From NCBI RefSeq assembly GCF_003002055.1, contig NZ_PVZF01000001.1:496001-560000 (forward strand): a DNA stretch of 64,000 bases, in the 5' to 3' direction. The translations under genes and the position numbers were made by a program. Origin of the DNA: Kineococcus rhizosphaerae (GTDB taxonomy: Bacteria; Actinomycetota; Actinomycetes; Actinomycetales; Kineococcaceae). Below the pieces are notes generated by a model, which worked only from the letters and a program-made list of their open reading frames with translations, ran no database searches and was not told the origin of the DNA. Shown here piece after piece: positions 1 through 64,000 of the stretch. The first letter of the stretch is position 1. Each line of letters starts with the position of its first letter.

Positions 1-1484
1 CAGGTGGCCTCCTCCCAGCCCTCGAGGACGTGCTCGACGAAGCTCAGAGCGCGCTCGTCCCCCACCTCGTGCAGGACGGCGGCCGCCGCCAGCCGGTCGA
101 CGGGCTCACGCTCGGCCGACCCCGCGATGGCCAGCAGCGGGCAGGACTCCGGGTGACCGGCCTCTCGCAGGCGCAGGGACCACGGCAGAGCCTCCGGCAG
201 CGACATCGACGGCCACATCGACGCCGCCGCCGCCAGGACGGGCGCAGGGGAGGGAGCCGTCGCGAGCAGGGCCTCCAGCACGTCCGAGACCTCCGCGAAG
301 GGCAGGGTCGACAGCTGCCCGAGCAGGGGTACGACGAGGGCCGGCGGGACGGCCGCGGCGAACTCCTCGACCGGCAGGTGCGCTCCGTGGACGATGGCGA
401 GCATCTGGGGAGCGGGCATGTCGCCCGCCCCCCGCCGCAGGTGCTCGAGCATGGCGTCCGCGGCCTGGTCGTACTCCCCCAGCGCGGCGTGGCAGTTGGC
501 CGTGTCCAGCAGGAGTGACACCTCCGTGACGCGCCCACCCCGCAGGTCGGTGACCTCCGTGACGTCGCGCAGCAGGTCCAGCGCACCGCGGAAGTCGCCC
601 TCGGCCATCGCCACCGACGCCCGGACCCGGGTCAGCGCCCCCGGCCGCTCCCCCCACGACTGCAGTCGCTCGATCCAGGAGCGCGCCGTCTCGAACCGCC
701 CCAGCGAGGCGGCGGCCTGGATCGCGCAGTAGGACGCCGACGCCGCCAGGGGCAGCCAGTCCGCCGGTGGCGGCTGGACGGCGTACTGGCCGTCGAGGGG
801 CTCCAGAGCGTCCAGCGCCTCCTGGAAGTGGCGCGAGCTCAGGGCCGAGCGGGCGAAGTTCACGCGGTGGACCGTCACGTCGTGGTGACCGTCCTCCAGG
901 GCCCGGTCGAGCTCGCGCCGGGCCAGGGCGAGGTTGCGGTCGGTCTTGCCCTTCTCCGCCATCGTCTGCACGGTGTACCCGCTGTGCAGGAGGACCAGCG
1001 GGGACACGGTCCCGCTCAGTCGCTCCCCCCCGCGCCGGACGACCTGCTCGTGCAGCGCTCCCGTCCAGTGGCACGTGCGCCGGCGGAAGACGCGAACCAT
1101 CTGCACGGTGAGCGGGTCGTCGTCGACCGAGTCCCACACCGCGTTCGCCACCTGCACGCGCACCACGTCGGCGACGGCCGACCGGCGCAGCAGCGTGCGG
1201 AAGGCCCTGGGGTCACCCTGGACGACCTCGTCGGCGTCCACGGAGAAGACCCACTCGCCGCGGCAGTGCTCCAGCGCCCGGTTGCGGGCGGCCCCGAAGT
1301 CGTCGTCCCAGTGGCCCTCGACGACGACCGCACCGCGCGAGCGTGCGATCTCCAGCGTGCCGTCGGAGCTGCCGGTGTCGTAGACGACGATCTCGTCGAC
1401 GAACGGCGCGACGGCGTCGAGCGAGGCCGCCAGCACCCGCTCCTCGTCCTTGACGATGTAGCACGCGCTGATGAAGACGCTCAC
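1..1484 (-). CDS. Family 2 glycosyltransferase with C-terminal helical repeat region (3' end outside window)
   Basis: The first 200 residues are a GT2 (GT-A) catalytic domain: the N-terminal nucleotide-binding motif CYIVKDEE at residues 8-15, YDTGSSDGT near 35-43, and the metal-binding DADE motif near 84-87. The remaining roughly 290 visible residues are rich in Ala and Leu and look like TPR-type helical repeats, an arrangement common in GT2 proteins that modify surface or flagellar glycans. The GTG start is preceded by GGGGGA about 10 nt upstream. The gene runs out of the window, so full length and stop are unknown. It lies downstream of the nucleotidyltransferase and CDP-glycerol transferase genes on the same strand after a gap of about 105 bases, so sugar transfer in the same glycan pathway is a reasonable inference. 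Donor and acceptor cannot be told from sequence. Confidence 0.85.
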   Translation of the reverse strand, partial: MSVFISACYIVKDEERVLAASLDAVAPFVDEIVVYDTGSSDGTLEIARSRGAVVVEGHWDDDFGAARNRALEHCRGEWVFSVDADEVVQGDPRAFRTLLRRSAVADVVRVQVANAVWDSVDDDPLTVQMVRVFRRRTCHWTGALHEQVVRRGGERLSGTVSPLVLLHSGYTVQTMAEKGKTDRNLALARRELDRALEDGHHDVTVHRVNFARSALSSRHFQEALDALEPLDGQYAVQPPPADWLPLAASASYCAIQAAASLGRFETARSWIERLQSWGERPGALTRVRASVAMAEGDFRGALDLLRDVTEVTDLRGGRVTEVSLLLDTANCHAALGEYDQAADAMLEHLRRGAGDMPAPQMLAIVHGAHLPVEEFAAAVPPALVVPLLGQLSTLPFAEVSDVLEALLATAPSPAPVLAAAASMWPSMSLPEALPWSLRLREAGHPESCPLLAIAGSAEREPVDRLAAAAVLHEVGDERALSFVEHVLEGWEEAT

Positions 1485-1589
1485 GATCCGATCCCCCACC
1501 ACGAGAGTCACCTAGAGTAATAGCCGATGCGCTGAGCGTACTCTGTCGGGGACCGCCGCTGGGGCTGCAGGGGGATCGCGACTCGGACC

Positions 1590-2303
1590 TCAGCGCGGCA
1601 GTGCCGCCCACTCCTGACGGGCGTAGGCCTCGGCCTGGTCCAGGTCGGCGGGGAAGTCGACCTCGACCGCGAAGTGGGCCGTCAGGTCGAGCCCGAGCCA
1701 GCGCACCCCGGCCCCGATCGAGCGCTCGATGCCCGCCTCGAAGTAGTCGTCGTCCCGGCAGGTGCGCAGGGCCGCCTCGAAGTCGGCGCGATCGGCCGCG
1801 CTGACGAAGTTGACGCCGATCGCCTCCCCCTCGCCCCCGACGACGGTCTTGGACAGCTCACGGATGCTGCCGGTGCCGTCGAGGCGGAACTTGACCTCCT
1901 CCTCGGCGACCCGTCCGAAGGTCACCGACACGAAGCTCTGCTCCGCCCGCACCGCCGTGCGGACCGCCGCGGCGAACCCGGGGGAGAACAGCACGTCGCC
2001 GTTGAGCCAGAGCACGTCACCCTCCAGACCTGCGACGGCCTCGAGCAGCGACTGGGAGGTGTTCGTGGTGGCGTAGCGCGGGGCTTCGACGAACCTCACC
2101 CCGGACAGCCGCGCCCGGAACTCGTCCTGACGGTGGCCCACCACCACGTGCGCGACCCAGCCCTCGTCCGTCAGCGGGGAGAGCAGACGCAGCTGGCGCT
2201 CCAGGAGCGACTCACCCCCCGGTCCCACGGGCGTCAGGGGCTTGGGGCAGGCACCGCCCAGACGGGTCCCGCGGCCGGCGGCCAGGACGACGATGTTCTT
2301 CAT
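1590..2303 (-). CDS. Sugar/polyol-phosphate nucleotidyltransferase
   Basis: A 237-residue single-domain NTP transferase. The signature AAGRGTRLG at residues 7-15 is followed by PKPL with the conserved Lys near 20, and LNGDVLF near residue 96 holds the metal-binding Asp. Compact proteins like this (LicC/choline-phosphate cytidylyltransferase-like, or MobA-like sugar nucleotidyltransferases) make CDP- or other NDP-activated donors. I chose the internal ATG because it has GGAG 8-10 nt upstream and begins exactly at the nucleotide-binding fold; the longer open frame adds unrelated sequence. It directly follows the CDP-glycerol-type transferase on the same strand (about 30 nt gap) and probably makes its activated substrate. 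CDP-glycerol specificity is an inference from that neighbour. Confidence 0.85.
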   Translation of the reverse strand: MKNIVVLAAGRGTRLGGACPKPLTPVGPGGESLLERQLRLLSPLTDEGWVAHVVVGHRQDEFRARLSGVRFVEAPRYATTNTSQSLLEAVAGLEGDVLWLNGDVLFSPGFAAAVRTAVRAEQSFVSVTFGRVAEEEVKFRLDGTGSIRELSKTVVGGEGEAIGVNFVSAADRADFEAALRTCRDDDYFEAGIERSIGAGVRWLGLDLTAHFAVEVDFPADLDQAEAYARQEWAALPR

Positions 2304-2332
2304 GTCGGCTCTCCTTCGGGGGTGGTGAACGG

Positions 2333-4000
2333 TCAGCGCGTGGCGACGGCCGGCTCGGTGGCTGCACGTTCGGCGTGCAGGGCGGCCAGCAGGTCGTCGA
2401 TGATGCGGCCCGTGGCCTTGCCGTCGGCGAACAGGAAGTGCTCGCGGACGGTGGCCGCACGTTCGACGCGTCGCGGGTCCTCCCCGCGGGCGACGAGGGC
2501 CAGGAAGGCCTCGACGTCCGCCCACGACCGGCCCTGGTACATGGCGTCGAAGTAGCGTCCCTCCTCGTTGACCCCGGGACCGTCGAGCCGCTGCAGGTAC
2601 ATGACGGGCTTGCCGGTCAGCAGGAACTCGGTGGCGATCGAGCTCAGATCGCTGATCAGCGCGTCCGCGGCGTCCACGGCGTCCTGGTAGTCGGGTGCGG
2701 TGTCGAGGACCATGGTGGTCGACTCCTCGACGGTCGCGCAGAACTGGCGCGCCAGTTCCGCCGCTTTCCCCCCTGCGGCGAGCAGGTCGGTCAGCAGCCG
2801 GGGGTGCGGACGCACGACCAGGAAGAGGTCGTCCCGGGTGCCGAAGGTCCTGAGGACGTCACCGACGTACAGGTGGAAGGTGGACCAGCCGCCGGGCTCC
2901 ATCCGGAAGTGCGGGTTCCACAGGACGGTGCGGCGGTCCCCCGCCAGCTCCCGCAGGGCCCGCGCACCCGGGCCCGGGACCGCGTTGACGGTCCGGTCCT
3001 GCTTGGGGGAGCCGAGGACTCGGACGTGGTCGGCGCCCACGAGGCAGTTCCGGGCGAACAGGTCCCGCTGCGCCCGGCTGGGCAGGTAGGCGCGCCAGGC
3101 CAGCCGCTGCAGCGGGAGGTCCCACAGCAGGCGGTCCATGAACTCCCCGGCGATGGCCCCGTTGCCGTAGGGGAGGACCACCTGACGGACTCCGGCGGCG
3201 GCGACGTCGGCGGTGCGCAGGCCCGGGAGCCGCGTCTCGTCGTAGGGGTTGTCGACGATGAGCACGTCGACCTCGTCCAAGCTCCCCAGGAGCCACTGCG
3301 GGGACACCGGTGAGAACCCCTGAGCGCGCAGGAAGTCCGCGGCCGATCCTCCGGACGGGGTCTGCGGGGCGTCGGAACCGACGAGGACGAAGTCGACGCG
3401 GTCGTCGACCGTCAAGGCGGTGACGACCGGGACGACCGAACCCCAGTAGTGCAGGTGCTCGAAGAGCACCACGACCGTGGGACGCCTCCGGTCACGCCCG
3501 CAGCGGCGGACGTCCCGGTGGGCGATGGCCAACTCGGCCCTGTTCCGTGCCGCCGACGCCGTGAGGGTCGCGTTGGCGCGGTGCAGCGCCTGCAGCTCCG
3601 CCAGCGCTCGCTCGTGATCGGAGCGCAGCGACCGGATCGTCGCCCGCTCCTCGTCACCCCACAGCGATTGCGCCACGCCGGTGAGCAGAGCCACCGCCTG
3701 CGCCGCCGACCCCGCGTCGGGCCCCACGGTGACCCGGCCGGTCACCGCCACGGGCTCGGAGGAACCCACGAGCTCCATCTGCGGCAGGGCTGCAGGACCG
3801 CACAGGCGCAGGATCCGGGCGACGAGCTCCTCCGTGGGCTCCTCGACGCCCTGGACCGCCACGAAGACGGTGACGGGGTCGGCCACGGAGAACAGGCGCG
3901 CCACAGCCTGGAGAGCCACCTCCGCGGAGAAGGAGGTCAGGTCCTCGATGGTGAGCAGGAGGCGAACGGCTGGCTCTGCGGCGTGGTCGCTGGTGGTCAC
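2333..4000 (-). CDS. CDP-glycerol:glycerophosphate glycerophosphotransferase family protein (TagB/TagF-like)
   Basis: A 555-residue protein. The C-terminal 350 residues are the CDP-glycerol glycerophosphotransferase domain: a Rossmann-type start at VVLFEHLHYWGS, a middle HPRLL motif, and a donor-site block SDLSSIATEFLLTGKP. The N-terminal 200 residues are not recognised. Family members build polyol-phosphate chains on wall or surface glycans at the cytoplasmic membrane. The GTG start at 4000 has GGAG 4 nt upstream and lies only 6 nt after the -10 of a sigma-28-like promoter, so the mRNA may be leaderless. The open frame upstream overlaps that promoter and looks non-coding. Flagellar-sigma control suggests that the polymer decorates flagella or is made in step with motility; that role is inferred. 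Confidence 0.85.
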   Translation of the reverse strand: MTTSDHAAEPAVRLLLTIEDLTSFSAEVALQAVARLFSVADPVTVFVAVQGVEEPTEELVARILRLCGPAALPQMELVGSSEPVAVTGRVTVGPDAGSAAQAVALLTGVAQSLWGDEERATIRSLRSDHERALAELQALHRANATLTASAARNRAELAIAHRDVRRCGRDRRRPTVVVLFEHLHYWGSVVPVVTALTVDDRVDFVLVGSDAPQTPSGGSAADFLRAQGFSPVSPQWLLGSLDEVDVLIVDNPYDETRLPGLRTADVAAAGVRQVVLPYGNGAIAGEFMDRLLWDLPLQRLAWRAYLPSRAQRDLFARNCLVGADHVRVLGSPKQDRTVNAVPGPGARALRELAGDRRTVLWNPHFRMEPGGWSTFHLYVGDVLRTFGTRDDLFLVVRPHPRLLTDLLAAGGKAAELARQFCATVEESTTMVLDTAPDYQDAVDAADALISDLSSIATEFLLTGKPVMYLQRLDGPGVNEEGRYFDAMYQGRSWADVEAFLALVARGEDPRRVERAATVREHFLFADGKATGRIIDDLLAALHAERAATEPAVATR

Positions 4001-4006
4001 AGCACT

Positions 4007-4033
4007 CCATCGGCAGTTGCGGGACGACCCTTG
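4007..4033 (-). promoter_or_regulatory. Sigma-28-like promoter P1 for the CDP-glycerol transferase gene
   Basis: Read on the minus strand: -35 CTCAAG, 15 nt spacer counted from CAAG, -10 GCCGATGG. This resembles the FliA/SigD/WhiG consensus (TAAA-N15-GCCGATAA). A 16-base sequence identical to one in P2 sits just upstream of the -35 (4036-4051). The predicted transcription start coincides with the GTG codon at 4000. Confidence 0.7.
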
Positions 4034-4127
4034 AGCCGAACGGGTGACGGCGCCGGTACCCGGGCGACGGCTCGGACCACCGGGAAGGGGCGGCCGGCCC
4101 ACCGACCGACGTGCGGCAGCGCCCTCC

Positions 4128-5024
4128 TCAGGCGGTGCGCGCCACCGGGGCCGCGTACGACCCGAAGGCGCTCAGGGCCAGGCGCGACCGGAAGTCGCTC
4201 TGCGTGCCGACCGCGGCGTAGTACGCCTCCTTGCGCTTGACCGCCGCACCGGAACCGGGCAGCTGGGCCACCATCTCCGGCGACAGGTGCGTGTTCATGC
4301 CGTCGCGCAGCAGCACGAGGGCCTCGGCCCGCATCTGCGAGATGCGGGACTCGGAGACACCCAGCTCCTCGGCGAGCTCGGCCATGGGCCGCTCCTGCAT
4401 GAAGTAGCCCTCGACGACGGCGCGCAGGCGCTCGGGCAGGCACGCGACGGCGGAGCGGAGGTAGCCGAGCCGCTCGCGGTGCAGGAGCTCCTGCTCGGGG
4501 CCGGGGGTGTGGGTAGGCAGGTGGTCGTCGAGCGAGGCACCTTCGGCGGTGAAGCCCTGCATCGACAGGACCATCGAGCGCTGCGCCTCGTCGCGGGTCT
4601 CGGCCAGCTCCTTCTCGGAGACTCCCAGGGAGGCGGCGAGCTCGGAGCCGCTGGGGGTGCGGCCGAGCTGGGCGGTCAGCTGGTCCTCGGTCTGGGCGAG
4701 CTTGCGCTGGCGGCTGCGGACGCCGCGCGAGGCCCAGTCCTGACCGCGCAGGTCGTCGAGGATGGCGCCGCGGATGCGGGTGTTGGCGTACCGGTTGAAC
4801 GGGACACCGGTGGTCGGGTCGTACGCCTTGGAGGCCTGGAAGAGCGCCATGAGGCCGGCCGAGGTCAGGTCGTCGCGGCTCACGTGCGACGGCAGACGGC
4901 CGATGAACTCGCTGGTGATGTAGCCGACGAGCGGCAGGTGCTTCTCGACGAGCGCGGAGCGCTCGGCGGCAGAGAGCTCGACCATGGGGAGCTCCCGGGC
5001 GGCGAAGGCGGTGTCTGCGGTCAC
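4128..5024 (-). CDS. fliA: Flagellar RNA polymerase sigma factor (FliA/WhiG/SigD family)
   Basis: A 298-residue sigma-70 family protein with regions 2, 3 and 4. Region 2 spans about residues 28-100 (LVGYITSEFIG; FNRYANTRIRGAILDDLR, the -10-reading helix), region 3 about 115-165, and region 4 about 215-265 with the helix-turn-helix ELAEELGVSESRISQMR. Lack of region 1 and this layout fit the FliA/WhiG group. Two starts are possible: GTG at 5024, right after the -10 of a sigma-28-like promoter (leaderless, as at the gene starting at 4000), and ATG at 4985 with GGGAG 6-7 nt upstream. I list the GTG because the arrangement mirrors P1, but the ATG is a real alternative. Its own promoter matches the class it should recognise, which implies autoregulation. 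It probably drives P1-P5. Confidence 0.88.
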   Translation of the reverse strand: MTADTAFAARELPMVELSAAERSALVEKHLPLVGYITSEFIGRLPSHVSRDDLTSAGLMALFQASKAYDPTTGVPFNRYANTRIRGAILDDLRGQDWASRGVRSRQRKLAQTEDQLTAQLGRTPSGSELAASLGVSEKELAETRDEAQRSMVLSMQGFTAEGASLDDHLPTHTPGPEQELLHRERLGYLRSAVACLPERLRAVVEGYFMQERPMAELAEELGVSESRISQMRAEALVLLRDGMNTHLSPEMVAQLPGSGAAVKRKEAYYAAVGTQSDFRSRLALSAFGSYAAPVARTA

Positions 5025-5031
5025 ACACCCC

Positions 5032-5060
5032 TTCTCGGCACGACCCCCCTCGTGACTTGA
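5032..5060 (-). promoter_or_regulatory. Sigma-28-like promoter P2 for the flagellar sigma gene
   Basis: Minus strand: -35 CTCAAG, spacer 16 nt counted from CAAG, -10 GCCGAGAA at 5032-5039. The 16-base box upstream of the -35 (5064-5079) is identical to the one at P1. The GTG codon at 5024 falls where transcription should start; GTGACC follows the -10 by 6-7 nt in both P1 and P2. Confidence 0.65.
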
Positions 5061-5177
5061 GCGCCGAACGGGTGACGGCTCCCCCGCTCGCACTGCTCCG
5101 AACGAGCCACCGGGCTCCACGGTCCGTGGCGCGGACGGCCGCCGGGGTGACGGACCGTCCGGACGGCGCAACGCCCT

Positions 5178-5205
5178 TCAGCAGGACCCGTCCGGGTGCC
5201 GAAGG
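5178..5205 (+). promoter_or_regulatory. Sigma-28-like promoter P3 for the small unknown gene at 5268
   Basis: Plus strand: -35 TCAG at 5178-5181, 16 nt spacer, -10 GCCGAAGG at 5198-5205. It leaves a leader of about 55 nt before the GTG at 5268. Confidence 0.6.
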
Positions 5206-5267
5206 GTGGACGTCGCACCACGCCGGAACTGCTGTGGTGCTCGTGGTACGTGTGGCTGGAGGTACTC

Positions 5268-5615
5268 GTGAAACCGATGTGGCAGGTCGTGCGCGACCTG
5301 GAGTTCGCCTACAAGAAGGGCCGACTGACCCCGTCCTTCCTGGACTACTACGCCGAGGCGAACGGGGAGCGCATCAGCGCCCTGTACGCCCTGTGCGCGA
5401 AGAACTTCCTCGACGTGGAGCACGAGATCGGTCGCAACGACCACATCGCGAAGGAGCGGACGCACGGCGTCGACCAGGCCGCGGTGAACCGTGCCCTCGA
5501 GGAGGAGTCCCGGATCCTCAACCAGGAGCTGCGCAACGCCCGCGAGGACGGCCGGCCCTACTACCTGCGCAAGCCGACGAAGAACGCCCAGTTCGTCAAG
5601 AAGCCGGGCAGCTGA
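5268..5615 (+). CDS. Small charged protein of unknown function in the motility regulon
   Basis: A 115-residue protein rich in Glu, Arg and Lys, predicted mostly helical, with no signal peptide or membrane segment. Recognisable stretches are FAYKKGRLTPSFLDYY near residues 13-28 and a basic tail ending KKPGS. I recognise no family. The GTG start has a strong GGAGG five bases upstream; the longer open frame is ruled out because it would cover the promoter P3. The gene sits between the divergent flagellar sigma gene and flgN and has its own sigma-28-like promoter, so a role in flagellar assembly, export or control is inferred. An anti-sigma or chaperone role is possible but not shown. Confidence 0.75.
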   Translation: MKPMWQVVRDLEFAYKKGRLTPSFLDYYAEANGERISALYALCAKNFLDVEHEIGRNDHIAKERTHGVDQAAVNRALEEESRILNQELRNAREDGRPYYLRKPTKNAQFVKKPGS

Positions 5616-5638
5616 CCCGCGTTCCCGCCCGCTGACGC

Positions 5639-5665
5639 TCAGCTCGTGGTAGCGCCCGCCGATGG
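5639..5665 (+). promoter_or_regulatory. Sigma-28-like promoter P4 for flgN-flgK-flgL
   Basis: Plus strand: -35 TCAG at 5639-5642, exactly 15 nt spacer, -10 GCCGATGG at 5658-5665. Transcription would begin near 5672, giving a leader of about 37 nt to the flgN ATG. Confidence 0.72.
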
Positions 5666-5708
5666 ACGGCTCGAGCACCACCGACTGACGGCAACGGGAA
5701 GGACACGC

Positions 5709-6200
5709 ATGGGACTCGCCGAGGTCTCCGGCATCCTCTGGAAGGAGCGGGAGCTGCTGGAGCTGCTCCTGTTCAAGCTGGAGGAGGAGCAGCTCGTGCT
5801 GGCCAGCGGCCGCACGCGCTGGCTGGCGCACGCGACCCGCGAGGTCGAGTTCGTCATGGAGCAGATCCGGGCGACCGAGCTCCTGCGCGCCACCCAGGTC
5901 GACGGGATCGCCGCCGAGCTCGAGCTCGAGCCGGGACCGAGCCTGAACGCCCTCGCCGCCGCCGCCCCGGACCCGTGGGGGGAGATCTTCCGCGGCCACC
6001 GCGACGCCTTCCTGACCCTCACCTCCGAGATCCAGGACCTGGCCGACGCCAACCGCGATCTCCTCAAGGCGGGCTCGCGCGCCCTGCGCGAGACCCTGCT
6101 GGGGCTGGACAAGCCCCTCGACACCTACACCGCCCAGGGCAAGAACACGGCCGCGTCGGCCGGCGGATCCCGCGCCCACTTCGTCGACGAAGCCTTCTGA
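5709..6200 (+). CDS. flgN: FlgN-like flagellar chaperone
   Basis: A 163-residue, almost entirely helical protein. The N-terminal half (SGILWKERELLELLLFKLEEE at about residues 6-26) is typical of FlgN, the type III export chaperone for the hook-filament junction proteins FlgK and FlgL. The C-terminal half is a long helix followed by an Ala/Gly-rich tail. The ATG has GGAAGG about 8 nt upstream. It is followed after 14 nt by flgK and then flgL, its expected clients, which supports the assignment more than sequence identity does. It acts in the cytoplasm. Confidence 0.8.
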   Translation: MGLAEVSGILWKERELLELLLFKLEEEQLVLASGRTRWLAHATREVEFVMEQIRATELLRATQVDGIAAELELEPGPSLNALAAAAPDPWGEIFRGHRDAFLTLTSEIQDLADANRDLLKAGSRALRETLLGLDKPLDTYTAQGKNTAASAGGSRAHFVDEAF

Positions 6201-6214
6201 GAGGACCCCTGACG

Positions 6215-7582
6215 ATGAGCACCTTCTCCGGCATCAACACCGCGCGCCGCGGCCTGTCCGCCGCCCAGCTGGGCATGGACGTCACCGGCCAGAACGTGGC
6301 GAACGCCAACACCGACGGCTACTCGCGCCAGCGCGTCGAGCAGTCCGCGAGCGTCCTGAGCCAGAGCGGGCCGAACGCGCTCAAGAACACCCCCGGTGAC
6401 GGGGTGGTCGTCACCAGCATCTCCCGCGTCTCCGACGCCCTGGCCACCGCCACCGCGCGCCAGGACTCCGCCGCCGCGATGGAGCAGGCTGCCGCGAGCA
6501 ACGTGTGGGGCACGATCGAGAGCGCCATCGGCGACACCGGCGCGACCGGCCTGAGCCAGGCCCTGCAGGACCTCGGCTCGGCGTGGAACACGCTGGCCAA
6601 CAACAACGGGACCACCGGCCAGGACGGCAACCGCCAGCTGGTCCTCACCCGCAGCCAGGCCGTCGTCTCGACGATCGGCAGCATGAACGGTCAGCTCGAG
6701 GCCCAGTACGACCAGCTCGGGTTGCAGGCCCAGGCGCAGGCGACCCAGGCGAACACCGCCGCCGCGAACATCGCCAAGCTGAACACCTCGATCCGCGAGA
6801 CGCTCTCCACCGGCGCGTCGGCGAACGAGCTCATGGACCAGCGCGACCAGTACCTGAACCAGCTGTCCGACCTCACCGGATCGCGAGTGGTCAACCGCGA
6901 CAACGGCACGGTGGACGTCTTCGTCGGCAACGCCACCATCGTCACCGGCGACTACTCGTACACGATGACGCTGAGCGTCCCCGACCCGTCGAACCCCGGG
7001 CAGACGATCGGCAACCCCCGCATCGGCGACCAGGTGGTGGCCAGCATCAACGGCCAGGACGCCGCTCCGGTCGCCGGCTCCCTCAAGGGCACGCTCGACG
7101 GGGCGAACAAGACGCTGGCCGACCAGAAGAGCAAGCTGGACGACTTCGCCGCGACCCTGGCCGACAAGGTCAACACCGCCACCGGCACCTCCTTCTTCGC
7201 GGCCGCCGGCGGCGGCACCGTCGACTCGGGCAACATCACCCTGGCGGCGACGTCGGTGCAGGACAGCACCAACGCCACCGGTGACGGCTCCACCGACCGA
7301 GCCTTCGCCAAGGAGGTCGTCAAGCAGTTCGGTGCCGTGAAGCAGAACTGGCTGACGAACGTCACGAACCTGGCCAGTTCCGCTCAGTCCGCCTCGAACC
7401 GCGCCGATCTGGCCTCGCAGGTGTCCCTGAAGTCCGCCTCGGTCCGCGACAGCGTCTCCGGGGTGAACCTGGACGAGGAGATGACGAACCTGGTCGCCTA
7501 CCAGCACGCCTACTCCGCCGCCGCCAAGGTGCTGACCACGATGGACGAGGCCCTGGACACGCTCATGAACATGGTCCGCTGA
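6215..7582 (+). CDS. flgK: Flagellar hook-associated protein 1 (FlgK)
   Basis: A 455-residue protein with the family's two ends. The N-terminal rod/hook motif is FSGINTARRGLSAAQLGMDV then GQNVANANTDGYSRQ (residues 4-40), and the C-terminal helix has NLDEEMTNLVAYQHAYSAAAK near 420-440. The middle is the variable D2 region. FlgK is exported through the flagellar channel and forms the first ring of the hook-filament junction. The ATG 14 nt after flgN is chosen because the ANTDGYSRQ block lies at the normal distance. It is shorter than the E. coli protein (about 550) but within the actinobacterial range. Confidence 0.95.
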   Translation: MSTFSGINTARRGLSAAQLGMDVTGQNVANANTDGYSRQRVEQSASVLSQSGPNALKNTPGDGVVVTSISRVSDALATATARQDSAAAMEQAAASNVWGTIESAIGDTGATGLSQALQDLGSAWNTLANNNGTTGQDGNRQLVLTRSQAVVSTIGSMNGQLEAQYDQLGLQAQAQATQANTAAANIAKLNTSIRETLSTGASANELMDQRDQYLNQLSDLTGSRVVNRDNGTVDVFVGNATIVTGDYSYTMTLSVPDPSNPGQTIGNPRIGDQVVASINGQDAAPVAGSLKGTLDGANKTLADQKSKLDDFAATLADKVNTATGTSFFAAAGGGTVDSGNITLAATSVQDSTNATGDGSTDRAFAKEVVKQFGAVKQNWLTNVTNLASSAQSASNRADLASQVSLKSASVRDSVSGVNLDEEMTNLVAYQHAYSAAAKVLTTMDEALDTLMNMVR

Positions 7583-7612
7583 CCGTACTGACACCTGAGG
7601 AGGAGGACTGAC

Positions 7613-8518
7613 ATGCTCGGTCGCATCACCCAGCGCAGCATCGCGATGAACTCGCTCACGAACTTGCAGATCAACCAGAACCGCACGGCGAAGCTCCAGG
7701 AGCAGATCACCAGCGGCAGCTCGCTCACCAAGGGGTCCGACGACTCCGTCCGGGCCGCGGCCGCGCTGCGCCTGAACGGCGAGATCGCCCTGAACGGCGA
7801 CTACGGCCGGAACCTGTCCGACGCGCGCAACGTGATGGACAGCCAGGAGAGCGCGCTCAACAGCACCGTCGATCGCCTGCAGCGGGTCAGGGAGCTGGCC
7901 GTCGGCGCCGTCAACGGCACGCTCGACGCCAACGGCCGAGCGGCCTACGCGTCCGAGATCCGCGAGATCAGGAACACGATCCTGGGTGACGCGAACACGA
8001 ACTACGCCGGCCGCGCCGTCTTCGGGGGGACGACGGACAGCACCGTGGCCTACGCGGCCGCGACGCCTCCGGCCACCGGCTACGTCACGCACGACGACGG
8101 GGGGACGGTCACCCGGACCATCTCGGCGGGCGTGACGGTGACGGTGAACACCCCGGGTGCGTCGGTCTTCGGGGACGCGACCAGCAACGTGTTCGACGAG
8201 CTGGACCGGTTGGCCGACGACATCGCCGCTGGTACCTACGGTGCAGGCAGCGCGGTCGACGTCGCCACGATCGACGGCCGCATCAGCGCGGCGACCAACG
8301 CCATGGCGACGATCGGGGCCAAGCAGAACCAGGTCGATCACGCCGAGGACGTCAACACCTCCCAGCTGCAGTACCTCCAGGCGCAGCTGGAGGACGCCAC
8401 CGGTGTCGACCCGGCCAAGGCCTACCTGGAGTTCACCCAGCAGAACGTCGCCTACCAGGCGGCCCTGCAGGTCACGGCCAAGACCGTCCAGACCTCCCTC
8501 ATGGACTTCCTGCGCTGA
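7613..8518 (+). CDS. flgL: Flagellar hook-associated protein 3 (FlgL)
   Basis: A 301-residue flagellin-fold protein. The N-terminal D0/D1 helix (RITQRSIAMNSLTNLQINQN, LQEQITSGSSLTKGSDD) and the C-terminal helix (YLEFTQQNVAYQAALQVTAK) pair in the filament-type coiled coil, while residues 120-210 form a variable beta-rich domain. It is the second junction protein between hook and filament. The start has GGAGGA 7 nt upstream and lies 30 nt after flgK, so both belong to the P4 operon. No flagellin gene is present in this window. Confidence 0.93.
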   Translation: MLGRITQRSIAMNSLTNLQINQNRTAKLQEQITSGSSLTKGSDDSVRAAAALRLNGEIALNGDYGRNLSDARNVMDSQESALNSTVDRLQRVRELAVGAVNGTLDANGRAAYASEIREIRNTILGDANTNYAGRAVFGGTTDSTVAYAAATPPATGYVTHDDGGTVTRTISAGVTVTVNTPGASVFGDATSNVFDELDRLADDIAAGTYGAGSAVDVATIDGRISAATNAMATIGAKQNQVDHAEDVNTSQLQYLQAQLEDATGVDPAKAYLEFTQQNVAYQAALQVTAKTVQTSLMDFLR

Positions 8519-8577
8519 TCGCGCCGGAAGACCCCCGGAAGCGTTCCACCTTCGCCCCCACCTGTGGAGTTCCTAGA

Positions 8578-8988
8578 GTGACCCTCATGACCGACGCCCC
8601 CGTCGCCGCTCCCGTCGTCGAGTTCGTCTCCCCGATCATGGGGTTCGGCGATCAGAAGGCCTTCCACCTGGTCCCTCTGGACGAGGACGGCACCCTGTGG
8701 TCGCTGCGCGACGCGGCGGGGTCGGGGCTGCGTCTCGTCGTCGTCGCGCCGTCGAGGTTCTTCCCCGGGTACTCCCCGGAGATCGACGACGAGACGGTCT
8801 CGGCCCTGGACCTGCAGGACGCCACGGAGGCCGCGGTCCTCAACGTGGTGAACATCGGCGACGACCCGGCGACCGCGACGGTGAACCTGCTCGCACCCAT
8901 CGTGATCAACCACCGGACGATGCGAGCCGCTCAGACGGTGCTCGTCGGGACCGACCTGCCGCTGCGGGCGCCGCTCCTGGCCGCCTGA
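8578..8988 (+). CDS. fliW: Flagellar assembly factor FliW (copy 1)
   Basis: A 136-residue FliW-family protein: IEF-type start VVEFVSPIMGFGDQKAFHL, the central block LRLVVVAPSRFFPGYSPEID, and the C-terminal VNLLAPIVINHRTMRAAQTVL typical of the fold. FliW binds flagellin and, where present, the RNA-binding protein CsrA, thereby coupling flagellin level to translation. The start listed is GTG with GGAG about 9 nt upstream; ATG at 8587 is in frame and possible. It is followed by a strong terminator and then by a second fliW. The two copies share block order and length but differ at many positions. Confidence 0.92.
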   Translation: MTLMTDAPVAAPVVEFVSPIMGFGDQKAFHLVPLDEDGTLWSLRDAAGSGLRLVVVAPSRFFPGYSPEIDDETVSALDLQDATEAAVLNVVNIGDDPATATVNLLAPIVINHRTMRAAQTVLVGTDLPLRAPLLAA

Positions 8989-9001
8989 GCGGACCGTCCG
9001 T

Positions 9002-9035
9002 CGAACGCCCCACCGGTGTACCGGTGGGGCGTTCG
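9002..9035 (+). terminator. Intrinsic-type terminator after fliW copy 1
   Basis: A perfect 16-bp inverted repeat, arms 9002-9017 and 9020-9035 (CGAACGCCCCACCGGT in the left arm), with a 2-base tip. There is no U tract, as is usual in high-GC actinobacteria. Confidence 0.8.
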
Positions 9036-9195
9036 TGGTTCCTGAGGTTTGACACGATTGCCGCGACGGATTGCCACGTTTCGACTACTGTCTGTGGTGG
9101 TCAAGCAGTCGGTGAGCAGCGTCCCGAGGCCCACCGGCGACCAGGACACGCCCGGGAACCGACACCCGGGGCCTGTACACGAAGGGATCGACGAC

Positions 9196-9606
9196 GTGAG
9201 CATCGCTTCCGACACCACTCCCAAGATCGAGTTCGTGACTCCGCTGGCTGGACTGACGGAGCACAAGAGCTTCGAGCTGGACGCGCTGGACGAGGACGGC
9301 GTGTTCTACACGCTGAAGTCGACCTCCGACCCCGACCTGCGCCTCGTGCTGGCCGACCCGATGCCGTTCTACCCGGACTACACCCCGGTGATCGACGGCA
9401 GCACCGCAGAAGCCATCCAGCTCACCAACGAGGACGACGGTGCGGTCCTGGCCGTCGTGAACATGGCCCAGGGCGCCGAGAAGGCCACCATGAACCTCCT
9501 GGCCCCGATCGTGGTCAACCCCAAGGCCCACCGTGCCGCCCAGGCCGTCCTCTACGGCGAGGACCACCCCCTGGACGCACCCCTCAAGCCCGGCAACGGC
9601 GGCTGA
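9196..9606 (+). CDS. fliW: Flagellar assembly factor FliW (copy 2)
   Basis: A 136-residue FliW paralogue of the preceding gene: KIEFVTPLAGLTEHKSFEL, LRLVLADPMPFYPDY and MNLLAPIVVNPKAHRAAQAV. It is the same length as copy 1. The GTG start is chosen because it lines up with copy 1; the upstream open frame reads through the intergenic region. The copies are separated by 207 bases containing a terminator, so this one probably has its own promoter, which I could not identify with confidence. Neither copy has csrA beside it, although fliW and csrA are often adjacent. Divergence of the pair may separate flagellin-binding from CsrA-antagonist roles; that is inference. Confidence 0.9.
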   Translation: MSIASDTTPKIEFVTPLAGLTEHKSFELDALDEDGVFYTLKSTSDPDLRLVLADPMPFYPDYTPVIDGSTAEAIQLTNEDDGAVLAVVNMAQGAEKATMNLLAPIVVNPKAHRAAQAVLYGEDHPLDAPLKPGNGG

Positions 9607-9609
9607 GAC

Positions 9610-9644
9610 ACCGCAGGACCGGTCCGTCGGGCCGGTCCTGCGGT
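9610..9644 (+). terminator. Terminator after fliW copy 2
   Basis: Inverted repeat of 13 bp, ACCGCAGGACCGG at 9610-9622 pairing with 9632-9644, with a 9-base loop. It closes the flagellar block. Confidence 0.75.
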
Positions 9645-9663
9645 CGTTCGTTAGGTTCGCCCC

Positions 9664-10170
9664 ATGGACCTCGAACGCCCCATCGCCCCGGACCCCTACT
9701 CCCTGCTGCCCACGGTCCCCGCCTTCGCGCTGCACTCCACCGACGTGACCTCGGGTGAGCAGCTGGACGAGCGGCACGCGTCCGGGAACGTCTCGCCCCA
9801 GCTGAGCTGGGACGGTTTCCCCGACAGCACGAAGAGCTTCCTGGTCAACTGCTTCGACCCGGACGCCCCGACGCCGGCGGGCTTCTGGCACTGGACGGTC
9901 GTGGACGTCCCGGTCTCGGTGACGAGCCTGGAGCGGGGTGCGGCGGCGCCGCAGGGTGCCCGCACGCTGAACAACGACCTGGGCTCGCCCGACTTCACGG
10001 GGGCGGCCCCGCCGCCCGGTGACCGTGAGCACCGCTACGTCTTCGCCGTGCACGCCCTCGACGTGGAGTCCCTGGACCTGCCCGAGGGAGCGACCCCGAC
10101 GGTCGCGGCCTTCACGTCGCTGGGCCACGTCCTGGCCCGGGCGACGCTGAGCCCCGTCTACTCGCGGTGA
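9664..10170 (+). CDS. YbhB/YbcL-type phosphatidylethanolamine-binding protein
   Basis: A 168-residue PEBP-family protein. Conserved elements are [10 protein letters not shown] (residues 44-53), the anion-site block [21 protein letters not shown] (DPDAP plus a His near residue 79), and the [17 protein letters not shown] strand near 120-135. The family binds small anions or phosphorylated ligands; bacterial roles remain poorly defined. No signal peptide is seen, so it should be cytoplasmic. It overlaps the next gene by four bases (GTGA), so the two are translationally coupled. The gene starts 20 nt after the fliW terminator hairpin, so its promoter must overlap that region. Confidence 0.9.
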
Positions 10171-10706
10171 GCGAGGCCCAGCACGCGGCGGGCACCCTCA
10201 CCCTCCTGCCCGCCGCCGAGCACCCCGAGCTGCTGCCCGAGACCGTCCGGTCGGCACTGCCCGAGGGAGCCTGGGTCACCGCCATCGACCCCGACCTCGC
10301 GGACACCGCCGCTCTCGTCGAAGCGGCCGGCGTCCCGCGGGAGGCGTCGGCGAACTGCGTCGTCGTCGCGGGCAGGCGGGACGGCCAGGAGCGGGTCGCG
10401 GCGTGCGTCGTGCTGGCCAGCACGCGCGCCGACGTCAACGGTGCCGTCAAGAGGACGCTCGAGGTCCGCAAGGCCTCGTTCCTGCCGATGGAGCGCGCGG
10501 TCGCCGAGTCCGGCATGGAGCACGGCGGCATCACCCCGCTCGGGCTGCCGGCGGACTGGCGGGTGCTGGTCGACCGGCGGGTCGTCGAGACCGACTGGCT
10601 GCTCATCGGCTCCGGTGTCCGCCGGTCCAAGCTCGTCGTGCGCGGCGCGGACCTGGCGGGGCTGCCGAACGCCGAGGTCGTCGACGTCTCGATGCCGGCG
10701 CAGTGA
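10167..10706 (+). CDS. YbaK/EbsC-type aminoacyl-tRNA deacylase domain protein
   Basis: A 179-residue protein with the YbaK/prolyl-tRNA synthetase-associated fold: [12 protein letters not shown] (about residues 62-73), the conserved Lys in [16 protein letters not shown] (about 91-106), [13 protein letters not shown], and [16 protein letters not shown] near the C-terminus. Relatives hydrolyse mischarged tRNAs (YbaK: Cys-tRNA-Pro; others Ala- or Ser-charged species) in trans. Specificity cannot be read here. Start and stop overlap both neighbours (4 bp upstream, GTG over TGA downstream), which puts it in one operon with the PEBP and SRPBCC genes. Confidence 0.85.
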
Positions 10707-11065
10707 TCAGCGCCCGGGGCACCAGGTCGGCGGTCGAGGTCTGGGAGGACTACGCCCGGATCGCGCGCTGGACGACCTGGTCCCCGCAGCTGCTGCGGGT
10801 CCGCGCCGGCACCGGGCGCATCGCCACCGGCACCCGCGGGACGGTCAACTTCGTCCCCTTCACGATCACCGCCGTCGACGAACCCGCGATGACGTGGACG
10901 TGGCGGGTGGCGGGGATCGAGCTGCACCACGCCGTCCGGGCCACCCCGTCGGGGTGCGTCACGACCTTCGACGGTCCGCTGCCCTACCTGCCGTTCGCCT
11001 GGATCGCGCTGCGGCGGCTGGTCTCAGGACGCCGACAGCAGCCGGGAGACCGCCTCCACGGGTGA
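10703..11065 (+). CDS. SRPBCC-fold (polyketide cyclase/START-like) protein
   Basis: A 120-residue SRPBCC domain: VWEDYARIARWTTWSPQL is the usual N-terminal helix, followed by GTVNFVPFTITAVDEPAMTW and a C-terminal helix FAWIALRRLV. Such proteins hold hydrophobic ligands in a deep pocket; the ligand is unknown. The GTG overlaps the TGA of the YbaK-like gene. The recognisable fold ends at about residue 107, and the last 14 codons run 42 bases into the convergent gpsA gene. The tail could be an extension created by loss of an earlier stop, or the true end of a compact gene pair. Confidence 0.75.
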   Translation: MISARGTRSAVEVWEDYARIARWTTWSPQLLRVRAGTGRIATGTRGTVNFVPFTITAVDEPAMTWTWRVAGIELHHAVRATPSGCVTTFDGPLPYLPFAWIALRRLVSGRRQQPGDRLHG

Positions 11066-11986
11066 GCGCACGCCCTCGAGCACGGCGACGACGTCGCGCA
11101 CGAACGGCAGGTCGGGGTCGCGACGCAGCAGGGCGGGCGCGGTCGCGACACCTTCGGCGGTGCCCCCGGCCCGGGCCACGGCCGCGCCCAGCGGCAACCC
11201 CTCCCCCAGCGCCAGCCCGACGCGGTGGTTGCGCGACAGCCTCGACGTGCTGGTCGCCACCAGGTCCCCCGCGCCGGCCAGCCCCAGGAAGGTCGACGTC
11301 GAGGCCCCCAGCCGGGCCCCCAGGGCGGCCATCTCGCTGAGCCCCAGCGTCAGGACCGCGGCCCGCGCGTTCGCGCCCAGCCCCGCGCCCTCGACCATCC
11401 CGACGGCCAGCGCGACGACGTTCTTGAACGCACCCGCGACATCGACGCCGAGGACGTCGGTCACGGCGTGCGCGTGGAACGCGGGGGTGCTGAAGGACCC
11501 GCACACCTCCTGCGCGACGGACAGGTTCGAGCCCGCGACGACGGTCGCGGCTGGTTGCCCGCGGGCGATCTCGGCGGCCAGGTTCGGACCCGACAGCGCC
11601 AGGACGTGCCGGACGTCGAGGACGTCGCGGACGATCTCCGTGCCGAACTCCCCCGTCGCCGCCTCGACGCCCTTGGCGAGGTTCACGACGGGGACGTCGG
11701 GGAACTCCGTGCGCCACCCGGAGACTCGTGACCGCAACTGCTGCAACGGGATCGCCAGGACGACGAGGGACGCTCCGTCGACCGCCCCGGAGAACTGCGC
11801 GGTCGCCGCGATCCGGGGGGACAACGGCACCCCGGGCAGGTACCCGGTGTTCTCCCCCGTCGCGGTGATCTCGGCGGCGAGTTCGGGCCGTCGGCACCAC
11901 AGCGCCACGCTCTCGGCGTTGCGCGCGAGGACCCCGGCCACGGCGGTTCCCCACGCTCCGGCTCCCAGGACGGCGACGTGCACCAC
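11024..11986 (-). CDS. gpsA: NAD(P)-dependent glycerol-3-phosphate dehydrogenase
   Basis: A 320-residue GpsA. The Rossmann motif GAGAWGTAVA is at residues 8-17, the catalytic Lys lies in AGAFKNVVALAVG (about 184-196), and the substrate-site GLAGAGDLVATSTS and RNHRVG blocks follow. It reduces dihydroxyacetone phosphate to sn-glycerol-3-phosphate in the cytoplasm, feeding phospholipid and polyol-phosphate synthesis. It is the last gene of a minus-strand run trmH-like/Uma2-like/gpsA with gaps of 4 and 6 bases. Its 3' end overlaps the convergent SRPBCC gene. Length is normal for the family. Confidence 0.95.
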   Translation of the reverse strand: MVHVAVLGAGAWGTAVAGVLARNAESVALWCRRPELAAEITATGENTGYLPGVPLSPRIAATAQFSGAVDGASLVVLAIPLQQLRSRVSGWRTEFPDVPVVNLAKGVEAATGEFGTEIVRDVLDVRHVLALSGPNLAAEIARGQPAATVVAGSNLSVAQEVCGSFSTPAFHAHAVTDVLGVDVAGAFKNVVALAVGMVEGAGLGANARAAVLTLGLSEMAALGARLGASTSTFLGLAGAGDLVATSTSRLSRNHRVGLALGEGLPLGAAVARAGGTAEGVATAPALLRRDPDLPFVRDVVAVLEGVRSPVEAVSRLLSAS

Positions 11987-11992
11987 GCCGGA

Positions 11993-12568
11993 TCAGCGCC
12001 GCAGGAGGGAGTTGGGCACGACGGAGAACGCCTCGTGGACACCCGGCCGAGCCGGTACGTCGAGCACCGTGTCACCCTCGCTCGTCGCGACGGTGGACCA
12101 GTGCCGACCCAGGTTCACCATCCAGTCCAGGTGGACGTCCCCCGAGTCGCTGAGGAACGCCTCCAGCAGGACCGGCAGGCCCGCGGCCCGGTACTCGCCG
12201 CGCTTCTCGTTCATCTCGCGCAGCGTGTTCCCCGGGGACCACACCTCGACGGCGGCCGCCGGCACTCCGACGTACACGTCCACGGTGCGCAGCTCGTCAC
12301 CGTCGACCAGCACGTCCGGAACCCGGCCGCGGACGACGCTCCCGTCCGGCGCCAGCTCGATCGCCCAGTTCCCGGGCGCGGTGGCCACGGCACCCCACTG
12401 GCGTTCGAACTCCAGCAGCAGACTGACGGCGAGGTAGTGGTGCGGGTTGCCGCCGATCCTCTTGGTCACGAACGCCCCGTCGACGACTTCCAGCACTTCA
12501 CCGGAGCCCGCGGGCGCGGTGAGCCACACGTCCACCGGGACGCCGAGCTGCGGGACGCCGAGACTCAC
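11993..12568 (-). CDS. Uma2-family (DUF820) putative restriction endonuclease-fold protein
   Basis: A 191-residue protein with the Uma2 PD-(D/E)XK-like core: VRGRVPDVLVDGDEL, then AAAVEVWSPGNTLREMNEKRGEYRAAGLP (residues about 100-130), giving the usual D...ExW/L...K pattern. Uma2 genes are numerous in actinobacteria and cyanobacteria, and no member has a well-established role. The GTG start is 4 nt after the trmH-like stop, and gpsA begins 6 nt after this gene. It is probably co-transcribed by chance of operon packing rather than function. Confidence 0.8.
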   Translation of the reverse strand: MSLGVPQLGVPVDVWLTAPAGSGEVLEVVDGAFVTKRIGGNPHHYLAVSLLLEFERQWGAVATAPGNWAIELAPDGSVVRGRVPDVLVDGDELRTVDVYVGVPAAAVEVWSPGNTLREMNEKRGEYRAAGLPVLLEAFLSDSGDVHLDWMVNLGRHWSTVATSEGDTVLDVPARPGVHEAFSVVPNSLLRR

Positions 12569-12572
12569 CCGG

Positions 12573-13394
12573 TCAGGATAGGACGCGCGTCTCCCACAGC
12601 GCGACGGCGCTGGCCGCGGCCACGTTGAGGCTGTCCACCCGCGGGTCCATCGGGATGCGCACCACGACGTCGGCGGCCGCGACGGCCCGCCGGGAGAGCC
12701 CGTCGCCCTCGGTGCCGAGCAGGAACGCCAGGCGGTCGGGGGCCGCGAACTCCCCCAGCGCCACCGCGTCGTCCGACAGGGCGAGCGCCGCCACCGTGAA
12801 CCCGGCCTCCCGCAGCAGGTCCAGGTCCTGCGGCCAGGAGGTCGCCCGGGCCCACGGCAGGTGCAGGACGGTGCCCATCGAGACGCGCACGCTGCGGCGG
12901 TAGAGGGGGTCGGCGCACCGCGGCGAGACGACCACGCCGTCCACGCCGAACGCCGCGACGGACCGGACGATCGCCCCGACGTTGGTCGCGTCGGCGATGT
13001 CCTCCAGGACGACCAGGCGCGCCGGGCCCGACGGCAGCTGCGCGAGCAGGTCGGCCACGGAGCGCGGGGCGGGCCGCACGAACGACCCCAGCGCCCCGCG
13101 GTGCAGGTCGACGCCGGTGAGTTCCTCCACGACGTGCGGCGGGGCGACGAAGGCCGGGACGTCGGCGGGCAGTTCGTCGGCGAGCTCGCCGTAGCGGGCT
13201 GCGGAGATCAGGAAGGAGCGCGGGACGTACCCGGACTCCAGGGCCCGGCGGATGACCTCGACGCTCTCGGCGAGGAACAGCCCCTCGGCGGGTTCGCGGC
13301 GGGTGCGCAGTTGGACGTCGCGCAGGGAGGTGTAGTCGCGCAGGAACCCCGAGTGCTCCGGATCGGTCAGGTCGTCGAGGTCGATCCGCGGCAC
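12573..13394 (-). CDS. TrmH/SpoU-family RNA 2'-O-methyltransferase
   Basis: A 273-residue SPOUT methyltransferase. An N-terminal substrate-binding domain (LFLAESVEVIRRALESG, residues about 39-55) is followed by the knotted catalytic domain with the three motifs LEDIADATNVGAIVRSVAAFG, FLLGTEGDGLSRR and VRIPMDPRVDSLNVAAASAVAL. The motif Asn and Arg (NVGAIVR) and the SLNVA block are intact. Family members methylate ribose 2'-OH in tRNA or 23S rRNA using S-adenosylmethionine; the target here is unknown. It is the first gene of its minus-strand operon. Confidence 0.9.
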   Translation of the reverse strand: MPRIDLDDLTDPEHSGFLRDYTSLRDVQLRTRREPAEGLFLAESVEVIRRALESGYVPRSFLISAARYGELADELPADVPAFVAPPHVVEELTGVDLHRGALGSFVRPAPRSVADLLAQLPSGPARLVVLEDIADATNVGAIVRSVAAFGVDGVVVSPRCADPLYRRSVRVSMGTVLHLPWARATSWPQDLDLLREAGFTVAALALSDDAVALGEFAAPDRLAFLLGTEGDGLSRRAVAAADVVVRIPMDPRVDSLNVAAASAVALWETRVLS

Positions 13395-13426
13395 GGTCGA
13401 ACGCTATCCCACGACCGACGCGGAAC

Positions 13427-13479
13427 CGGCACGTTGCCTCCCCGGGCCCGGTGAAGGGGACCGCGGAGGCAACGTGCCG
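13427..13479. terminator. Large hairpin terminator downstream of the chemoreceptor gene
   Basis: Perfect 15-bp arms (CGGCACGTTGCCTCC at 13427-13441 and its complement at 13465-13479) with a 23-base loop. It lies between the stop of the chemoreceptor gene and the start of the trmH-like gene on the same strand. Confidence 0.75.
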
Positions 13480-13492
13480 TTTCCCGGACCCG

Positions 13493-15052
13493 TCAGAGCC
13501 GGAAGCGCCCCACCAGCGTCCGCAACTGCTCGGACACGCCCGACACCTCGTCGGCGGCGGTGCGCGTCGCGACGACGGACCGGTCGGTCGCGTCGGTGGC
13601 GGCCGAGACGCCGTCGATGCCGGTGGTGATGCGGCCGGCGCCGTCGGCGGCGTCGGCGATGGAGCGGGAGATCTCCGAGGTGGTGGCGGTCTGCTCCTCC
13701 ACGGCCGAGGCGATGGTGGTCTGCAGGTCGTTGATGCGGGCGATGACCTCGGTGATGGACGAGATCGCGGTGACGGCCCCGGCGGTGTCGGACTGGATGG
13801 TGGTGACGCGCCGGGAGATGTCCTCGGTGGCCTGCGCGGTCTGCTGGGCGAGGTCCTTGACCTCCCCGGCGACCACGGCGAACCCCTTGCCGGCGTCCCC
13901 GGCGCGGGCGGCCTCGATGGTCGCGTTGAGGGCCAGCAGGTTCGTCTGCTCGGCGATCGCGGTGATGACCTTGATGACCGACCCGATCTCGGCCGAGCTC
14001 TCGCCCAGCCGCGCGACGGTGGCGGTGGTCCGCTCGGCGACCTGGACGGCCTGCGCGGCGACGCCGGTGGCCTCGGCGGCCGAGGAGGAGATCTCCCGGA
14101 TGGCGGCGCCCATCTGCTCGGACCCGGCCGAGACGGCCTGCAGGCTGGTGGAGACGGTGGAGATGTCGGACGAGACCGAGCGGACCTGGCTGCCGGCCCG
14201 GTCGGAGGCGGCGGCGGAGCCCGCGGACGCCTCGGCCAGCGCCTGCGAGGAGTGCCCGAGGGTGTCGGCGCCGGCGGCGACGGAGGCGAACTCGGTGCGC
14301 AACCGGGCGATGGAGCGGTCCAGGGCCGCGGCCATCCGCCCGAGCTCGTCGGTGCGCTCGATGCCGGAGGTGACGGTCAGGTCCCCGGCCTCGAGCGCCT
14401 CGGCGACGGTTGCGATGCGGTTGGCGTCACCGCGCACGCGGCGCACGACGAACGCCGAGACGACCGCGGAGAGCGCGAGGCCGACCAGGAGCAGCGCGAG
14501 GGTGAGGACGGTCGTGCGGTGCGCGGCCGCCTCCGAGGAGGCGACCAGGTCGGCGACGGCCCGGTCCGAGCTGGTCTTGAGGGCGGCGATGTCCCGGGTG
14601 TAGGCCTCGTTCGCCGCGTCGTACTTCTCGTTCGCGGCCTTGGTGGCAGCCGGGTCGTCGCTGGTCCCGGCGGCCAGCAGCGCGTTCATGGCGTCGAGCT
14701 GGGTCTGCATGTCGGCGACGAGCCGGGCCTGCTCGCCGGTGGTCTTCTCGCTCAGCGTCGCCATGCTGGTCTCGACGACGGCTGAGGCGGCGTCCTGCTG
14801 GGCCTTGTAGGCGTCCGCCAGGGTCGGCGCGATCATCGCCGACAGCGACTTCAGCGCCTCCGTCTCGTGCTTCTCGGCGACGTCCTGGACCGCGCCCTGC
14901 ACGACGAGCGCGTGGGTCTTCAGGGTGGACAGCTGGCTGGCCTGGGCGTGGGTTTGGGACAGCCCCACCGTCCCCAGCACGCAGGCGACGACCGCCGCCG
15001 ACCCGGCCGCGCCGACGATGCCCGTCGCCAGTGTGGTCCGCCGCTCGCCCAT
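13493..15052 (-). CDS. Methyl-accepting chemotaxis protein
   Basis: A 519-residue chemoreceptor: TM1 at about residues 10-32, an extracytoplasmic helical sensor (33-185, four-helix-bundle type with no recognisable PAS or Cache fold), TM2 at about 186-207, a HAMP domain, and a long signalling coiled coil whose hairpin tip is [18 protein letters not shown] (about 365-382). The ligand is unknown. A clear sigma-28-like promoter (P5) lies upstream, placing the receptor in the flagellar regulon. ATG start. No chemotaxis kinase or methylation genes are in the window, so its partners are elsewhere. Confidence 0.93.
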
Positions 15053-15102
15053 GTTCCCGAACCCCCGTCCGCCGGCGCCTCCGTGACGCTCCGCTCACCT
15101 GC

Positions 15103-15129
15103 TCATCGGCAGGTGTCGATCAAGCCTGA
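15103..15129 (-). promoter_or_regulatory. Sigma-28-like promoter P5 for the chemoreceptor
   Basis: Minus strand: -35 TCAG at 15126-15129, exactly 15 nt spacer, -10 GCCGATGA at 15103-15110. The predicted leader is about 45 nt. Its -35, spacing and GCCGAT core equal those of P4, although it lies 9.5 kb from the flagellar block. Confidence 0.72.
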
Positions 15130-15131
15130 GG

Positions 15132-16730
15132 TCAGCGGACGACGACCGGGCGGGGCGTCCCGTCGCGCCCGGTCTCCAGGGCCGGCAGGTCGATGACGTC
15201 GCGGACGTCGGCGCTCGGACGGCCCAGCAGGAACCCCTGGGCGGAGTCGCAGCCGAGCCGGCGCAGCGCGTCGAGCTGGTCGTGGGACTCCACGCCCTCG
15301 GCGACGACGCCGACGCCCATGTTCTTGGCCATCCCGATGATCCCGGCGACGACGGCCTCGTCCTGGCGGTGCAGGCCGAGGCCGGCGATGAAGTGCCGGT
15401 CGACCTTGACGTGGTCGATGGGCATGGACTGCAGGTGCTTCAACGAGGACACCCCCGCGCCGAAGTCGTCGACGGCGACGCGCACCCCCATCATCCGCAG
15501 CGCGTGCAGGGTGGAGAACCCGGCGTTCGCGTCGGCGACGAGCAGTTCCTCGCTGACCTCCACGAGCAGCGCGTTCCCGGCGGGGCCGGTGGGCTGGTTG
15601 GTGGCGACGGCGTCGAGCAGTTCGGCGTTGGCGAGCTGGCGGCGCGAGACGTTGACCGCGATGGTCAGCCGGCAGTCCTCGATCGTCGCGTACCAGTTCT
15701 CCAGGGTCCGCCAGGCCTCGTCGATGACCCACTTGCCGATGTCGACGATGAGACCGCTGCGTTCGGCCAGCGGCACGAAGTCCGCGGGCTGCAGCAGACC
15801 GCGGCGCGGGTGCTGCCAGCGCAGCAGGGCCTCGACGCCCTGCACGTGGCCGTCGCGCAGGTCCACGATCGGCTGGTAGTGCAGCCGCAACTGGCCTTCG
15901 GCGAGCGCCAGGGACAGGTCGTCCTCGGTCTGCAGGGCGTCGACGGCCTGGGCCTGCATGCGTTCGTCGAACAGTTCCGAGCGGGCCTTGCCGCTCTCCT
16001 TGGCGCGGTAGAGGGCGGCGTCGGCGCGGCGCAGGAGCTTGGAGGCGTCGGCCTCGTCGTGGGCCAGGGCGATGCCGACGCTGGGGGTGATGTTCAGGCG
16101 GCGGTCGTCGCCGAACTCCACGGGCCGGTCGGAGATGGAGCTGACGACGCGTTCGGCGATGCGCGAGGCGTTCAGCTCGTCGGTCAGGTCCTCGCACAGG
16201 ACGGCGAACTCGTCGCCGCCGAAGCGGGCGACGGTGTCCTCGGGGCGGACGGCGGCGCGCAGGCGGTGCGCGACCTCGACGAGGACGATGTCGCCGACGG
16301 CGTGGCCGTGGGTGTCGTTGACCGTCTTGAACCCGTCGAGGTCGAGGTACAGGACGGCGCAGGCCTTCGACCCGCGGCGGGCCAGGGCGTGCTGGAGGCG
16401 GTCGGTGAACAGCTGCCGGTTGCCGAGGTCGGTCAGGGGGTCGTGCAGGGCCTGGCGCAGGGCGGCGTCGAGCTCGGTGCGGCGGTTGCGCCCGTCGGCG
16501 TCCAGGCGCACGGCGGACTGCAGGGCCAGGACGAGCAGCAGGCACGAGGAGACGACGCCGCCCATGAGCGCGGCGACGAGCTCGCCCAGCTCGGGGCCGC
16601 CGTCGTAGGCGACCCGCCACAGGGCGAAGACGCCGACCACGACGAGCGGGGAGAAGATCGCCCAGGGGACGACGCGGGTGCGCACGTCGTCGCCTGCCTG
16701 GTGCCGGGCCGTCCAGGGCCAGCGGCTCAT
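15132..16730 (-). CDS. Membrane GGDEF-EAL bifunctional cyclic-di-GMP protein
   Basis: A 532-residue protein: two membrane helices (about residues 20-40 and 50-72), a GGDEF domain with an intact catalytic ARFGGDEFAV and an upstream inhibitory RxxD site (RPED, five residues before GGDEF), and an EAL domain with GVEALLRW, the DDFGAGVSS loop, KVDRHFI and EGVES. All residues expected for both synthesis and hydrolysis of c-di-GMP are present, so it could do either, or one half may be regulatory. I chose ATG at 16730 with GGAGGAG just upstream; GTG at 16766 is an alternative. It lies directly upstream of the chemoreceptor on the same strand, but P5 gives that gene its own transcription. Confidence 0.92.
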   Translation of the reverse strand: MSRWPWTARHQAGDDVRTRVVPWAIFSPLVVVGVFALWRVAYDGGPELGELVAALMGGVVSSCLLLVLALQSAVRLDADGRNRRTELDAALRQALHDPLTDLGNRQLFTDRLQHALARRGSKACAVLYLDLDGFKTVNDTHGHAVGDIVLVEVAHRLRAAVRPEDTVARFGGDEFAVLCEDLTDELNASRIAERVVSSISDRPVEFGDDRRLNITPSVGIALAHDEADASKLLRRADAALYRAKESGKARSELFDERMQAQAVDALQTEDDLSLALAEGQLRLHYQPIVDLRDGHVQGVEALLRWQHPRRGLLQPADFVPLAERSGLIVDIGKWVIDEAWRTLENWYATIEDCRLTIAVNVSRRQLANAELLDAVATNQPTGPAGNALLVEVSEELLVADANAGFSTLHALRMMGVRVAVDDFGAGVSSLKHLQSMPIDHVKVDRHFIAGLGLHRQDEAVVAGIIGMAKNMGVGVVAEGVESHDQLDALRRLGCDSAQGFLLGRPSADVRDVIDLPALETGRDGTPRPVVVR

Positions 16731-16793
16731 CCTCGGCTCCTCCCCTAGATAACTGCTCATGGTCACCGTCCGACCACGATCTGTCTACTTCAC

Positions 16794-16829
16794 CCGTCCG
16801 GCCGCGTCAGCACGGGCCACCCCGGACGG
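16794..16829. terminator. Hairpin downstream of the response-regulator gene
   Basis: 8-bp perfect arms (CCGTCCGG at 16794-16801, complement at 16822-16829) with a 20-base loop. It lies just beyond the stop of the minus-strand response regulator and upstream of the GGDEF-EAL gene. Confidence 0.5.
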
Positions 16830-16837
16830 CCCCGAAG

Positions 16838-17506
16838 TCACCCGATCGGGCCATAGCGCTGCTCGGGACGGCCGGTCGCGCCGTAGCGCAGCCGCAGCGC
16901 CAGCCGGCCCTCGCCGTCCAGGGCCGCCAGGTGCCGCTGGGCGGTGGCGCGCGAGATGCCCGTGACGGCGGCCACGTCGGCGGCCGACAGCGGTTCGGCG
17001 GCCTCGTGCAGGGCCCGCAGGACGAGGTCGCGCGTGGCCCCGCTGGCGGCGCTGGCCGAGCGGGCGGCCCCGTTCTCGGCGTGCAGGGCCCGCAAGGCCC
17101 CGTCGGCGACGTCCTGGTCCAGCGGCTGGCCGTGGTCGGCGGCCGTGGCCAGCACCCGCCGGTAGCGGGCGTAGGCGCGCAGCCGGGTGTGCAGGACGGC
17201 CTCGCCGAAGGGTTTGAGCAGGTACCCCAGGGCCCCGGAACGGACGGCCCGGCGGAAGGTGGCCGGTTCCCCGGCGGCCGTGGCGACGATGGCGTCGTGC
17301 TCGCCCAGCAGGTCGAGCCCGGAGCCGTCGGGCAGGTACACGTCCACGAGCAGCAGGTCCACGGGGTTCGACCGCGCGAGCACCGCACGGGCCTGGCCCA
17401 CCGACCCGGCGGTCCCGGCCACCTCGAACCCCGCGACGGCCTCGACGTACCCGGCGTGCAGCGACGCCACCCGGAAGTCGTCGTCGACGACGAGGACGCG
17501 CAGCAC
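16838..17506 (-). CDS. Response regulator of the DcuR/CitB type
   Basis: A 222-residue protein. The receiver domain (residues 1-120) has the acidic pair DDD at 8-10, phospho-acceptor Asp in LLLVDVYLPDG and the switch Lys in GYLLKPF. The C-terminal domain (about 155-215) is a helix-turn-helix, AADVAAVTGISRATAQRHLAAL, as in CitB/DcuR/MalR. Its GTG start overlaps the kinase stop by one base, so the pair is translationally coupled. The divergent citrate-family transporter 1.8 kb away and the GAACC array in the intergenic region are the natural targets; that link is inferred from synteny. Confidence 0.9.
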   Translation of the reverse strand: MLRVLVVDDDFRVASLHAGYVEAVAGFEVAGTAGSVGQARAVLARSNPVDLLLVDVYLPDGSGLDLLGEHDAIVATAAGEPATFRRAVRSGALGYLLKPFGEAVLHTRLRAYARYRRVLATAADHGQPLDQDVADGALRALHAENGAARSASAASGATRDLVLRALHEAAEPLSAADVAAVTGISRATAQRHLAALDGEGRLALRLRYGATGRPEQRYGPIG

Positions 17507-19126
17507 CTAGGACACCTCCACGGCGTGCACGGGCGTGAGCGCACCGGGCAGGCGCACCACGAACACCGCTCCCTGACCCGGGACCGCCGGAGCCAGCCAG
17601 GCGTCCCCGCCCCGGGACCGGGCCACCTGCCGCACCAGCCCCAGCCCGATGCCGTGACCTTCGTCCCCCGTCGTCACCCCGACCTCGAAGACGCTGTCCC
17701 GCAGTCCTTCCGGCACCCCGTCCCCGGAGTCGGAGACCGCCAGGACGAGGTCGGAACCCTCCTGCACGAGATCCACCTCGACCCGCGCCCCCGCACTGCC
17801 GACGGCCGCGGCGACGGCGTTGTCGACGAGGTTGCCCAGCACCGTCGTCACGTCGACGGGGTCGGCGACGCGACCGGCGACCGACACCTCCCCGAGGGCG
17901 AGCACCACCTGGCGCTCGCGGGCGTGGGCGGCCTTGGCCGCCACGAACGCCTGCAGGTAGGGGTCGGCCACGGCGTCCAGGCCCTCCACGCGCCACCCCA
18001 GCGGCCCGGTCGCCAGCAACGTCCGCACGTAGTTCCCGGCCTCGCTCGCGCGGCCCGTCTCCAGCAGCCCCGAGACCAGGTGCAGCCGGTTGGCGAACTC
18101 GTGGCGCTGGGCGCGCAGCACCTCCCCGACGGCCCGGACGGCGTCGAGCTGGCGGGTCAGGAGCTCGACGTCGGTGCGGTCGGCGACGGTGACGACGTGC
18201 CCCAGGAGCCGGCCGTTGCGCTCGACGCGGCGGGCCGAGAGCACCAGGGCCCGGTCGCCGACGACGGCGGTGGCCGGGACGGCCGGCGGCTGGTCGACGA
18301 CGTGCCGGACGGCGGTCGGCAGGTCCTCCAGCGTCGACCCGGCCGGGACCGGACGGCCCAGCAACCGCGCGGCCTCGGCGTTGGCCAGCACGACGCGCCC
18401 GTCGGGGCCCAGGGAGACGACGCCCTCGGCGATGCCGTGCAGGACGGCGTCGTGGGCCTGCAGGATCCCGCCGAGCTCCTCCGGTTGCAGCCCGTGGGTG
18501 AGCCGGCGCAGGCGGCGGGCCAGGACGTCGGCGCCGACGAGGCCGACGACGAGCGCCCCCGCGGCCACGGCCAGGGCCGGCCACAGGGCGTCGCGGGCCC
18601 GGTCGGCGACGGCGGCGGCCCCCACACCGACGCTGACCTCCCCGACGACCCGCGCGCTGCCCGGCGCGTAGACCGGCACCTTGGCCCGCGCCGAGGCCCC
18701 CAGCGTGCCCGTCTCGTCGGTCACGACCTCGCGGCCCGCGAGGGCCTGCGTGGGGTCGGTGCTGACCCGCCGCCCCAGCAGGGCCGGGTTCGGGTGCGCC
18801 AGGCGCAGCCCGCGGTCGTCGGTGACGACGACGAACAGGGCCCCCGTGCGCGTGCGCACGGCCTCGGCCTCGCGCTGCATGGGCCCGTCCTGCAACTGCG
18901 CGTTCGGCAGCGGGTCGGCGTCGCTGGCGGCGGTGACGGCGGAGCGGACGGCATCGTCCTCGGCCAGGGTGCGGGCCACGTCGAGGCTGCGGTTGCGCGA
19001 CTCCACGGCGGCCTGCTGCCTCAGCAGGTACAGCGAGCCCCCGCACCCCACGGCCAGGACGACGGCGACCAGGAGCAGCAGGACCGCCAGCACCTGGCGG
19101 GAGAACGGCCATCGTCGGGGGTCCAC
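17507..19126 (-). CDS. Sensor histidine kinase of the DcuS/CitA type
   Basis: About 539 residues from GTG at 19126 (a GTG at 19177 would add 17). TM1 lies at about residues 10-32, then an extracytoplasmic Cache/PDC-like sensor (33-185), TM2 (190-212), a cytoplasmic PAS (about 235-330), the SpoB-type phospho-acceptor helix RAQRHEFANRLHLVSGLLE, and an HATPase with NLVDNAVAAA, DSGDGVPEG and GHGIGLGLVRQV. This architecture senses C4-dicarboxylates or citrate outside the cell. It is followed by its response regulator and is divergent from a CitMHS transporter, fitting a substrate-induced uptake circuit. Confidence 0.9.
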   Translation of the reverse strand: MDPRRWPFSRQVLAVLLLLVAVVLAVGCGGSLYLLRQQAAVESRNRSLDVARTLAEDDAVRSAVTAASDADPLPNAQLQDGPMQREAEAVRTRTGALFVVVTDDRGLRLAHPNPALLGRRVSTDPTQALAGREVVTDETGTLGASARAKVPVYAPGSARVVGEVSVGVGAAAVADRARDALWPALAVAAGALVVGLVGADVLARRLRRLTHGLQPEELGGILQAHDAVLHGIAEGVVSLGPDGRVVLANAEAARLLGRPVPAGSTLEDLPTAVRHVVDQPPAVPATAVVGDRALVLSARRVERNGRLLGHVVTVADRTDVELLTRQLDAVRAVGEVLRAQRHEFANRLHLVSGLLETGRASEAGNYVRTLLATGPLGWRVEGLDAVADPYLQAFVAAKAAHARERQVVLALGEVSVAGRVADPVDVTTVLGNLVDNAVAAAVGSAGARVEVDLVQEGSDLVLAVSDSGDGVPEGLRDSVFEVGVTTGDEGHGIGLGLVRQVARSRGGDAWLAPAVPGQGAVFVVRLPGALTPVHAVEVS

Positions 19127-19262
19127 GGTCGGCAACGGTAGCCCCGTCCGGGCCTGAGCAGAACGCGCACAACGCACGGATCGAGCGTTGTCGCGATCAG
19201 TGCGCGCAACCGGGCACGGGCCCCGGGCGGTCCCTAACGTTCCGGCGTACCCGTTCGACGCC

Positions 19263-19322
19263 GAACCGCGACAGAACCGCCAGAGAACCGCCAGAGAACC
19301 CGCCGAGAACCCGCCGAGAACC
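19263..19322. repeat. Six-copy GAACC array with exact 11-bp period
   Basis: GAACC begins at 19263, 19274, 19285, 19296, 19307 and 19318. The units drift from GAACCGCCAGA-like to GAACCCGCCGA-like, but the spacing is constant. The array ends about 20 bases before the transporter ATG at 19344 and lies between that gene and the divergent kinase gene. One-face helical spacing fits a multi-site binding array for the adjacent response regulator. Confidence 0.7.
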
Positions 19323-19343
19323 CCCGCAGATCACGGAGCAACG

Positions 19344-20762
19344 ATGCTTGTCGCCCTCGGATTCACCATGGTCGCCCTCTTCATGGTCCTCATCATGACC
19401 AAACGGCTCACCCCGGTCGTCGCCCTCATCCTCGTCCCGCTGTGCTTCGCCGTCCTGGCCGGCTCCGGGACGGGCATCGGCGACGCGGTGATGGACCAGA
19501 TCGGCACGTTCGCCCCGACGGCGGCCCTGCTGTTCTTCGCGATCGTCTACTTCGGCCTGATGATCGACGTCGGGTTGTTCGACCCGCTCATCCGGCTGAT
19601 CCTGCGCGTGTGCGGGAACTCCCCCGTCCGCGTCGTCATCGGCTCCGCCGTCCTGGCGGCCCTCGTCTCCCTCGACGGCGACGGCTCGACGACGTTCATC
19701 ATCACCGTCTCGGCCATGCTGCCGCTGTACCTGCGCCTGAAGCTGTCCCCCGTCGTCCTGACCGTGGTGGCGAACCTGGCGGCCGGCGTCATGAACATCA
19801 TCCCGTGGGGCGGGCCGACCGTGCGCGCCGCGACCGCCCTGGGCGTCTCGCCCTCGGAACTGTTCAACCCGATGGTGCCGAGCATGCTCGCCGGCCTGGT
19901 CACGGTGGTCCTCATGGCCTGGGCGCTGGGGGTCTCGGAGAAGCGGCGGCTGGCCCGGCAGGGTCTCGAACTCGGCCTGGAACTCGACGTGGACACCGTC
20001 CAGACCGTCGAGACCCGCGAACTCGTCACGGCCGGCGGCCCGGCGCGCCCCCGCTCCGGCGGCGGGTCCGGCGGGGCGGGCGGCACCGACGGCGCGGACG
20101 ACGGCATGACCCGCGGCGCCCTCGACCCCGACCGTCCCACCCTGCGCCCGAAGCTGATCTGGTTCAACGGCGCCCTCACCGTCGCGCTGCTCGTGCTGCT
20201 GGGGATGGACGTGCTGCCGCTGCCCTTCCTGTTCATGGTGGCCGCCGCCGTCGCGCTGCTGGTGAACTTCCCCCGGCCCGTCGAGCAGGTCGCGCGGATC
20301 AAGGAGCACTCCTCCAGCATCGTCTCGGTCGTGTCCATGGTGTTCGCGGCGGCGGTGCTGACCGCGGTCCTGTCGCAGACCACGATGGACGTGGCGATGG
20401 CGAAGTGGCTCGTCGACGTCGTGCCCGACGCGTGGGGCCCGCACCTGGCCGTCATCACCGGCGTCCTGAGCATGCCGCTGACGTTCTTCCTGTCCAACGA
20501 CGGCTTCTACTTCGGGGTGCTGCCGATCCTGTCGCAGGCCGCCGCCGAGTACGGCATCTCCGGGGTGGAGATGGCGCGGGCCTCGATCGTGGGCCAGCCG
20601 GTCCACTTCACCTCCCCGCTGGTGCCGGCCATGCTGCTGCTGATCTCGCTGGCCAAGGTCGACCTCGCCGACCACCACCGCAAGGTCATCTGGCGCGCGG
20701 TCGTGCTGTCGCTGGTCATGCTCGTGGCCGCGGTCGCGACGGGCGTCATCCCGCTGGGCTGA
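19344..20762 (+). CDS. CitMHS-family citrate (metal-citrate):proton symporter
   Basis: A 472-residue integral membrane protein with about 12 helices. Typical blocks are LVSLDGDGSTTFIITVSAMLP, the re-entrant AAGVMNIIPWGGPTVRAAT, and FFLSNDGFYFGVLPIL, all characteristic of the citrate-Mg/citrate-Ca transporter family. A Gly-rich cytoplasmic loop (about residues 230-258) separates the halves. It imports citrate or a related tricarboxylate. The ATG has GGAG 7 nt upstream; the longer open frame would swallow the GAACC array. Regulation by the divergent two-component system is likely. Confidence 0.92.
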   Translation: MLVALGFTMVALFMVLIMTKRLTPVVALILVPLCFAVLAGSGTGIGDAVMDQIGTFAPTAALLFFAIVYFGLMIDVGLFDPLIRLILRVCGNSPVRVVIGSAVLAALVSLDGDGSTTFIITVSAMLPLYLRLKLSPVVLTVVANLAAGVMNIIPWGGPTVRAATALGVSPSELFNPMVPSMLAGLVTVVLMAWALGVSEKRRLARQGLELGLELDVDTVQTVETRELVTAGGPARPRSGGGSGGAGGTDGADDGMTRGALDPDRPTLRPKLIWFNGALTVALLVLLGMDVLPLPFLFMVAAAVALLVNFPRPVEQVARIKEHSSSIVSVVSMVFAAAVLTAVLSQTTMDVAMAKWLVDVVPDAWGPHLAVITGVLSMPLTFFLSNDGFYFGVLPILSQAAAEYGISGVEMARASIVGQPVHFTSPLVPAMLLLISLAKVDLADHHRKVIWRAVVLSLVMLVAAVATGVIPLG

Positions 20763-20816
20763 GCCACCTGGGGGACCGCGCTCGCGCTCGGTACCGGCCC
20801 GGCCGATGCACCAGGG

Positions 20817-23090
20817 GTGAAGTCCCTGCCCGGCGCGTCGGCGGGCCGCCCCGCGCGCTGGGTCCTGGCGGCGTGCGTCGCGGCCCTCGCCAGCGCTCCC
20901 GCCCCCGCCCTGGCGGCCGACACCGTCGGCTACACGGCCACCGTCGTCGCTGACAACTCCGGCACCGGGGCGAGCGACCCGATGGGCAACCCCGTCGACG
21001 TCGCGGTGGACAGCCACGGCACGACGTACGTCGCCGACACCGCCCGGCACGTCGTGTTCGCCGTGACGGCCGCCGGTACGCGCAGCGTCCTGGCCGGCAC
21101 CGACGGCGGTGCCTTCGACCAGCCGTACGGGCTGGCCGTCGACGCCGCCGACGACGTGTACGTCGCCGACCTCACCCGCCACCGCGTGGTCAAGGTGCAC
21201 GTGCCCGACGGCAGCCTCACCGTGGTGGCCGGCAACGGCACCTCGGGCGTCCCCGTCGACGGCGCCGCGCTGGCCACCCCGATGGACCCCGTCGAGGTGG
21301 CCGTGGGGCCGGACGGGACACTGTACGTCGCCGACCAGGGTCACAACCGGGTGCTCGCCGTCAGCGGCGGCCGGTCCCGGACGGTCGCCGGCGACGACAC
21401 CACCAACGCCGCCCTCGGCATCACCGGCCCCGGCCTCTTCGGGCCCATCGGCCTGGCCGTGCGCCCGGACGGCACCCTGCTCATCGGCAACAAGCACCGC
21501 CACCAGGTCCTCGCGGTCACCGGCCCGCGGATCGGCGTCTACGCCGGCCACGGTCTCGGACCGGTCGTCGAGGGACCCGCGACCGACAGCGGTCTGAGCT
21601 ACCCCGAGCGCATCGCCCTGGACGACCAGGGGAACCTCTACATCGCCGACGAGGGCAACAACAGCATCGACGTCGTCGACGCGGACGGCACGCTGCGCGC
21701 CCTGCAGTTCGCCACCGCCGGCACGGGTTTCCGGGCTCCGACGGGCATCGACGCACGCGACTCCGCCGTGCTCATCGCCGACAAGGACAACAAGCGGGTG
21801 GTCCGCTGGTCACCGGACCAGCGCCCCGTCATCGACCCCGTCGCGACCGTTACGACCCCCGTGCGGGCCACCGCGACCGCGACCCTCACCGGCCGGTACA
21901 CGACGACCTGGTCGCTCGTCGGGACCGTCCCCACCGGCGTGCTCCTCACCGGTGCCCAGCTGCGGTGGAGTCCCGACCGCGCCGGGACGGCCACCGTCAC
22001 CGTCCAGGCGTGCGCGTACCAGGCGCGCGCCTGCTCACGCGCCGACGTGCCCCTGGAGGCGCTCGCGCTCGCGCCGGGGACGCCGACGGGCGTGAGCGCC
22101 GCCACCACCGCCACCGGGTACCGGCTGAGCTGGACGGCCCCCGGCGACGACGGCGGCGCAGACGTGCTCGGGTACGCCGTGACCGTCGTGGACACCACCA
22201 CGGGCACGAGCACCACCCGCTCCGCGACCGGGACGTCGCTCACCCTGGACGGGCTGGTCGCGGGGCACCGCTACGAGCTGTCCGTCGCGACCCGCACCAG
22301 CGCCGGGTCCTCCGCCGCCACCTCCCCCGTCGTGGTCGACGTCCCGGCGCCCGTGGTCACCGTGGTCCGCGTCCCGACCCCCACCCCCACGCAGACCCCC
22401 ACGCCGACGCCGACGCCGACGCCCACGGGAACCCCCACGGGAACCCCCACGGCGACGCCCACGGGAACCCCCACGCCGACGCCCTCGCGAACCTCGACCC
22501 CGACGCGAACCCCCGGGGGACCGTCGGCGGACGGACCCACCCGGCCCCCGATGCCGGCACCCGCGCCGACCGGTACGGCCCCCCGAGGCCCCACACCGGT
22601 CCAGGCCGCTCCCGTCCCCCGTCGCACGAGCGCTGCCACCACCGCTCCGGCGCCCGTCCGTGCCCGCGCGACGAGCGTGCCGGGGGACGCACCGGTCCGG
22701 ACCACGTCGGCCGCCGCGCACCCCTCGACCGCGAGGCCCCCCTCGCCCACGCCGTCTGCGGGCAGCGCTGAGCCGCGTCCCGCGCCCGTCGCGACCCCGG
22801 AGCCGACGCGGGGTGCGCTCCACGTCCCGGACCGGCCCGCACGTCCTGCGCACCCGGCGGCGGCGCACGGGACCGTTCCCGCCGCGGTGCGCGAGGCCGC
22901 GCGCGCCGTCGCCACGGTGAGCACGGCGATGGTGCGTCACGCGCAGTACCCGGCGGTGGTGCTGCTCGTGGCGGCGGTGTTCCTCGTCGTGCAGCAGCGC
23001 ATCGACCGCCACGACCCGAAGCTCGCGCTGTCGCCCGTCGCGCCCGAGCCCCTGCTGACGTTCGACGACCCGGAGAGGAGCCCGCGGTGA
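20817..23090 (+). CDS. Secreted, membrane-anchored NHL beta-propeller/FN3 protein with Pro-Thr stalk
   Basis: A 757-residue surface protein. Residues 1-34 are a signal peptide ending ALA. About 45-340 hold six or so NHL-type blades (repeated NPVDVAVDSHGTTYVAD-like units). About 418-515 is a fibronectin type III domain (GTPTGVSAATTATGYRLSW...GHRYELSV). Residues 520-690 are a low-complexity Pro/Thr/Ala stalk, and about 710-728 (YPAVVLLVAAVFLVV) is a membrane anchor with a short cytoplasmic tail. NHL propellers bind proteins or glycans; the ligand here is unknown. Its stop overlaps the start of the diguanylate cyclase gene by 4 bases, suggesting that the pair works together, for example surface sensing coupled to c-di-GMP. 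That is inference. GTG start. Confidence 0.85.
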   Translation: MKSLPGASAGRPARWVLAACVAALASAPAPALAADTVGYTATVVADNSGTGASDPMGNPVDVAVDSHGTTYVADTARHVVFAVTAAGTRSVLAGTDGGAFDQPYGLAVDAADDVYVADLTRHRVVKVHVPDGSLTVVAGNGTSGVPVDGAALATPMDPVEVAVGPDGTLYVADQGHNRVLAVSGGRSRTVAGDDTTNAALGITGPGLFGPIGLAVRPDGTLLIGNKHRHQVLAVTGPRIGVYAGHGLGPVVEGPATDSGLSYPERIALDDQGNLYIADEGNNSIDVVDADGTLRALQFATAGTGFRAPTGIDARDSAVLIADKDNKRVVRWSPDQRPVIDPVATVTTPVRATATATLTGRYTTTWSLVGTVPTGVLLTGAQLRWSPDRAGTATVTVQACAYQARACSRADVPLEALALAPGTPTGVSAATTATGYRLSWTAPGDDGGADVLGYAVTVVDTTTGTSTTRSATGTSLTLDGLVAGHRYELSVATRTSAGSSAATSPVVVDVPAPVVTVVRVPTPTPTQTPTPTPTPTPTGTPTGTPTATPTGTPTPTPSRTSTPTRTPGGPSADGPTRPPMPAPAPTGTAPRGPTPVQAAPVPRRTSAATTAPAPVRARATSVPGDAPVRTTSAAAHPSTARPPSPTPSAGSAEPRPAPVATPEPTRGALHVPDRPARPAHPAAAHGTVPAAVREAARAVATVSTAMVRHAQYPAVVLLVAAVFLVVQQRIDRHDPKLALSPVAPEPLLTFDDPERSPR

Positions 23091-24520
23091 GCGCACCCCG
23101 GGGACAGCAGTCCTTCGTGCCGCTGGGTGAACGCATCCGCTGGACGATCGTCCTGCGCCTGCTCATCGTCGCGACCGGCGCCGTGCTGTGGTGGGCGGTG
23201 GGTGCCGACGGACCGGTGACGGGCCGGCTGCTGCTCACGACCGCGTGCGTCCACCTGGGCGTGACGAGCCTGCTGTCGGCGACGGCGCGGGCGGGCCGGC
23301 GCGTGGCGCGGGCCGGTCTGGACCTCGGTCTGCTGCTGGACAGCGCGGCGCTGACCCTGGCGCTGCCGGCACTGGGAGCGGCGGGGTTCGCGCTCTTCGC
23401 GGTGCACGCCACGGCCGTGACGCTCGTGACGTCGTTCCGCACGGGGGTGAAGGTGGCCGGCACGCACACCGTCCTCGTGCTGTGCCTGCTGGAGGCGGGC
23501 GCCACCGGCGTCCTGCCGCTGGGACCGGCGCTGGGGACCTCACCGCGGGACTTCACCGTCTTCGCCTCGGTCCTGTGGGCGGCCACGCTCGGGACGGCGA
23601 CGTTCGCCGCGGTGAACGAGCGGGAACTGCGTCGGCGCCGGCTCGACGCCGAGGCGCTGCACCGCCTGCTCGGCGCCCTCGTGGCGGTCGACACCGTCGC
23701 CGCCGTGAGCGACCTGCTGACCTCCTTCGCCGTCGAGGAGCTCCCGGCCCGCCGGGCGCGGCTGGTGCTGACGGCCTCGACGGACCGCACGCTGCGGGAG
23801 GCCACCGCCGCCGCGGGTCCGCTGCTGCGCAAGAGGCTGGACCCGGCCGCGGACCCGTGGCTGAGCGGCCTGTGGCCGCACGCGCGGGGCGTGGCGGTCG
23901 TGCCGCTGCCGGCGGGGACGGTGCAGGGCTGGTTCGTCGTCGACTTCGGCCGCGACCGCGGCCTGGAGCGGCGGGTCCTGCGCGCCCTCGAGCAGGCCGT
24001 CGCGCACGCGGCGCTGGCCCTGGCGCGCGCCGGTGCCGTCGAGGAACTGCGGCGGGCGGCGACGCTGGACGGCCTGACGGGCGTGGCCAACCGGCGCACG
24101 CTCGACCTGGCCCTGGCCCGGGCGGCCCACGACGACGCGCCGTGGTCGTTCGCGCTCGTCGACCTCGACCACTTCAAGGCCGTCAACGACACGCTGGGCC
24201 ACCAGGCCGGCGACGACGTGCTGCGCTCGGCCGCCGCGGCGCTGGTCGCCGCCGCCCGGGCCGAGGACCTGGTGGCGCGCTACGGCGGTGAGGAGTTCGC
24301 CGTCCTCATGCCGCGCACCGACGCGGCGCAGGCCCGGGCCGCGGCGGAGCGGCTGCGGTCGGCGGTGTCCAGCGGTACGAGCCCGCGGGTCACGTGCAGC
24401 GTCGGCGTGGGCACCGCGGGCCCGGGCGGCGACGTGGCGGACCTGCTCGGGGCCGTCGACCGGGCCCTGTACGCCGCGAAGGGCGCCGGGCGCGACCGGT
24501 GCGTCAGCGCGCCGGGCTGA
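23087..24520 (+). CDS. Membrane diguanylate cyclase (GGDEF)
   Basis: A 477-residue protein. About six hydrophobic segments in residues 20-180 form a membrane domain, followed by a GAF-like linker and a C-terminal GGDEF domain (about 320-470): [32 protein letters not shown], and the active site [11 protein letters not shown]. An inhibitory RAED site lies five residues before GGEEF. It should convert two GTP to c-di-GMP. It has no EAL partner domain. Translational coupling to the NHL/FN3 gene (GTGA overlap) suggests that the two products act as one module. Its 3' end overlaps the convergent anmK gene by 17 bases. Confidence 0.92.
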
Positions 24521-25643
24521 GGTCCAGCCCGGCGGGCCAGGCGGAGACCCCGGGGACGGTGGGCACGGCCCACCGCCCCGGGGTCAGCCGTCCCAGGACC
24601 CGCCCGCCGCGCGCTCCCGTGCACGAGGGGACGTTGCCCGCCAGGCCGTGGGCGGCGGCGAACCCCAGCAGGGCGAACGCGACGGCCTCCTTGGCGTCGG
24701 CGGGGCAGCCGAGCTCGTCGGAGACCACGAGCCCGGGCAACCGAAAGCGCAGACCGGCCATCAGCACCGGGTTGCGCACCCCGCCGCCGGAGGCGACGAC
24801 GACGTCCACCCCGTCCAGCGCGTCGGCCACGGTGCGCACGGTCAGCTCGACGAGGGTGGCGAGCAGGTCCTCGCGGGGCACGCCCGCGAACCGGTCGAGG
24901 TACCCGGGGTGGAACAGTTCCTTGCCGGTCGTCTTCGGCGGTCCCTGCGCGTAGTACGGCTCGGCGAGCAGGTCGGCGAGGACGTCGGACCGCACGGTCC
25001 CGGCGGCGGCCAGCCGGCCGTCCCGGTCGATCCCGCCCGCGGCGGCGTCCAGCAGCGCGTTCGCGGGGCCGGTGTCCCAGGCCCGAGGCGGACGGCCGGG
25101 CGCGCAGACGGTGACGTTGGCGATGCCGCCGAGGTTCAGCGCGGCGGCCGTGCGGCCCTGCTCCACGAAGGACGCCAGCAGCAGCCGGTCGAGGACCGGG
25201 ACCAGGGGTGCGCCCTGCCCGCCGGCGGCGACGTCGGCGGTGCGCAGGTCGGAGACGACGGGGGCCCCGGTGGCCTCGGCGATCCAGGCCGGCTGACCGA
25301 GCTGCAGCGTCCCCCGCACGGCGCCGCCGTCGACCCAGTGGAAGACGGTCTGCCCGTGCGAGCAGACGAGGTCGAACGCGTCCGTGACCGAGGCGGCCGC
25401 GGCGGCGAACTCCTGCCCGATGCGGACGTCGAGGGCGCAGACGGCGGCCAGGTCGGTGCGCGCCGGCGGCAGCGCCGCGACGAGGTCGGCCCGCAGCCCG
25501 TCGGAGTAGGGGACGGTCCGGTGCTCCCCCACGCGCGCCCGCAGCCGGTCCCCGTCCGCGACCACCGAGAACTCCACGACGGCCAGGTCGATCCCGTCGT
25601 GGGAGGTCCCCGACATCATCCCCAGCACCCGCACGGGACTCAC
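24504..25643 (-). CDS. anmK: Anhydro-N-acetylmuramic acid kinase
   Basis: A 379-residue AnmK: the ATP-site start [19 protein letters not shown] (residues 6-24), [49 protein letters not shown] and [14 protein letters not shown] are all in order. It phosphorylates and opens 1,6-anhydro-MurNAc from cell-wall turnover. The GTG start overlaps the selB stop by 4 bases, so it is translated from the selenium operon message. That is an unusual place for a wall-recycling gene. An enormous open frame upstream on this strand is an out-of-frame shadow of selB and selA. Confidence 0.93.
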
Positions 25644-27385
25644 CGCCCCACCAGCCGTCGCCGGTCGTCGGCCTCGCGCACCGTCCGCCCCCGCGCGTCC
25701 AGCGCCTCCAGCAGCGGCACCGCGACCCGCCGCGAGGTGCCCAGCGCCCGGCGCGCCTCGCTCATCGAGAACGGTTGCGGCGCAGCGCGCAGCGCCTCCA
25801 CGGCCCGGTCGGCGAAACCGGGCGCGAGGACGATGCCGTCGGCGACGCGTTCGAGGCGGCCGGCGCGCACCGCGGCGGCGAGCTCGCTGCGCCCCAGCCG
25901 CAGGTCCCGCAGCCGTTCGACGTCCGGGGCGACGAACGGGTCCCGCGCGAGGTCGGCGAGCACGGCGGCGACGGCGCGTTCCACGGCCGGGGGCAGGTCG
26001 TCGGTCCGTTCCACGACGCGCCCGTCCCGCACCCGCAGCGGGTCGCGGACCAGGGCCGTCACGAGGTCCAGGTCGGGCAGCTCCAGCGCCCGGCGCACCT
26101 GTTCCAGGCTCGGCCCGGCCTGCAGCGGGTTCGCCGCCGCGAAGCCCGTCACGACGTCGCGCAGCCGCCGCGCCCGCTCGGCCCAGAACGCCGGGTCGGC
26201 GTACCAGTCCCCCACCACGGGGGCACCGGGCAGCCCGACACCCATCTCCCGCAGCCGCGCCCCGCGCACCAGCCGGCGCCGGCGCAGTTCCGAGGCCGGG
26301 TCCGGTCCGGTGACGTCGGCGAGCTCGGCCGCCCGGGCCCGGGCCGCCCCGCGCCGGCGCAGGGCGGGCGGGTCGACGTCGAGGACGGCGCCCGCCCCGA
26401 GGACCTCGTGCCGGGCCGGGTCGCGCAGCAGCACGCGGTCCCCGACCACGAGGGGCAGCCGCTCGCGCAGCTGGACCCGCACCAGGTCGGCCCCCAGCGG
26501 GCGCACCCGCGCCGGGACCGAGGCCGACCCGACGTGCACGACGAGCTCGGCGGGCAGGTCCCCGGAGGTCGCCGCGGGGGCCCGCACGTCGACGACGTCG
26601 GTGAGCACGTGCCGGCCGGGGGTCAGCAGCGCGTCGCCGCGCCGCACGTCGCGCCGGTCCACGCCCCGCAGGTTCAGGGCGACCCGGGCCACGCCCTCGA
26701 CCCGCTCGACGGGACGTTCCAGGGACTGCACGCCACGCACGTGCACGGTCCGCTCCCCCAGGCGCAGTTCGTCGCCGACGGCGATCGTCCCGGCGGGCAG
26801 CGTCCCCGTCACCACGGTCCCGGCCCCGGTGACGGAGAAGCTGCGGTCCACCCAGAACCGCACCGGGGCTGCGGGATCGGGCCGTGGGACCGCGCGCAGG
26901 ACGTCGGCGAGGACGGTGCGGAACTCCGTCAGACCCGCCCCGGTCACGACGCTGCACGCGACGGCGGGGACCTCCCCCAGCGAGCTGGTCCGCAGGTGCT
27001 CCAGGGCTTGCTCGCGGGCGGGCGCGGGGTCGGCCAGGTCCGCGCGGGTCACGGCGAGCACCCCGTGCCGCACGCCGAGGGCGTCGAGGGCGGCGAGGTG
27101 CTCGGCCGACTGCGGCATCCACCCGCCGTCGGCGGCGACGACGAACACCGCCACCGGCACCGGCCCGACCCCGGCGAGCATGGTCGGCACGAACCGCTCG
27201 TGCCCGGGGACGTCGACGAACGCGACGGTGCCCACGTCCGGCAGGTCCGTCCACGCGTACCCGAGGTCGATCGTCAGGCCGCGGCGCTTCTCCTCGGCGT
27301 AGCGGTCCGGGTCCCGGCCGGTGAGCGCGCGGACGAGGGAGGACTTGCCGTGGTCGACGTGCCCGGCGGTGGCGACGACGAACAT
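25640..27385 (-). CDS. selB: Selenocysteine-specific translation elongation factor
   Basis: A 581-residue SelB. The GTPase domain starts at the initiator Met: [20 protein letters not shown], the switch block [19 protein letters not shown] and an [19 protein letters not shown] block. EF-Tu-like domains 2 and 3 follow, then C-terminal winged-helix repeats (about 380-580) that bind the SECIS hairpin. SelB delivers Sec-tRNA to UGA codons. The ATG overlaps the selA stop (TGATG), and the stop overlaps anmK. Its client, the formate dehydrogenase with UGA and SECIS, lies about 8 kb away in this window. Confidence 0.95.
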
Positions 27386-28674
27386 CAGCGCAACCCCACC
27401 ACGGCGTCGACGACCGTCCCGTCGGAGGCCACCGGGACCGTGCGCAGGTCCAGCAGCAACCGCCCGTCCTCCACGCGCCCGGCGACGGGGGTGGGTCCCG
27501 TGCGCAACGGCACCGCGAGGTCGGCGGGCAGCGACACGACCCACGAGGGCAGGTCCACCCCCGGCGCCCCACCCCCGCCCACGACCGCGACGGACTCCTC
27601 GGCCCGCGCGTCGAACCCGTTGCGCCTCAGTGCCTCGGCGACCGCCGAGCACCGCGTGCGCAGGACGTCGACGTCGGCGTGGACGGCGTCGCGCGTCGGG
27701 TTGCCCGCCGAGCGCAGCGTGGCCTCCAGCGCGGCGAGGGTGAGCTTGTCGACGCGCAGCGCCCGGGCGAGCACGTGCCGCCGCAGCCGTTCGACGAGCC
27801 CGGCCTCGCCCAGCAGCAACCCCGCCTGCGGCCCGCCGAGGAGCTTGTCCCCCGAGGCCGTCACGAGGTCGGCCCCGGCGCGCAGGGTCGTGGTCGCGTC
27901 GGGTTCGTCGGGCAGCAGCGGGTCCGGGGCGAGCAGGCCGGACCCGATGTCGACGACGACGGGGACCCCCAGACCCGTCAGGTCACCCGGGTCCACCCCG
28001 GCCGTGAACCCGCTGACGACGAAGTTCGACGGGTGGACCTTCAGGACGAACCCCGTGTCCGGCCCGACCGCGTCGCGGTAGTCCGCCAGCGACGTGCGGT
28101 TCGTGGTGCCGACCTCGCGCAACCGCGCCCCGGTGGACTCCAGCAGGTCCGGCAGCCGGAACCCGTCGCCGATCTCGACGAGCTCGCCCCGGCTGACGAC
28201 GATCTCCCGGCCCGCCGCCAGCGCCGTGGCGACCAGGACGAGGGCCGCGGCCCCGTTGTTCACGACGTGCACGTCCCCGGCGGCGGGGACGGCCTCGCGC
28301 AGCGCCGCCAGCGTCCCGCGACCGCGGCGGGCGCGCCGGCCGGTCACGAGGTCCAGCTCGACGTCCGTGGCGCCCGAGGCGGTCACGACCGCCTCGACGG
28401 CCGCCGCCGAGAGCTGGGCCCGGCCGAGGTTGGTGTGCAGGATCGCCCCGGTGGCGTTGAGCACCGGCCGCAGGCTCGTGCCGGCCGGGGGCAGCGCGGC
28501 CAGGACCGCCTCGACGAGGCCGTCCACCGGCAGGGAACCCTCGCGCACGGCCTGCTGGGCCTGCCGGACCGCGGTCTTGACGACGTCGCGGCCCCGGCTG
28601 TCCACGGCGGGGGCGAGCCGCGGGTCGGCGAGCAGCGCGTCGGTGCGCGGGACGGTGCGGCGGTGGTCGGTCAC
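27385..28674 (-). CDS. selA: L-seryl-tRNA(Sec) selenium transferase
   Basis: A 429-residue SelA, a PLP enzyme that converts Ser-tRNA(Sec) to Sec-tRNA(Sec) with selenophosphate. The N-terminal tRNA-binding part is followed by [48 protein letters not shown], and the PLP-lysine loop [16 protein letters not shown]. It starts 14 bases after the tRNA-Sec gene on the same strand and overlaps selB by one base, so tRNA-Sec, selA, selB and anmK probably form one transcript. GTG start at 28674. Confidence 0.95.
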
Positions 28675-28688
28675 GGGGCCAAGGTACG

Positions 28689-28784
28689 TGGCGGAGGCGG
28701 ATGGGAATCGAACCCACCTGACCGAGGTGCTCGGTCACGTCGGTGTTGAAGACCGCGGGGGCCACCAGGCACCCGTACGCCTCC
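28689..28784 (-). tRNA. selC: tRNA-Sec (anticodon UCA)
   Basis: A 96-nt tRNA on the minus strand with encoded CCA. The acceptor strand GGAGGCG pairs with CGCCTCC before the discriminator G; the anticodon loop CTTCAAC carries TCA (28747-28749); a long extra arm has an 8-bp stem (TGACCGAG/CTCGGTCA) with a 3-base loop; the T loop is TTCGATT. Long variable arm plus UCA anticodon identify it as selenocysteine tRNA. It lies between selA and the divergent selD. Confidence 0.95.
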
Positions 28785-28831
28785 TCGCACGTGCGGGACA
28801 GCGTGCCACAAGGTCGGGTTAGGGTCGCGCC

Positions 28832-29818
28832 GTGACCGCAGCGACGATGCGCCTGACCCAGTACGCCCACGGCGGCGGGTGCGCCTGCAAGATCCCGCCG
28901 GGTGAGCTCGAGGAGATGGTGGCGGGCCTGACCGGGCCCGCGACGGACGACCTGCTCGTGGGGGTCGGCGACGACGCCGCCGTCGTGCGGATCGAGGGCG
29001 GCCGGGCGGTCATCGCCACCGCCGACTTCTTCACCCCCGTCGTCGACGACGCCTACACCTTCGGCCGCATCGCGGCCACGAACGCCCTGTCCGACGTCTA
29101 CGCCATGGGCGGCACCCCGCTGGTGGCGGTGAACCTGCTCGGCTGGCCCCGCGGCGTCCTGCCGCCGGAGCTGGCGCGCGAGGTGCTGCGCGGCGGCGCC
29201 GACGCAGCCCGGGAGGCGGGCTGCCACCTCGGCGGCGGCCACAGCATCGACGACCCCGAACCCAAGTACGGCATGGCCGTCACGGGCCTGGGCGACCCCG
29301 ACCGCCTGCTGCGCGGGGACGCGGCCGTCGCGGGCCTGCCCCTGACCCTCACCAAACCCCTCGGCCTGGGCGTGCTGAACAACCGGCACAAGGCGACCGG
29401 GGAGGTGTTCGAGGAGGCGATCGCGGTGATGACGACGCTGAACCGCGACGCCTCCGTCGCGGCGCTGGCCGCCGGGGCCCGGTGCGCCACCGACGTCACG
29501 GGGTTCGGCCTGCTCGGCCACCTGCACGAGGTCGCCCGCGCCAGCGGGGTCACCGCCGTCGTCGACGCTTCCGCCGTCCCCTACGTCGACGGCGCCCGGC
29601 GCTCTCTCGCCGACGGGTTCGTCCCCGGCGGCAGCCGCCGCAACCTCGACTGGGTCCGGCCGTTCCTCGACGCCGGGGCGGCGGACGAGGACGAACTGGT
29701 CCTGCTCGCCGACGCCCAGACGTCGGGGGGCCTGCTCGTGGCGGGCGAGGTGCCCGGCTACCCCGTCGTCGGTGAGCTCGTGCCCCGCCGCGGGGAGACG
29801 ACCCTCGTGGTGCGCTGA
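28832..29818 (+). CDS. selD: Selenide, water dikinase (selenophosphate synthetase)
   Basis: A 328-residue SelD. The N-terminal catalytic loop HGGGCACKIPP places Cys17 and Lys20 at the positions of the essential E. coli residues. VGVGDDAAVV, a TADFFTPVVDD block, GRIAATNALSDVYAMGG, GGGHSIDDPEPKYG and CATDVTGFGLLGHL follow in order. It makes selenophosphate from selenide and ATP for SelA. The catalytic residue is cysteine, not selenocysteine. It is divergent from the tRNA-Sec gene with only 47 bases between them. It is convergent with the formate channel gene. Confidence 0.95.
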   Translation: MTAATMRLTQYAHGGGCACKIPPGELEEMVAGLTGPATDDLLVGVGDDAAVVRIEGGRAVIATADFFTPVVDDAYTFGRIAATNALSDVYAMGGTPLVAVNLLGWPRGVLPPELAREVLRGGADAAREAGCHLGGGHSIDDPEPKYGMAVTGLGDPDRLLRGDAAVAGLPLTLTKPLGLGVLNNRHKATGEVFEEAIAVMTTLNRDASVAALAAGARCATDVTGFGLLGHLHEVARASGVTAVVDASAVPYVDGARRSLADGFVPGGSRRNLDWVRPFLDAGAADEDELVLLADAQTSGGLLVAGEVPGYPVVGELVPRRGETTLVVR

Positions 29819-29821
29819 GGG

Positions 29822-30703
29822 TCAGCGCTTGGGCGCCCCCGCGGTCCCGGCCCCGTCCGACGTGGCCGCCGGGGCCTGCGCCGGGTCGGTGGCCGGGTCG
29901 GTGGCCGGGTCGTGGTGGGCGCCGCGCAGGTACAGGAACCAGTACGCGAGGCCGACGAACAACCCGCCGCCGACGATGTTCCCCAGCCCTGCGAACACCC
30001 AGTTGCGGACGATGTCGCCCCAGCCGATCCCGGGCACCCCGGCCCAGTGCGCGGCGGGCAGGAAGAACATGTTCGCCACGACGTGGTCGAAGCCGAGCGC
30101 CACGAACGCGGTGATCGGGAACACGATCGCGGCGACCTTGCCGCCGATGTCCTCGGCGGCCAGGGCCATCCACACGCCCAGGCACACGAGCCAGTTGCAG
30201 CCGATGGCCCGCAGGAAGATCGTCGGGTCGTCCTCGGTGACGGCCTTGCCCGTGGCGATGGCCGCCAGGCGGGTGAACGTGGCGGTGCCCTCGGCACCGA
30301 TGACGTGCGTCTTGACGGCCAGCACGTACGCCACGAACAGCGCCCCGAGCAGGTTCGCGACCAGGACGACGACCCAGTTCCGCCCGAGCCGCCCCAGGGA
30401 GATCTTGCGGCTGAACAGCGCCATGGGCAGCAGCGCCATGTTCCCGGTGAGCAGTTCGGAGCCGGCGACGATGACGAGCACCAGGCCGAGGCTGAAGACG
30501 GCCCCGGTCAGCAGGGTCGTCACCCCGCCCCAGATCCCCGGGTCCAGCCCGGCCGTCACGTCGACGGCCAGCAGGCCGGCGAAGGCGATGTAGGCCCCCG
30601 CCAGGAACCCTCCGACGAGCATCTTCGAGACGGGCAGGTTCGCCTTCTTCTCGCCACTGGCGACAGCGGCGACCGCGATCTGTTCCGGCGTCTTGTACGC
30701 CAT
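29822..30703 (-). CDS. focA: Formate/nitrite transporter (FocA family)
   Basis: A 293-residue FNT channel with six membrane helices in the usual repeats: FLAGAYIAFAGLL, VIVAGSELLTGNMALLP (the FNT signature), GCNWLVCLGVWMA and FDHVVANMFFLP. FNT proteins are pentamers that conduct formate or nitrite across the membrane. Position between selD and the formate dehydrogenase genes supports formate as substrate. The C-terminal tail contains a short TDPATDPA duplication. It follows the NrfD-type gene on the same strand after an 18-base gap, so it probably ends the fdh operon. Confidence 0.93.
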   Translation of the reverse strand: MAYKTPEQIAVAAVASGEKKANLPVSKMLVGGFLAGAYIAFAGLLAVDVTAGLDPGIWGGVTTLLTGAVFSLGLVLVIVAGSELLTGNMALLPMALFSRKISLGRLGRNWVVVLVANLLGALFVAYVLAVKTHVIGAEGTATFTRLAAIATGKAVTEDDPTIFLRAIGCNWLVCLGVWMALAAEDIGGKVAAIVFPITAFVALGFDHVVANMFFLPAAHWAGVPGIGWGDIVRNWVFAGLGNIVGGGLFVGLAYWFLYLRGAHHDPATDPATDPAQAPAATSDGAGTAGAPKR

Positions 30704-30721
30704 GCGTGTCCTCCTCGGGGT

Positions 30722-31816
30722 TCAGGAGGCGCGCCGGCGCGCCTCCAGTCGTTCGCGCTGCGGAACGACGACGTACTTGGGGTCCTTCGTCGAGGCGACA
30801 CCCGCCTCGAAGACGGCCATGCGGGTCAGGAACGACCCGGCGAGCAGGCTCGCGCCCGACACCGCCGAGACGAGGCGGGAGCCCCGCCCCAGGACCGCTC
30901 CCAGCGCACCGGCGGCGGTGCACGCCCGGGCGGCCTTGAGGAACCGGCCGGGCCGCCCGAGGTGGAAGGGTTCGCTGACGAGCCCGTGCGAGGTCTCCAT
31001 CCGGTGCGCCGCAGCGAGTTCAACGGTGGCACCGATCGCCGCGACGCGCGCGGCGGAACGGGTCTGCTCCGTGGGGGCCAGCAGCAGGGCCGCTCCGGCC
31101 CCGGCGGCCAGGGCGCTGCCGCCGAAGACGAACGGCAGTTCCCGGTAGGGCTCGTGCCAGCTCGGGACGGCGGTGTCGGCGAACAGCACCGCGGTGTACG
31201 TCGCCAGCAGCGGGCCGGTCACGGCCGCGCCGACCCCGGCGACCGACCCCGCAGGCCGCGCCACCCGCCGCAGCAGCCCGAGGGCCCCGCGCTGCGGCAG
31301 GAGCTCACCGAGTTCGGCGACGGCGGCGGCCCCGGACAGCGGACCGAACACCGAGAGGATGTACGTCCCCACCGACATGGGCGAGGTGACCTTGGCGACC
31401 CGCAGCATGTTGTAGAACCGCTCGGGCCGGCCCAGGTCGGCGATGAGGAAGTAGGCGCTGGCCCCCACCGCTCCCAGCGACGTCGTGCGCAACGCCCGGC
31501 GCGCGAACGCGTGACCCTTCGCGTCCGCGACGGCGGCGAGCATGGAGGACCCGGCCGCCAGCCCGCCCGCGAACAGGTAGTAGGCGATCTCGTGGGTCCA
31601 CACCGGGGGTTTGAGGACGGCGCGGCCGTAGTAGGAGCGGAACTCGGCGTCGGGGACCACGGCGTTGACGTCGCCGCGGCCCTTCTTCCTCCGCTTGCCC
31701 ATCCCCGCGCCGAACATCCGCGCGGCCTGACCGCCGATCGGGTCGGTCCCGGGGACGTGCTCGAACCCGGGCTGACCCGGCTGGTGCGGCGTCTCCTGCG
31801 CGGGTTTCGGGGTCAT
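30722..31816 (-). CDS. NrfD/PsrC-type membrane subunit of formate dehydrogenase
   Basis: A 364-residue polytopic protein of the NrfD/PsrC family with about eight or nine membrane helices: WTHEIAYYLFAGGLAAGS opens the first, FLIADLGRPERFYNMLRVAKVTSPMSVGTYIL is the diagnostic quinone-side loop, and KYVVVPQRERLE lies near the end. It anchors the FeS subunit and passes electrons to or from menaquinone. It takes the place of the di-heme cytochrome b subunit (FdnI) found in E. coli. A basic N-terminal tail of about 60 residues precedes the first helix. Its start overlaps the fdhB-like stop. Confidence 0.88.
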   Translation of the reverse strand: MTPKPAQETPHQPGQPGFEHVPGTDPIGGQAARMFGAGMGKRRKKGRGDVNAVVPDAEFRSYYGRAVLKPPVWTHEIAYYLFAGGLAAGSSMLAAVADAKGHAFARRALRTTSLGAVGASAYFLIADLGRPERFYNMLRVAKVTSPMSVGTYILSVFGPLSGAAAVAELGELLPQRGALGLLRRVARPAGSVAGVGAAVTGPLLATYTAVLFADTAVPSWHEPYRELPFVFGGSALAAGAGAALLLAPTEQTRSAARVAAIGATVELAAAHRMETSHGLVSEPFHLGRPGRFLKAARACTAAGALGAVLGRGSRLVSAVSGASLLAGSFLTRMAVFEAGVASTKDPKYVVVPQRERLEARRRAS

Positions 31817-32931
31817 CGCCTGCCCACCGCGGCGGCCACGACGCCGAGCACCATGAACCCCGCGGCGGCGGCCATGTGCTTGTACATCGACGGCAGGTCC
31901 CGCGTGGTGACGACGGGGTCCGGCGGCAGGCCGTAGACCTCCGGTTCGTCGAGCAGCAGGAAGAACGCACCGTCGCCGCCGACCCCGTCCTCGGGGTCCT
32001 CCCCGTACAGGCGGGCCTCGGTGACCCCGACGTCGTGCAGCTGCTGCCGGCGACGTTCGGCGCGTTCGCGCAGCTCGTCGAGGTCGCCGAACTGGATCGA
32101 CTCCGTCGGGCAGGCCTGGGCGCAGGCGGGCGTCTGGTCCTCACCGAGCCGGTCGTAGCACAGCGTGCACTTCCAGGCCCGGCCATCCTCCTCGCGCTTG
32201 TCGATGACGCCGTAGGGGCACGCCGAGACGCAGTAGCCGCACCCGTTGCACACGTCCTGCTGGACGACGACGGTGCCGAACTCGGTGCGGAACAGGGCCC
32301 CCGTCGGGCACACGTCCAGGCACGCGGCGTGCGTGCAGTGCTTGCAGACGTTGGACATCATCAGCCAGCGGACGTCCTGACGGCCGTCGCGGTCGGGCAG
32401 CGGCGCGGGCGCCAGCATGCCCGGCATGCCGAGGAACTGCCCGGCCGGGTCCTTCCCGCCCTTCCCCGCCGGGGCCGCGGTGGTGGACGCGCTGCCGCAC
32501 GACCCCCCGCACCCGCCGTGGGAGGGGTTCTGGTGCGAGGAGTTCTGGTAGGCCCGCTCGGCCACCGGGTGCCCGCCGGGGACCCCCGTGCCCAGGCGCT
32601 CGGCTTCGGCGAAGGCGTCGAAGCCGGCGGCGACGGCGTCCTGCTGGGCCCGGTCCACCGCGGGCCGGGACTGCTCGATGAACGCCACCGCGCGCCAGGA
32701 GTCCGCCCCGAGCCCACCGGTGTTGTCGTAGGACATCCCCAGCAGGTCGATGCCGTCCTCGGGGACGGCGTTCCACTCCTTGCACGCCACCTCGCAGGCC
32801 TTGCAGCCGATGCACACCGAGGTGTCGGTGAAGAACCCCTTGCGCGGGGGCGGGTCGGCGTACCCGGCGTCGCGCGCGGGGTCGTCGAGGCGGCCGTACA
32901 GGCTGCCCGACAGGTCGTCCAGCGAGACCAC
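31813..32931 (-). CDS. fdhB: Formate dehydrogenase iron-sulfur subunit (four 4Fe-4S clusters)
   Basis: A 372-residue ferredoxin-type subunit. Cys motifs for four 4Fe-4S clusters are present: CIGCKACEVACKEWN (about residues 40-54), CKHCTHAACLDVCPTGA, CNGCGYCVSACPYGV and CTLCYDR...CAQACPTES. Between the first and second sits an insertion of about 100 residues that includes a Cys-rich HGGCGGSCGS stretch. A C-terminal membrane helix (AAAAGFMVLGVVAAAV) resembles the anchor of FdnH. The GTG start overlaps the fdhA stop by one base. It carries electrons from the catalytic subunit to the NrfD-type subunit. Confidence 0.9.
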   Translation of the reverse strand: MVSLDDLSGSLYGRLDDPARDAGYADPPPRKGFFTDTSVCIGCKACEVACKEWNAVPEDGIDLLGMSYDNTGGLGADSWRAVAFIEQSRPAVDRAQQDAVAAGFDAFAEAERLGTGVPGGHPVAERAYQNSSHQNPSHGGCGGSCGSASTTAAPAGKGGKDPAGQFLGMPGMLAPAPLPDRDGRQDVRWLMMSNVCKHCTHAACLDVCPTGALFRTEFGTVVVQQDVCNGCGYCVSACPYGVIDKREEDGRAWKCTLCYDRLGEDQTPACAQACPTESIQFGDLDELRERAERRRQQLHDVGVTEARLYGEDPEDGVGGDGAFFLLLDEPEVYGLPPDPVVTTRDLPSMYKHMAAAAGFMVLGVVAAAVGRR

Positions 32932-35900
32932 TAGCGGTCCCCTCCTTCGTCCAGGCCCTCGGCGGGGTGCGCGTCGAGCACCACGGGGTCGACGCCGTTC
33001 TGCTGGGGCTCGCCCGGGCGCGAACGGGTGTCGTGGCGGACCCCGACGACCTTCTCGAGCAGGTGCTCGTCGTGCCCGGCGCCCACCTCCGTGGCCCCGC
33101 CCTCGGCCAGGTCGGCCACCCCCCGCCCGCCGCGGGCGATGAGGTCGGCCGTGACGGCCACCGACCCGGAGGTCATGGTGACCCCGCCCCGGACCCGGTA
33201 CTCGTCGATCAGGTCCAGGACCGCGCCACCGCGCGGGCGACGGCCCGGCAGCACGTCGCAGGTCCCGGCCTTGAACTCCTGGATGTGCACGTTCGGGTCG
33301 AGCGTCAGGTGCATGAGGTCGTTGACGACGTCCCCCGTGGTCAGACCGCCCTGGCCCCAGTGGTACGGCAGCCAGATCTGGTGGACGAGCTGGTTCTGCA
33401 CCTTCAGCGGCGCGAGCCGGTCGGTGACCAGCACCCGCGCCTCCACCACGGCCCGGGCCGTGACCACGTGCGCCCAGCCGAGGTGCTCCAGACCGCGCAG
33501 CCGCGCCAGTTCCGGGGAGACCTCCATGAACAGCGCCGGTTGCAGCTCGGCGAGGTACGGCAGGTAGCGGCTCATGCCGCCGGCCGTGTGGTGCTCGGTG
33601 AGCCGGGACGTGAGCCACACGAACGGGAAGATCTGGCTGCCCAGTTCGGGCGGGGACGGGTGCACCTCGTTGAGGTGGTTGGTGTAGATCTCCCGCGCCG
33701 GGTTGGCCTGCTGGGTGTAGACGGCGTTGCGGAACGGCGACTCGGCCGGTTCGTAGTGCGCCGGCAGCGGACCGTCGACGACGCCCTTGGGCGCGTACAG
33801 CCAGCCCTTGCCGTCGCTCTGCATGATGAACGGGTCGTCGCCGGCGATGGCCTCCACGCCCGTGGCCCCCTCCGGAGGACGGTACGACGGGGGTTTGGTC
33901 GCCTCGAAGTCGGCGGTGTCGTCGCCCACCCAGCGCTTCGCGTCCTCGTCCCACCACACCAGCGCCTTGCGCTCGCTCCACGGCTTCCCGTCGGGGTCGG
34001 CCGAGGCCCGGTTGTAGAGCACGCGCCGGTTCATCGGCCACGCCCAGCCCCACTCGGGGGCGTGCAGGGACTGCTCGCGACCGGGTTTGCGGCGCGCGGC
34101 CTGGTTGACGCCGTCGGCGTAGACCCCGGAGTAGATCCAGCAGCCGCTGGACGTGGACCCGTCCGCCTCCAACGCGGTGTACCCCGGCAGCAGGCCGTCG
34201 GGACCGTAGCCGTTGATCTCCTTCAGCACGTCCTCGGAACTGGGTTCCTGTTCCGGCCCGTGCACCGGGTAGTCCCAGGCGAGCTTCAGCAGGAGCTGGT
34301 CGCGCGGGTCGGTGGAACCGGCCAGCTTCTCCCGCATCCGCCGGCCCAGGTGGTAGAAGAACCACAGCTCGCTCGTGGCGTCGCCCGGCGGGTTGACCGC
34401 CTTCTCGCGCCACTGCAGCAGCCGCTGAGTCTGGGTGAACGTGCCCTCCTTCTCCACGTGGGAGGCGGCGGGCAGGAAGAACACCTCGGTGCGGCACTGC
34501 TCGGAGACGATCTCGCCGGTCTCGACCTCGGGCGCGTCCTTCCAGAACGTCGCGCTCTCGATCATCACCAGGTCGCGCACGACGAGCCAGTCCAGGTTGG
34601 CCATGCCCAGCCGCTGGGCGCGGCCGTTGGCCGAGCCGACGGCGGGGTTCTGCCCCAGCAGGAAGTACCCGAAGATCTTGCCGCCCTCGATCATGTCCAT
34701 GACCTGGCTGTACGTGCCGTGGTCGCCGCTGATCTTGGGCAGGTCGTCGAACAGGTAGTCGTTCTCGGCCGTGGCGTTCTCACCGAAGTACGCCTTGAGC
34801 AGGCTCACGGTGTACGCGTCGGCGTTGGCCCAGAAGCCCTTCTGGTTCTGACCCTTGATCGCGTCGACGTAACCGGCCAGGTCGGGGTGCCGCTCGGCGT
34901 GCGGCATCTGCAGGTACCCCGGCAGCAGGTTGTACAGGGTCGGGATGTCGGTCGAGCCCTGGATGGAGGCGTGGCCGCGCAGGGCCATGACCCCACCGCC
35001 GGGCCGGCCCATGTTGCCCAGCAGCAGCTGCAGGATGGCCCCGGCCCGGATGTACTGCACGCCCGTGCCGCGCTGGGTCCAGCCGACGCTGTAGACCAGC
35101 ACCCCGGTCTTGTCCCGGCCCGAGTTCGAGATCCACGCCTCGGCGAGCTCCTCGAACAGGTCCTCCGGGATGCCGCAGACCTCGGCCACCATCTGCGGGG
35201 TGTAGCGGGCGAAGTGGCGCTTGAGGACCTGGTAGACGCAGCGGGGGTCCTGCAGCGTCTCGTCGCGCTGGATGCTCCGGTGGTCGACCGCGGCGCCGCC
35301 GGACCCGAGGGCGTGCCCGGACTCGCTGTCGCTGGACTCGGCGGTCTCCTCCTCCTCGTCCCCGTGGTGCTCGGACCCGGCGTACTGCCACGACTTCGTG
35401 TCGTAGGAGCGCGTCTCGTGGTCGAACCCGGAGAACAGGCCGTCGAGGTCCTCGGTGTCGCCGAAGTCCTCGCTCACCAGGTGCGAGGCGTTGGTGTACG
35501 CCACGACGTACTCGCGGAAGTCGCGCTCCTGCGTCAGGACGCGGTTGATGACCGCTCCGAGCAGGACGATGTCCGTGCCCGTGCGGATCGGGACGTACGT
35601 GTCCGCGAGCGCGCTGGTGCGCGTGAAGCGGGGGTCGACGTGGAAGACCTTCGCGCCGCGCGCCTTGGCCTCCATCACCCACTGGAACCCGACCGGATGG
35701 CACTCGGCCATGTTCGAGCCCTGGATGACGATGACGTCGGCATTGCTCAGGTCCTGCAGGTCACCGGTGGCTCCACCGCGACCGAACGAGGCACCCAGAC
35801 CGGGCACCGTGGCGGAGTGTCAAATGCGGGCTTGGTTCTCGACCTGGATCGCGCCCATGGCCGTGAACAGCTTCTTGATGAGGTAGTTCTCCTCGTTGTC

Positions 35901-36401
35901 CAGCGTCGCACCACCGAGGCTGGCGATCCCCATGGTGCGGTTCAGCCGCCGACCCTGGTCGTCGCGGTCCTGCCACCCGCGCCGCCGGGCGTCCAGCACC
36001 CGGTCGGTGATCATGTCCATCGCGGTGTCGAGGTCCAGGTCGGTCCACTCGGTCGCGTAGGGCGCGCGGTAGCGGATCGTCGTGACGCGCGAGTCGCCGT
36101 TGACGAGCTGCTCGCTGGCCGAACCCTTGGGGCACAACCGCCCGCGCGAGTGCGGGGAGTCCGGGTCGCCCTCGATCTGCACGACCTTCTCGTCCTTGAC
36201 GTACACGCGCTGGCCGCAGCCCACGGCGCAGTACGGACACACCGACTTCGCGACGCGGTCGGCCGTGGCGGTGCGCGGCGTCAGGTACTTCGAGCGCGCC
36301 GACTGGGTCGCGGCACCGCGGCCCAGCGGGTCGTCGCCCGTCAGCTGCCGGTAGACCGGCCACCCCTCGAGGAACGTCTTCAGACCCACGTCCGGGAACA
36401 T
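32931..36401 (-). CDS. fdhA: Selenocysteine-containing formate dehydrogenase catalytic subunit (UGA read as Sec194)
   Basis: 1156 residues when the in-frame UGA at 35822-35820 is read as selenocysteine. The N-terminal 4Fe-4S motif CPYCAVGC lies at residues 55-62. The active site NQARI-Sec-HSATV...GASFGRG aligns with the FdnG/FdoG active site (Sec196 in E. coli). The molybdopterin domains follow, ending with a C-terminal domain containing GDVVNDLMHL. It oxidises formate to CO2 with a Mo- or W-bis-MGD centre. A SECIS hairpin with a GGUCU loop sits 11 nt after the UGA. ATG at 36401 with GGGGG just upstream. Unlike FdnG there is no twin-arginine signal, so the active site should face the cytoplasm. 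Automatic callers would split this gene at the UGA. Confidence 0.95.
35790..35808 (-). promoter_or_regulatory. Bacterial SECIS hairpin in fdhA
   Basis: On the minus strand: 7-bp stem GGTGCCC/GGGTGCC (two G-U pairs) closing the 5-base loop GGTCT, starting 11 nt after the UGA. Loop sequence and spacing equal those of the E. coli fdhF minihelix recognised by SelB. Confidence 0.9.
35820..35822 (-). other. Selenocysteine codon (UGA) in fdhA
   Basis: TGA on the minus strand in the context ATT TGA CAC. Open frame continues on both sides with FDH sequence, and the residue position matches the catalytic Sec of known enzymes. Confidence 0.95.
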
Positions 36402-36455
36402 ACCCCCGGATCGTCCCCGCGTGCGCGGTGGACCCGCCGGGACCAGGATTCCCCC

Positions 36456-37298
36456 GTGACTGTTCCCACCATCATGCTCAACGACGGACGCGATATCCCC
36501 CAGCTCGGCTTCGGGGTCTTCCAGATCCCGCCGGCCGAGACCGCGGCCGCGGTCCGCACGGCCCTGGAGGTCGGTTACCGCCACCTGGACACCGCGCAGA
36601 TGTACGGCAACGAGGCCGAGACGCTCCAGGGCGTCCTCGACTCCGGTGTGCCGCGCGAGGACGTGTGGATCACCAGCAAGCTCAACAACGGCGCCCACGA
36701 GCCCGACGCGGCCCGCGCGGCGGTCGACTCCTCCGTGGAGAAGCTGGGCGGTCCCATCGACCTGTACCTCATCCACTGGCCGCTGCCCACGCTGTACGGC
36801 GGTGACTTCGTCTCGACGTGGAAGGTGCTCGAGGAGGCCCGCGCCGACGGCCGGCTGCGCTCCATCGGCGTCTCCAACTTCCAGGTGCCGCACCTGCGCC
36901 GCCTGGCCCAGGAGGCCACCGTCGTGCCCGCCGTCAACCAGATCGAGGTGCACCCGTACTTCGGCAACGAGGAGGTGCGCTCCTACTGCGGTGAGCACCA
37001 GATCGGCGTCGAGGCGTGGTCGCCCATCGCCCAGGGCAAGGTCCTGGACAACCCCACCATCACCGCCGTCGCGGACCGGCTGGGCAAGACCCCGGCGCAG
37101 GTCGTGCTGCGCTGGCACGTCGAGCGCGGCGACATCGTCTTCCCGAAGTCGGTGACGCGCTCGCGCGTGGAGGAGAACTTCGACCTCTTCAGCTTCGAGC
37201 TGACCGAGGAGGACCTCGCGCTCATCACGGCCCTGGACCAGGGCGCCGACGGCCGCATCGGCGGGCACCCGGACACCATGGACTACGTCCCCGCGTGA
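36456..37298 (+). CDS. Aldo/keto reductase (2,5-diketo-gluconate reductase-like)
   Basis: A 280-residue AKR. LNDGRDIPQLGFGVFQI at the start, the catalytic tetrad in DTAQMYGNE (Asp, Tyr), TSKLNN (Lys) and YLIHWPLP (His), and the NADPH-site FPKSVTRSRVEENFDLFSFEL near the end are intact. It reduces carbonyls with NADPH; the physiological substrate is unknown. GTG start with AGGA about 9 nt upstream. It is divergent from fdhA with 54 bases between, and its stop overlaps the permease start, so those two are coupled. Confidence 0.93.
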   Translation: MTVPTIMLNDGRDIPQLGFGVFQIPPAETAAAVRTALEVGYRHLDTAQMYGNEAETLQGVLDSGVPREDVWITSKLNNGAHEPDAARAAVDSSVEKLGGPIDLYLIHWPLPTLYGGDFVSTWKVLEEARADGRLRSIGVSNFQVPHLRRLAQEATVVPAVNQIEVHPYFGNEEVRSYCGEHQIGVEAWSPIAQGKVLDNPTITAVADRLGKTPAQVVLRWHVERGDIVFPKSVTRSRVEENFDLFSFELTEEDLALITALDQGADGRIGGHPDTMDYVPA

Positions 37299-38344
37299 GT
37301 TCCCCCCTCGTCCCGACGCGCCGCCGCACCCTGCTGGGTGCGGCGGCGTTCGCCGTCCTGGTCGTGCTCCTGCTGCTGTGGGCCAAGTGGGCCCCCTACA
37401 CCGCGCGGGTCGGGGAGCTCGTGGGGTCGCGGGCGTGGTCGGGCAGCTCGGTCGTGGCCGCCGCGGGGATCACCCCGGGGTCGGGCCCGAGCCTGACCGC
37501 CGGGTGGGAGTTCACGAAGGTCTACGCCCTCGCGGTGTGGAAGGCGCTGGTGGCCGGGCTCGTCGTCGCCGCCGCCGTGCAGACCCTCCTGCCGCGGCGG
37601 TGGCTGCTGTCCCTGCTGCGCCGGCGGCGGGACACCTCCAGCGCGCTGGTCGGGGGGCTGCTCTCCACTCCTTCGATGATGTGCACCTGCTGCACCGCGC
37701 CCGTGGCGAACGCCCTGCGGCGCAGCGGCGCACCGACGGCGGGCGTCGTCGCGTACTGGCTGGGCAACCCGCTGCTCAACCCCGCGGTCCTGGTGTTCCT
37801 GGCCCTCGTGGCCCCGTGGCCGTGGGCCGCGACCCGGCTCGTCGTGGGGCTGCTGGTCGTCGTCGCCGGCAGCGCCCTCGTCGCCCGGGTCGCCGGTGGT
37901 CGGGTCCCCGCCGAGGCGGCCGAGCAGGTGCAGGACGCGCACGACGGCGGACCGCGACGCTTCCTGCCCGTCCTGGCCCGCACGGCCGCCTGGCTCGTCC
38001 CGGAGTACCTCGTCGTCGTCCTGCTGGTGGGGACCTTCGCGGGATGGCTGTTCCCGCTCGGGGAGTCCGCCCGGTCCTGGGGCGTGCTGGCCGTCCTCGT
38101 CGCCGTCGTGCTCGGGACCCTGCTGGTCGTGCCCACCGCCGGTGAGGTCCCCCTGGCGCAGGGGCTGGCGACCGCCGGGTTCGGACCCGCCGTCGTCGGG
38201 GCCCTGCTCATCGCCCTGCCGGCCGTGAGCCTGCCGTCGGCGGTGATGGTGGTGGGCGCGCTGGGGCGGCGGGTCGTGGGGTGGACGGTCCTGGTGGTGG
38301 CCGCCGGTGCCGTCGTCGCGGCCGGGCTGCTGTCCGTGCTCTGA
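37295..38344 (+). CDS. Predicted permease with Cys motif (DUF318/UPF0718-like)
   Basis: A 349-residue membrane protein with about eight helices. LVGGLLSTPSMMCTCCTAPV followed by NALRRSGAPTAGVVAYWLGNPLLNPAV is the hallmark of the predicted-permease family that includes ArsP and YraQ-type proteins. The CTCC motif in a membrane loop suggests a thiol-dependent substrate (metalloid, metal or organo-arsenical), but the substrate is not known here. GTG start overlapping the aldo/keto reductase stop by 3 bases. It ends 5 bases before a convergent small gene. Confidence 0.8.
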   Translation: MSSPLVPTRRRTLLGAAAFAVLVVLLLLWAKWAPYTARVGELVGSRAWSGSSVVAAAGITPGSGPSLTAGWEFTKVYALAVWKALVAGLVVAAAVQTLLPRRWLLSLLRRRRDTSSALVGGLLSTPSMMCTCCTAPVANALRRSGAPTAGVVAYWLGNPLLNPAVLVFLALVAPWPWAATRLVVGLLVVVAGSALVARVAGGRVPAEAAEQVQDAHDGGPRRFLPVLARTAAWLVPEYLVVVLLVGTFAGWLFPLGESARSWGVLAVLVAVVLGTLLVVPTAGEVPLAQGLATAGFGPAVVGALLIALPAVSLPSAVMVVGALGRRVVGWTVLVVAAGAVVAAGLLSVL

Positions 38345-38349
38345 GGGTG

Positions 38350-38739
38350 TCAGGCCCAGCTGACGACGGGCACCCGGTGCCAGCGGACGCGTTCGACCTG
38401 CGCGCCGCGGTGCTCCCCGTCACGGGCCACGACCCGCGCGTCGACGAGGCAGCGGTCGGCCCCCAGCAGCACGACGGCCACGGCCGCGGCCTGACCGGGG
38501 TGCGCGAAGCTGCCCCACCGCGAGGCCACCGTTCCGCGCTCGTCCACCAGCTCCACGTCGCACAGCTCCTCCTGCGTGCGGTGGGCCAGGTGGTGGCGCA
38601 CGTCGGGCAGGGCGTCGACGTGCACGGGCAGCACCATGACCAGTCCACTGCCGTCGCGGACGTACAGCCGCGGGTGCGTGGTACCCGCGTCCTCCAGGGC
38701 CACCGTGAGCGGTCCGCGTCCGATGCGCTGCTTGGCCAT
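38350..38739 (-). CDS. Hypothetical small soluble protein
   Basis: A 129-residue protein with no signal peptide, membrane helix or family I recognise. It has alternating strands (GLVMVLPVHVD, AAAVAVVLLGADRCLVDARVVARDG) and a Trp/His-rich end (RWHRVPVVSW), compatible with a small beta-rich or PilZ/OB-size domain. The ATG has GGGAGGA 5-6 nt upstream, a strong ribosome site. It is convergent with the permease and faces away from tetR. Function unknown. Confidence 0.7.
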   Translation of the reverse strand: MAKQRIGRGPLTVALEDAGTTHPRLYVRDGSGLVMVLPVHVDALPDVRHHLAHRTQEELCDVELVDERGTVASRWGSFAHPGQAAAVAVVLLGADRCLVDARVVARDGEHRGAQVERVRWHRVPVVSWA

Positions 38740-39041
38740 CGTGTCCTCCCCTGAGGTCTGGTCGCCCGCGGCTTCGCGGGCGCGGTGATCAGCCTGCTCC
38801 GCGGGGCTGGGTGCACTCCAGGGGGGACCTGGGAGTTCACCGGATCCGGGAGACCCGTGGCGCGACGGCCGCAGCGAGGTGAGGTGCGTCACGCAGCGAC
38901 CGGCGGTCCGGTACGGTCGCACCCCCGAACTGCACTCCGAGTCCAGTACGCTGTACCGACAACCGGCACGGTCAGCGGCGACCGGCGCCGACTCGCCAGA
39001 CCGGGGTGGCTCCGCCACCGCGGCGACACGGGAGGTCACCC
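38740..39041. other. Intergenic region between the hypothetical gene and tetR
   Basis: About 300 bases. It carries the TetR-type site A (38929-38947) 95 bases upstream of the TTG start and the GGAGG ribosome site of tetR at its right end. I see no other gene or repeat in it. Confidence 0.6.
38929..38947. promoter_or_regulatory. Operator site A upstream of tetR
   Basis: Inverted repeat ACTGCACT-CCG-AGTCCAGT (8-3-8). The same 8-3-8 architecture occurs in site B, and the half-site recurs in sites C and D. Position implies autoregulation of the TetR protein. Confidence 0.65.
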
Positions 39042-39761
39042 TTGAACGAGCACCGCTCGGCTGCTCCCCCACGTCCTCGCGGGCGCGCTTCGAAGCGAGA
39101 GGCGATCCTCGCCGCGTCCGTCGAGCTGTTCAACTCGCAGGGTTACGAACTCACCTCGATGGACGCCGTGGCCGCCCGGGCAGGCGTTTCGAAGACCACG
39201 GTGTACGCCCACTTCGGGGACAAGCTGGCTCTCTACCACGCCATGGCGGAACGCGCCGTCACGATCCTGGACGTCGACTTCGACCAGCTGCGGGGCGACG
39301 ACTCGCTGACCACCTTCGGCAAGCTGACCACGCTGGCGACGATGCTCGTCGAGTCGCTGACCTCGGAGACGTTCATCGCCTTCCACCGGGTCATGATCCT
39401 CGAAGCGCGGGACAAGCCGGACCTCACGAGCAGGCTCGTCCCCGGTGCCCCGCACGTCGTCGACGTGGTGATGGCGATCCTGCACGAGGACGCTGTGCGC
39501 CTCGGTTACGAGATCCGGGACGTGCACGCCCACGCTGCGCTCTTCGTCCGGATCGCGGCGGCGACCTTCGAGGTCGACGCGTTGCTCGACGCCGACTTCC
39601 ACCCCGACGACGAACTCGTGAGCCGGCACGCGGCCTGGGTCACGCACATGTTCCTCAAGAACGTGCGGCCCGTCTCGCTGTGGGAGGCCGACGGGGACCT
39701 GACGACGGCACCTCCCGCACCCGACTACCTGTGGCTGGCCGAGCGCGTGCACCGCGACTGA
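39042..39761 (+). CDS. TetR-family transcriptional regulator of the aromatic cluster
   Basis: A 239-residue TetR protein. The N-terminal HTH is at about residues 18-65: KREAILAASVELFNSQGYE, MDAVAARAGVSKTTVYAHFGDK. The C-terminal ligand domain is helical and AefR-like (LESLTSETF-type stretch, then FHRVMILEARDKPDL). I chose TTG at 39042 because GGAGG lies 6 bases before it and no better start exists; a longer frame would begin nearer the operator. The operator-like motif in front of it reappears before three other transcription units of the cluster, so it is the likely local repressor, induced by an aromatic substrate or intermediate. Confidence 0.9.
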   Translation: MNEHRSAAPPRPRGRASKREAILAASVELFNSQGYELTSMDAVAARAGVSKTTVYAHFGDKLALYHAMAERAVTILDVDFDQLRGDDSLTTFGKLTTLATMLVESLTSETFIAFHRVMILEARDKPDLTSRLVPGAPHVVDVVMAILHEDAVRLGYEIRDVHAHAALFVRIAAATFEVDALLDADFHPDDELVSRHAAWVTHMFLKNVRPVSLWEADGDLTTAPPAPDYLWLAERVHRD

Positions 39762-39831
39762 ACCCGACCCGGTCCGTGCCCCCGGGAGCGCGGGCCGGCA
39801 GGCCGCCGGGCTGGAGCGGCACCACGCACGC

Positions 39832-39870
39832 GCCGACACCCCGGTGCGGCACGCCGCCCGGGGTGTCGGC
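39832..39870. terminator. Bidirectional terminator between tetR and the SDR gene
   Basis: 11-bp arms GCCGACACCCC (39832-39842) and its complement (39860-39870) with a 17-base loop, between two convergent genes. Confidence 0.75.
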
Positions 39871-39891
39871 GGTCGGTACGCCTATCCGCGT

Positions 39892-40686
39892 TCAGACCCC
39901 GGCGTCGACGACGACGTTCGTGCCGGTGACGAAGTCGGCGCGCGGGCTGGCGAGGTAGGCGATCGCCCAGGCGATGTCGTCGGGGCGGCCGATGCGCGGC
40001 ACGGCCTGGCGGAAGACCTCGGTGGCGATCTCCTCCTCGGCGTCGCGCCAGTCGGCTGCCCCGATCGAGGCGGCCGCCTTCATCAGTTCCACCTCCGAGT
40101 CCGGGGTGGCGATGATCCCGACGCTGATCGAGTTCGCGGTGACCCCGGTGCCGCCGAGTCCCTTGGCGAGGCTGCGCGCGTAGTTGATCTCCGCCGCCTT
40201 GGCGCTCTGGTAGTCGGCGAACATCGGCGGCTGGTGCAGGGCGACGGCGCTCGCCACGTGGATGACCCGGCCCCAGCCGCGTTCGACCATCCCCGGCACG
40301 AGGCGCTGCGTCGCCGCGACCGCACTGACGAGGTTCAGGCGGTAGGTGGCGAGCCACTGCTCCACCGGCGTCTCCCAGACGGGCTCGGGGCTGAAGCCCC
40401 CGGACCGTCCGCCGGCGTTGTTGACGAGGATGTCCACGCCACCGGCGGCGACGACCTCGTCGAGGAGCGCGGCGGTCGCGGCGGCGTCGGTGAGGTCCCC
40501 GGTGACGGTCTCGGCGGTCCCGCCGGAGCTGCGGATGCGCTCGGCGACAGCCGTCGTCCTGGCCTCGTTCCGGCCGTGGACGACGACTGTCGCCCCCTCC
40601 TCGGCGAGGCGGAGGGCGATGCCTTCCCCGATGCCGGAACTGCTGCCCGTGACGAGGGCGCGCTTGCCCTGGAGTCCGAGGTCCAC
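39892..40686 (-). CDS. Short-chain dehydrogenase/reductase
   Basis: A 264-residue classical SDR: cofactor motif TGSSSGIGEG near residues 14-23, NNAG at about 89-92, catalytic Ser in VASAVALH, and YQSAK with the catalytic Tyr/Lys. The sequence RNEAR after strand 2 favours NADP(H). It oxidises or reduces an alcohol/ketone. The GTG start lies one base after the monooxygenase stop, so it is the last gene of the minus-strand operon that begins at 44983. The substrate is presumably a ring or side-chain alcohol of the compound degraded there. Confidence 0.9.
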   Translation of the reverse strand: MDLGLQGKRALVTGSSSGIGEGIALRLAEEGATVVVHGRNEARTTAVAERIRSSGGTAETVTGDLTDAAATAALLDEVVAAGGVDILVNNAGGRSGGFSPEPVWETPVEQWLATYRLNLVSAVAATQRLVPGMVERGWGRVIHVASAVALHQPPMFADYQSAKAAEINYARSLAKGLGGTGVTANSISVGIIATPDSEVELMKAAASIGAADWRDAEEEIATEVFRQAVPRIGRPDDIAWAIAYLASPRADFVTGTNVVVDAGV

Positions 40687-40687
40687 G

Positions 40688-41995
40688 TCAGTCCTTCCCC
40701 GCTCCGGCCAGTACCGGAGTGCGCTCGTTGGCCTTCTGCACGCCCGGCGTGCCGGCCATCCCCCCGGTCGCCTTCGACACCCCGAAGATGTCGCGGCCGG
40801 CGAGCTCGGCGGACGGGTCGAGACGGTTCGACCCGTGCGTGAGCGCCACCCGGACATCGCGGGCGTACCGCTGGATCGGGTTGCTGAGAGCGACCGTGGC
40901 CGAGCCGATCGCGAACTGGATCTGCTCGATCGCCTGGCCGGCGAGGTTGCCGGCGTAGACGAAGTCCATCTGCAGCGCGGTTTCCTCAGCGGCCGTGAAG
41001 GGTTCCCCCGCCTGCGCCTTCCGGTCGATGACGTCGGCCTTGGCGAGCACGAGCTCACGAGCGGCGTTGATCATGGAGCGCACCTTGCCGGCGACGATCT
41101 GCGTCCCCGGCGTCTCCTGCAGCGAGGGGTAGTCGAGGGTGAACGGCTTCTTGTTCCGCGTCTGCTCGAGGAAGCAGTCGAAAGCACCCTCGGCCATGCC
41201 GACGGCGATGCCCATCGTCTCGAGGGTCACGATGATCATGAGACCCCGCGCGTCCATCGACAGGCCGAGGCCCTCGTACTTGGTGCGCACCGCGTCGAGC
41301 CGGTCGGTCAGTTCGGCGAGGGGGACCACTCGCGAGTCCGGGACGAACACGTCCTCGGTGATGGTCACGCTGTTGCTCGACGAGCCGGACAGGCCCATGA
41401 CGTGCCAGTCGTCGACGATCTCGTACTGCCCCTTGTCCAGGAGGACGGCGAGACGGTCGAACCCACCGTCGGGCTGTTCGACCCCCACGCCGACGACCAT
41501 GTGGGCCGCGTGCTTGCTGCCGCTGCCGAAACCCCACTTGCCGCCCGCTGCGACGACGTGACCGCCCGGCACCTTGGTCGCACGCTGGATGCGGTCGGAG
41601 AAGAGCGAGGCGCTCGCGACGATCGGGCCCTCCCACGTCTTGGTCTTCTCGAAGACCTCGGCGACCGTCTCCTCGGGGAAGGTCAGCACGACGCGGGTGA
41701 AACCGCTGGAGATCATGGTCTGCCAGCCGGCGGAACCGTCCGCGCGGGCGACGGCGAGGATGATCTCGGCGAGGTCGCGCGCCCCCAGGGCCAGACCCCC
41801 GAACTTCTCGGGGATCGAGAGGCGGAAGACGTCGAGCTCGGCGAGCGCGTTCAGGGTCGCCGGCGGCAGGCAACCGAGCTTCTCGCCCTCGCGGGCCGCG
41901 GCCCGGATCTGGGGCACGAGAGCCAGGACACCGTCACGGATCTGACGGCCGGTCTCGGTGCTGAGGGGGGACTCGTGGATCGTGGACGTGGTCAT
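40688..41995 (-). CDS. Acyl-CoA-dehydrogenase-fold flavin-dependent monooxygenase (HsaA/HpaH-like oxygenase component)
   Basis: A 435-residue group D flavin monooxygenase. It has the acyl-CoA dehydrogenase fold (N-terminal helical domain LALVPQIRAAAREGEKLG, LSIPEKFGGLALGARDLAE; GKWGFGSGSKHAAHMVVG; DDWHVMGLSGSSSNSVTI; C-terminal helical domain) but lacks a clear acyl-CoA active-site Glu. Relatives such as HsaA and p-hydroxyphenylacetate hydroxylase C2 hydroxylate phenolic rings using reduced flavin supplied by a separate reductase. No reductase gene is adjacent. The ATG overlaps the preceding stop (ATGA). It is a candidate ring-hydroxylating step in the TetR-controlled operon. Confidence 0.87.
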   Translation of the reverse strand: MTTSTIHESPLSTETGRQIRDGVLALVPQIRAAAREGEKLGCLPPATLNALAELDVFRLSIPEKFGGLALGARDLAEIILAVARADGSAGWQTMISSGFTRVVLTFPEETVAEVFEKTKTWEGPIVASASLFSDRIQRATKVPGGHVVAAGGKWGFGSGSKHAAHMVVGVGVEQPDGGFDRLAVLLDKGQYEIVDDWHVMGLSGSSSNSVTITEDVFVPDSRVVPLAELTDRLDAVRTKYEGLGLSMDARGLMIIVTLETMGIAVGMAEGAFDCFLEQTRNKKPFTLDYPSLQETPGTQIVAGKVRSMINAARELVLAKADVIDRKAQAGEPFTAAEETALQMDFVYAGNLAGQAIEQIQFAIGSATVALSNPIQRYARDVRVALTHGSNRLDPSAELAGRDIFGVSKATGGMAGTPGVQKANERTPVLAGAGKD

Positions 41996-42822
41996 GATGC
42001 TCCTTGTGCGACGTGCCAACCGCTCGTGGTACCGAGCGGGAGGATCTCCCGGACTTCGTCGAAGATCCGGATCTCGTGGTCGACGACCTTGAAGACGACT
42101 CCCATGTAGAAGGACCCGCAGTCCGGGCGCCCCTCGACCGGGTGGAAGTCGGCGACGACGACGCTCACCACGAGGCCGAGCTCCACGTCGACGACCGGGT
42201 ACCGGCGGTCCGCGACCGTCGGTCGTGCCGGTCGGGTGCCGGCGATGATCGAGGCCACCGAGTGCACCGCCTTGTCGGGCGACAGCAGCAGCTCGAGGTT
42301 GTTCGTGACCTTCTTGCCGTTGTGGTACGAGTCGCAGCGGTACCCGACGGGGACCAGGCTGGGATCGCCCTGCTCCATCGCCTCCCAGTAGCTGTCGGCG
42401 ATGCGCACCAGCTCCGCGGCGTCGCTGCGGCGGCCGGGGGGAACGGGTGCGGAGTAGATGACGTCCGGTTTCTCGAGCTCGTCGACCGCGTTGAAGAAGC
42501 CGGTGCGTCCCGTGCTGACGATCGCCTCCGCCTCGGTGACGAGGTCGCCGTCGAACCGCAGGCGCAACGCGAAGGCGTCGTGACCGTCGTCGAACTCGGC
42601 CAGCCCGACGACGACGGCCTGCCCACCCCGGTCGTCGGTGAAGACCTGCACCCCGGTGAACGAGTTCGCCCGGGCCAGGCGCCCGCCGTCGACCGGCACG
42701 TCCCGCCCGTTCTCGGTGGAACGGCACGATGTCGAGCGGCCGGTGCCGTCGACGGTGAGCCGGTGCAGGAACTCCGTCGCCCGTTCGTCGAGCGGGACGG
42801 CCGGGGCGGGCGCCGCGGTCAT
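41992..42822 (-). CDS. Uncharacterised catabolic-operon protein (possible DUF8021-type)
   Basis: A 276-residue soluble protein with no signal peptide. The central part, IADSYWEAMEQGDPSLVPVG, followed by the Tyr/Ser-rich YRCDSYHNGKKVTNNLE, resembles NTF2-like/DUF8021 proteins, which bind or modify small aromatic ligands. The N-terminal half is related in pattern (a second weak repeat around FTGVQVFTDDRGGQAVVVG), so it may be a two-domain pseudo-dimer. I cannot assign a reaction. It overlaps the ALDH stop by one base and the monooxygenase start by 3-4 bases, so it is firmly part of the operon. Confidence 0.7.
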   Translation of the reverse strand: MTAAPAPAVPLDERATEFLHRLTVDGTGRSTSCRSTENGRDVPVDGGRLARANSFTGVQVFTDDRGGQAVVVGLAEFDDGHDAFALRLRFDGDLVTEAEAIVSTGRTGFFNAVDELEKPDVIYSAPVPPGRRSDAAELVRIADSYWEAMEQGDPSLVPVGYRCDSYHNGKKVTNNLELLLSPDKAVHSVASIIAGTRPARPTVADRRYPVVDVELGLVVSVVVADFHPVEGRPDCGSFYMGVVFKVVDHEIRIFDEVREILPLGTTSGWHVAQGAS

Positions 42823-44327
42823 CAGAACGGGTAGGCGGTCTGCGTCGGGCGGTAGGTGATCCACTGCCACTCGGTGAACTCGTCCCAGTTCGTGGTGCTG
42901 CCGAAGCGGGAACCGTTGCCGGAGGCGCCCATGCCACCCATGGGGATGGTGGCGAAGTCCGCGATGGTCTGGTCGTTGATGTGGATCATGCCGCTGCGGA
43001 TGCGGTTCGCGATGGCCCACCCACGCTCGAACGAGGAGGTGTAGACGGAACCCGACAGCCCGTACTGCGTGTCGTTGGCGATGCGGATCGCGTCCTCGTC
43101 GTCCTCGGCGATGACGACCGGCGCGACCGGGCCGAAGATCTCCTCCTCGTAGGCGCGCGTGCCCGGCTGCACGTCGACGAGGACGGTGGGTGCGTAGAAC
43201 AGGCCGTCGTGGGTGCCGCCGGTCGCCAGTCGCGCGCCGGCCGACACCGAGTCGGTGACGATGCTCTGGACGCGGTCGACCTGCTTGGAGTTGATGACCG
43301 GGCCGATCGGGGCACCGGTCCGGAACGGGTCGCCGACCTCGAGGCGCTTCGCGCGCGCCGTGAGGATCTCGATGTAGTCGTCGGCGATGCTGCGCTGCAC
43401 GATGTGCCGGCCGGACCCCATGCAGATCTGACCCTGGTGGAAGAAGGACCCGAAGGCCCCGGCCGAGGAGGCGGCGTCGAGGTCGGCGTCGTCGAGCACG
43501 ATGAAGGGCGACTTGCCGCCGAGCTCGAGGGAGACCTTCTTGAGGTGCCGGCTCGCGAGCTCACCGACGTGGCGCCCCACGGCCGTGGACCCCGTGAAGG
43601 TGATCAGCCGGGGTTCGGGAGCGGTGACCAGCGCCTCACCGGCGTCGGCACCGCCGGGCAGGACGTGGAGCAACCCTTCCGGCAGGCCCGCCTCGGCGAG
43701 GACCTGGGCGATGACGACGCCCCCGAGGACGGGGGTCTGCAGGTCCGGCTTCAGCACGACGGCGTTGCCGAGCGCGAGGGCCGGGGCGACGGAGCGCAGG
43801 GCCAGCACGAGCGGCATGTTCCACGGCGTGATGACCCCCACGACGCCGACGGGCACGCGCCGGGCGAGCCAGAGCTCACCCCGGGCGGCCGGGGAGAGGA
43901 CCTGCCCCGCGGGTTCGGTGAGGATCGCGGCGGCGTGGTGCAGCTCCGCGATCCCGGCCTGGAACTCGAAGCCGACGTTGGCGGACGTCCCGCCCTTCTC
44001 CCGCATGTCCCAGTCCGAGAGCTTCGCCCGGTGCTGCTCGAGCAGACCTGCGGCGCGGCGCAGGACCGCGGCGCGCTCCTCCACGGGGGTGTCGGCCCAC
44101 GCGGGCTGCGCCTGCGCCGCCCGCCGGGTGGCCGCGAGGACGTCCTCGGCGTTCGCGAGGCCGACGGTGGCGAGCAGAGCGCCGGTCGCGGTCTCCGTGA
44201 CCTCCAGCTCGCCCCCGCGCGGGCTCACCCACTGCCCGTCGAAGATCCGGCCGGTCCAGATCGAGGGGGCGAAGATCCCGTCGTCCTCGAAGAGGTCCGT
44301 CACGCCGGACCTCGTGGTGATCGTCAT
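42822..44327 (-). CDS. Benzaldehyde/vanillin-type aldehyde dehydrogenase
   Basis: A 501-residue ALDH. NAD-site GVVGVITPWNMPLVLALRSV, GNAVVLKPDLQTPV and FTGSTAVGRHVGELA, the catalytic Glu in LELGGKSPF and Cys in HQGQICMGSGRHIV are all intact. The PDLQTPV and GQICM pattern fits benzaldehyde dehydrogenases. It oxidises an aromatic aldehyde to the acid with NAD(P). The ATG has GGAG 7 nt upstream. It follows the NTF2-like gene on the same strand after about 120 bases, so it belongs to the site-B transcription unit. A second such enzyme lies at 61637. Confidence 0.92.
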   Translation of the reverse strand: MTITTRSGVTDLFEDDGIFAPSIWTGRIFDGQWVSPRGGELEVTETATGALLATVGLANAEDVLAATRRAAQAQPAWADTPVEERAAVLRRAAGLLEQHRAKLSDWDMREKGGTSANVGFEFQAGIAELHHAAAILTEPAGQVLSPAARGELWLARRVPVGVVGVITPWNMPLVLALRSVAPALALGNAVVLKPDLQTPVLGGVVIAQVLAEAGLPEGLLHVLPGGADAGEALVTAPEPRLITFTGSTAVGRHVGELASRHLKKVSLELGGKSPFIVLDDADLDAASSAGAFGSFFHQGQICMGSGRHIVQRSIADDYIEILTARAKRLEVGDPFRTGAPIGPVINSKQVDRVQSIVTDSVSAGARLATGGTHDGLFYAPTVLVDVQPGTRAYEEEIFGPVAPVVIAEDDEDAIRIANDTQYGLSGSVYTSSFERGWAIANRIRSGMIHINDQTIADFATIPMGGMGASGNGSRFGSTTNWDEFTEWQWITYRPTQTAYPF

Positions 44328-44446
44328 GGTGGGCGCTCCTCCGCGTCGATCGCGACAGGCGCGCGCCGGCGCCGTGTCGTCGGGTTGGGGTCGTGCTGGG
44401 GGGTGGCCGGGACCGCGTCCCGGCGGGTGCCGGTGGGACCTGCCCG

Positions 44447-44983
44447 CTACTCGGCGGTCCCGGTGAACTCGTGCTTGGAGAAGCTGTGGTCCATGGGGAG
44501 TACCTCGACGTCGCCGGTCGGCTTCTCCCCGACCCACGGGATGTGCTGCTCGCTGACGAAGGGCACGGGGTGGACCTCCTTGAAGTACCACCGGCCGTCG
44601 ATCTTCGTCAGGAGGTTGTCCCAGTAGCCGATGCCGAAAACGAACGTCGCCATGTAGTCGACCGCGTACTGGGGAATGTGGAAGAAGGCCCGCGCGCGCA
44701 CGTCGTCGCCCTCGGGAGTCAGCTGGAGGTGGCTCAGCAGGTGCAGGCGGCCGAAGAACGCGTTCTTGCGCCCGTACCAGAGGTGGTAGATCTCGTTGGC
44801 GATCGCCTCGTGGCCGACGTTGCGCACGCCACCCACGGAGGACAGCCAACCGTCCTCGGTGAAGCACTCCAGGAAGTTCTCGGTGTCACCCGTGTCGAGA
44901 GCCCACGCGTAGCGCGCGAACAGTTCCTGGATCTTGAAGCGGTCTTCGACCGAGATCTCGTCGTAGTAGACCTTGTCTGCCAT
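44447..44983 (-). CDS. SnoaL/NTF2-like protein
   Basis: A 178-residue NTF2-fold protein of the SnoaL-like_4 type: EDRFKIQELFARYAWALDTGD, FTEDGWLSS, the AHLWYGRKNAF-like middle, and IDGRWYFKEVHPVPF near the end. Such proteins can be isomerases, hydratases, lyases or non-catalytic ligand binders. A two-ring-substrate gamma-formaldehyde lyase (LdpA) of lignin dimer breakdown has this fold, which is of interest given the cleavage enzymes nearby; no direct proof. ATG with GGAG about 9-10 nt upstream. It is the first gene after operator site B. Confidence 0.8.
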   Translation of the reverse strand: MADKVYYDEISVEDRFKIQELFARYAWALDTGDTENFLECFTEDGWLSSVGGVRNVGHEAIANEIYHLWYGRKNAFFGRLHLLSHLQLTPEGDDVRARAFFHIPQYAVDYMATFVFGIGYWDNLLTKIDGRWYFKEVHPVPFVSEQHIPWVGEKPTGDVEVLPMDHSFSKHEFTGTAE

Positions 44984-45038
44984 TGCTCGTCTCCTCATCG
45001 AGATGCACTGCGGAACGTCGTGCATCGCAGACGCCCGA

Positions 45039-45072
45039 ACTGTACTGGACTGAACTGTACTTAGAGTCCAGT
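45039..45072. promoter_or_regulatory. Operator site B upstream of the NTF2-like/ALDH operon
   Basis: Contains the 8-3-8 dyad ACTGTACT-TAG-AGTCCAGT (45054-45072) plus two further half-sites at a 10-bp step (45039, 45049). It lies 55-90 bases upstream of the ATG at 44983. Confidence 0.68.
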
Positions 45073-45084
45073 TCACTGTCAACG

Positions 45085-45117
45085 GCGGCGCCGGCCCCCT
45101 GCGGGAGCCGGCGCCGC
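45085..45117. terminator. Terminator after the ABC transporter operon
   Basis: 11-bp perfect arms GCGGCGCCGGC (45085-45095) and complement (45107-45117), 11-base loop, just beyond the stop of the ABC ATPase gene. Confidence 0.75.
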
Positions 45118-45124
45118 GGGTTCC

Positions 45125-45916
45125 TCAGACGTTCTGGGCCTGGGCCTCGTAGCCGGCCTGGACGCTCGCCCCCGTGATCCAGGAGACGACCTGGTCCTTG
45201 TCGGTGTCCTTCGTCCGGACGTCGGCGACCTTGCGCCCGCGGTTCAGCACGACCATCCGGTGCGCGACGCTCTCCGCCAGCGGCAGGTTGTGCGTCACGA
45301 CGACGATCGCGGTCCCCCGCTCGGCGAGCCGCACGATCAGGTCCTCCACGAGCGCGGTCTGCTCGTGACCGAGGGCCGCGGTGGGTTCGTCCATGAGGAG
45401 CACGCCCCCCTGCCCGAGGCGGGCGGCCGCCCGGGCGATCGCGACGACCTGACGCTGTCCACCGGAGAGCATCTCCACCGGCCTGGTCACGGGGGCGGTC
45501 CGCACACCGAGGGCGTCCAGCTCCCGCTGCGAATCGGCCCGCATCGCCTTGCGGTCGATGAAGCCGAGCCAGCCGAGCACGCCCCGCCGCACCGGCTCGA
45601 GGCCGAGCGAGAGGTTCGTCGCGATGTCCATCGCGTCCACGAGCGCGAGGTCCTGGTAGACCATCTGCACGCCCGCCTCGGCGGCGTCCCGCGGCCCCCG
45701 GAAGGCGTGCTCGGTCCCGTGCACCCGGATGGTCCCCCCGGTGGGGCGGTGCGCCCCGGACATCACCTTGAGCAGGGTCGACTTCCCGGCGCCGTTGTCG
45801 CCCAGGAGGGCGACGACCTCACCCGGCGCGACGCTGACGCTGACGCCGTCGAGGGCCCGCAGGAAGCCGTAGTGGACGCTGATGTCCGCGAGTTCGAAAG
45901 CCGGTCCCGTCGTCAC
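45125..45916 (-). CDS. ABC transporter ATP-binding protein (sugar-type, single nucleotide-binding domain)
   Basis: A 263-residue ABC ATPase: Walker A GDNGAGKST, Q loop VYQDLALVD, signature LSGGQRQVVAIARA, Walker B GVLLMDEPTAAL and the switch His in VVVTHNL. It is closest in style to the RbsA/XylG/MglA group but has one nucleotide-binding domain instead of the usual two (about 500 residues), so the functional unit should be a homodimer. GTG start overlapping the permease stop by 4 bases (GTGA). It energises uptake with the permease and lipoprotein upstream. Confidence 0.92.
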   Translation of the reverse strand: MTTGPAFELADISVHYGFLRALDGVSVSVAPGEVVALLGDNGAGKSTLLKVMSGAHRPTGGTIRVHGTEHAFRGPRDAAEAGVQMVYQDLALVDAMDIATNLSLGLEPVRRGVLGWLGFIDRKAMRADSQRELDALGVRTAPVTRPVEMLSGGQRQVVAIARAAARLGQGGVLLMDEPTAALGHEQTALVEDLIVRLAERGTAIVVVTHNLPLAESVAHRMVVLNRGRKVADVRTKDTDKDQVVSWITGASVQAGYEAQAQNV

Positions 45917-46953
45917 GACCGTCGCCCCCTTCCGGATCCGCCGCCGGACTGCAACAGCCGCGAGATCGAGTCGCTGGTGCCCTTGTTCAACGCGAGCGCA
46001 CCGATGAGCAGCACCCCGGTGGCGATCGTCGCCCAGTAGGTCTGGACCGCGGAGATCAGCAGGCCGGCGCTGATCGTGGCCAGCACCACGGTCCCCAGGA
46101 ACACCTTCGGCAGGCTGCCCCGGCCGCCGGTGAAGGGGACGCCGGCCAGCGCGACGGCGGTGAGGGCCGTGAAGATGACGCCGGTGCTGGCCCCCGGCTG
46201 GGCGATGCTGATGTACGAGGCGTTCACGATGCCGCCGACCGCCGCGCAGACGGAGGAGATCACGAAGGCGAGCACCCGGTAGAAGTTCGTGCGCAGCCCG
46301 ACCCGCCGCGCGCCCTCGACGTTCCCCCCGACGGCGAGCAGCCTGGTGCCGACCCGGGTGTACTTGAGCATGACCGTCAGGGCGAGGAAGAGCGCCACCG
46401 CGATGTAGACCGGGGCGGGGATCCCGGCGTACCGCTGGGTCCCCAGGAAGGACAGCTGCGTCAGGCCGGTGATGTCGACACCGCCCGCGAGGACCAGGGC
46501 CGCCCCGGTGAGCACGCTGAGCATGCCGATGGTGACGATCAACGGGTCGAAACCCCGGATGGTGATGAGGCCGTTCACCGTCCCGACGACGACCCCGACG
46601 AGGAGTCCGACGACGAGCGCGCACCAGACAGGCACCCCGGCCTTCACCAGCAGCGCGACGCCCACCCCGACCACGGCCGCCGTACCGGGGACCGAGAGGT
46701 CCAGGACCCCGGTCATCACCCCGATGGCGAGGCCGGCGGCGAAGAGCGACGTCAGCGCGGCCGTGTTCAGGACGCTGACCCCCGTGCCCACGGTGAAGAA
46801 GTACGGCGCCCCCGTCACGCTGAACACGGCGATCAGGAGGACCCAGAGGATGAGCAGCCCCTGGTCCCGGACGAAGATCAGCGCGGTGACCCGCGGGGGC
46901 AGCCGATGGCTGTCTCCCCCCACGTGCACGGTTGCCGGTGAGATGACTGCCAT
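45913..46953 (-). CDS. ABC transporter permease (RbsC/BPD_transp_2 family)
   Basis: A 346-residue membrane protein with about 8-10 helices. FAAGLAIGVMTGVLDLSVPGTAAVVGV and GTVNGLITIRGFDPLIVTIGMLSVLTGAALVL are typical of the ribose/xylose-type permease family, and the YTRVGTRLLAVGGNVEGARRVGL loop is the ATPase-coupling region. It forms the channel of the uptake system. Spacing to the substrate-binding gene is 6 bases and it overlaps the ATPase gene by 4 bases, so all three form one operon behind site C. Confidence 0.92.
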   Translation of the reverse strand: MAVISPATVHVGGDSHRLPPRVTALIFVRDQGLLILWVLLIAVFSVTGAPYFFTVGTGVSVLNTAALTSLFAAGLAIGVMTGVLDLSVPGTAAVVGVGVALLVKAGVPVWCALVVGLLVGVVVGTVNGLITIRGFDPLIVTIGMLSVLTGAALVLAGGVDITGLTQLSFLGTQRYAGIPAPVYIAVALFLALTVMLKYTRVGTRLLAVGGNVEGARRVGLRTNFYRVLAFVISSVCAAVGGIVNASYISIAQPGASTGVIFTALTAVALAGVPFTGGRGSLPKVFLGTVVLATISAGLLISAVQTYWATIATGVLLIGALALNKGTSDSISRLLQSGGGSGRGRRS

Positions 46954-46959
46954 GACCGC

Positions 46960-47910
46960 CTACTCGGTGATGGTGAAGGGGATGTCGAGGACGGCGCCCT
47001 CGGCCTTCGGATCGGCGATGACCTTCTGCAGGGCCTCCCACCCCGCGGGCACGGCCCCCAGGAAGTCCCACGCGACGATCGAGGTGATCTCGCCGGCCTT
47101 CTGCGCGGTGACCGCGTCCGGTCCCCCACCGCCGAGGACGACGCAGTCGGGCTTCTCGCCGTCCGCCTTGTACGCGTTGATCGCGCCGAGAGCGCCCTCG
47201 TCGGTCAGGGCGATGACGACCTTCGCGTCGGGGTGCGCGATGAGCAGCTGCTTGGTCTGCGTCTGGGCGGTGGCGATGTCGGCGACCTGCGCCTGCCCCA
47301 CCACGTCGACGGAACCGCTGAACGCGGCCTCGGCCGCCTTCTTGGACTCCGCCGTGCCGGGCAACGTGTCCGGTCCGCTGAGCAGGAGCGCCTCGGGGTT
47401 CTGGAGCCCCTTGTCCGTCACGCACTTCGTGACCTGCTCGCCGAGGGCCGTGCCGAACTTGGCGAAGTTCGGCCCCTGGAAGACGACTCCGGGCTGAGGG
47501 CCCGAGAAACCGAGGTCCCCCGGAACCGTCTGCACGAGGATCGGCACGCCGAGCTGCTGAGCGTGCTCCACGAGCGGTTTCGTCGCGGGCCCGGCGACGG
47601 GAGCCACCCACGCGGCCTTGACGCTGCCGTTGTCGAGGGCCTGGGTGACCTGCTGGATCTGCGTGGACGCGTCGTAGTCGCCGTCGATCAGGTCGTACCC
47701 GTACCCAGCCCCGGTCACGGTCCCCTTGAGCTTGTCGCCGGTCTGCGCGAGCACCGGGATCTGCACGCTCGTGGGCGAGTACGCGACCCTTCCCTTCGCC
47801 GACGCCGAGCCGCCACCGGTGGCCGACGTGGCACCGTTCGCGCAGCCCGTGAGGGCCAGCAGCGCGGCGCCTCCGAGAGCGACGACGGCACGTCGGGATG
47901 AGTTCTTCAT
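46960..47910 (-). CDS. RbsB-like substrate-binding lipoprotein
   Basis: A 316-residue periplasmic-binding protein of the sugar-binding (Peripla_BP_4) class. The signal peptide ends in a lipobox LTGCANG (Cys near residue 22), so it is a membrane-anchored lipoprotein on the outer face of the membrane. Blocks such as STQIQQVTQALDNGSVKAAWVAPV and LIAHPDAKVVIALTDEGALGAINAYKADG follow the two-lobe fold. The ligand may be an aromatic compound or glycoside rather than a sugar, judging by the cluster. ATG with AGGAGA 5-6 nt upstream. Operator site C is 51 bases upstream. Confidence 0.9.
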   Translation of the reverse strand: MKNSSRRAVVALGGAALLALTGCANGATSATGGGSASAKGRVAYSPTSVQIPVLAQTGDKLKGTVTGAGYGYDLIDGDYDASTQIQQVTQALDNGSVKAAWVAPVAGPATKPLVEHAQQLGVPILVQTVPGDLGFSGPQPGVVFQGPNFAKFGTALGEQVTKCVTDKGLQNPEALLLSGPDTLPGTAESKKAAEAAFSGSVDVVGQAQVADIATAQTQTKQLLIAHPDAKVVIALTDEGALGAINAYKADGEKPDCVVLGGGGPDAVTAQKAGEITSIVAWDFLGAVPAGWEALQKVIADPKAEGAVLDIPFTITE

Positions 47911-47960
47911 CGAGTCTCCTCTGGGCTGCGTTGCCCGGCTCTTCATCGCTTCGAGACTGA

Positions 47961-47979
47961 ACTGCACTGAACTGTACTG
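47961..47979. promoter_or_regulatory. Operator site C upstream of the ABC transporter operon
   Basis: Two ACTGNACT half-sites as direct repeats 10 bp apart (ACTGCACTGA at 47961, ACTGTACTGA at 47971). It lies about 50 bases upstream of the lipoprotein ATG. It is nearly identical to site D. Confidence 0.65.
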
Positions 47980-48048
47980 AGGGGGGCAGGCCCTGTCAAC
48001 GAACCCGGACGCCCCCCGAGGCCGGCGGGACGACCCGCTCCCCGGCGC

Positions 48049-48067
48049 CTCCCCCACGGGTGGGGAG
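48049..48067. terminator. Short hairpin downstream of the NTF2-like gene at 48096
   Basis: 6-bp arms CTCCCC and GGGGAG around a 7-base loop, 30-47 bases beyond the stop codon. The stem is weak compared with other terminators here. Confidence 0.4.
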
Positions 48068-48095
48068 AACGGCCGATCGGACGCTCAGCCGGGAC

Positions 48096-48527
48096 TCAGA
48101 GCCCGAGCCCGCCCCGGGTCTTGGGCGCGGCGTCCCAGTGCTCGGCCAGGCGACCGTCCTCCACGCGCCACAGGTCGAACCAGTAGCTGCGGTACGTTCC
48201 GCCCGGGTTGTCCGGGTCGGGCAGGTCGCGGCTGATCATCTGCACGACGAAGTCACCCTCCGCGACCATCACCGGGGGTTCGGGCGACGGCCGCATGGCC
48301 GCCCTCGCCGCGGCGCCCGCCTCGGACTTGGCGAACGCGATGATCGCGTCGGCTCCGGAGGGGATGTCCGGGTTGTGCTGGACGTACTCCGGGGTCACGT
48401 AGTCACGGGCCTGATCGGCCCGGTCGGGGTCGAGGAGCAGTTCCATCAGTTTCAGCACCGTGGCCTTGTTGGCCTCGAGCCTGTCGGCCTCGGGGTCGTT
48501 CCCCGCTCGTTCGTCCTGCACCACCAC
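48096..48527 (-). CDS. SnoaL-like (NTF2-fold) protein, second copy in the cluster
   Basis: A 143-residue NTF2-fold protein: NKATVLKLMELLLDPDRADQAR, a YVTPEYVQHNPDIPSGADAI block and DFVVQMISRDLPDPDNPGGTYRSYWFDLWRVEDGRLAEHWDA. This pattern (QHNP..., W.FDLWRVEDGRLAEHWD) is typical of SnoaL-like aldol-condensation/ester-cyclase proteins of unknown exact role. The GTG start is the first of three consecutive GTG codons and has GGAGGAG 6 nt upstream. Operator site D is about 80 bases upstream, so it is its own transcription unit under the TetR motif. It is not closely related to the NTF2 protein at 44447. Confidence 0.8.
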   Translation of the reverse strand: MVVQDERAGNDPEADRLEANKATVLKLMELLLDPDRADQARDYVTPEYVQHNPDIPSGADAIIAFAKSEAGAAARAAMRPSPEPPVMVAEGDFVVQMISRDLPDPDNPGGTYRSYWFDLWRVEDGRLAEHWDAAPKTRGGLGL

Positions 48528-48608
48528 GTCGATCTCCTCCTTGAAGCGGTCGGTCGCGCCGGCCGCACGAACGTCGTCGCGCGTCGCCCACCCCCGCGAC
48601 GGCTGGAA

Positions 48609-48627
48609 ACTGCACCTGACCGTACTG
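48609..48627. promoter_or_regulatory. Operator site D upstream of the NTF2-like gene
   Basis: Direct half-sites 10 bp apart, ACTGCACC at 48609 and ACCGTACT at 48619; 17 of 19 positions equal site C. Confidence 0.58.
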
Positions 48628-48824
48628 CGCCGGTTCCGCGGTCCACGCGGACGGCTCCGTGCCCCCCGTGCGCGGTGACGGGGTCGAGGTTCCCGGACGG
48701 CCGGCGCCGCCGGCAGACCCGTTCAGGTGGTTCGGCGCCGGCGACGCGGACGTCCGCGACCCACCCCCGCGACCCTCGCCGGGGTTCCGGTGACCTCTTC
48801 CGTAGCGTCCCACTTCTCAGGTAC

Positions 48825-48848
48825 GGTTGTCCATCATTCAGGACAACC
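48825..48848. promoter_or_regulatory. Perfect inverted repeat upstream of the FAD hydroxylase operon
   Basis: GGTTGTCC, 8-base spacer, GGACAACC, ending 42 bases before the GTG at 48891. The position is that of an operator for the hydroxylase/dioxygenase operon. IclR, PucR or another regulator could bind; no second copy was found in the window. Confidence 0.6.
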
Positions 48849-48890
48849 GAGTCGGACGGGTGACCCCCGGCTCTTCGAGGACACGAGGAC

Positions 48891-50534
48891 GTGACCGTGG
48901 GCAACCCGTCGGACCCCCAGGTCCTGATCGTCGGCGCCGGCCCCGTCGGCATGACGGCGGCGGTCCTGCTCGCCGCCCAGGACATCCCCGTCCTGCTGGT
49001 CGAGAAGAACCTCACGACCGCGGACGAACCGAAGGCCATCAGCCTCGACGACGAGTCGTTGCGGGTCTACCAGCGCGCCGGCGTCGCCGACCGGGTGCTC
49101 TCGGTCATCGTGCCGGGCACCGGAACCACCTACTACGGTGCCGACGGGACGAAGTTGTTCCACGGAGGCGCGAGCGTCCCGTTCCGCGTGGGCTTCCCGT
49201 TCAAGAACCCCTTCGCCCAGCCCGACCTGGAACGGGTCCTGAGGGCCGTCCTGGAGCACCACCCCCTGGTCGACCTGCGCTTCGGCACCCGCATGCTCGA
49301 GCTCTCGCAGGACCGCGACGGCGTGAGGGCCCGGCTGCGCGGCCCGCACGGGGACGAGCACGTCGCCGCCGGCTACGTGCTGGGGGCCGACGGCGGCCGG
49401 TCGCACACACGGTCCCAGCTGGGCATCACCATGCAGGGCCGCAGCCACGACGACGTGTGGCTGGTCGTCGACTGCACCGGGGACCACCACCGCGAGCGGT
49501 ACGGGATGCACCACGGCGACCCCCGGCGACCGCACGTCATCGTCCCCGGGCTGGACGGGCGGTGCCGGTACGAGTTCCGGCTCCTCCCCGGCGAGGGCGG
49601 CCCGACGGACTCCCCGTCCTTCGAGCTCATCGAGCGGCTCCTGCGGCCCCACCGCCCGATCACCCCGGACCAGGTGGAACGGGCCGTCGCGTACCGGTTC
49701 CACGGCCTGAACGCCACCACCTGGCAGAACGGCCGGGGTTTCCTGCTCGGCGACGCCGCGCACATGATGCCCCCGTTCGCCGGCCAGGGCCTGAACTCCG
49801 GCATCCGCGACGCGGCGAACCTCACCTGGAAGCTCGCCGCGGTCCTGCGCGGTGAGGCGGACCCCGCGCTGCTCGACACGTACACGCCCGAGCGGCGCCC
49901 GCACGCCGACGCGGTCATCCGCAGTTCCGAACGGCTGGGCCGGGTGGTGATGACCACCCATCCCCGCGTGGCGGCCCACCGCGACGCCGTCGTCCGTCGT
50001 GCCCTCGACACCGAACAGGGACGGCGGTTCTTCGAGGGGATGGGCTACCGGCCGAGCACGCGCATCACCCAGGGCCTGGTGGGCGACCCGGCCGGCCACC
50101 CGCTCACCGGGTGCACGCTGGGACGCCCCACCGTCTTCGACTTCCGCCGGCACCTGCTGGTGCCGCTGGACGACCTGAGCCCGGACCGCTGGACGCTCGT
50201 GGGCTCCGGCATCGGGCACGACCCCGGCGGCAGGGCGTGGCGCACCGCACTGGCCGCCGTCGAGGACCTGCGCGTGCAGGCGGTCGACGTCCCGCTGGAC
50301 GACGACGTCCACCCGCGCCCGGACGAGGTCGCCATCGCCCTGGACGTCGACGGGCGCCTGCAGGACGAGTTCGGCCCGGCCCGGGGCCGGTTCGTGCTCG
50401 TCCGTCCCGACCGGGTCGTGGCCCTGGTCGCCGAACCGACGGACTTCGCCGCCGCGGTCAACGCCGTGGTGGCCCCCTTCGCGCGGGGGCACCTCGCTCC
50501 CGCCCGGTCGACGCCGAACCCGGCCGACCGCTGA
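48891..50534 (+). CDS. FAD-dependent aromatic-ring monooxygenase (MhpA/PheA-like)
   Basis: A 547-residue class A flavoprotein hydroxylase: dinucleotide motif VGAGPVGMTAA (about residues 14-24), GADGGRSHTRSQL (the DG motif for NAD(P)H and FAD) and FAD-ribityl motif LGDAAHMMPPFAGQGLNSG. The C-terminal thioredoxin-like domain (about 400-545) is present, as in phenol and 3-hydroxyphenylpropionate hydroxylases. It would add an ortho hydroxyl to a phenolic acid, giving a catechol. It is the first gene of a plus-strand operon, followed by the extradiol dioxygenase after 19 bases, which supplies the expected next reaction. GTG start. Confidence 0.92.
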   Translation: MTVGNPSDPQVLIVGAGPVGMTAAVLLAAQDIPVLLVEKNLTTADEPKAISLDDESLRVYQRAGVADRVLSVIVPGTGTTYYGADGTKLFHGGASVPFRVGFPFKNPFAQPDLERVLRAVLEHHPLVDLRFGTRMLELSQDRDGVRARLRGPHGDEHVAAGYVLGADGGRSHTRSQLGITMQGRSHDDVWLVVDCTGDHHRERYGMHHGDPRRPHVIVPGLDGRCRYEFRLLPGEGGPTDSPSFELIERLLRPHRPITPDQVERAVAYRFHGLNATTWQNGRGFLLGDAAHMMPPFAGQGLNSGIRDAANLTWKLAAVLRGEADPALLDTYTPERRPHADAVIRSSERLGRVVMTTHPRVAAHRDAVVRRALDTEQGRRFFEGMGYRPSTRITQGLVGDPAGHPLTGCTLGRPTVFDFRRHLLVPLDDLSPDRWTLVGSGIGHDPGGRAWRTALAAVEDLRVQAVDVPLDDDVHPRPDEVAIALDVDGRLQDEFGPARGRFVLVRPDRVVALVAEPTDFAAAVNAVVAPFARGHLAPARSTPNPADR

Positions 50535-50553
50535 CCTCCCGAGAGGAACCCCC

Positions 50554-51486
50554 GTGGAACGACCGCTTCGCGTGACCCTGGCCGAGGGTGCCGCGGCCGG
50601 TGCCCTGCACCGGACCGCCGTGTCGCACATCGGCTTCTCCGTCCCCGACCTGACCGCGGCGGTGGACTTCTACACGCGCGTCCTGGGGATGGCCCGCCAC
50701 CGCGACGGCGCGGGGGGTGACGTGCGCCTCGGCTGGGGCGCCGGCCACCACGTCCTGTCGCTGCGCGAAGGACCGCAGACCCTGACCCACTACGGTTTCG
50801 AGGTCCGTGACGAGGACGGGCTGGACGGCATCCGCGAGCGCCTGGGCGAAGCCGGAGTCGACCACCACGACCTCGACGCGGATTGGGTCGACGAGGCCGT
50901 CGGCCGGCCGGACGGGATCTCGGTCACCGACCCCGACGGGAACACCGTCCACTTCCACTCCCCCGTCCGCCGGCACGGCGAGAACGCCGCCGACCCCGGC
51001 CGGCGGCCCATCAAGTTCCAGCACACCACCGTCGGGACCGCCGACCTGGCCCGGCTGGTCGGGTTCTTCGTCGACGTCGTCGGGTTCCGCATCTCCGACC
51101 AGCTGGCCGACGGCAGGTTCGCCTGGCTGCGCAGCGACAAGGACCACCACACCCTGGCGGTCGTCGAGACCGGCCGCGGCGGGGACATCGACCACTACAG
51201 CTACGACCTGTCCGAGTGGGAGGACTTCAAGTCCTGGTGCGACCGGCTGACCGAGCTGGACGTCCCGGTGACCTGGGGACCGGGACGGCACGGGCCGGGC
51301 AACAACCTGTTCGTCTTCTTCGACGACCCCGCCGGCAACCACATCGAGCTGTCGGCGGAGATGGAGAAGTTCTACGACGACCGCGTCCAGTACGTCCCCC
51401 GGCGCTGGACCCCGGCGCCGCAGACGGTCAACCTCTGGGGCGGGCAGACCCCGACCTGGCGCCGCACGAGCGAGAGCAGCATCTGA
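50554..51486 (+). CDS. Extradiol (meta-cleavage) catechol dioxygenase, VOC fold
   Basis: A 310-residue two-domain type I extradiol dioxygenase. The Fe(II) ligands can be placed at His157 (FQHTTVG), His214 (IDHYSYD) and Glu265 (NHIELSA), with spacing close to BphC (146/210/260). The N-terminal VOC domain (about 22-140) lacks the metal set, as usual. It opens a catechol ring next to the hydroxyls. It starts 19 bases after the hydroxylase and its stop overlaps the hydrolase ATG, consistent with a hydroxylate-cleave-hydrolyse sequence. Confidence 0.93.
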   Translation: MERPLRVTLAEGAAAGALHRTAVSHIGFSVPDLTAAVDFYTRVLGMARHRDGAGGDVRLGWGAGHHVLSLREGPQTLTHYGFEVRDEDGLDGIRERLGEAGVDHHDLDADWVDEAVGRPDGISVTDPDGNTVHFHSPVRRHGENAADPGRRPIKFQHTTVGTADLARLVGFFVDVVGFRISDQLADGRFAWLRSDKDHHTLAVVETGRGGDIDHYSYDLSEWEDFKSWCDRLTELDVPVTWGPGRHGPGNNLFVFFDDPAGNHIELSAEMEKFYDDRVQYVPRRWTPAPQTVNLWGGQTPTWRRTSESSI

Positions 51487-52310
51487 TGGCCTGGGTCAGC
51501 TACCGCCGGGACGGTCAGGACGGCGTCGGCGTGCTGGACGGTGACCACGTCGTCCCGCTGCGCGGGCTGAGGCGCATCGACGCGACGACGGACGTCGAGG
51601 CCCTGCTCGCCGCCGAGCCCGACCCCGCGAGCAGGACCGCCGTGGCGGAGGTGGAGCTGCTGCCGGCCTCACCGGCGCCCTCGAAGGTGTTCTGCGTCGG
51701 CCTGAACTACGACGAGCACGTCAACGAGACCGGCCGGGAGCTGCCGACGTACCCGGTGCTGTTCCCCAAGTACGCCTCCAGCCTCATCGCGGCCGACCGG
51801 GACATCCCCGTCCCCCCCGAGTCGCACCAGGTCGACTACGAGGCCGAGCTCGCCGTGGTCGTCGGCCGGCCCGGCCGGCGCATCGCGAAGGCCGACGCCC
51901 TGGACCACGTCCTGGGCTACTCGGTGGCCAACGACGTCACGATGCGCGACTACCAGTACAAGACCCACCAGTGGCTGCAGGGCAAGGCGTGGGACGGGTG
52001 CACGCCGCTGGGGCCCTGGCTGGTGCGTCCCGACGAGGTGGACCTGCGCCGCGCCGGCATCCGCACCGTCGTGGACGGCGTGACGGTGCAGGAGTCGGAC
52101 CTGTCCAAGCTGATCTTCGACGTCCCCACCCTCATCAGCGTCGTCTCCGAGTTCACGGCGCTGAACACCGGTGACGTCATCCTGACCGGTACTCCGGGTG
52201 GGGTGGGGTACCGGCGGGACCCGCAGCTCTTCCTGCACCCTGGGACGAAGGTCAGCGTCGAGGTCGACGGCGTGGGGCGGATCGACAGCCTCGTCGTCGC
52301 CGAGCGCTGA
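51486..52310 (+). CDS. Fumarylacetoacetate hydrolase-family protein
   Basis: A 274-residue FAH-fold protein: KVFCVGLNYDEHVNETGRE, PQ-type FPKYASSLI, the metal-site VDYEAELAVVVGRPGR, NDVTMRDYQ, GKAWDGCTPLGPWL and LTGTPGGVGYRRDP. The family includes hydrolases and decarboxylases acting on ring-cleavage products (2-hydroxy-dienoates, acylpyruvates). Which one cannot be read from sequence. Its ATG overlaps the TGA of the dioxygenase gene. It is the third gene of the ring-opening operon. Confidence 0.9.
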   Translation: MAWVSYRRDGQDGVGVLDGDHVVPLRGLRRIDATTDVEALLAAEPDPASRTAVAEVELLPASPAPSKVFCVGLNYDEHVNETGRELPTYPVLFPKYASSLIAADRDIPVPPESHQVDYEAELAVVVGRPGRRIAKADALDHVLGYSVANDVTMRDYQYKTHQWLQGKAWDGCTPLGPWLVRPDEVDLRRAGIRTVVDGVTVQESDLSKLIFDVPTLISVVSEFTALNTGDVILTGTPGGVGYRRDPQLFLHPGTKVSVEVDGVGRIDSLVVAER

Positions 52311-52367
52311 CCGGTCGGGGTGGCAGGCTGAGCCGCCCCGGACCGGGCACGAGGGCAGGAGGAGAGC

Positions 52368-53663
52368 GTGACGAGCACGAGGCAGGGGTGGCTCGGCGCG
52401 CTGCACCCCGCGCTGCCACCGGCGCAGAACCCGCCCGCCAGCTCACCGGCGACCGTGGCGACAGCGCGGCTGGTGCTCGGTGAGGCGGCGGTCGCGTGGG
52501 CGGTCGAGGCCGCCCGCGCGATCAACGACGAGGTGGAGGCGGCGGCCCGGCTGGACTCGCGCCTGCCGCTGACCGGGCTGGAGCCGGCAGCGTGCGAGGC
52601 CGGTCTGCTCACCGTGCTGCGGCTCGTGCGGCTGGGGCTCGACACCCCCGTGTCGGCCCCCGAGGAGGCCGTCGAGCAGGTGCGGCTGGCCGTGCGGCAG
52701 GGCACGCCCCTGGACTCGGTGGTGAGGGTGATCTGGGCCAGCCACAGCGGGGTCCAGGACCGGTTGCTGGCGGTCGTCGGCGAGCAGGTCCCACCCGGGG
52801 ACCTGATCGGAGAGGTCCGTGAGCTGACCCGGACGCTGCAGGTGTTCGCGGACCTCATGGCCCGCGAACTGTCCGCCGTCTACGAGGCCGAACGCGTCCT
52901 GTGGCACGACCGGGTGTCCCTGGCCCGGCGGCAGGTCGTCGACGAGATCACCAGCACCGGCACGGCACCTCGCGACGCCGAGACCGTCCTGGGCCTGGCC
53001 CTGACGGACCACCACCTCGCCGGCCGGTTGTGGCTGGTGGACGCGATGCCGCACGAGCAGGCCCCCGGGTCCTTCCGCAGCTACGCCGCGCGGTTGTCCG
53101 CGGCGGCGGGAGCTCGCAGCACCACGCTGCTCGACGACGTCGACGGCTCGACCACGGTGCTGTGGTCCTTCGCCCGGCGACCCGCGCCGGACCTGGCGCG
53201 GGTGCTGCGCGCGGTGGACCGCCCGCAGCGCACCGCACTGGCGCTGGGCCCCCTCGGGTGCGGGGCCGGTGGACTGCAGCGCAGCCTCCTGGGCGCCGAG
53301 CAGGCGCGCGCCGTCGCCGCCCGCCGGCGCACGCCCGACGTCTGCGCCTACGAGGACAGCGCGATGCTCGCCCTGCTGCTGCACGACGAGCCGGCGGCCC
53401 GGCGCTTCGCCCTCAGCGTCCTGGACGGCCTGACCGGGCGCGACGCCAAGTCCGCCGCCGTGCGGCGCACCCTGGCCGCCTACCTGGCCCACTCCCGCAG
53501 CCGGACGGCCGCCGCGCAGGAGTTGTCGCTGGCGGCGAACACCGTCGCCTACCGGGTCCGGCAGGCCGAGGAGGCGCTGGGGCGCACGGCGGGCGAGCGG
53601 TCCCTGGACACGCTCGTCGCGCTGCGCCTGGTGGTGGAGGTTCCCGACCTGCTGCCCGGGTGA
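52368..53663 (+). CDS. PucR/CdaR-type transcriptional regulator
   Basis: A 431-residue regulator. The C-terminal helix-turn-helix (HTH_30) is TLAAYLAHSRSRTAAAQELSLAANTVAYRVRQAEEALGR at about residues 365-405, as in PucR, CdaR and related activators; the 38-residue block is given by position only in part here. The N-terminal part (about 20-180) is helical and resembles the RsbT-like sensor of the group, and the middle is GGDEF-like. The ligand is unknown. It starts 57 bases after the hydrolase stop, with an apparent own GTG start, and precedes the FAD oxidase. It may activate the flanking operons. Confidence 0.87.
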   Translation: MTSTRQGWLGALHPALPPAQNPPASSPATVATARLVLGEAAVAWAVEAARAINDEVEAAARLDSRLPLTGLEPAACEAGLLTVLRLVRLGLDTPVSAPEEAVEQVRLAVRQGTPLDSVVRVIWASHSGVQDRLLAVVGEQVPPGDLIGEVRELTRTLQVFADLMARELSAVYEAERVLWHDRVSLARRQVVDEITSTGTAPRDAETVLGLALTDHHLAGRLWLVDAMPHEQAPGSFRSYAARLSAAAGARSTTLLDDVDGSTTVLWSFARRPAPDLARVLRAVDRPQRTALALGPLGCGAGGLQRSLLGAEQARAVAARRRTPDVCAYEDSAMLALLLHDEPAARRFALSVLDGLTGRDAKSAAVRRTLAAYLAHSRSRTAAAQELSLAANTVAYRVRQAEEALGRTAGERSLDTLVALRLVVEVPDLLPG

Positions 53664-53876
53664 GGAGCGGGGTCGCTGCGCGCGGCGCGGGCGAAGCGCT
53701 TGGCGCCCGGCGGCAACGCCTCCGCCGAAGTCTGTCGTCGCAGGCACAGAACAGCACCGGTGGCCCTGGTGGAGTGTCCCCGGCACCACCACCCGTCCGG
53801 TCGGACCCCGCGAGGACGGTGGCCGCGGCGACGCACCGACGCGTCGACCGCGAGCCGCGGCAGCGAGGAGGACGAC

Positions 53877-55295
53877 GTGATCGGGACACCCCCCGCACCC
53901 CCGGACGGCCGGACCACCCCGGACGTGGCGGGGGCCGTCATCACCCCGGGCCACCCCGAGTACGACGCGGCGCGCACCGTCTGGAACGCCGCGGTCGACC
54001 GTCGCCCCAGCCACGTCGTGCGCTGCGCCGACACCGAGGACGTGCGCCGCACCCTCGCCTGGGCCCGCGGGAGCGGGCTCGAGGTCACCGTCCGCGGCGG
54101 CGGGCACAGCATCCCCGGTCACAGCGTGATCGACGACGGCGTCGTCCTGGACCTCGGCGACCTCGACGGCGTGTTCGTCGACCCCGTCGCCCGGACCGCC
54201 CGGGTCGGCGGCGGCTGCCTGCTCGCCGACGTCGACCGCGCCACCCAGGTCCACGGCCTGATGACCCCCGCCGGCGCGATCTCGCACACCGGTGTCGGGG
54301 GGCTCACCCTCGGGGGTGGGCTGGGCTGGACGATGCGCAGGTTCGGCCTGACCGTCGACAACCTGCTCAGCGTCGAGGTGGTGACCGCCGACGGACGGGT
54401 GCTGCGGGCCGACGAGTCGAACCACCCGGAGTTGTTCTGGGCCGTCCGCGGCGGCGGGGGGAACTTCGGGGTGGTGACCGAGTTCGAGTTCGCGTTGCAC
54501 GAGCTGGGCCCTCTTCACCTCGCCGCCAACGCCTTCCGCATCGAGGACGCCCCCACGGTGCTGCGCGCCATGCGCGACGTCATGCCCACCGCCCCCGACG
54601 AACTCGTCTGGTCGGCGTTCTTCCGGTTCCTGCCCGACTGGCCGTGGGCACCGGCCGAGCACGTCGGCCGGCCCGTGCTGCTCGCACCGCTGGCGTGGGT
54701 GGGCGGCGTCGAGGAGGGGCGCCGTCGCGTCAACGAGTTCATGGCGGACCTGGCCCGCCGTGGCGCCGAACCGCTGGCCACCGGTCACGGCCCGATCGAG
54801 TACGTGACCCTGCAACGCCTGAACGACGAGCTCAACGGGCACGGCCACCGCAACTACCACAAGTCCGCGTTCCTGCGGGACCTGGACGACGCGACCATCG
54901 AGGTCCTGTGCGCCCGCGGGGCGGTCATCGCCTAGGCGAACTCCCAGTTGGAGGTGCTGTCCATGGGCGGGGCCATCAGCCGGGTGGGTCCTGAGGCCAC
55001 CGCCTTCCCCCACCGCCAGGAGTCGTGGCCGGTCAACGTGTGCGGCATCTGGCGTCCCGACGAGGACGACGCCCGCAACCTCGCCTGGGTGAAGGAGACC
55101 TTCGCGGCCCTCGCCCCCCACCTGAGTCCGGGTTCGTACCACAACTTCGGCGGGAGCGACGCCGACGACGCGGAGACCCGCGACAGCTTCGGCCCCACCT
55201 GGGACCGCCTGCGGGCGGTGAAGTCGCAGTACGACCCCGACAACGTGTTCCGGCACTGTGCCAACGTGCCGCCCCTGACGCAGGAAGGACGCTGA
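53877..55295 (+). pseudogene. Berberine-bridge-type FAD-linked oxidase interrupted by an in-frame UAG
   Basis: Reading from GTG at 53877 (GAGGAGG upstream) gives 352 residues to a TAG at 54933-54935, and the same frame then continues for 120 codons (ANSQLEVLSMGGAISRVG ... DNVFRHCANV) to a TGA at 55293. Both halves belong to one BBE/GOOX-type protein of about 472 residues: FAD-binding PCMH domain with RGGGHSIPGHS (covalent His), GGGLGWTMRRFG and GGGGNFGVVTEFEF, then the C-terminal substrate and berberine-bridge domain. Such enzymes oxidise alcohols or C-C/C-N bonds with O2. The interruption may be a mutation, a sequencing error or true readthrough; no frame change is needed. Without the second half the protein would lack its BBE domain. 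Confidence 0.75.
54933..54935 (+). other. In-frame TAG in the BBE-type oxidase gene
   Basis: The codon follows ...CARGAVIA and precedes ANSQLEV. One base change (for example GAG, CAG or TGG to TAG) would remove the stop. No other inactivating mutation was seen on either side. Confidence 0.7.
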
Positions 55296-55300
55296 TCGAC

Positions 55301-56176
55301 GTGCAGGAGCTCGAAGGCCGCACCGCACTGGTCACGGGTGGTGACAGCGGGATCGGTCTGGGGACCGCCCGGGCACTGGTGCAGGCGGGGATGCGTGTCG
55401 TCGTCTGCGGCGTCGTGGAGGAGAGCCTGCAGGCGGCGCACGCCGAGCTGTCCCGGCTCGGCACCGCCGAGGCGGTCCAGCTCGACGTGCGCGACCGGGA
55501 CGGCTTCGCCCGGCTGGCCGACCGGCTCGACCAGCAGCACGGTGGCGTCGACGTCCTGGTCAACAACGCCGGGGTGGGTTTCCTGTCCCCCACGGCCGAG
55601 GTGTCCTTCGATCAGTGGGACTGGGTGCTGGGCATCAACCTGACGGGGGTCTTCAACGGCATCCGGACGTTCCTGCCTCGGATGCTGGCCGTCGGTCGTC
55701 CCGCCCACATCGTCGCCACCGCCTCGATCGGGGGACTGCTCGGCGCGCCCGGATCGGCATACGCCGCAACGAAGTTCGGAGTCGTCGGCCTCATGGAGGC
55801 GCTGGCCGTCGAGGTGCAGGGCACCGACGTCGGCGTCTCCGTCCTGGCCCCGGGAATCGTCGCCACGAACATCCACCAGGGACTCCGGCCGCCGGGCGAG
55901 GTGGCCGAGCACACCCCCGGAGGGGCATCGTCCGGCGACCTGCACGTGGCGGCCATGCAGCCCGACGAGGTCGGGATCCGGGTGCGGCAGGCGATCCTGG
56001 ACGAGCAGTTCTACGTGCTGACCCACGCCGAGCACCGTGAGCTGCTGCAACGACGTTTCGACGCCCTGCTCGCCGCCGTACCGAGCGGAACCCCCGATGT
56101 CCGCCGGGCCGAGGTCGAACGCCTCGTCCTGCGCAACCCGGTCTACGACCGCGTCCTCGCCCGGAGGACCTCGTGA
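55301..56176 (+). CDS. Short-chain dehydrogenase/reductase (first of a pair)
   Basis: A 291-residue SDR: TGGDSGIGLG at about residues 13-22, NNAGVG at 89-94, catalytic Ser in ATASIGG and YAATK with the active-site Tyr/Lys. A C-terminal extension of about 45 residues goes beyond the core and contains AEHRELLQRRFDALLAA. SDRs of this class act on aromatic alcohols, diols or hydroxyketones. GTG at 55301 follows the oxidase stop by 5 bases; the ribosome site is weak (GGAAGG about 13 nt upstream). It overlaps the next SDR by 4 bases. Substrate is inferred to be the two-ring alcohol/ketone handled by benzaldehyde lyase. Confidence 0.88.
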   Translation: MQELEGRTALVTGGDSGIGLGTARALVQAGMRVVVCGVVEESLQAAHAELSRLGTAEAVQLDVRDRDGFARLADRLDQQHGGVDVLVNNAGVGFLSPTAEVSFDQWDWVLGINLTGVFNGIRTFLPRMLAVGRPAHIVATASIGGLLGAPGSAYAATKFGVVGLMEALAVEVQGTDVGVSVLAPGIVATNIHQGLRPPGEVAEHTPGGASSGDLHVAAMQPDEVGIRVRQAILDEQFYVLTHAEHRELLQRRFDALLAAVPSGTPDVRRAEVERLVLRNPVYDRVLARRTS

Positions 56177-56955
56177 CCGCCCCGACGACGGGCGCGGAGC
56201 CCAGCGGACTGGAGGGCCTGGTCGTCCTGGTCACCGGTGCGGGATCGGGCATCGGGCGCGCCGCGGCCGAGCTGTTCGCCCGGCGCGGGGCGCACGTCGT
56301 CGCCGCCGACCGCGACACCAGCGGGATCGACACCGTCGACGCCGTGCGGGAGGCGGGCGGGCGGGCCACCTTCGTCCGGGCCGACGTCTCGCGGGAGGCG
56401 GACGTCGAGCGGCTCGTCGCCAAGGCGGTCCAGACGTACGGGACGCTCGACGTGGCGTTCAACAACGCGGGGATCGCCCCTCCGGTCACCGCGACCGAGC
56501 GCCTCGAGCTCAAGGACTGGGGCCGCGCTCTCACCGTCAACCTGCGCGGGGTGTGGTTGTGCATGAAGCACGAGCTCGCGGTCATGGTCCCCCGCGGGCG
56601 CGGCTCGATCGTCAACACGTCCTCGGTCGCCGGTCTGGTGGGCAACCCCGGATCGGCTGCCTACTCCGCCGCCAAGCACGGCGTCGTGGGCTTGACGCGG
56701 TCGGCGGCCGCCGAGCACGGCCGCCACGGCGTGCGCGTCAACGCGGTCGCCCCGGGCCTGACCCGGACGGGGATGCTGCGCCACCTGATCGAGCGGGAGC
56801 ACCTCGACGTCGACTCCGTGGCCGCGGGCACTCCCCTGGGCCGCGTGGGCGAACCGCACGAGATCGCCGAGGCCGTCGTCTGGCTGGCCTCACCGCGCGC
56901 CGGTTTCGTCACCGGCCACGTCCTCAGCGTCGACGGCGGGGAGACGTGCACCTGA
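56173..56955 (+). CDS. Short-chain dehydrogenase/reductase (second of a pair)
   Basis: A 260-residue classical SDR: TGAGSGIGRA at residues 21-30, NNAGIA near 98-103, catalytic Ser in NTSSVAG, YSAAK with the Tyr/Lys pair, and a C-terminal DGGETCT. The acidic residue in AADRD after strand 2 suggests NAD(H). It is translationally coupled to the SDR before it (GTGA) and to benzaldehyde lyase after it (its TGA overlaps the ATG). Oxidation of a hydrobenzoin-like diol to the hydroxyketone cleaved by the lyase would fit; that is inference. Confidence 0.9.
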   Translation: MTAPTTGAEPSGLEGLVVLVTGAGSGIGRAAAELFARRGAHVVAADRDTSGIDTVDAVREAGGRATFVRADVSREADVERLVAKAVQTYGTLDVAFNNAGIAPPVTATERLELKDWGRALTVNLRGVWLCMKHELAVMVPRGRGSIVNTSSVAGLVGNPGSAAYSAAKHGVVGLTRSAAAEHGRHGVRVNAVAPGLTRTGMLRHLIEREHLDVDSVAAGTPLGRVGEPHEIAEAVVWLASPRAGFVTGHVLSVDGGETCT

Positions 56956-58736
56956 TGACCCCGGCGACGACAGGAAGCGAGGAACCCACCGTGCGCACCA
57001 CCACGCCCGTCACCGGGGGACGCAGCGTCGTCCAGATCCTCGAGGCCGCGGGGGTCGAGGTGGCGTTCGGCATCAACGGTGCCCACATCGACAGCGTCTA
57101 CCAGGCCGCCCTCGACGAGGGCCTGCCCATCGTGGACACGCGCCACGAGATGAACGCCGGCCACGCCGCCGAGGGCTACGCCCGTGTGCGCAACGCGCTG
57201 GGGGTGGCCCTGCTGACGGCCGGCGGGGGTTTCACCAACGCCGTGACGTCGATGGCCAACGCCCACCTGGACCGCACCCCCGTGCTGTACCTGGCCGCGT
57301 CCGGGCCGCTCGCCGAGGACCAGACGAACACGTTGCAGGCCGGGTTGGACCAGGTCGCCATCGCGACGCCCGTGACGAAGTGGGCCCACCGCGTCACCCG
57401 TCCCGACCTGATCCCCCGGCTGCTGACCCGGGCCATCCGCACGGCGCTGGCCGCCCCCCGCGGCCCGGTGCTGCTCGACATCCCCTGGGACGTCCTCACC
57501 GGCGAGGTCACGGTCCCGAGTCTCGACTGGGCCTCGACGGCCCGTGCGGCCGACGACGGCCCGGCCGCCTCGACCGTTGCGGTGGAACGGATCCTGGATC
57601 TGCTCGACGGTGCCCGGCGGCCGGTCCTGCTGGCCGGTTCGGAGGTTCCCAGGTCCCAGGCGGGGCCGGCCCTGCGGGAGTTCGCGCAGCGCACGGGCGT
57701 CCCGCTGTTCTCCGACTACGAGGGTCTGGGCGCGTTGACCGGCAGCCCGCAACGCGTCGGTCTGGTCCAGACGCTGCACGGGTTGCCCGAGGACTCGCGC
57801 CCGGACCTGGTGCTCGTGCTGGGGCTGCGGTTCGGACTCACGACGGCCCACGGCAGCGGGACCCTCGTCCCGCACGACGCCACCGTCGTCCACGTCGACG
57901 CCGACGCGGCCCAGCACGGGCTGCTGCAACCCGTGGCGCTGGGCATCGCCGCCGAACCACGCCCGGTGCTGGAGGCCCTGAACCAGGTGCACTCGACCAG
58001 GTGGGGCGGTGCGCGTCACGACCGCGCCGCCTGGCTGCGGACCCTGACCGAGCACGCTGGAGACCGCGCCCGCGCCGTGGCCGGGCAGGTGCTCCAGGAC
58101 CGTGACCGTGCGCCGGCCCCGGGACGCGCGGACGGGTCCGCCGCGACCGCTGCCGACGGCCTGCACCCGTTCGACGCGGTCCGGGTGATCGCCGAGCAGG
58201 TCCCCCCCGGCTCGGTGGTCGTCGCCGACGGCGCCCTGACCTACCTGTGGCTGTCCGAGACCATCGCGCACGCCGACGTCTCGGCGTTCCTGTGCCACGG
58301 GTACCTGGGGTCGATGGGCGTCGGGATGGGTGTCGCCCTGGGCGCGCAGACCGCCGCTCGCGACACCCCGGTGGTGCTGGTGACCGGCGACGGCTCGGTC
58401 GGCTACAGCCTGGCCGAGTTCGACGCCATGGTCCGCGCGGAACTGCCCGTCGTGGTCGTCGTGCTGAACAACCGCGCCTGGGGGGCGACGCTGCACGCGC
58501 AGGAGATCGCCCTGGGGCCGGACCGGGTGGTGAACAACCGCCTGGAGAACGGTTCCTACGCCGGCGTCGCCGAGGCCCTGGGTGCGGTCGGCTACCGGGT
58601 CGACACCGTGGAGGACCTGGCGCCGGCGCTGCAGGAGGCCCTCACCGGAGGCCGCACGGCCTGCGTGGAGGTCCGTGTCCAGCTCTCCCCCGTCCCCCCC
58701 GAGGAACGCGTCCTCATGGGCGGGGACCCGTTCTGA
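56955..58736 (+). CDS. bal: Benzaldehyde lyase (thiamine-diphosphate acyloin lyase)
   Basis: A 593-residue ThDP enzyme that follows Pseudomonas fluorescens benzaldehyde lyase closely along its whole length. FGINGAHIDSVYQ puts Ala43 and His44 where BAL has Ala28 and His29, and Glu65 (DTRHE) where BAL has Glu50, a constant offset of 15 residues. LTAGGGFTNAVT, TNTLQAGLDQVA, KWAHRV, VTGDGSVGYS...NN (ThDP/Mg site), WGATLH and LENGSYAGVA also match. BAL splits benzoin-type hydroxyketones into two aromatic aldehydes and also runs in reverse. The first 15 residues may be an extension; GTG near codon 13 is an alternative start. The two SDRs before it and the ALDHs in the cluster give a logical pathway. 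Confidence 0.93.
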   Translation: MTPATTGSEEPTVRTTTPVTGGRSVVQILEAAGVEVAFGINGAHIDSVYQAALDEGLPIVDTRHEMNAGHAAEGYARVRNALGVALLTAGGGFTNAVTSMANAHLDRTPVLYLAASGPLAEDQTNTLQAGLDQVAIATPVTKWAHRVTRPDLIPRLLTRAIRTALAAPRGPVLLDIPWDVLTGEVTVPSLDWASTARAADDGPAASTVAVERILDLLDGARRPVLLAGSEVPRSQAGPALREFAQRTGVPLFSDYEGLGALTGSPQRVGLVQTLHGLPEDSRPDLVLVLGLRFGLTTAHGSGTLVPHDATVVHVDADAAQHGLLQPVALGIAAEPRPVLEALNQVHSTRWGGARHDRAAWLRTLTEHAGDRARAVAGQVLQDRDRAPAPGRADGSAATAADGLHPFDAVRVIAEQVPPGSVVVADGALTYLWLSETIAHADVSAFLCHGYLGSMGVGMGVALGAQTAARDTPVVLVTGDGSVGYSLAEFDAMVRAELPVVVVVLNNRAWGATLHAQEIALGPDRVVNNRLENGSYAGVAEALGAVGYRVDTVEDLAPALQEALTGGRTACVEVRVQLSPVPPEERVLMGGDPF

Positions 58737-58754
58737 GCCCGAAGGAGGCGTCCA

Positions 58755-59255
58755 GTGCTGTTCGACTTCGGGCAACCGACCGACGGTGTCATCCAGCTCG
58801 GCTTCGTCGTCGAGGACCTCGAGGCGGCCATGCTCACCTTCGGGAACCGTCTCGGCGTGGGACCGTGGACCGTCCTGCGCGACTTCGCCGGCGACGACCC
58901 CCGGTACCGGGGTGAGCCGACGCTCGCCCGGGCCGACGTCGCCCTCGGTTTCGGCGGCCACCTGCAGTACGAACTCATCCAGCCCACCGACCAGCGGCCC
59001 TCGGTCCACCGCGACGTCGTCCTCGACCGGGGCTTCGGGTTCCACCACTTCGGCCGGGCCACCACGGACTTCGACGCCGCGGTGGAGCAGATGCACCGCG
59101 ACGGCTACCCCACCGTCTTCAGCGCCTCCGTGGGGCCCGGTTCCCGCGTCGCGTACTTCGACACCCGCGACGTCCTGCCGGGGATGACCGAACTGCTCGA
59201 GGCGGGCCCCGGGCTCGAAGCCGACTTCACCCGGATGTACCGCACCTCGCTCTGA
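58755..59255 (+). CDS. VOC (glyoxalase-fold) protein
   Basis: A 166-residue VOC protein: VIQLGFVVEDLEAAMLTFGNRLGVGPW at the start, ELIQP and HHFGRATTDFDAAVEQM in the middle, and TRDVLPGMTELLE at the end. It resembles methylmalonyl-CoA-epimerase-like/Glyoxalase_4 members: His at the FHHFGRA position and Glu in TELLE could bind a metal, but the usual first ligand is replaced by Gln (IQLG). Reaction unknown. GTG start with GGAGG 6 nt upstream, 18 bases after benzaldehyde lyase. It could process a lyase product or isomerise a hydroxyketone. Confidence 0.8.
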   Translation: MLFDFGQPTDGVIQLGFVVEDLEAAMLTFGNRLGVGPWTVLRDFAGDDPRYRGEPTLARADVALGFGGHLQYELIQPTDQRPSVHRDVVLDRGFGFHHFGRATTDFDAAVEQMHRDGYPTVFSASVGPGSRVAYFDTRDVLPGMTELLEAGPGLEADFTRMYRTSL

Positions 59256-59310
59256 ACCCCGGTCCCACCCGGAACCGGTCCGCCATCCTCCGACGACGCA
59301 GGAGACCACC

Positions 59311-60579
59311 ATGAGCACACCCTTCACGCGCGTGCGCTACGAACACCGGCTGGTCGCGATCTTCTTCCTGGCCTGGGGGTTGATCTTCCTCGACCGCCAG
59401 GCCCTGTCGATCCTCATGCCCTTGATGATCAAGGACATCGACCTCACCAACGGCGAGATCGGGCAGATCAACATGTGGCAGACGATCTGCTACGCGCTGG
59501 CCGCGCCGACCTTCGCCCTCCTGGCCGACCGCCTCGGCAACCGCAAGCGCATCCTGCTGATCGCGGTCTTCGCCACCTCGCTGCTGTCGGCGGCCACGAC
59601 GGCGGCGCACTCCCTCTCGTACCTCATCGTGGTCCGGTCGCTGCTGGGGATCGGCGAGGGCGTCATCCTGCCGCTGGCGGTGGCCCTCGTCGCCCTGGAG
59701 TCCCGCCCCGGTCGCCTGGGCCGCAACGTCGGCCTCGTCTACGCCGGGGCTGCGGTCATCGCCTCCACCATCGGTCCCGTCGTCGTCACGCAGGTCGCGT
59801 CCGCGACGACCTGGCGCACGGCCTTCCTGTTCATCAGCGTGCCGAGCTTCCTGGCCGGTGTGCTCGTGTGGGCCTTCGTGCGCGAACCGCAGGCGCCGGT
59901 CCCCGCGACCGGCACCGCGTCCGGCACCGCGCCCGGTCTGAGCACCCGCGAGGCCGTGCGGGCGGCCTTCGGCAACCGCAACGTCCTGGTGTGCGTGGTC
60001 ATCAGCGTGTTCGCGATGGCGGGCCTGTGGACGTTCAACTCCTACATCACCCTGTACCTCACCCAGGTCAGCCACCTGACGGTCACCACCGCGGGGTTCG
60101 TCATGTCCGCCTTCGGCATCTTCACGATCGGCTGGCAGGTCTTCCTGCCGTACTCCTCCGACCGGATCGGACGACGCCCGGCCATGGTGCTGTACGGCGC
60201 GCTGGCGGCCGTGAGCCCCGCACTGCTGTTCCTGTTCCCCCGCAGCGCGGCGACCCTGGTGGTCTACGTGGTGGTCGGGGGCGTGTTCCTCACCCTCACG
60301 GCGCTGTTCACCAGCATCATCCCGGTCGAGAGCGTCCCGGCGGGCGTCATGGCCACCGCGTCCGCGCTCATCATGGGCATCGGGGAACTCCTGGGGGCGT
60401 TCGTCGTCGGGGGCGCCGGGACGCTGGCCGACAGCCGGGGGCTGGGCGCGGTGATGGCGGCCGCGGCCATCGCCTACGTCCTCGTGGCGATCACCTCGCT
60501 GGCCCTGCGCGAGACCCGGCGGCGCGTCGTGGACGCACCGCTGTCGGCGCCCAGCGCGGTCCACCACCCCGTCCTGTGA
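59311..60579 (+). CDS. MFS transporter (aromatic acid:H+ symporter / ACS type)
   Basis: A 422-residue protein with 12 membrane helices. It has the family's ADRLGNRKR loop between helices 2 and 3 (MFS signature) and the FLDRQALSILMPLM first helix typical of anion:cation and aromatic-acid symporters. It probably imports an aromatic acid or exports a product. The ATG is preceded by GCAGGAG. Its stop overlaps the IclR GTG (GTGA), and it follows the VOC gene by 55 bases, so it is part of the lyase operon or the next unit. Confidence 0.9.
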   Translation: MSTPFTRVRYEHRLVAIFFLAWGLIFLDRQALSILMPLMIKDIDLTNGEIGQINMWQTICYALAAPTFALLADRLGNRKRILLIAVFATSLLSAATTAAHSLSYLIVVRSLLGIGEGVILPLAVALVALESRPGRLGRNVGLVYAGAAVIASTIGPVVVTQVASATTWRTAFLFISVPSFLAGVLVWAFVREPQAPVPATGTASGTAPGLSTREAVRAAFGNRNVLVCVVISVFAMAGLWTFNSYITLYLTQVSHLTVTTAGFVMSAFGIFTIGWQVFLPYSSDRIGRRPAMVLYGALAAVSPALLFLFPRSAATLVVYVVVGGVFLTLTALFTSIIPVESVPAGVMATASALIMGIGELLGAFVVGGAGTLADSRGLGAVMAAAAIAYVLVAITSLALRETRRRVVDAPLSAPSAVHHPVL

Positions 60580-61451
60580 CGCGCACGTCGGACGAGGACG
60601 TGCCGGCGGGCGAGCGGCCCCCGGCCGATCCACCGACCGGTACGGTGTCGCACGTGGCAGGATCCGCTGAGCAGCGCGTGTCGGGGTACCGGGAACGCAA
60701 CAGCACGGCGGAGCGCGCGCTGGAGATCCTCGGCCTGTTCGACGAGGACCACCCGGTCATCTCCGCGGCCCGGGTGGCCGAGCAGCTGGGGACGTCACGT
60801 TCCACCGCGTACCGCTACGTGCAGAGCCTGGTCTCCAGCCAGTTCCTGGAGGAGGCGCCCGGCGGTGGTTTCCGCCTGGGGCTGCGCGTGCTGGAGCTGG
60901 CCCGGGTGGCCCGCAAGGCCTACGGGCTCTCCGAGCTCGCGCTGCCGGTGATGCAGGACCTGGCCGCCGCCACGCACGAGTCGGTGCTGCTGACCCGCCG
61001 TGTCGGTGACCTCGTCATCTGCCTGGAGCGGGCCGAATCGGTGAGCCACACCGTCCGCATCTCCTACGAGCGCGGGAGCGCCCTGCCGCTGAACGCCGGC
61101 GCCTCGGCCCTGGTGCTGCTGGCGTGGGCCGATCACCAGGAGGTGCGCTCCCTGCTGCAGCACACGACGTTGCGCGCCTTCACCGACACGACCCTGACCG
61201 ACGTCGACGCCCTCACCGACCGGTTGGCGCACATCCGCCGCGACGGTTTCTCCGTCACCCGGGGGGAGGTCGACCACGACGTGCTCGGTGTCGCCGCCCC
61301 GATCCGGGACGACACCGGGACGGTGGTGGCGGCCCTCAGCGTCGCGGCGCTCGCCTCCCGGGTCCCGGCCGCCCGTGAGGCGGACGTGGTGGAAGCGGTC
61401 GTGACGTCCGCCGGCGCCATCAGCGCCCGACTCTCGGCTATCACCGGCTGA
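60576..61451 (+). CDS. IclR-family transcriptional regulator
   Basis: A 291-residue IclR protein. The winged helix-turn-helix (about residues 45-105) contains ALEILGLFDEDHPVISAARVAEQLGTSRSTAYRYVQSL, here longer than quoted elsewhere, and the effector domain (about 120-285) has VRRGDLVICLER-type and GSALPLNAGASALVLLAW motifs. IclR proteins of aromatic clusters (PcaR, PobR-like) respond to ring compounds. The GTG overlaps the MFS stop; GTG codons at 60645 and 60654 are alternative starts that would give a more usual length of about 265. It may act on the dyad at 48825 or on the promoter of the ALDH gene. Confidence 0.88.
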   Translation: MTRTSDEDVPAGERPPADPPTGTVSHVAGSAEQRVSGYRERNSTAERALEILGLFDEDHPVISAARVAEQLGTSRSTAYRYVQSLVSSQFLEEAPGGGFRLGLRVLELARVARKAYGLSELALPVMQDLAAATHESVLLTRRVGDLVICLERAESVSHTVRISYERGSALPLNAGASALVLLAWADHQEVRSLLQHTTLRAFTDTTLTDVDALTDRLAHIRRDGFSVTRGEVDHDVLGVAAPIRDDTGTVVAALSVAALASRVPAAREADVVEAVVTSAGAISARLSAITG

Positions 61452-61636
61452 GCCGCGCCCGGCACGGCGGCTCCACCCCTCCTGCGCGACCACCTCGACC
61501 TCGACCCCGACGATGTCGCGGGACGGCAGAGGCCGTGGACGTCCTTGTCGCCGGAGGCCAAGCGCTGCGGCGCGCCACCGGCTTCACTGCTGGGAACGCG
61601 AGGGGACGGCGTCGTCCCCGCCGGAGGAGGACGACA

Positions 61637-63184
61637 GTGACGAGCACCGTGACCAGCCCCGCGGTCGACACCGCGATCGACACCGCGATCGACACCGCGA
61701 TCGACACCGTGGACGCACCCGACGAGGACGTGCGCGCGGACGACGACTGGAGCGTGTGGGAGGACACCCGCCACTCCGCGGCCACCGGCCCGGAACGGCT
61801 CGAGGTGACGGCCCCGGCCACCGGCCGCGTCCTGGCCAGGATCGCCGCCGCCGACGTGGCGGACCTGGACGCGGCGGTCGCGGCGGCCCGCACCGCTCAG
61901 CGCTCGTGGGCACGGCGCACCTACGACCAGCGCGCGGCGGTCCTGCGCCGTGCCGCGCAGCTGCTGGAGGAGCAACCGGAGCGCGTGGTGCGCTGGCTGG
62001 TCCCCGAGTCCGGTTCGGGTCAGGGCAAGGCCGCGTTCGAGGTCTCGATGCTGGTCGGGGAGCTCAACGAGTGCGCCGCCCTGGCCTCGGCGCCGTACGG
62101 GGAACTGCTGCGGTCCACCAGGCCCCGGTTGTCGCTGGCCCGGCGCGTCCCCCTCGGGGTCGTCGGGGTGATCTCGCCGTTCAACTTCCCCGCGATCCTG
62201 TCCCTGCGCTCGGTGGCCCCGGCCCTGGCCGTCGGCAACGCCGTCGTCCTCAAGCCCGACCCCCGCACACCGGTCTCCGGGGGCCTGGCCCTGGCCGAGC
62301 TGCTGGCCGACGCCGGGCTGCCCGAAGGGCTTCTGCACGTCCTGCCCGGCGGTGCCGAGGTCGGGCAGGCGCTCGTCGCCCACCCCGACGTGCCGTGCAT
62401 CTCCTTCACCGGGTCCACCGCGGCCGGCCGCGCGATCGCGGCCGCGGCCGCCCCGCTGCTGAAGAAGGTCCACCTCGAACTCGGCGGCAACAACGCCCTG
62501 CTCGTCCTGCCGGACGCCGACGTCCAGGCCGCCGCGTCCGCGGCCGCCTGGGGTTCCTTCCTGCACCAGGGGCAGATCTGCATGACCGCCGGACGGCACG
62601 TCGTGCACGCCTCCATCGCCGAGGAGTTCACCGCCGCCCTGGCCGAGAAGGCGCGGAACCTGCCCGTCGGGGACCCGGCCGACCCGGCCAACGCGCTGGG
62701 GCCGATCATCGACGACCGGCAGCTGGCGCGGGTGCACGACATCGTGACCGCCGCCGTGGCCCACGGCGCGACCCTGGTCGCGGGCGGGGAGTTCGGCGGG
62801 CTCTTCTACCGGCCGACGGTCCTGGCCGGGGTGAGCGCCGACAACCCGGCGTTCCGCCAGGAGATCTTCGGCCCCGTCGCCCCCGTCACGACCTACGAGA
62901 CCCTCGACGAAGCCGTCGCGCTGATCAACGACAGCGAGTACGGGCTCAGCGTCGGCATCCTCACCGGGGACGCCTTCGCCGCCTTCGAGCTCGCCGCCCG
63001 CATCGAGTCGGGCATGGTCCACATCAACGACCAGACCGTGGACGACGAGGCGACGATTCCCTTCGGCGGGACGAAGGCCTCGGGATCGGGGGGGCACTTC
63101 GGCGGAACACGGGCGAACCTGGAGTCCTTCTGCGAGACCCAGTGGGTCACCGTCCAGTCGCAGATCGAGCGCTACCCGTTCTGA
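61637..63184 (+). CDS. Aromatic aldehyde dehydrogenase (second copy, benzaldehyde-type)
   Basis: A 515-residue ALDH. NAD-site GVVGVISPFNFPAILSLRSV, GNAVVLKPDPRTPV and FTGSTAAGRAIA, catalytic Glu in LELGGNN and Cys in HQGQICMTAGRHVV are all present. It belongs to the same benzaldehyde/vanillin group as the gene at 42822, with which it shares the HQGQICM and EEIFGPVAPV-type blocks, but the two are clearly distinct. Residues 11-25 are a repeated DTAI unit encoded by a 12-base tandem repeat. GTG with GGAGGAGG 7-8 nt upstream. It would oxidise the aldehydes made by benzaldehyde lyase and the carotenoid-oxygenase-type enzyme. Confidence 0.92.
   Translation: MTSTVTSPAVDTAIDTAIDTAIDTVDAPDEDVRADDDWSVWEDTRHSAATGPERLEVTAPATGRVLARIAAADVADLDAAVAAARTAQRSWARRTYDQRAAVLRRAAQLLEEQPERVVRWLVPESGSGQGKAAFEVSMLVGELNECAALASAPYGELLRSTRPRLSLARRVPLGVVGVISPFNFPAILSLRSVAPALAVGNAVVLKPDPRTPVSGGLALAELLADAGLPEGLLHVLPGGAEVGQALVAHPDVPCISFTGSTAAGRAIAAAAAPLLKKVHLELGGNNALLVLPDADVQAAASAAAWGSFLHQGQICMTAGRHVVHASIAEEFTAALAEKARNLPVGDPADPANALGPIIDDRQLARVHDIVTAAVAHGATLVAGGEFGGLFYRPTVLAGVSADNPAFRQEIFGPVAPVTTYETLDEAVALINDSEYGLSVGILTGDAFAAFELAARIESGMVHINDQTVDDEATIPFGGTKASGSGGHFGGTRANLESFCETQWVTVQSQIERYPF
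61667..61702 (+). repeat. Three perfect copies of a 12-base tandem repeat
   Basis: GACACCGCGATC at 61667, 61679 and 61691, then a degenerate copy (GACACCGTGGAC). It lies in frame near the 5' end of the ALDH gene and encodes DTAI repeats. Confidence 0.85.
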
Positions 63185-63213
63185 GGCGCGAGCACGCAGC
63201 CCCCGCCCGGCCC

Positions 63214-63239
63214 CTGCGGGCAGCGGCCCCGGCCCGCAG
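63214..63239 (+). terminator. Hairpin between the ALDH and carotenoid-oxygenase genes
   Basis: 8-bp perfect arms CTGCGGGC (63214-63221) and complement (63232-63239), 10-base loop. It could terminate or attenuate transcription into the oxygenase gene. Confidence 0.5.
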
Positions 63240-63277
63240 CACCACCCCGATCCCCGACCGGCAGCACAGGAGTTCCG

Positions 63278-64000
63278 ATGACCGATCTTCCCCCCGTCCC
63301 GACCACCCTGCTGCCGCGCGGGCGGACCCCGCGGGAGTCGTCGCCCACCCCGGACTGGCTGACGGACAACAAGTTCCTGAACGGACCGTTCGCTCCCTGG
63401 TCCGAGGAGCAGGAGGCGTACGACCTGGAGGTGGTCGGTCAGCTCCCCGCCGACCTGGCCGGTGCGCTGTTCCGCACCTCCTCCAACCCGCGCTTCGAAC
63501 CCCGCAACACCGACCGGTACCACTGGTGGGAGGGCGACGGCATGGTCGCGGCCGTCTACGTCCGCGACGGGAAGGCGGCGTTCCGCACCCGCTGGGTGAA
63601 CACCGACTCGATGAAGGTCGAGGTGGAGCAGGGCGAGGCCGTCTACAGCGGTTTCGTCAACGGCGGCACGGCGGGACGCCTGCCGGCTGGGGCGCCCCCG
63701 GCCAAGAACGTGGCGAACACCAACGTGGGGATCTTCGACGACCACCTCATCGTGTACTACGAGGGTGGCCTCCCCCACGCGATGCACCCGGAGACGTTGC
63801 AGACGCAGGGCCAGTACGACTTCCACGGGGGGGTCGACGTCCTGTGCACCGCGCACTTCAAGATCGACCCCGCCACGGGCGACATGCTGTTCTTCGCCGC
63901 CACCGGTCCTGTCGTCACCTGGTACCGGGCCGACGTGCGCACGGGCAAGGTGATCGACTCGCACGTCCTGGAGATCGGCGTGCCGGTCCTCATGCACGAC
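63278..64000 (+). CDS. Carotenoid-cleavage-type oxygenase (lignostilbene dioxygenase-like), 3' end outside window
   Basis: The first 241 codons of a carotenoid cleavage oxygenase-family protein. RTSSNPRFEP...DRYHWWEGDGMVAAVYV and FRTRWVNT are the family's N-terminal signature, KNVANTNV follows, and His193 in CTAHFKIDP is the first of the four iron-binding His residues. Bacterial members either split carotenoids or cleave the central double bond of stilbenes (lignostilbene dioxygenase, giving two benzaldehydes). The cluster with benzaldehyde lyase and aromatic ALDHs favours a stilbene substrate. ATG has AGGAG 6 nt upstream. The remaining His ligands and the end are outside the window. Confidence 0.88.
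   Translation, partial: MTDLPPVPTTLLPRGRTPRESSPTPDWLTDNKFLNGPFAPWSEEQEAYDLEVVGQLPADLAGALFRTSSNPRFEPRNTDRYHWWEGDGMVAAVYVRDGKAAFRTRWVNTDSMKVEVEQGEAVYSGFVNGGTAGRLPAGAPPAKNVANTNVGIFDDHLIVYYEGGLPHAMHPETLQTQGQYDFHGGVDVLCTAHFKIDPATGDMLFFAATGPVVTWYRADVRTGKVIDSHVLEIGVPVLMHD

Follow-up and report, generated by a model that had tools for sequence, protein, structure and literature searches.

The window analysed here, a stretch of 64,000 nucleotides from Kineococcus rhizosphaerae, contains an aromatic-catabolic gene cluster that occupies 48.1-64.0 kb and then continues for about 14.5 kb beyond the window edge. It comprises genes for a ring hydroxylase, an extradiol dioxygenase, an FAH hydrolase, two SDRs, benzaldehyde lyase (BAL), a VOC protein, an MFS transporter, an IclR regulator, an aldehyde dehydrogenase (ALDH) and a carotenoid-cleavage-type oxygenase (CCO; Table 1). 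The cluster starts at about 48.1 kb, earlier than a first-pass annotation of this DNA had placed it, and probably ends later, at about 78.5 kb in window numbering. The MFS, IclR, ALDH and oxygenase genes named in that annotation are all present according to open reading frames and family scans, and BAL is coupled to two SDRs as it had claimed: the SDR1 and SDR2 genes overlap each other, and SDR2 overlaps the BAL gene. The VOC gene was not in its gene list. A BBE oxidase, counted there as a working pathway member, is rejected as a functioning step because an in-frame TAG separates its FAD_binding_4 domain from the BBE domain that follows; this is probably either a pseudogene or the effect of an error in the sequence. 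The conserved domain of the ALDH begins near residue 77.

Table 1. Features of the aromatic-catabolic cluster (window coordinates)
Feature	Position	Strand	Basis and remarks
SnoaL-like small protein	48096..48527	-	Pfam SnoaL_2 2e-8; divergent from FAD hydroxylase
FAD-dependent aromatic hydroxylase (MhpA-like)	48891..50534	+	Pfam FAD_binding_3; NCBIfam 3-HPP hydroxylase models below cut-off
Two-domain extradiol-type ring-cleavage dioxygenase (HpaD/catechol 2,3-dioxygenase-like)	50554..51486	+	Pfam Glyoxalase; HpaD 7e-31, below cut-off
Fumarylacetoacetate-hydrolase-family hydrolase	51486..52310	+	Pfam FAA_hydrolase 2e-65
PucR-type regulator	52368..53663	+	ORF; named by eye
BBE-type FAD oxidase gene, broken	53877..55295	+	In-frame TAG at 54933-54935
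SDR1, C-alpha-dehydrogenase-like (LigD/LigL/LigO type)	55301..56176	+	PDB matches
SDR2, classical SDR	56173..56955	+	Pfam adh_short_C2
Benzaldehyde lyase, ThDP-dependent	56955..58736	+	Three ThDP-enzyme domains, full-length similarity
VOC protein, methylmalonyl-CoA-epimerase-like predicted fold	58755..59255	+	Pfam Glyoxalase_4
MFS transporter	59311..60579	+	Pfam MFS_1
IclR regulator	60576..61451, start uncertain	+	Pfam IclR_C, HTH_IclR on 60660-61451
Aldehyde dehydrogenase	61535..63184, start uncertain	+	NCBIfam ALDH models, below cut-off
CCO	63278..64801 (L006:278-1801); within window 63278..64000	+	RPE65 3e-113

Judged by sequence similarity, the window BAL is a member of the benzaldehyde lyase family, with best PDB matches to 8y8m (1e-213) and, over its full length, to Pseudomonas fluorescens BAL (2ag0, 8e-182). 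By manual count along the alignment with 2ag0, nine active-site residues are kept (A28, H29, E50, Q113, W163, Y397, H415, M421 and A480), among them the Ala/His/Glu set recognized earlier. Window residues A43, H44, E65 and Q128 align with the active-site set A28/H29/E50/Q113. Two pocket residues differ from 2ag0, H26 being replaced by N and F484 by A. The window gene also differs from that of P. fluorescens in being coupled to SDRs, VOC, ALDH and CCO. In a tree that leaves out L041, L044 and L045, four clade A rows form a group with the window BAL (support 100/99). BAL finds wide use as a biocatalyst, and P. fluorescens can grow on anisoin and benzoin. BAL-type enzymes also form acyloins in vitro, so the cleavage direction is assumed here. 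The natural pathway of BAL is not set out in the open-licence PMC literature that we searched, subscription papers being outside that scope, and among the open-licence PMC matches listed there was by title no paper related to 8y7s, 8y7r or 8y8m.

SDR1 is similar along its chain to the C-alpha-dehydrogenases of lignin-dimer catabolism, going by its PDB matches: a plain SDR entry, 3ioy (5e-53), ranks first, followed by the C alpha-dehydrogenases 4y98 (2e-51), 4ya6 (6e-47) and 4yae (3e-43). Two further SDRs that look C-alpha-dehydrogenase-like by eye lie 8-12 kb beyond the window edge.

The predicted fold of the VOC protein (pLDDT 84.7) is of the methylmalonyl-CoA epimerase (MMCE) type; Foldseek placed 3gm5 first (1e-11), then the MMCE entries 6bu2 (4e-8) and 6wf6 (6e-8). 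Although fold and Glyoxalase_4 family are thus common to both, VOC resembles true MMCE only weakly in sequence (best 6e-4), and its gene context is aromatic, in contrast to the propionate metabolism of MMCE, which argues against a CoA-ester substrate. MMCE has four metal ligands, His/Gln/His/Glu. Residues invariant in 19 VOC rows include Q14, H69, E73, H97, H98 and E146, with Q14, E73, H97/H98 and E146 as candidate metal ligands. We propose that VOC is an acyloin epimerase or isomerase. Few genes accompany BAL as closely and constantly: of the 34 BAL loci, 20 (two of these fragments) have a VOC gene no more than 3 kb away, whereas no VOC was found within that distance in 6 of 20 clade B and 7 of 9 proteobacterial loci.

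The CCO has 507 amino acids, of which the first 241 lie within the window before the gene runs off its edge. Its histidines 193, 240, 306 and 487 align with the four iron-ligand histidines of LsdA. Substrate binding by lignostilbene dioxygenase involves the triad Phe59-Tyr101-Lys134 (PMC8191317). At the corresponding positions, found by converting the LSD4 numbers to those of the LsdA chain with an assumed offset of one, the CCO has Trp84-Phe126-Tyr161, and the triad is absent from all nine orthologues examined, which have W, F and Y/F instead (CCO orthologues, 72-79%). Against the NCBIfam LSD model the CCO scores 244 bits, the cut-off being 800. Because the triad is absent in an alignment of sequences only, a canonical lignostilbene dioxygenase is rejected. 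The stilbene-oxygenase-like gene of the first-pass annotation belongs to the CCO family and keeps the iron ligands, but lacks the lignostilbene-dioxygenase triad, and the splitting of stilbenes in the lignostilbene manner is unsupported.

Among 394 sampled genomes of the class, the window's own included, BAL (at 1e-120), CCO (1e-100) and cluster-type VOC (1e-50) were each detected in two and SDR1 (1e-60) in one; with only 3 to 8 candidates scored per genome, absences are not absolute. The VOC profile includes the VOC of L020, which seems to be the same genome as G208, so the match in G208 was expected; absence of VOC at E<=1e-50 from the other 392 genomes serves as a control. No BAL was found at E<=1e-100 in 11 other sampled family members, and the cluster is therefore not a core trait of the family.

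Five Streptomyces loci (clade A) contain ALDH-CCO-SDR1-SDR2-BAL plus an FAD hydroxylase, so that the proposed check for conservation in other actinobacteria is positive for content, while the gene order differs. This recurrence in a different order indicates that the association is functional, not due to chance. In the five loci SDR1 has relatives of 68-70% and SDR2 of 73-77%; the ALDH has relatives of 57-59% beside clade A CCOs, IclR of 64-65% in CCO clusters, and the FAD hydroxylase of 44-55% in clade A and BAL-less CCO clusters. Neither the PucR-type regulator (tblastn) nor the MFS transporter has a relative in clade A loci at 1e-15. Instead, those loci contain what looks by eye like a Liv-type ABC set, and a different 164-amino-acid extradiol-type protein takes the place of the two-domain dioxygenase in the Streptomyces clusters. 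Gene calls in all compared loci are ORF/GC3 heuristics.

Across the 34 BAL loci, 24 have an ALDH and 30 an FAD hydroxylase within 8.5 kb of BAL. These counts are not independent, since clade B Streptomyces rows are near-copies, L026, L036 and L045 come from one strain, and a single MAG supplied L032 and L034. The contig of L041 stops within BAL, L044 and L045 give a fragmented or incomplete BAL match, and L031 distances were taken from a span in which BAL is fused with another ThDP enzyme. Genomes were scanned with the peptide patterns HEMNAGH and TAGGGFTN; the scan misses BALs that contain neither and may leave out records near the window's own genome. BAL had been described as seldom encountered within a genomic pathway; it is indeed rare, but the 34 loci found mostly have aromatic-type catabolic neighbours. 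Epoxide hydrolases occur near BAL and SDRs in three proteobacterial loci (Agrobacterium vitis, Sphingobium and Alteraurantiacibacter), which fits an epoxide-diol-acyloin-aldehyde sequence; the window and fetched flank hold no relatives of them at 1e-8.

The CCO occurs with ALDH and FAD hydroxylase in all 10 of the loci read that have a whole-length CCO (L012-L014, L041, L042, L046-L048, L061 and the window). Four loci have this trio without BAL, and in three of the four the stretch read also includes FAH and IclR, which suggests that SDR1-SDR2-BAL-VOC is an optional addition to one and the same pathway. The CCO loci of genomes G417, G418, G419 and G191 rule out that CCO presence implies BAL. 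A CCO fragment, L049, has no ALDH, FAD hydroxylase or BAL-module neighbours, and a second (G422) is outside the loci counted.

The gene set around BAL is a dedicated aromatic catabolic cluster. We consider it rather probable that it serves to degrade a plant-type aromatic compound, with two converging routes that cut an aryl-bearing C-C bond and yield aryl aldehydes. The gene identities, their conserved linkage and rarity, the BAL active-site residues and the predicted VOC fold are observed, and from them we infer every reaction, the substrates, the step order and the regulation and transport roles. In the first route, CCO would oxidatively split an aryl alkene. In the second, SDR1/SDR2 would oxidize a vicinal diol (or benzylic alcohol) to an aryl alpha-hydroxyketone, VOC would interconvert its stereo- or keto isomers, and BAL would split it into two aldehydes. 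ALDH would convert aldehydes to acids, and the FAD hydroxylase, extradiol dioxygenase and FAH hydrolase would open the ring by meta-cleavage. IclR would be the regulator, and the importer would be MFS here and ABC in Streptomyces. This pathway is supported by the same content in the five Streptomyces loci, by the rarity of BAL, CCO, VOC and SDR1 together with the kept BAL residues, by the C-alpha-dehydrogenase similarity of SDR1, by the CCO-ALDH-FAD hydroxylase loci without BAL, by the proteobacterial epoxide hydrolases, and by the frequency of ALDH and FAD hydroxylase near BAL. Against it count a CCO that lacks the 4-hydroxystilbene-binding residues and scores slightly better to a carotenoid dioxygenase, the lack of an epoxide hydrolase relative in the window and fetched flank, the missing VOC near part of the BALs, the acyloin synthesis of BAL-type enzymes and the absence of BAL from the other sampled family members. 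From the route outlined in the first-pass annotation, a catabolic cluster with oxygenase, SDRs and ALDH linked to BAL remains; lignostilbene-type cleavage and the BBE oxidase are unsupported.

There is about an even chance that the substrate has two rings joined by two carbons (C6-C2-C6: a stilbenoid, hydrobenzoin or beta-1 lignin dimer), from which CCO and BAL would each release two aryl aldehydes. SDR1 and the two SDRs past the window edge (by eye) resemble lignin-dimer C-alpha-dehydrogenases, and L048 encodes, about 8 kb from its CCO, a second CCO closer to lignostilbene dioxygenases that keeps the Tyr and Lys; the missing triad in the nine orthologues speaks against such a substrate. That loss of a phenol-binding Tyr/Lys pair would suit non-phenolic rings and hence a one-ring C6-C3 compound (anethole, methyl-isoeugenol) or lignin-derived ketol, giving one aryl aldehyde plus acetaldehyde. 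We regard a one-ring substrate as a possibility of lesser weight: the proteobacterial epoxide hydrolases and, in PMC11591617 and PMC3774712, an epoxide-diol route to vanillin/anisaldehyde from isoeugenol/anethole agree with it, whereas the C-alpha-dehydrogenase-like SDRs and the L048 neighbour point to dimers. It is very improbable that CCO cleaves an apocarotenoid-like or other non-aromatic alkene beside an unrelated BAL module; the best PDB match by score is a carotenoid 9,10-dioxygenase (6e-52, versus 1e-49 for LsdA), but CCO accompanies ALDH and FAD hydroxylase in the 10 loci, five of which have it immediately before SDR1-SDR2-BAL. A chance neighbourhood in a gene-dense region is strongly disfavoured and hardly credible, for although SDR, ALDH, MFS and IclR are common families, the rare BAL, CCO, VOC and SDR1 recur together in another genus and in other order.

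More tentatively, SDR-VOC-BAL may form a portable acyloin-cleavage module, in which VOC as acyloin epimerase/ketol isomerase feeds a stereoselective BAL, and which became part of more than one aromatic pathway in the Actinomycetota and Pseudomonadota. It would adjoin a CCO alkene-splitting module here and an epoxide hydrolase in sphingomonads. If so, BAL would gain a physiological role and the MMCE-like fold a new activity. With its delimited set of genes, VOC as a likely partner enzyme to try and a choice of candidate substrates, the conserved cluster makes the role of BAL directly testable; confirmation would add a route by which actinobacteria cleave aryl C-C linkages derived from plants or lignin.

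In PMC11591617 and PMC3774712, the epoxide-diol cleavage of isoeugenol and anethole is given to one oxygenase (IEM, TAO); the progression from aryl epoxide to diol to aryl aldehyde is alike, but here SDR and BAL would do the cleavage. The beta-1 lignin dimer (DGPD) pathway leads through LigD/LigL, LdpB/LdpC, LdpA and lignostilbene dioxygenase to aryl aldehydes, according to a lignin-dimer review (PMC12997858). A term search of its main text found neither benzaldehyde lyase, benzoin nor thiamin, nor actinobacteria; the proposed pathway, if true, would be an aryl C-C cleavage pathway without mention there. The window cluster shares a LigD-like SDR and a CCO with the DGPD pathway, but lacks the CCO triad, adds BAL and VOC and has no recognized LdpA counterpart. 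Its two SnoaL-like proteins (48096-48527; L006:7018-7830) match no NCBIfam model at 1e-5 and so give no link to the LdpA step, which counts against a two-ring substrate. A clade B SnoaL_4 protein was rejected as LdpA, its best solved relatives being gallate decarboxylase and pea pathogenicity protein 2. The window SnoaL-like protein has a 66% identical relative (tblastn) in L048, a BAL-less CCO cluster.

The benzaldehyde lyase (BAL) gene had been placed at the centre of a proposed benzoin- or stilbene-type two-ring degradation pathway at 53877-64000. ORF calling together with Pfam and NCBIfam scans upheld the presence of the genes listed in that first-pass annotation, in a genome of 5.61 Mb (63 contigs, completeness 99.99%, contamination 1.82%). 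All main genes from 48891 to 64801 lie on the plus strand, with overlaps of 4 bases between SDR1 and SDR2 and of 1 base between SDR2 and BAL, and the carotenoid-cleavage-type oxygenase (CCO) gene runs past the window edge. The BBE oxidase has to be read as an interrupted gene: its frame is open apart from one in-frame TAG, and the BBE domain lies downstream of it.

Features of the BAL cluster, its downstream flank (L006, position n = window 63000+n) and the selenocysteine system
Feature	Position	Strand	Remark
FAD hydroxylase	48891-50534	+	cluster start
Two-domain extradiol-type dioxygenase	50554-51486	+	
FAH-family hydrolase	51486-52310	+	
BBE gene	53877-55295	+	TAG at 54933-54935
SDR1	55301-56176	+	
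SDR2	56173-56955	+	
BAL	56955-58736	+	
VOC protein	58755-59255	+	
MFS	59311-60579	+	
IclR	~60576-61451	+	
ALDH	61535-63184	+	
CCO	63278-64801	+	
Sugar-type ABC transporter	L006 flank		named by eye
Second IclR	L006 flank		
SnoaL-like protein	L006 flank		
HsaA-like flavin monooxygenase	L006 flank		
SDR	L006 flank		by eye
Luciferase-like monooxygenase	L006 flank		
Further SDR	L006 flank		
HSL-type hydrolase	L006 flank		
HsaB-like flavin reductase	L006 flank, end 78497 (window numbering)		
tRNA-Sec	28693-28782		
SelB, SelA, SelD, formate dehydrogenase	25640-35807		by eye

The closest PDB matches of the window BAL are 8y8m (1e-213), 8y7s (2e-212) and Pseudomonas fluorescens BAL (8e-182); leaving aside formolase and further BAL entries, the strongest match to another ThDP enzyme is at 4e-52. 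Aligned with 2ag0, it keeps A28, H29, E50, Q113, W163, Y397, H415, M421 and A480, all residues of the BAL active site, and it is changed at H26 (to N) and F484 (to A). The enzyme is rare, being present in 2 of 394 genomes of the class at E<=1e-120 and in 1 of 12 of the family at E<=1e-100, the own genome counted in both.

A two-row BAL alignment, run against a collection of 84,980 species genomes, yielded 34 loci; 9 are proteobacterial and 25 actinobacterial, the latter made up of 24 from Streptomyces and 1 from Actinoplanes. In a 32-row tree (window plus 31; partial L041, L044 and L045 omitted), the window groups with four Streptomyces rows (clade A, support 100/99), separate from a second actinobacterial group (clade B, 18 rows) and the nine proteobacterial rows. 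Each of the five loci of clade A (L012, L013, L014, L041, L042) has the series ALDH-CCO-SDR1-SDR2-BAL together with the FAD hydroxylase. FAH and IclR occur in four, L042 beginning within the cluster, and VOC also in four, L041 terminating within BAL; the L041 genome has a VOC match (1e-85) on a different contig. Identity to the window is 46-47% for FAH, 52-55% for the FAD hydroxylase, 57-59% for ALDH, 64-65% for IclR and 66-77% for CCO, SDR1, SDR2, BAL and VOC. Gene content is kept in other actinobacteria, with the parts arranged differently in the window, and this conservation strengthens an original observation that was for the most part correct. Clade A yielded no BBE relative, and of the remaining BAL loci L043 carries one.

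Neighbours were counted by tblastn at 1e-10 around all 34 BAL loci, rows that are non-independent, as many Streptomyces loci are near-identical copies. Within 8.5 kb, FAD hydroxylase was found at 30, SDR at 29, IclR at 26, ALDH at 24, VOC at 20, Rieske-type at 15, FAH at 6, CCO at 5, MFS at 4, epoxide hydrolase at 3, and two-domain extradiol and BBE at 1 each; within 3 kb the counts were 23 for SDR, 22 for IclR, 21 for FAD, 20 for VOC and 5 for ALDH. Clade B (L015-L029, L036, L039, L040, L044) is a second actinobacterial neighbourhood type, with IclR and a FAD hydroxylase (salicylate-hydroxylase-like by eye); many of its loci also have a Rieske-type oxygenase, ALDH, an iron ADH and a gallate-decarboxylase-like SnoaL_4 protein.

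VOC accompanies BAL in 4/5 clade A, 14/20 clade B and 2/9 proteobacterial loci. The VOCs of L036 and L045 (clade B) resemble remnants: on these contigs, the profile search of their genome matched no more than 43 of its 183 positions. G410 also speaks against a strict pairing rule, its sole VOC match being on contig C4 and tblastn finding none inside its BAL locus L028. Among the 394 class genomes, the VOC profile matched 59 at 1e-15; below 1e-50 there were just two, the own genome at 1e-78 and G208 at 4e-96, the same pair that has BAL, and the next best was 4e-38. Since the profile includes the VOC of G208 (seemingly the L020 genome), that match is expected and the informative part is the absence from the other 392 genomes. 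Invariant residues over 19 rows include Q14, H69, E73, H97, H98 and E146. An AlphaFold2 model (pLDDT 84.7) matched best 3gm5, a putative methylmalonyl-CoA epimerase (1e-11), followed by methylmalonyl-CoA epimerases. Chemistry of this type removes a proton adjacent to a carbonyl, from which we infer that VOC might act on an acyloin by epimerisation or ketol isomerisation.

The gene described as stilbene-oxygenase-like does belong to the CCO family, with its four His at 193, 240, 306 and 487. It scores almost equally against carotenoid 9,10-dioxygenase (6e-52) and the lignostilbene dioxygenase LsdA (1e-49). According to PMC8191317, Phe59, Tyr101 and Lys134 of the lignostilbene dioxygenase LSD4 bind the guaiacyl ring and 4-OH. 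These positions are Trp84, Phe126 and Tyr161 in the window CCO, and W, F and Y/F in 9/9 orthologues examined (one a fragment). With the triad replaced and an LSD model score of 244 bits (cut-off 800), the window CCO does not count as a canonical lignostilbene dioxygenase; its substrate is more likely an alkene that is non-phenolic or otherwise different. The second CCO of L048 keeps the Tyr and Lys, with the Phe59 column unalignable, and scores 490 bits, also under the cut-off.

Four loci retrieved to see whether the CCO implies BAL carry a module of CCO, ALDH, FAD hydroxylase and a 164-aa extradiol-type protein but lack BAL; L047, L048 and L061 also have FAH and IclR, and L046 begins inside its FAD hydroxylase. 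The luciferase-like monooxygenase, second SDR, hydrolase and flavin reductase past the window edge are probably part of the same system, because L061 (G191) has their relatives (84%, 59%, 71% and 32%). The L061 stretch, which ends at the luciferase-like gene, gave no match to the ABC transporter, second IclR, SnoaL-like, HsaA-like or first downstream SDR. A fifth CCO match, the fragment L049, matched none of the other cluster genes, and a sixth is a fragment in G422. The Actinoplanes genome of L046 (G417:C2) has three CCO relatives (77%, 48%, 47%) on a single contig, spread over ~60 kb.

SDR1 is similar to 4y98, 4ya6 and 4yae, C-alpha-dehydrogenases of a family that oxidises lignin dimers according to the review PMC12997858; the plain SDR entry 3ioy scores slightly higher. 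In three proteobacterial loci an alpha/beta hydrolase gene lies at a distance of 0.9-7.6 kb from BAL; PDB comparison identifies two of the products as epoxide hydrolases (2cjp, 6e-62; 8hm5, 6e-67), and 66% identity identifies the third. Epoxide hydrolase, SDR and BAL together would make up a route from an epoxide to aldehydes by way of diol and acyloin. The window and its fetched flank gave no match to these hydrolases at 1e-8; there, CCO could act directly on an alkene. A hydroxylated ring would be opened by the FAD hydroxylase, extradiol-type dioxygenase and FAH-family hydrolase. In outline, the pathway remains plausible, the candidate substrate class having two rings or one, with BAL direction and VOC role putative. 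In term searches, the main text of PMC12997858 contained none of 'benzaldehyde lyase', 'benzoin', 'thiamin' and 'actino', and the searched text of PMC12607616 did not mention benzaldehyde lyase, benzoin or acyloin.

The gammaproteobacterial BAL locus L031 encodes a second ThDP enzyme (15576-17288, 28% to BAL) beside ALDH, FAH and a GMC-type oxidoreductase (by eye). The ALDH reading frame of the window starts with a short tandem repeat (61535-61720, DTAI x3) ahead of the conserved domain, its start being uncertain. Elsewhere in the window, the tRNA-Sec gene and the genes close by form a selenocysteine system.
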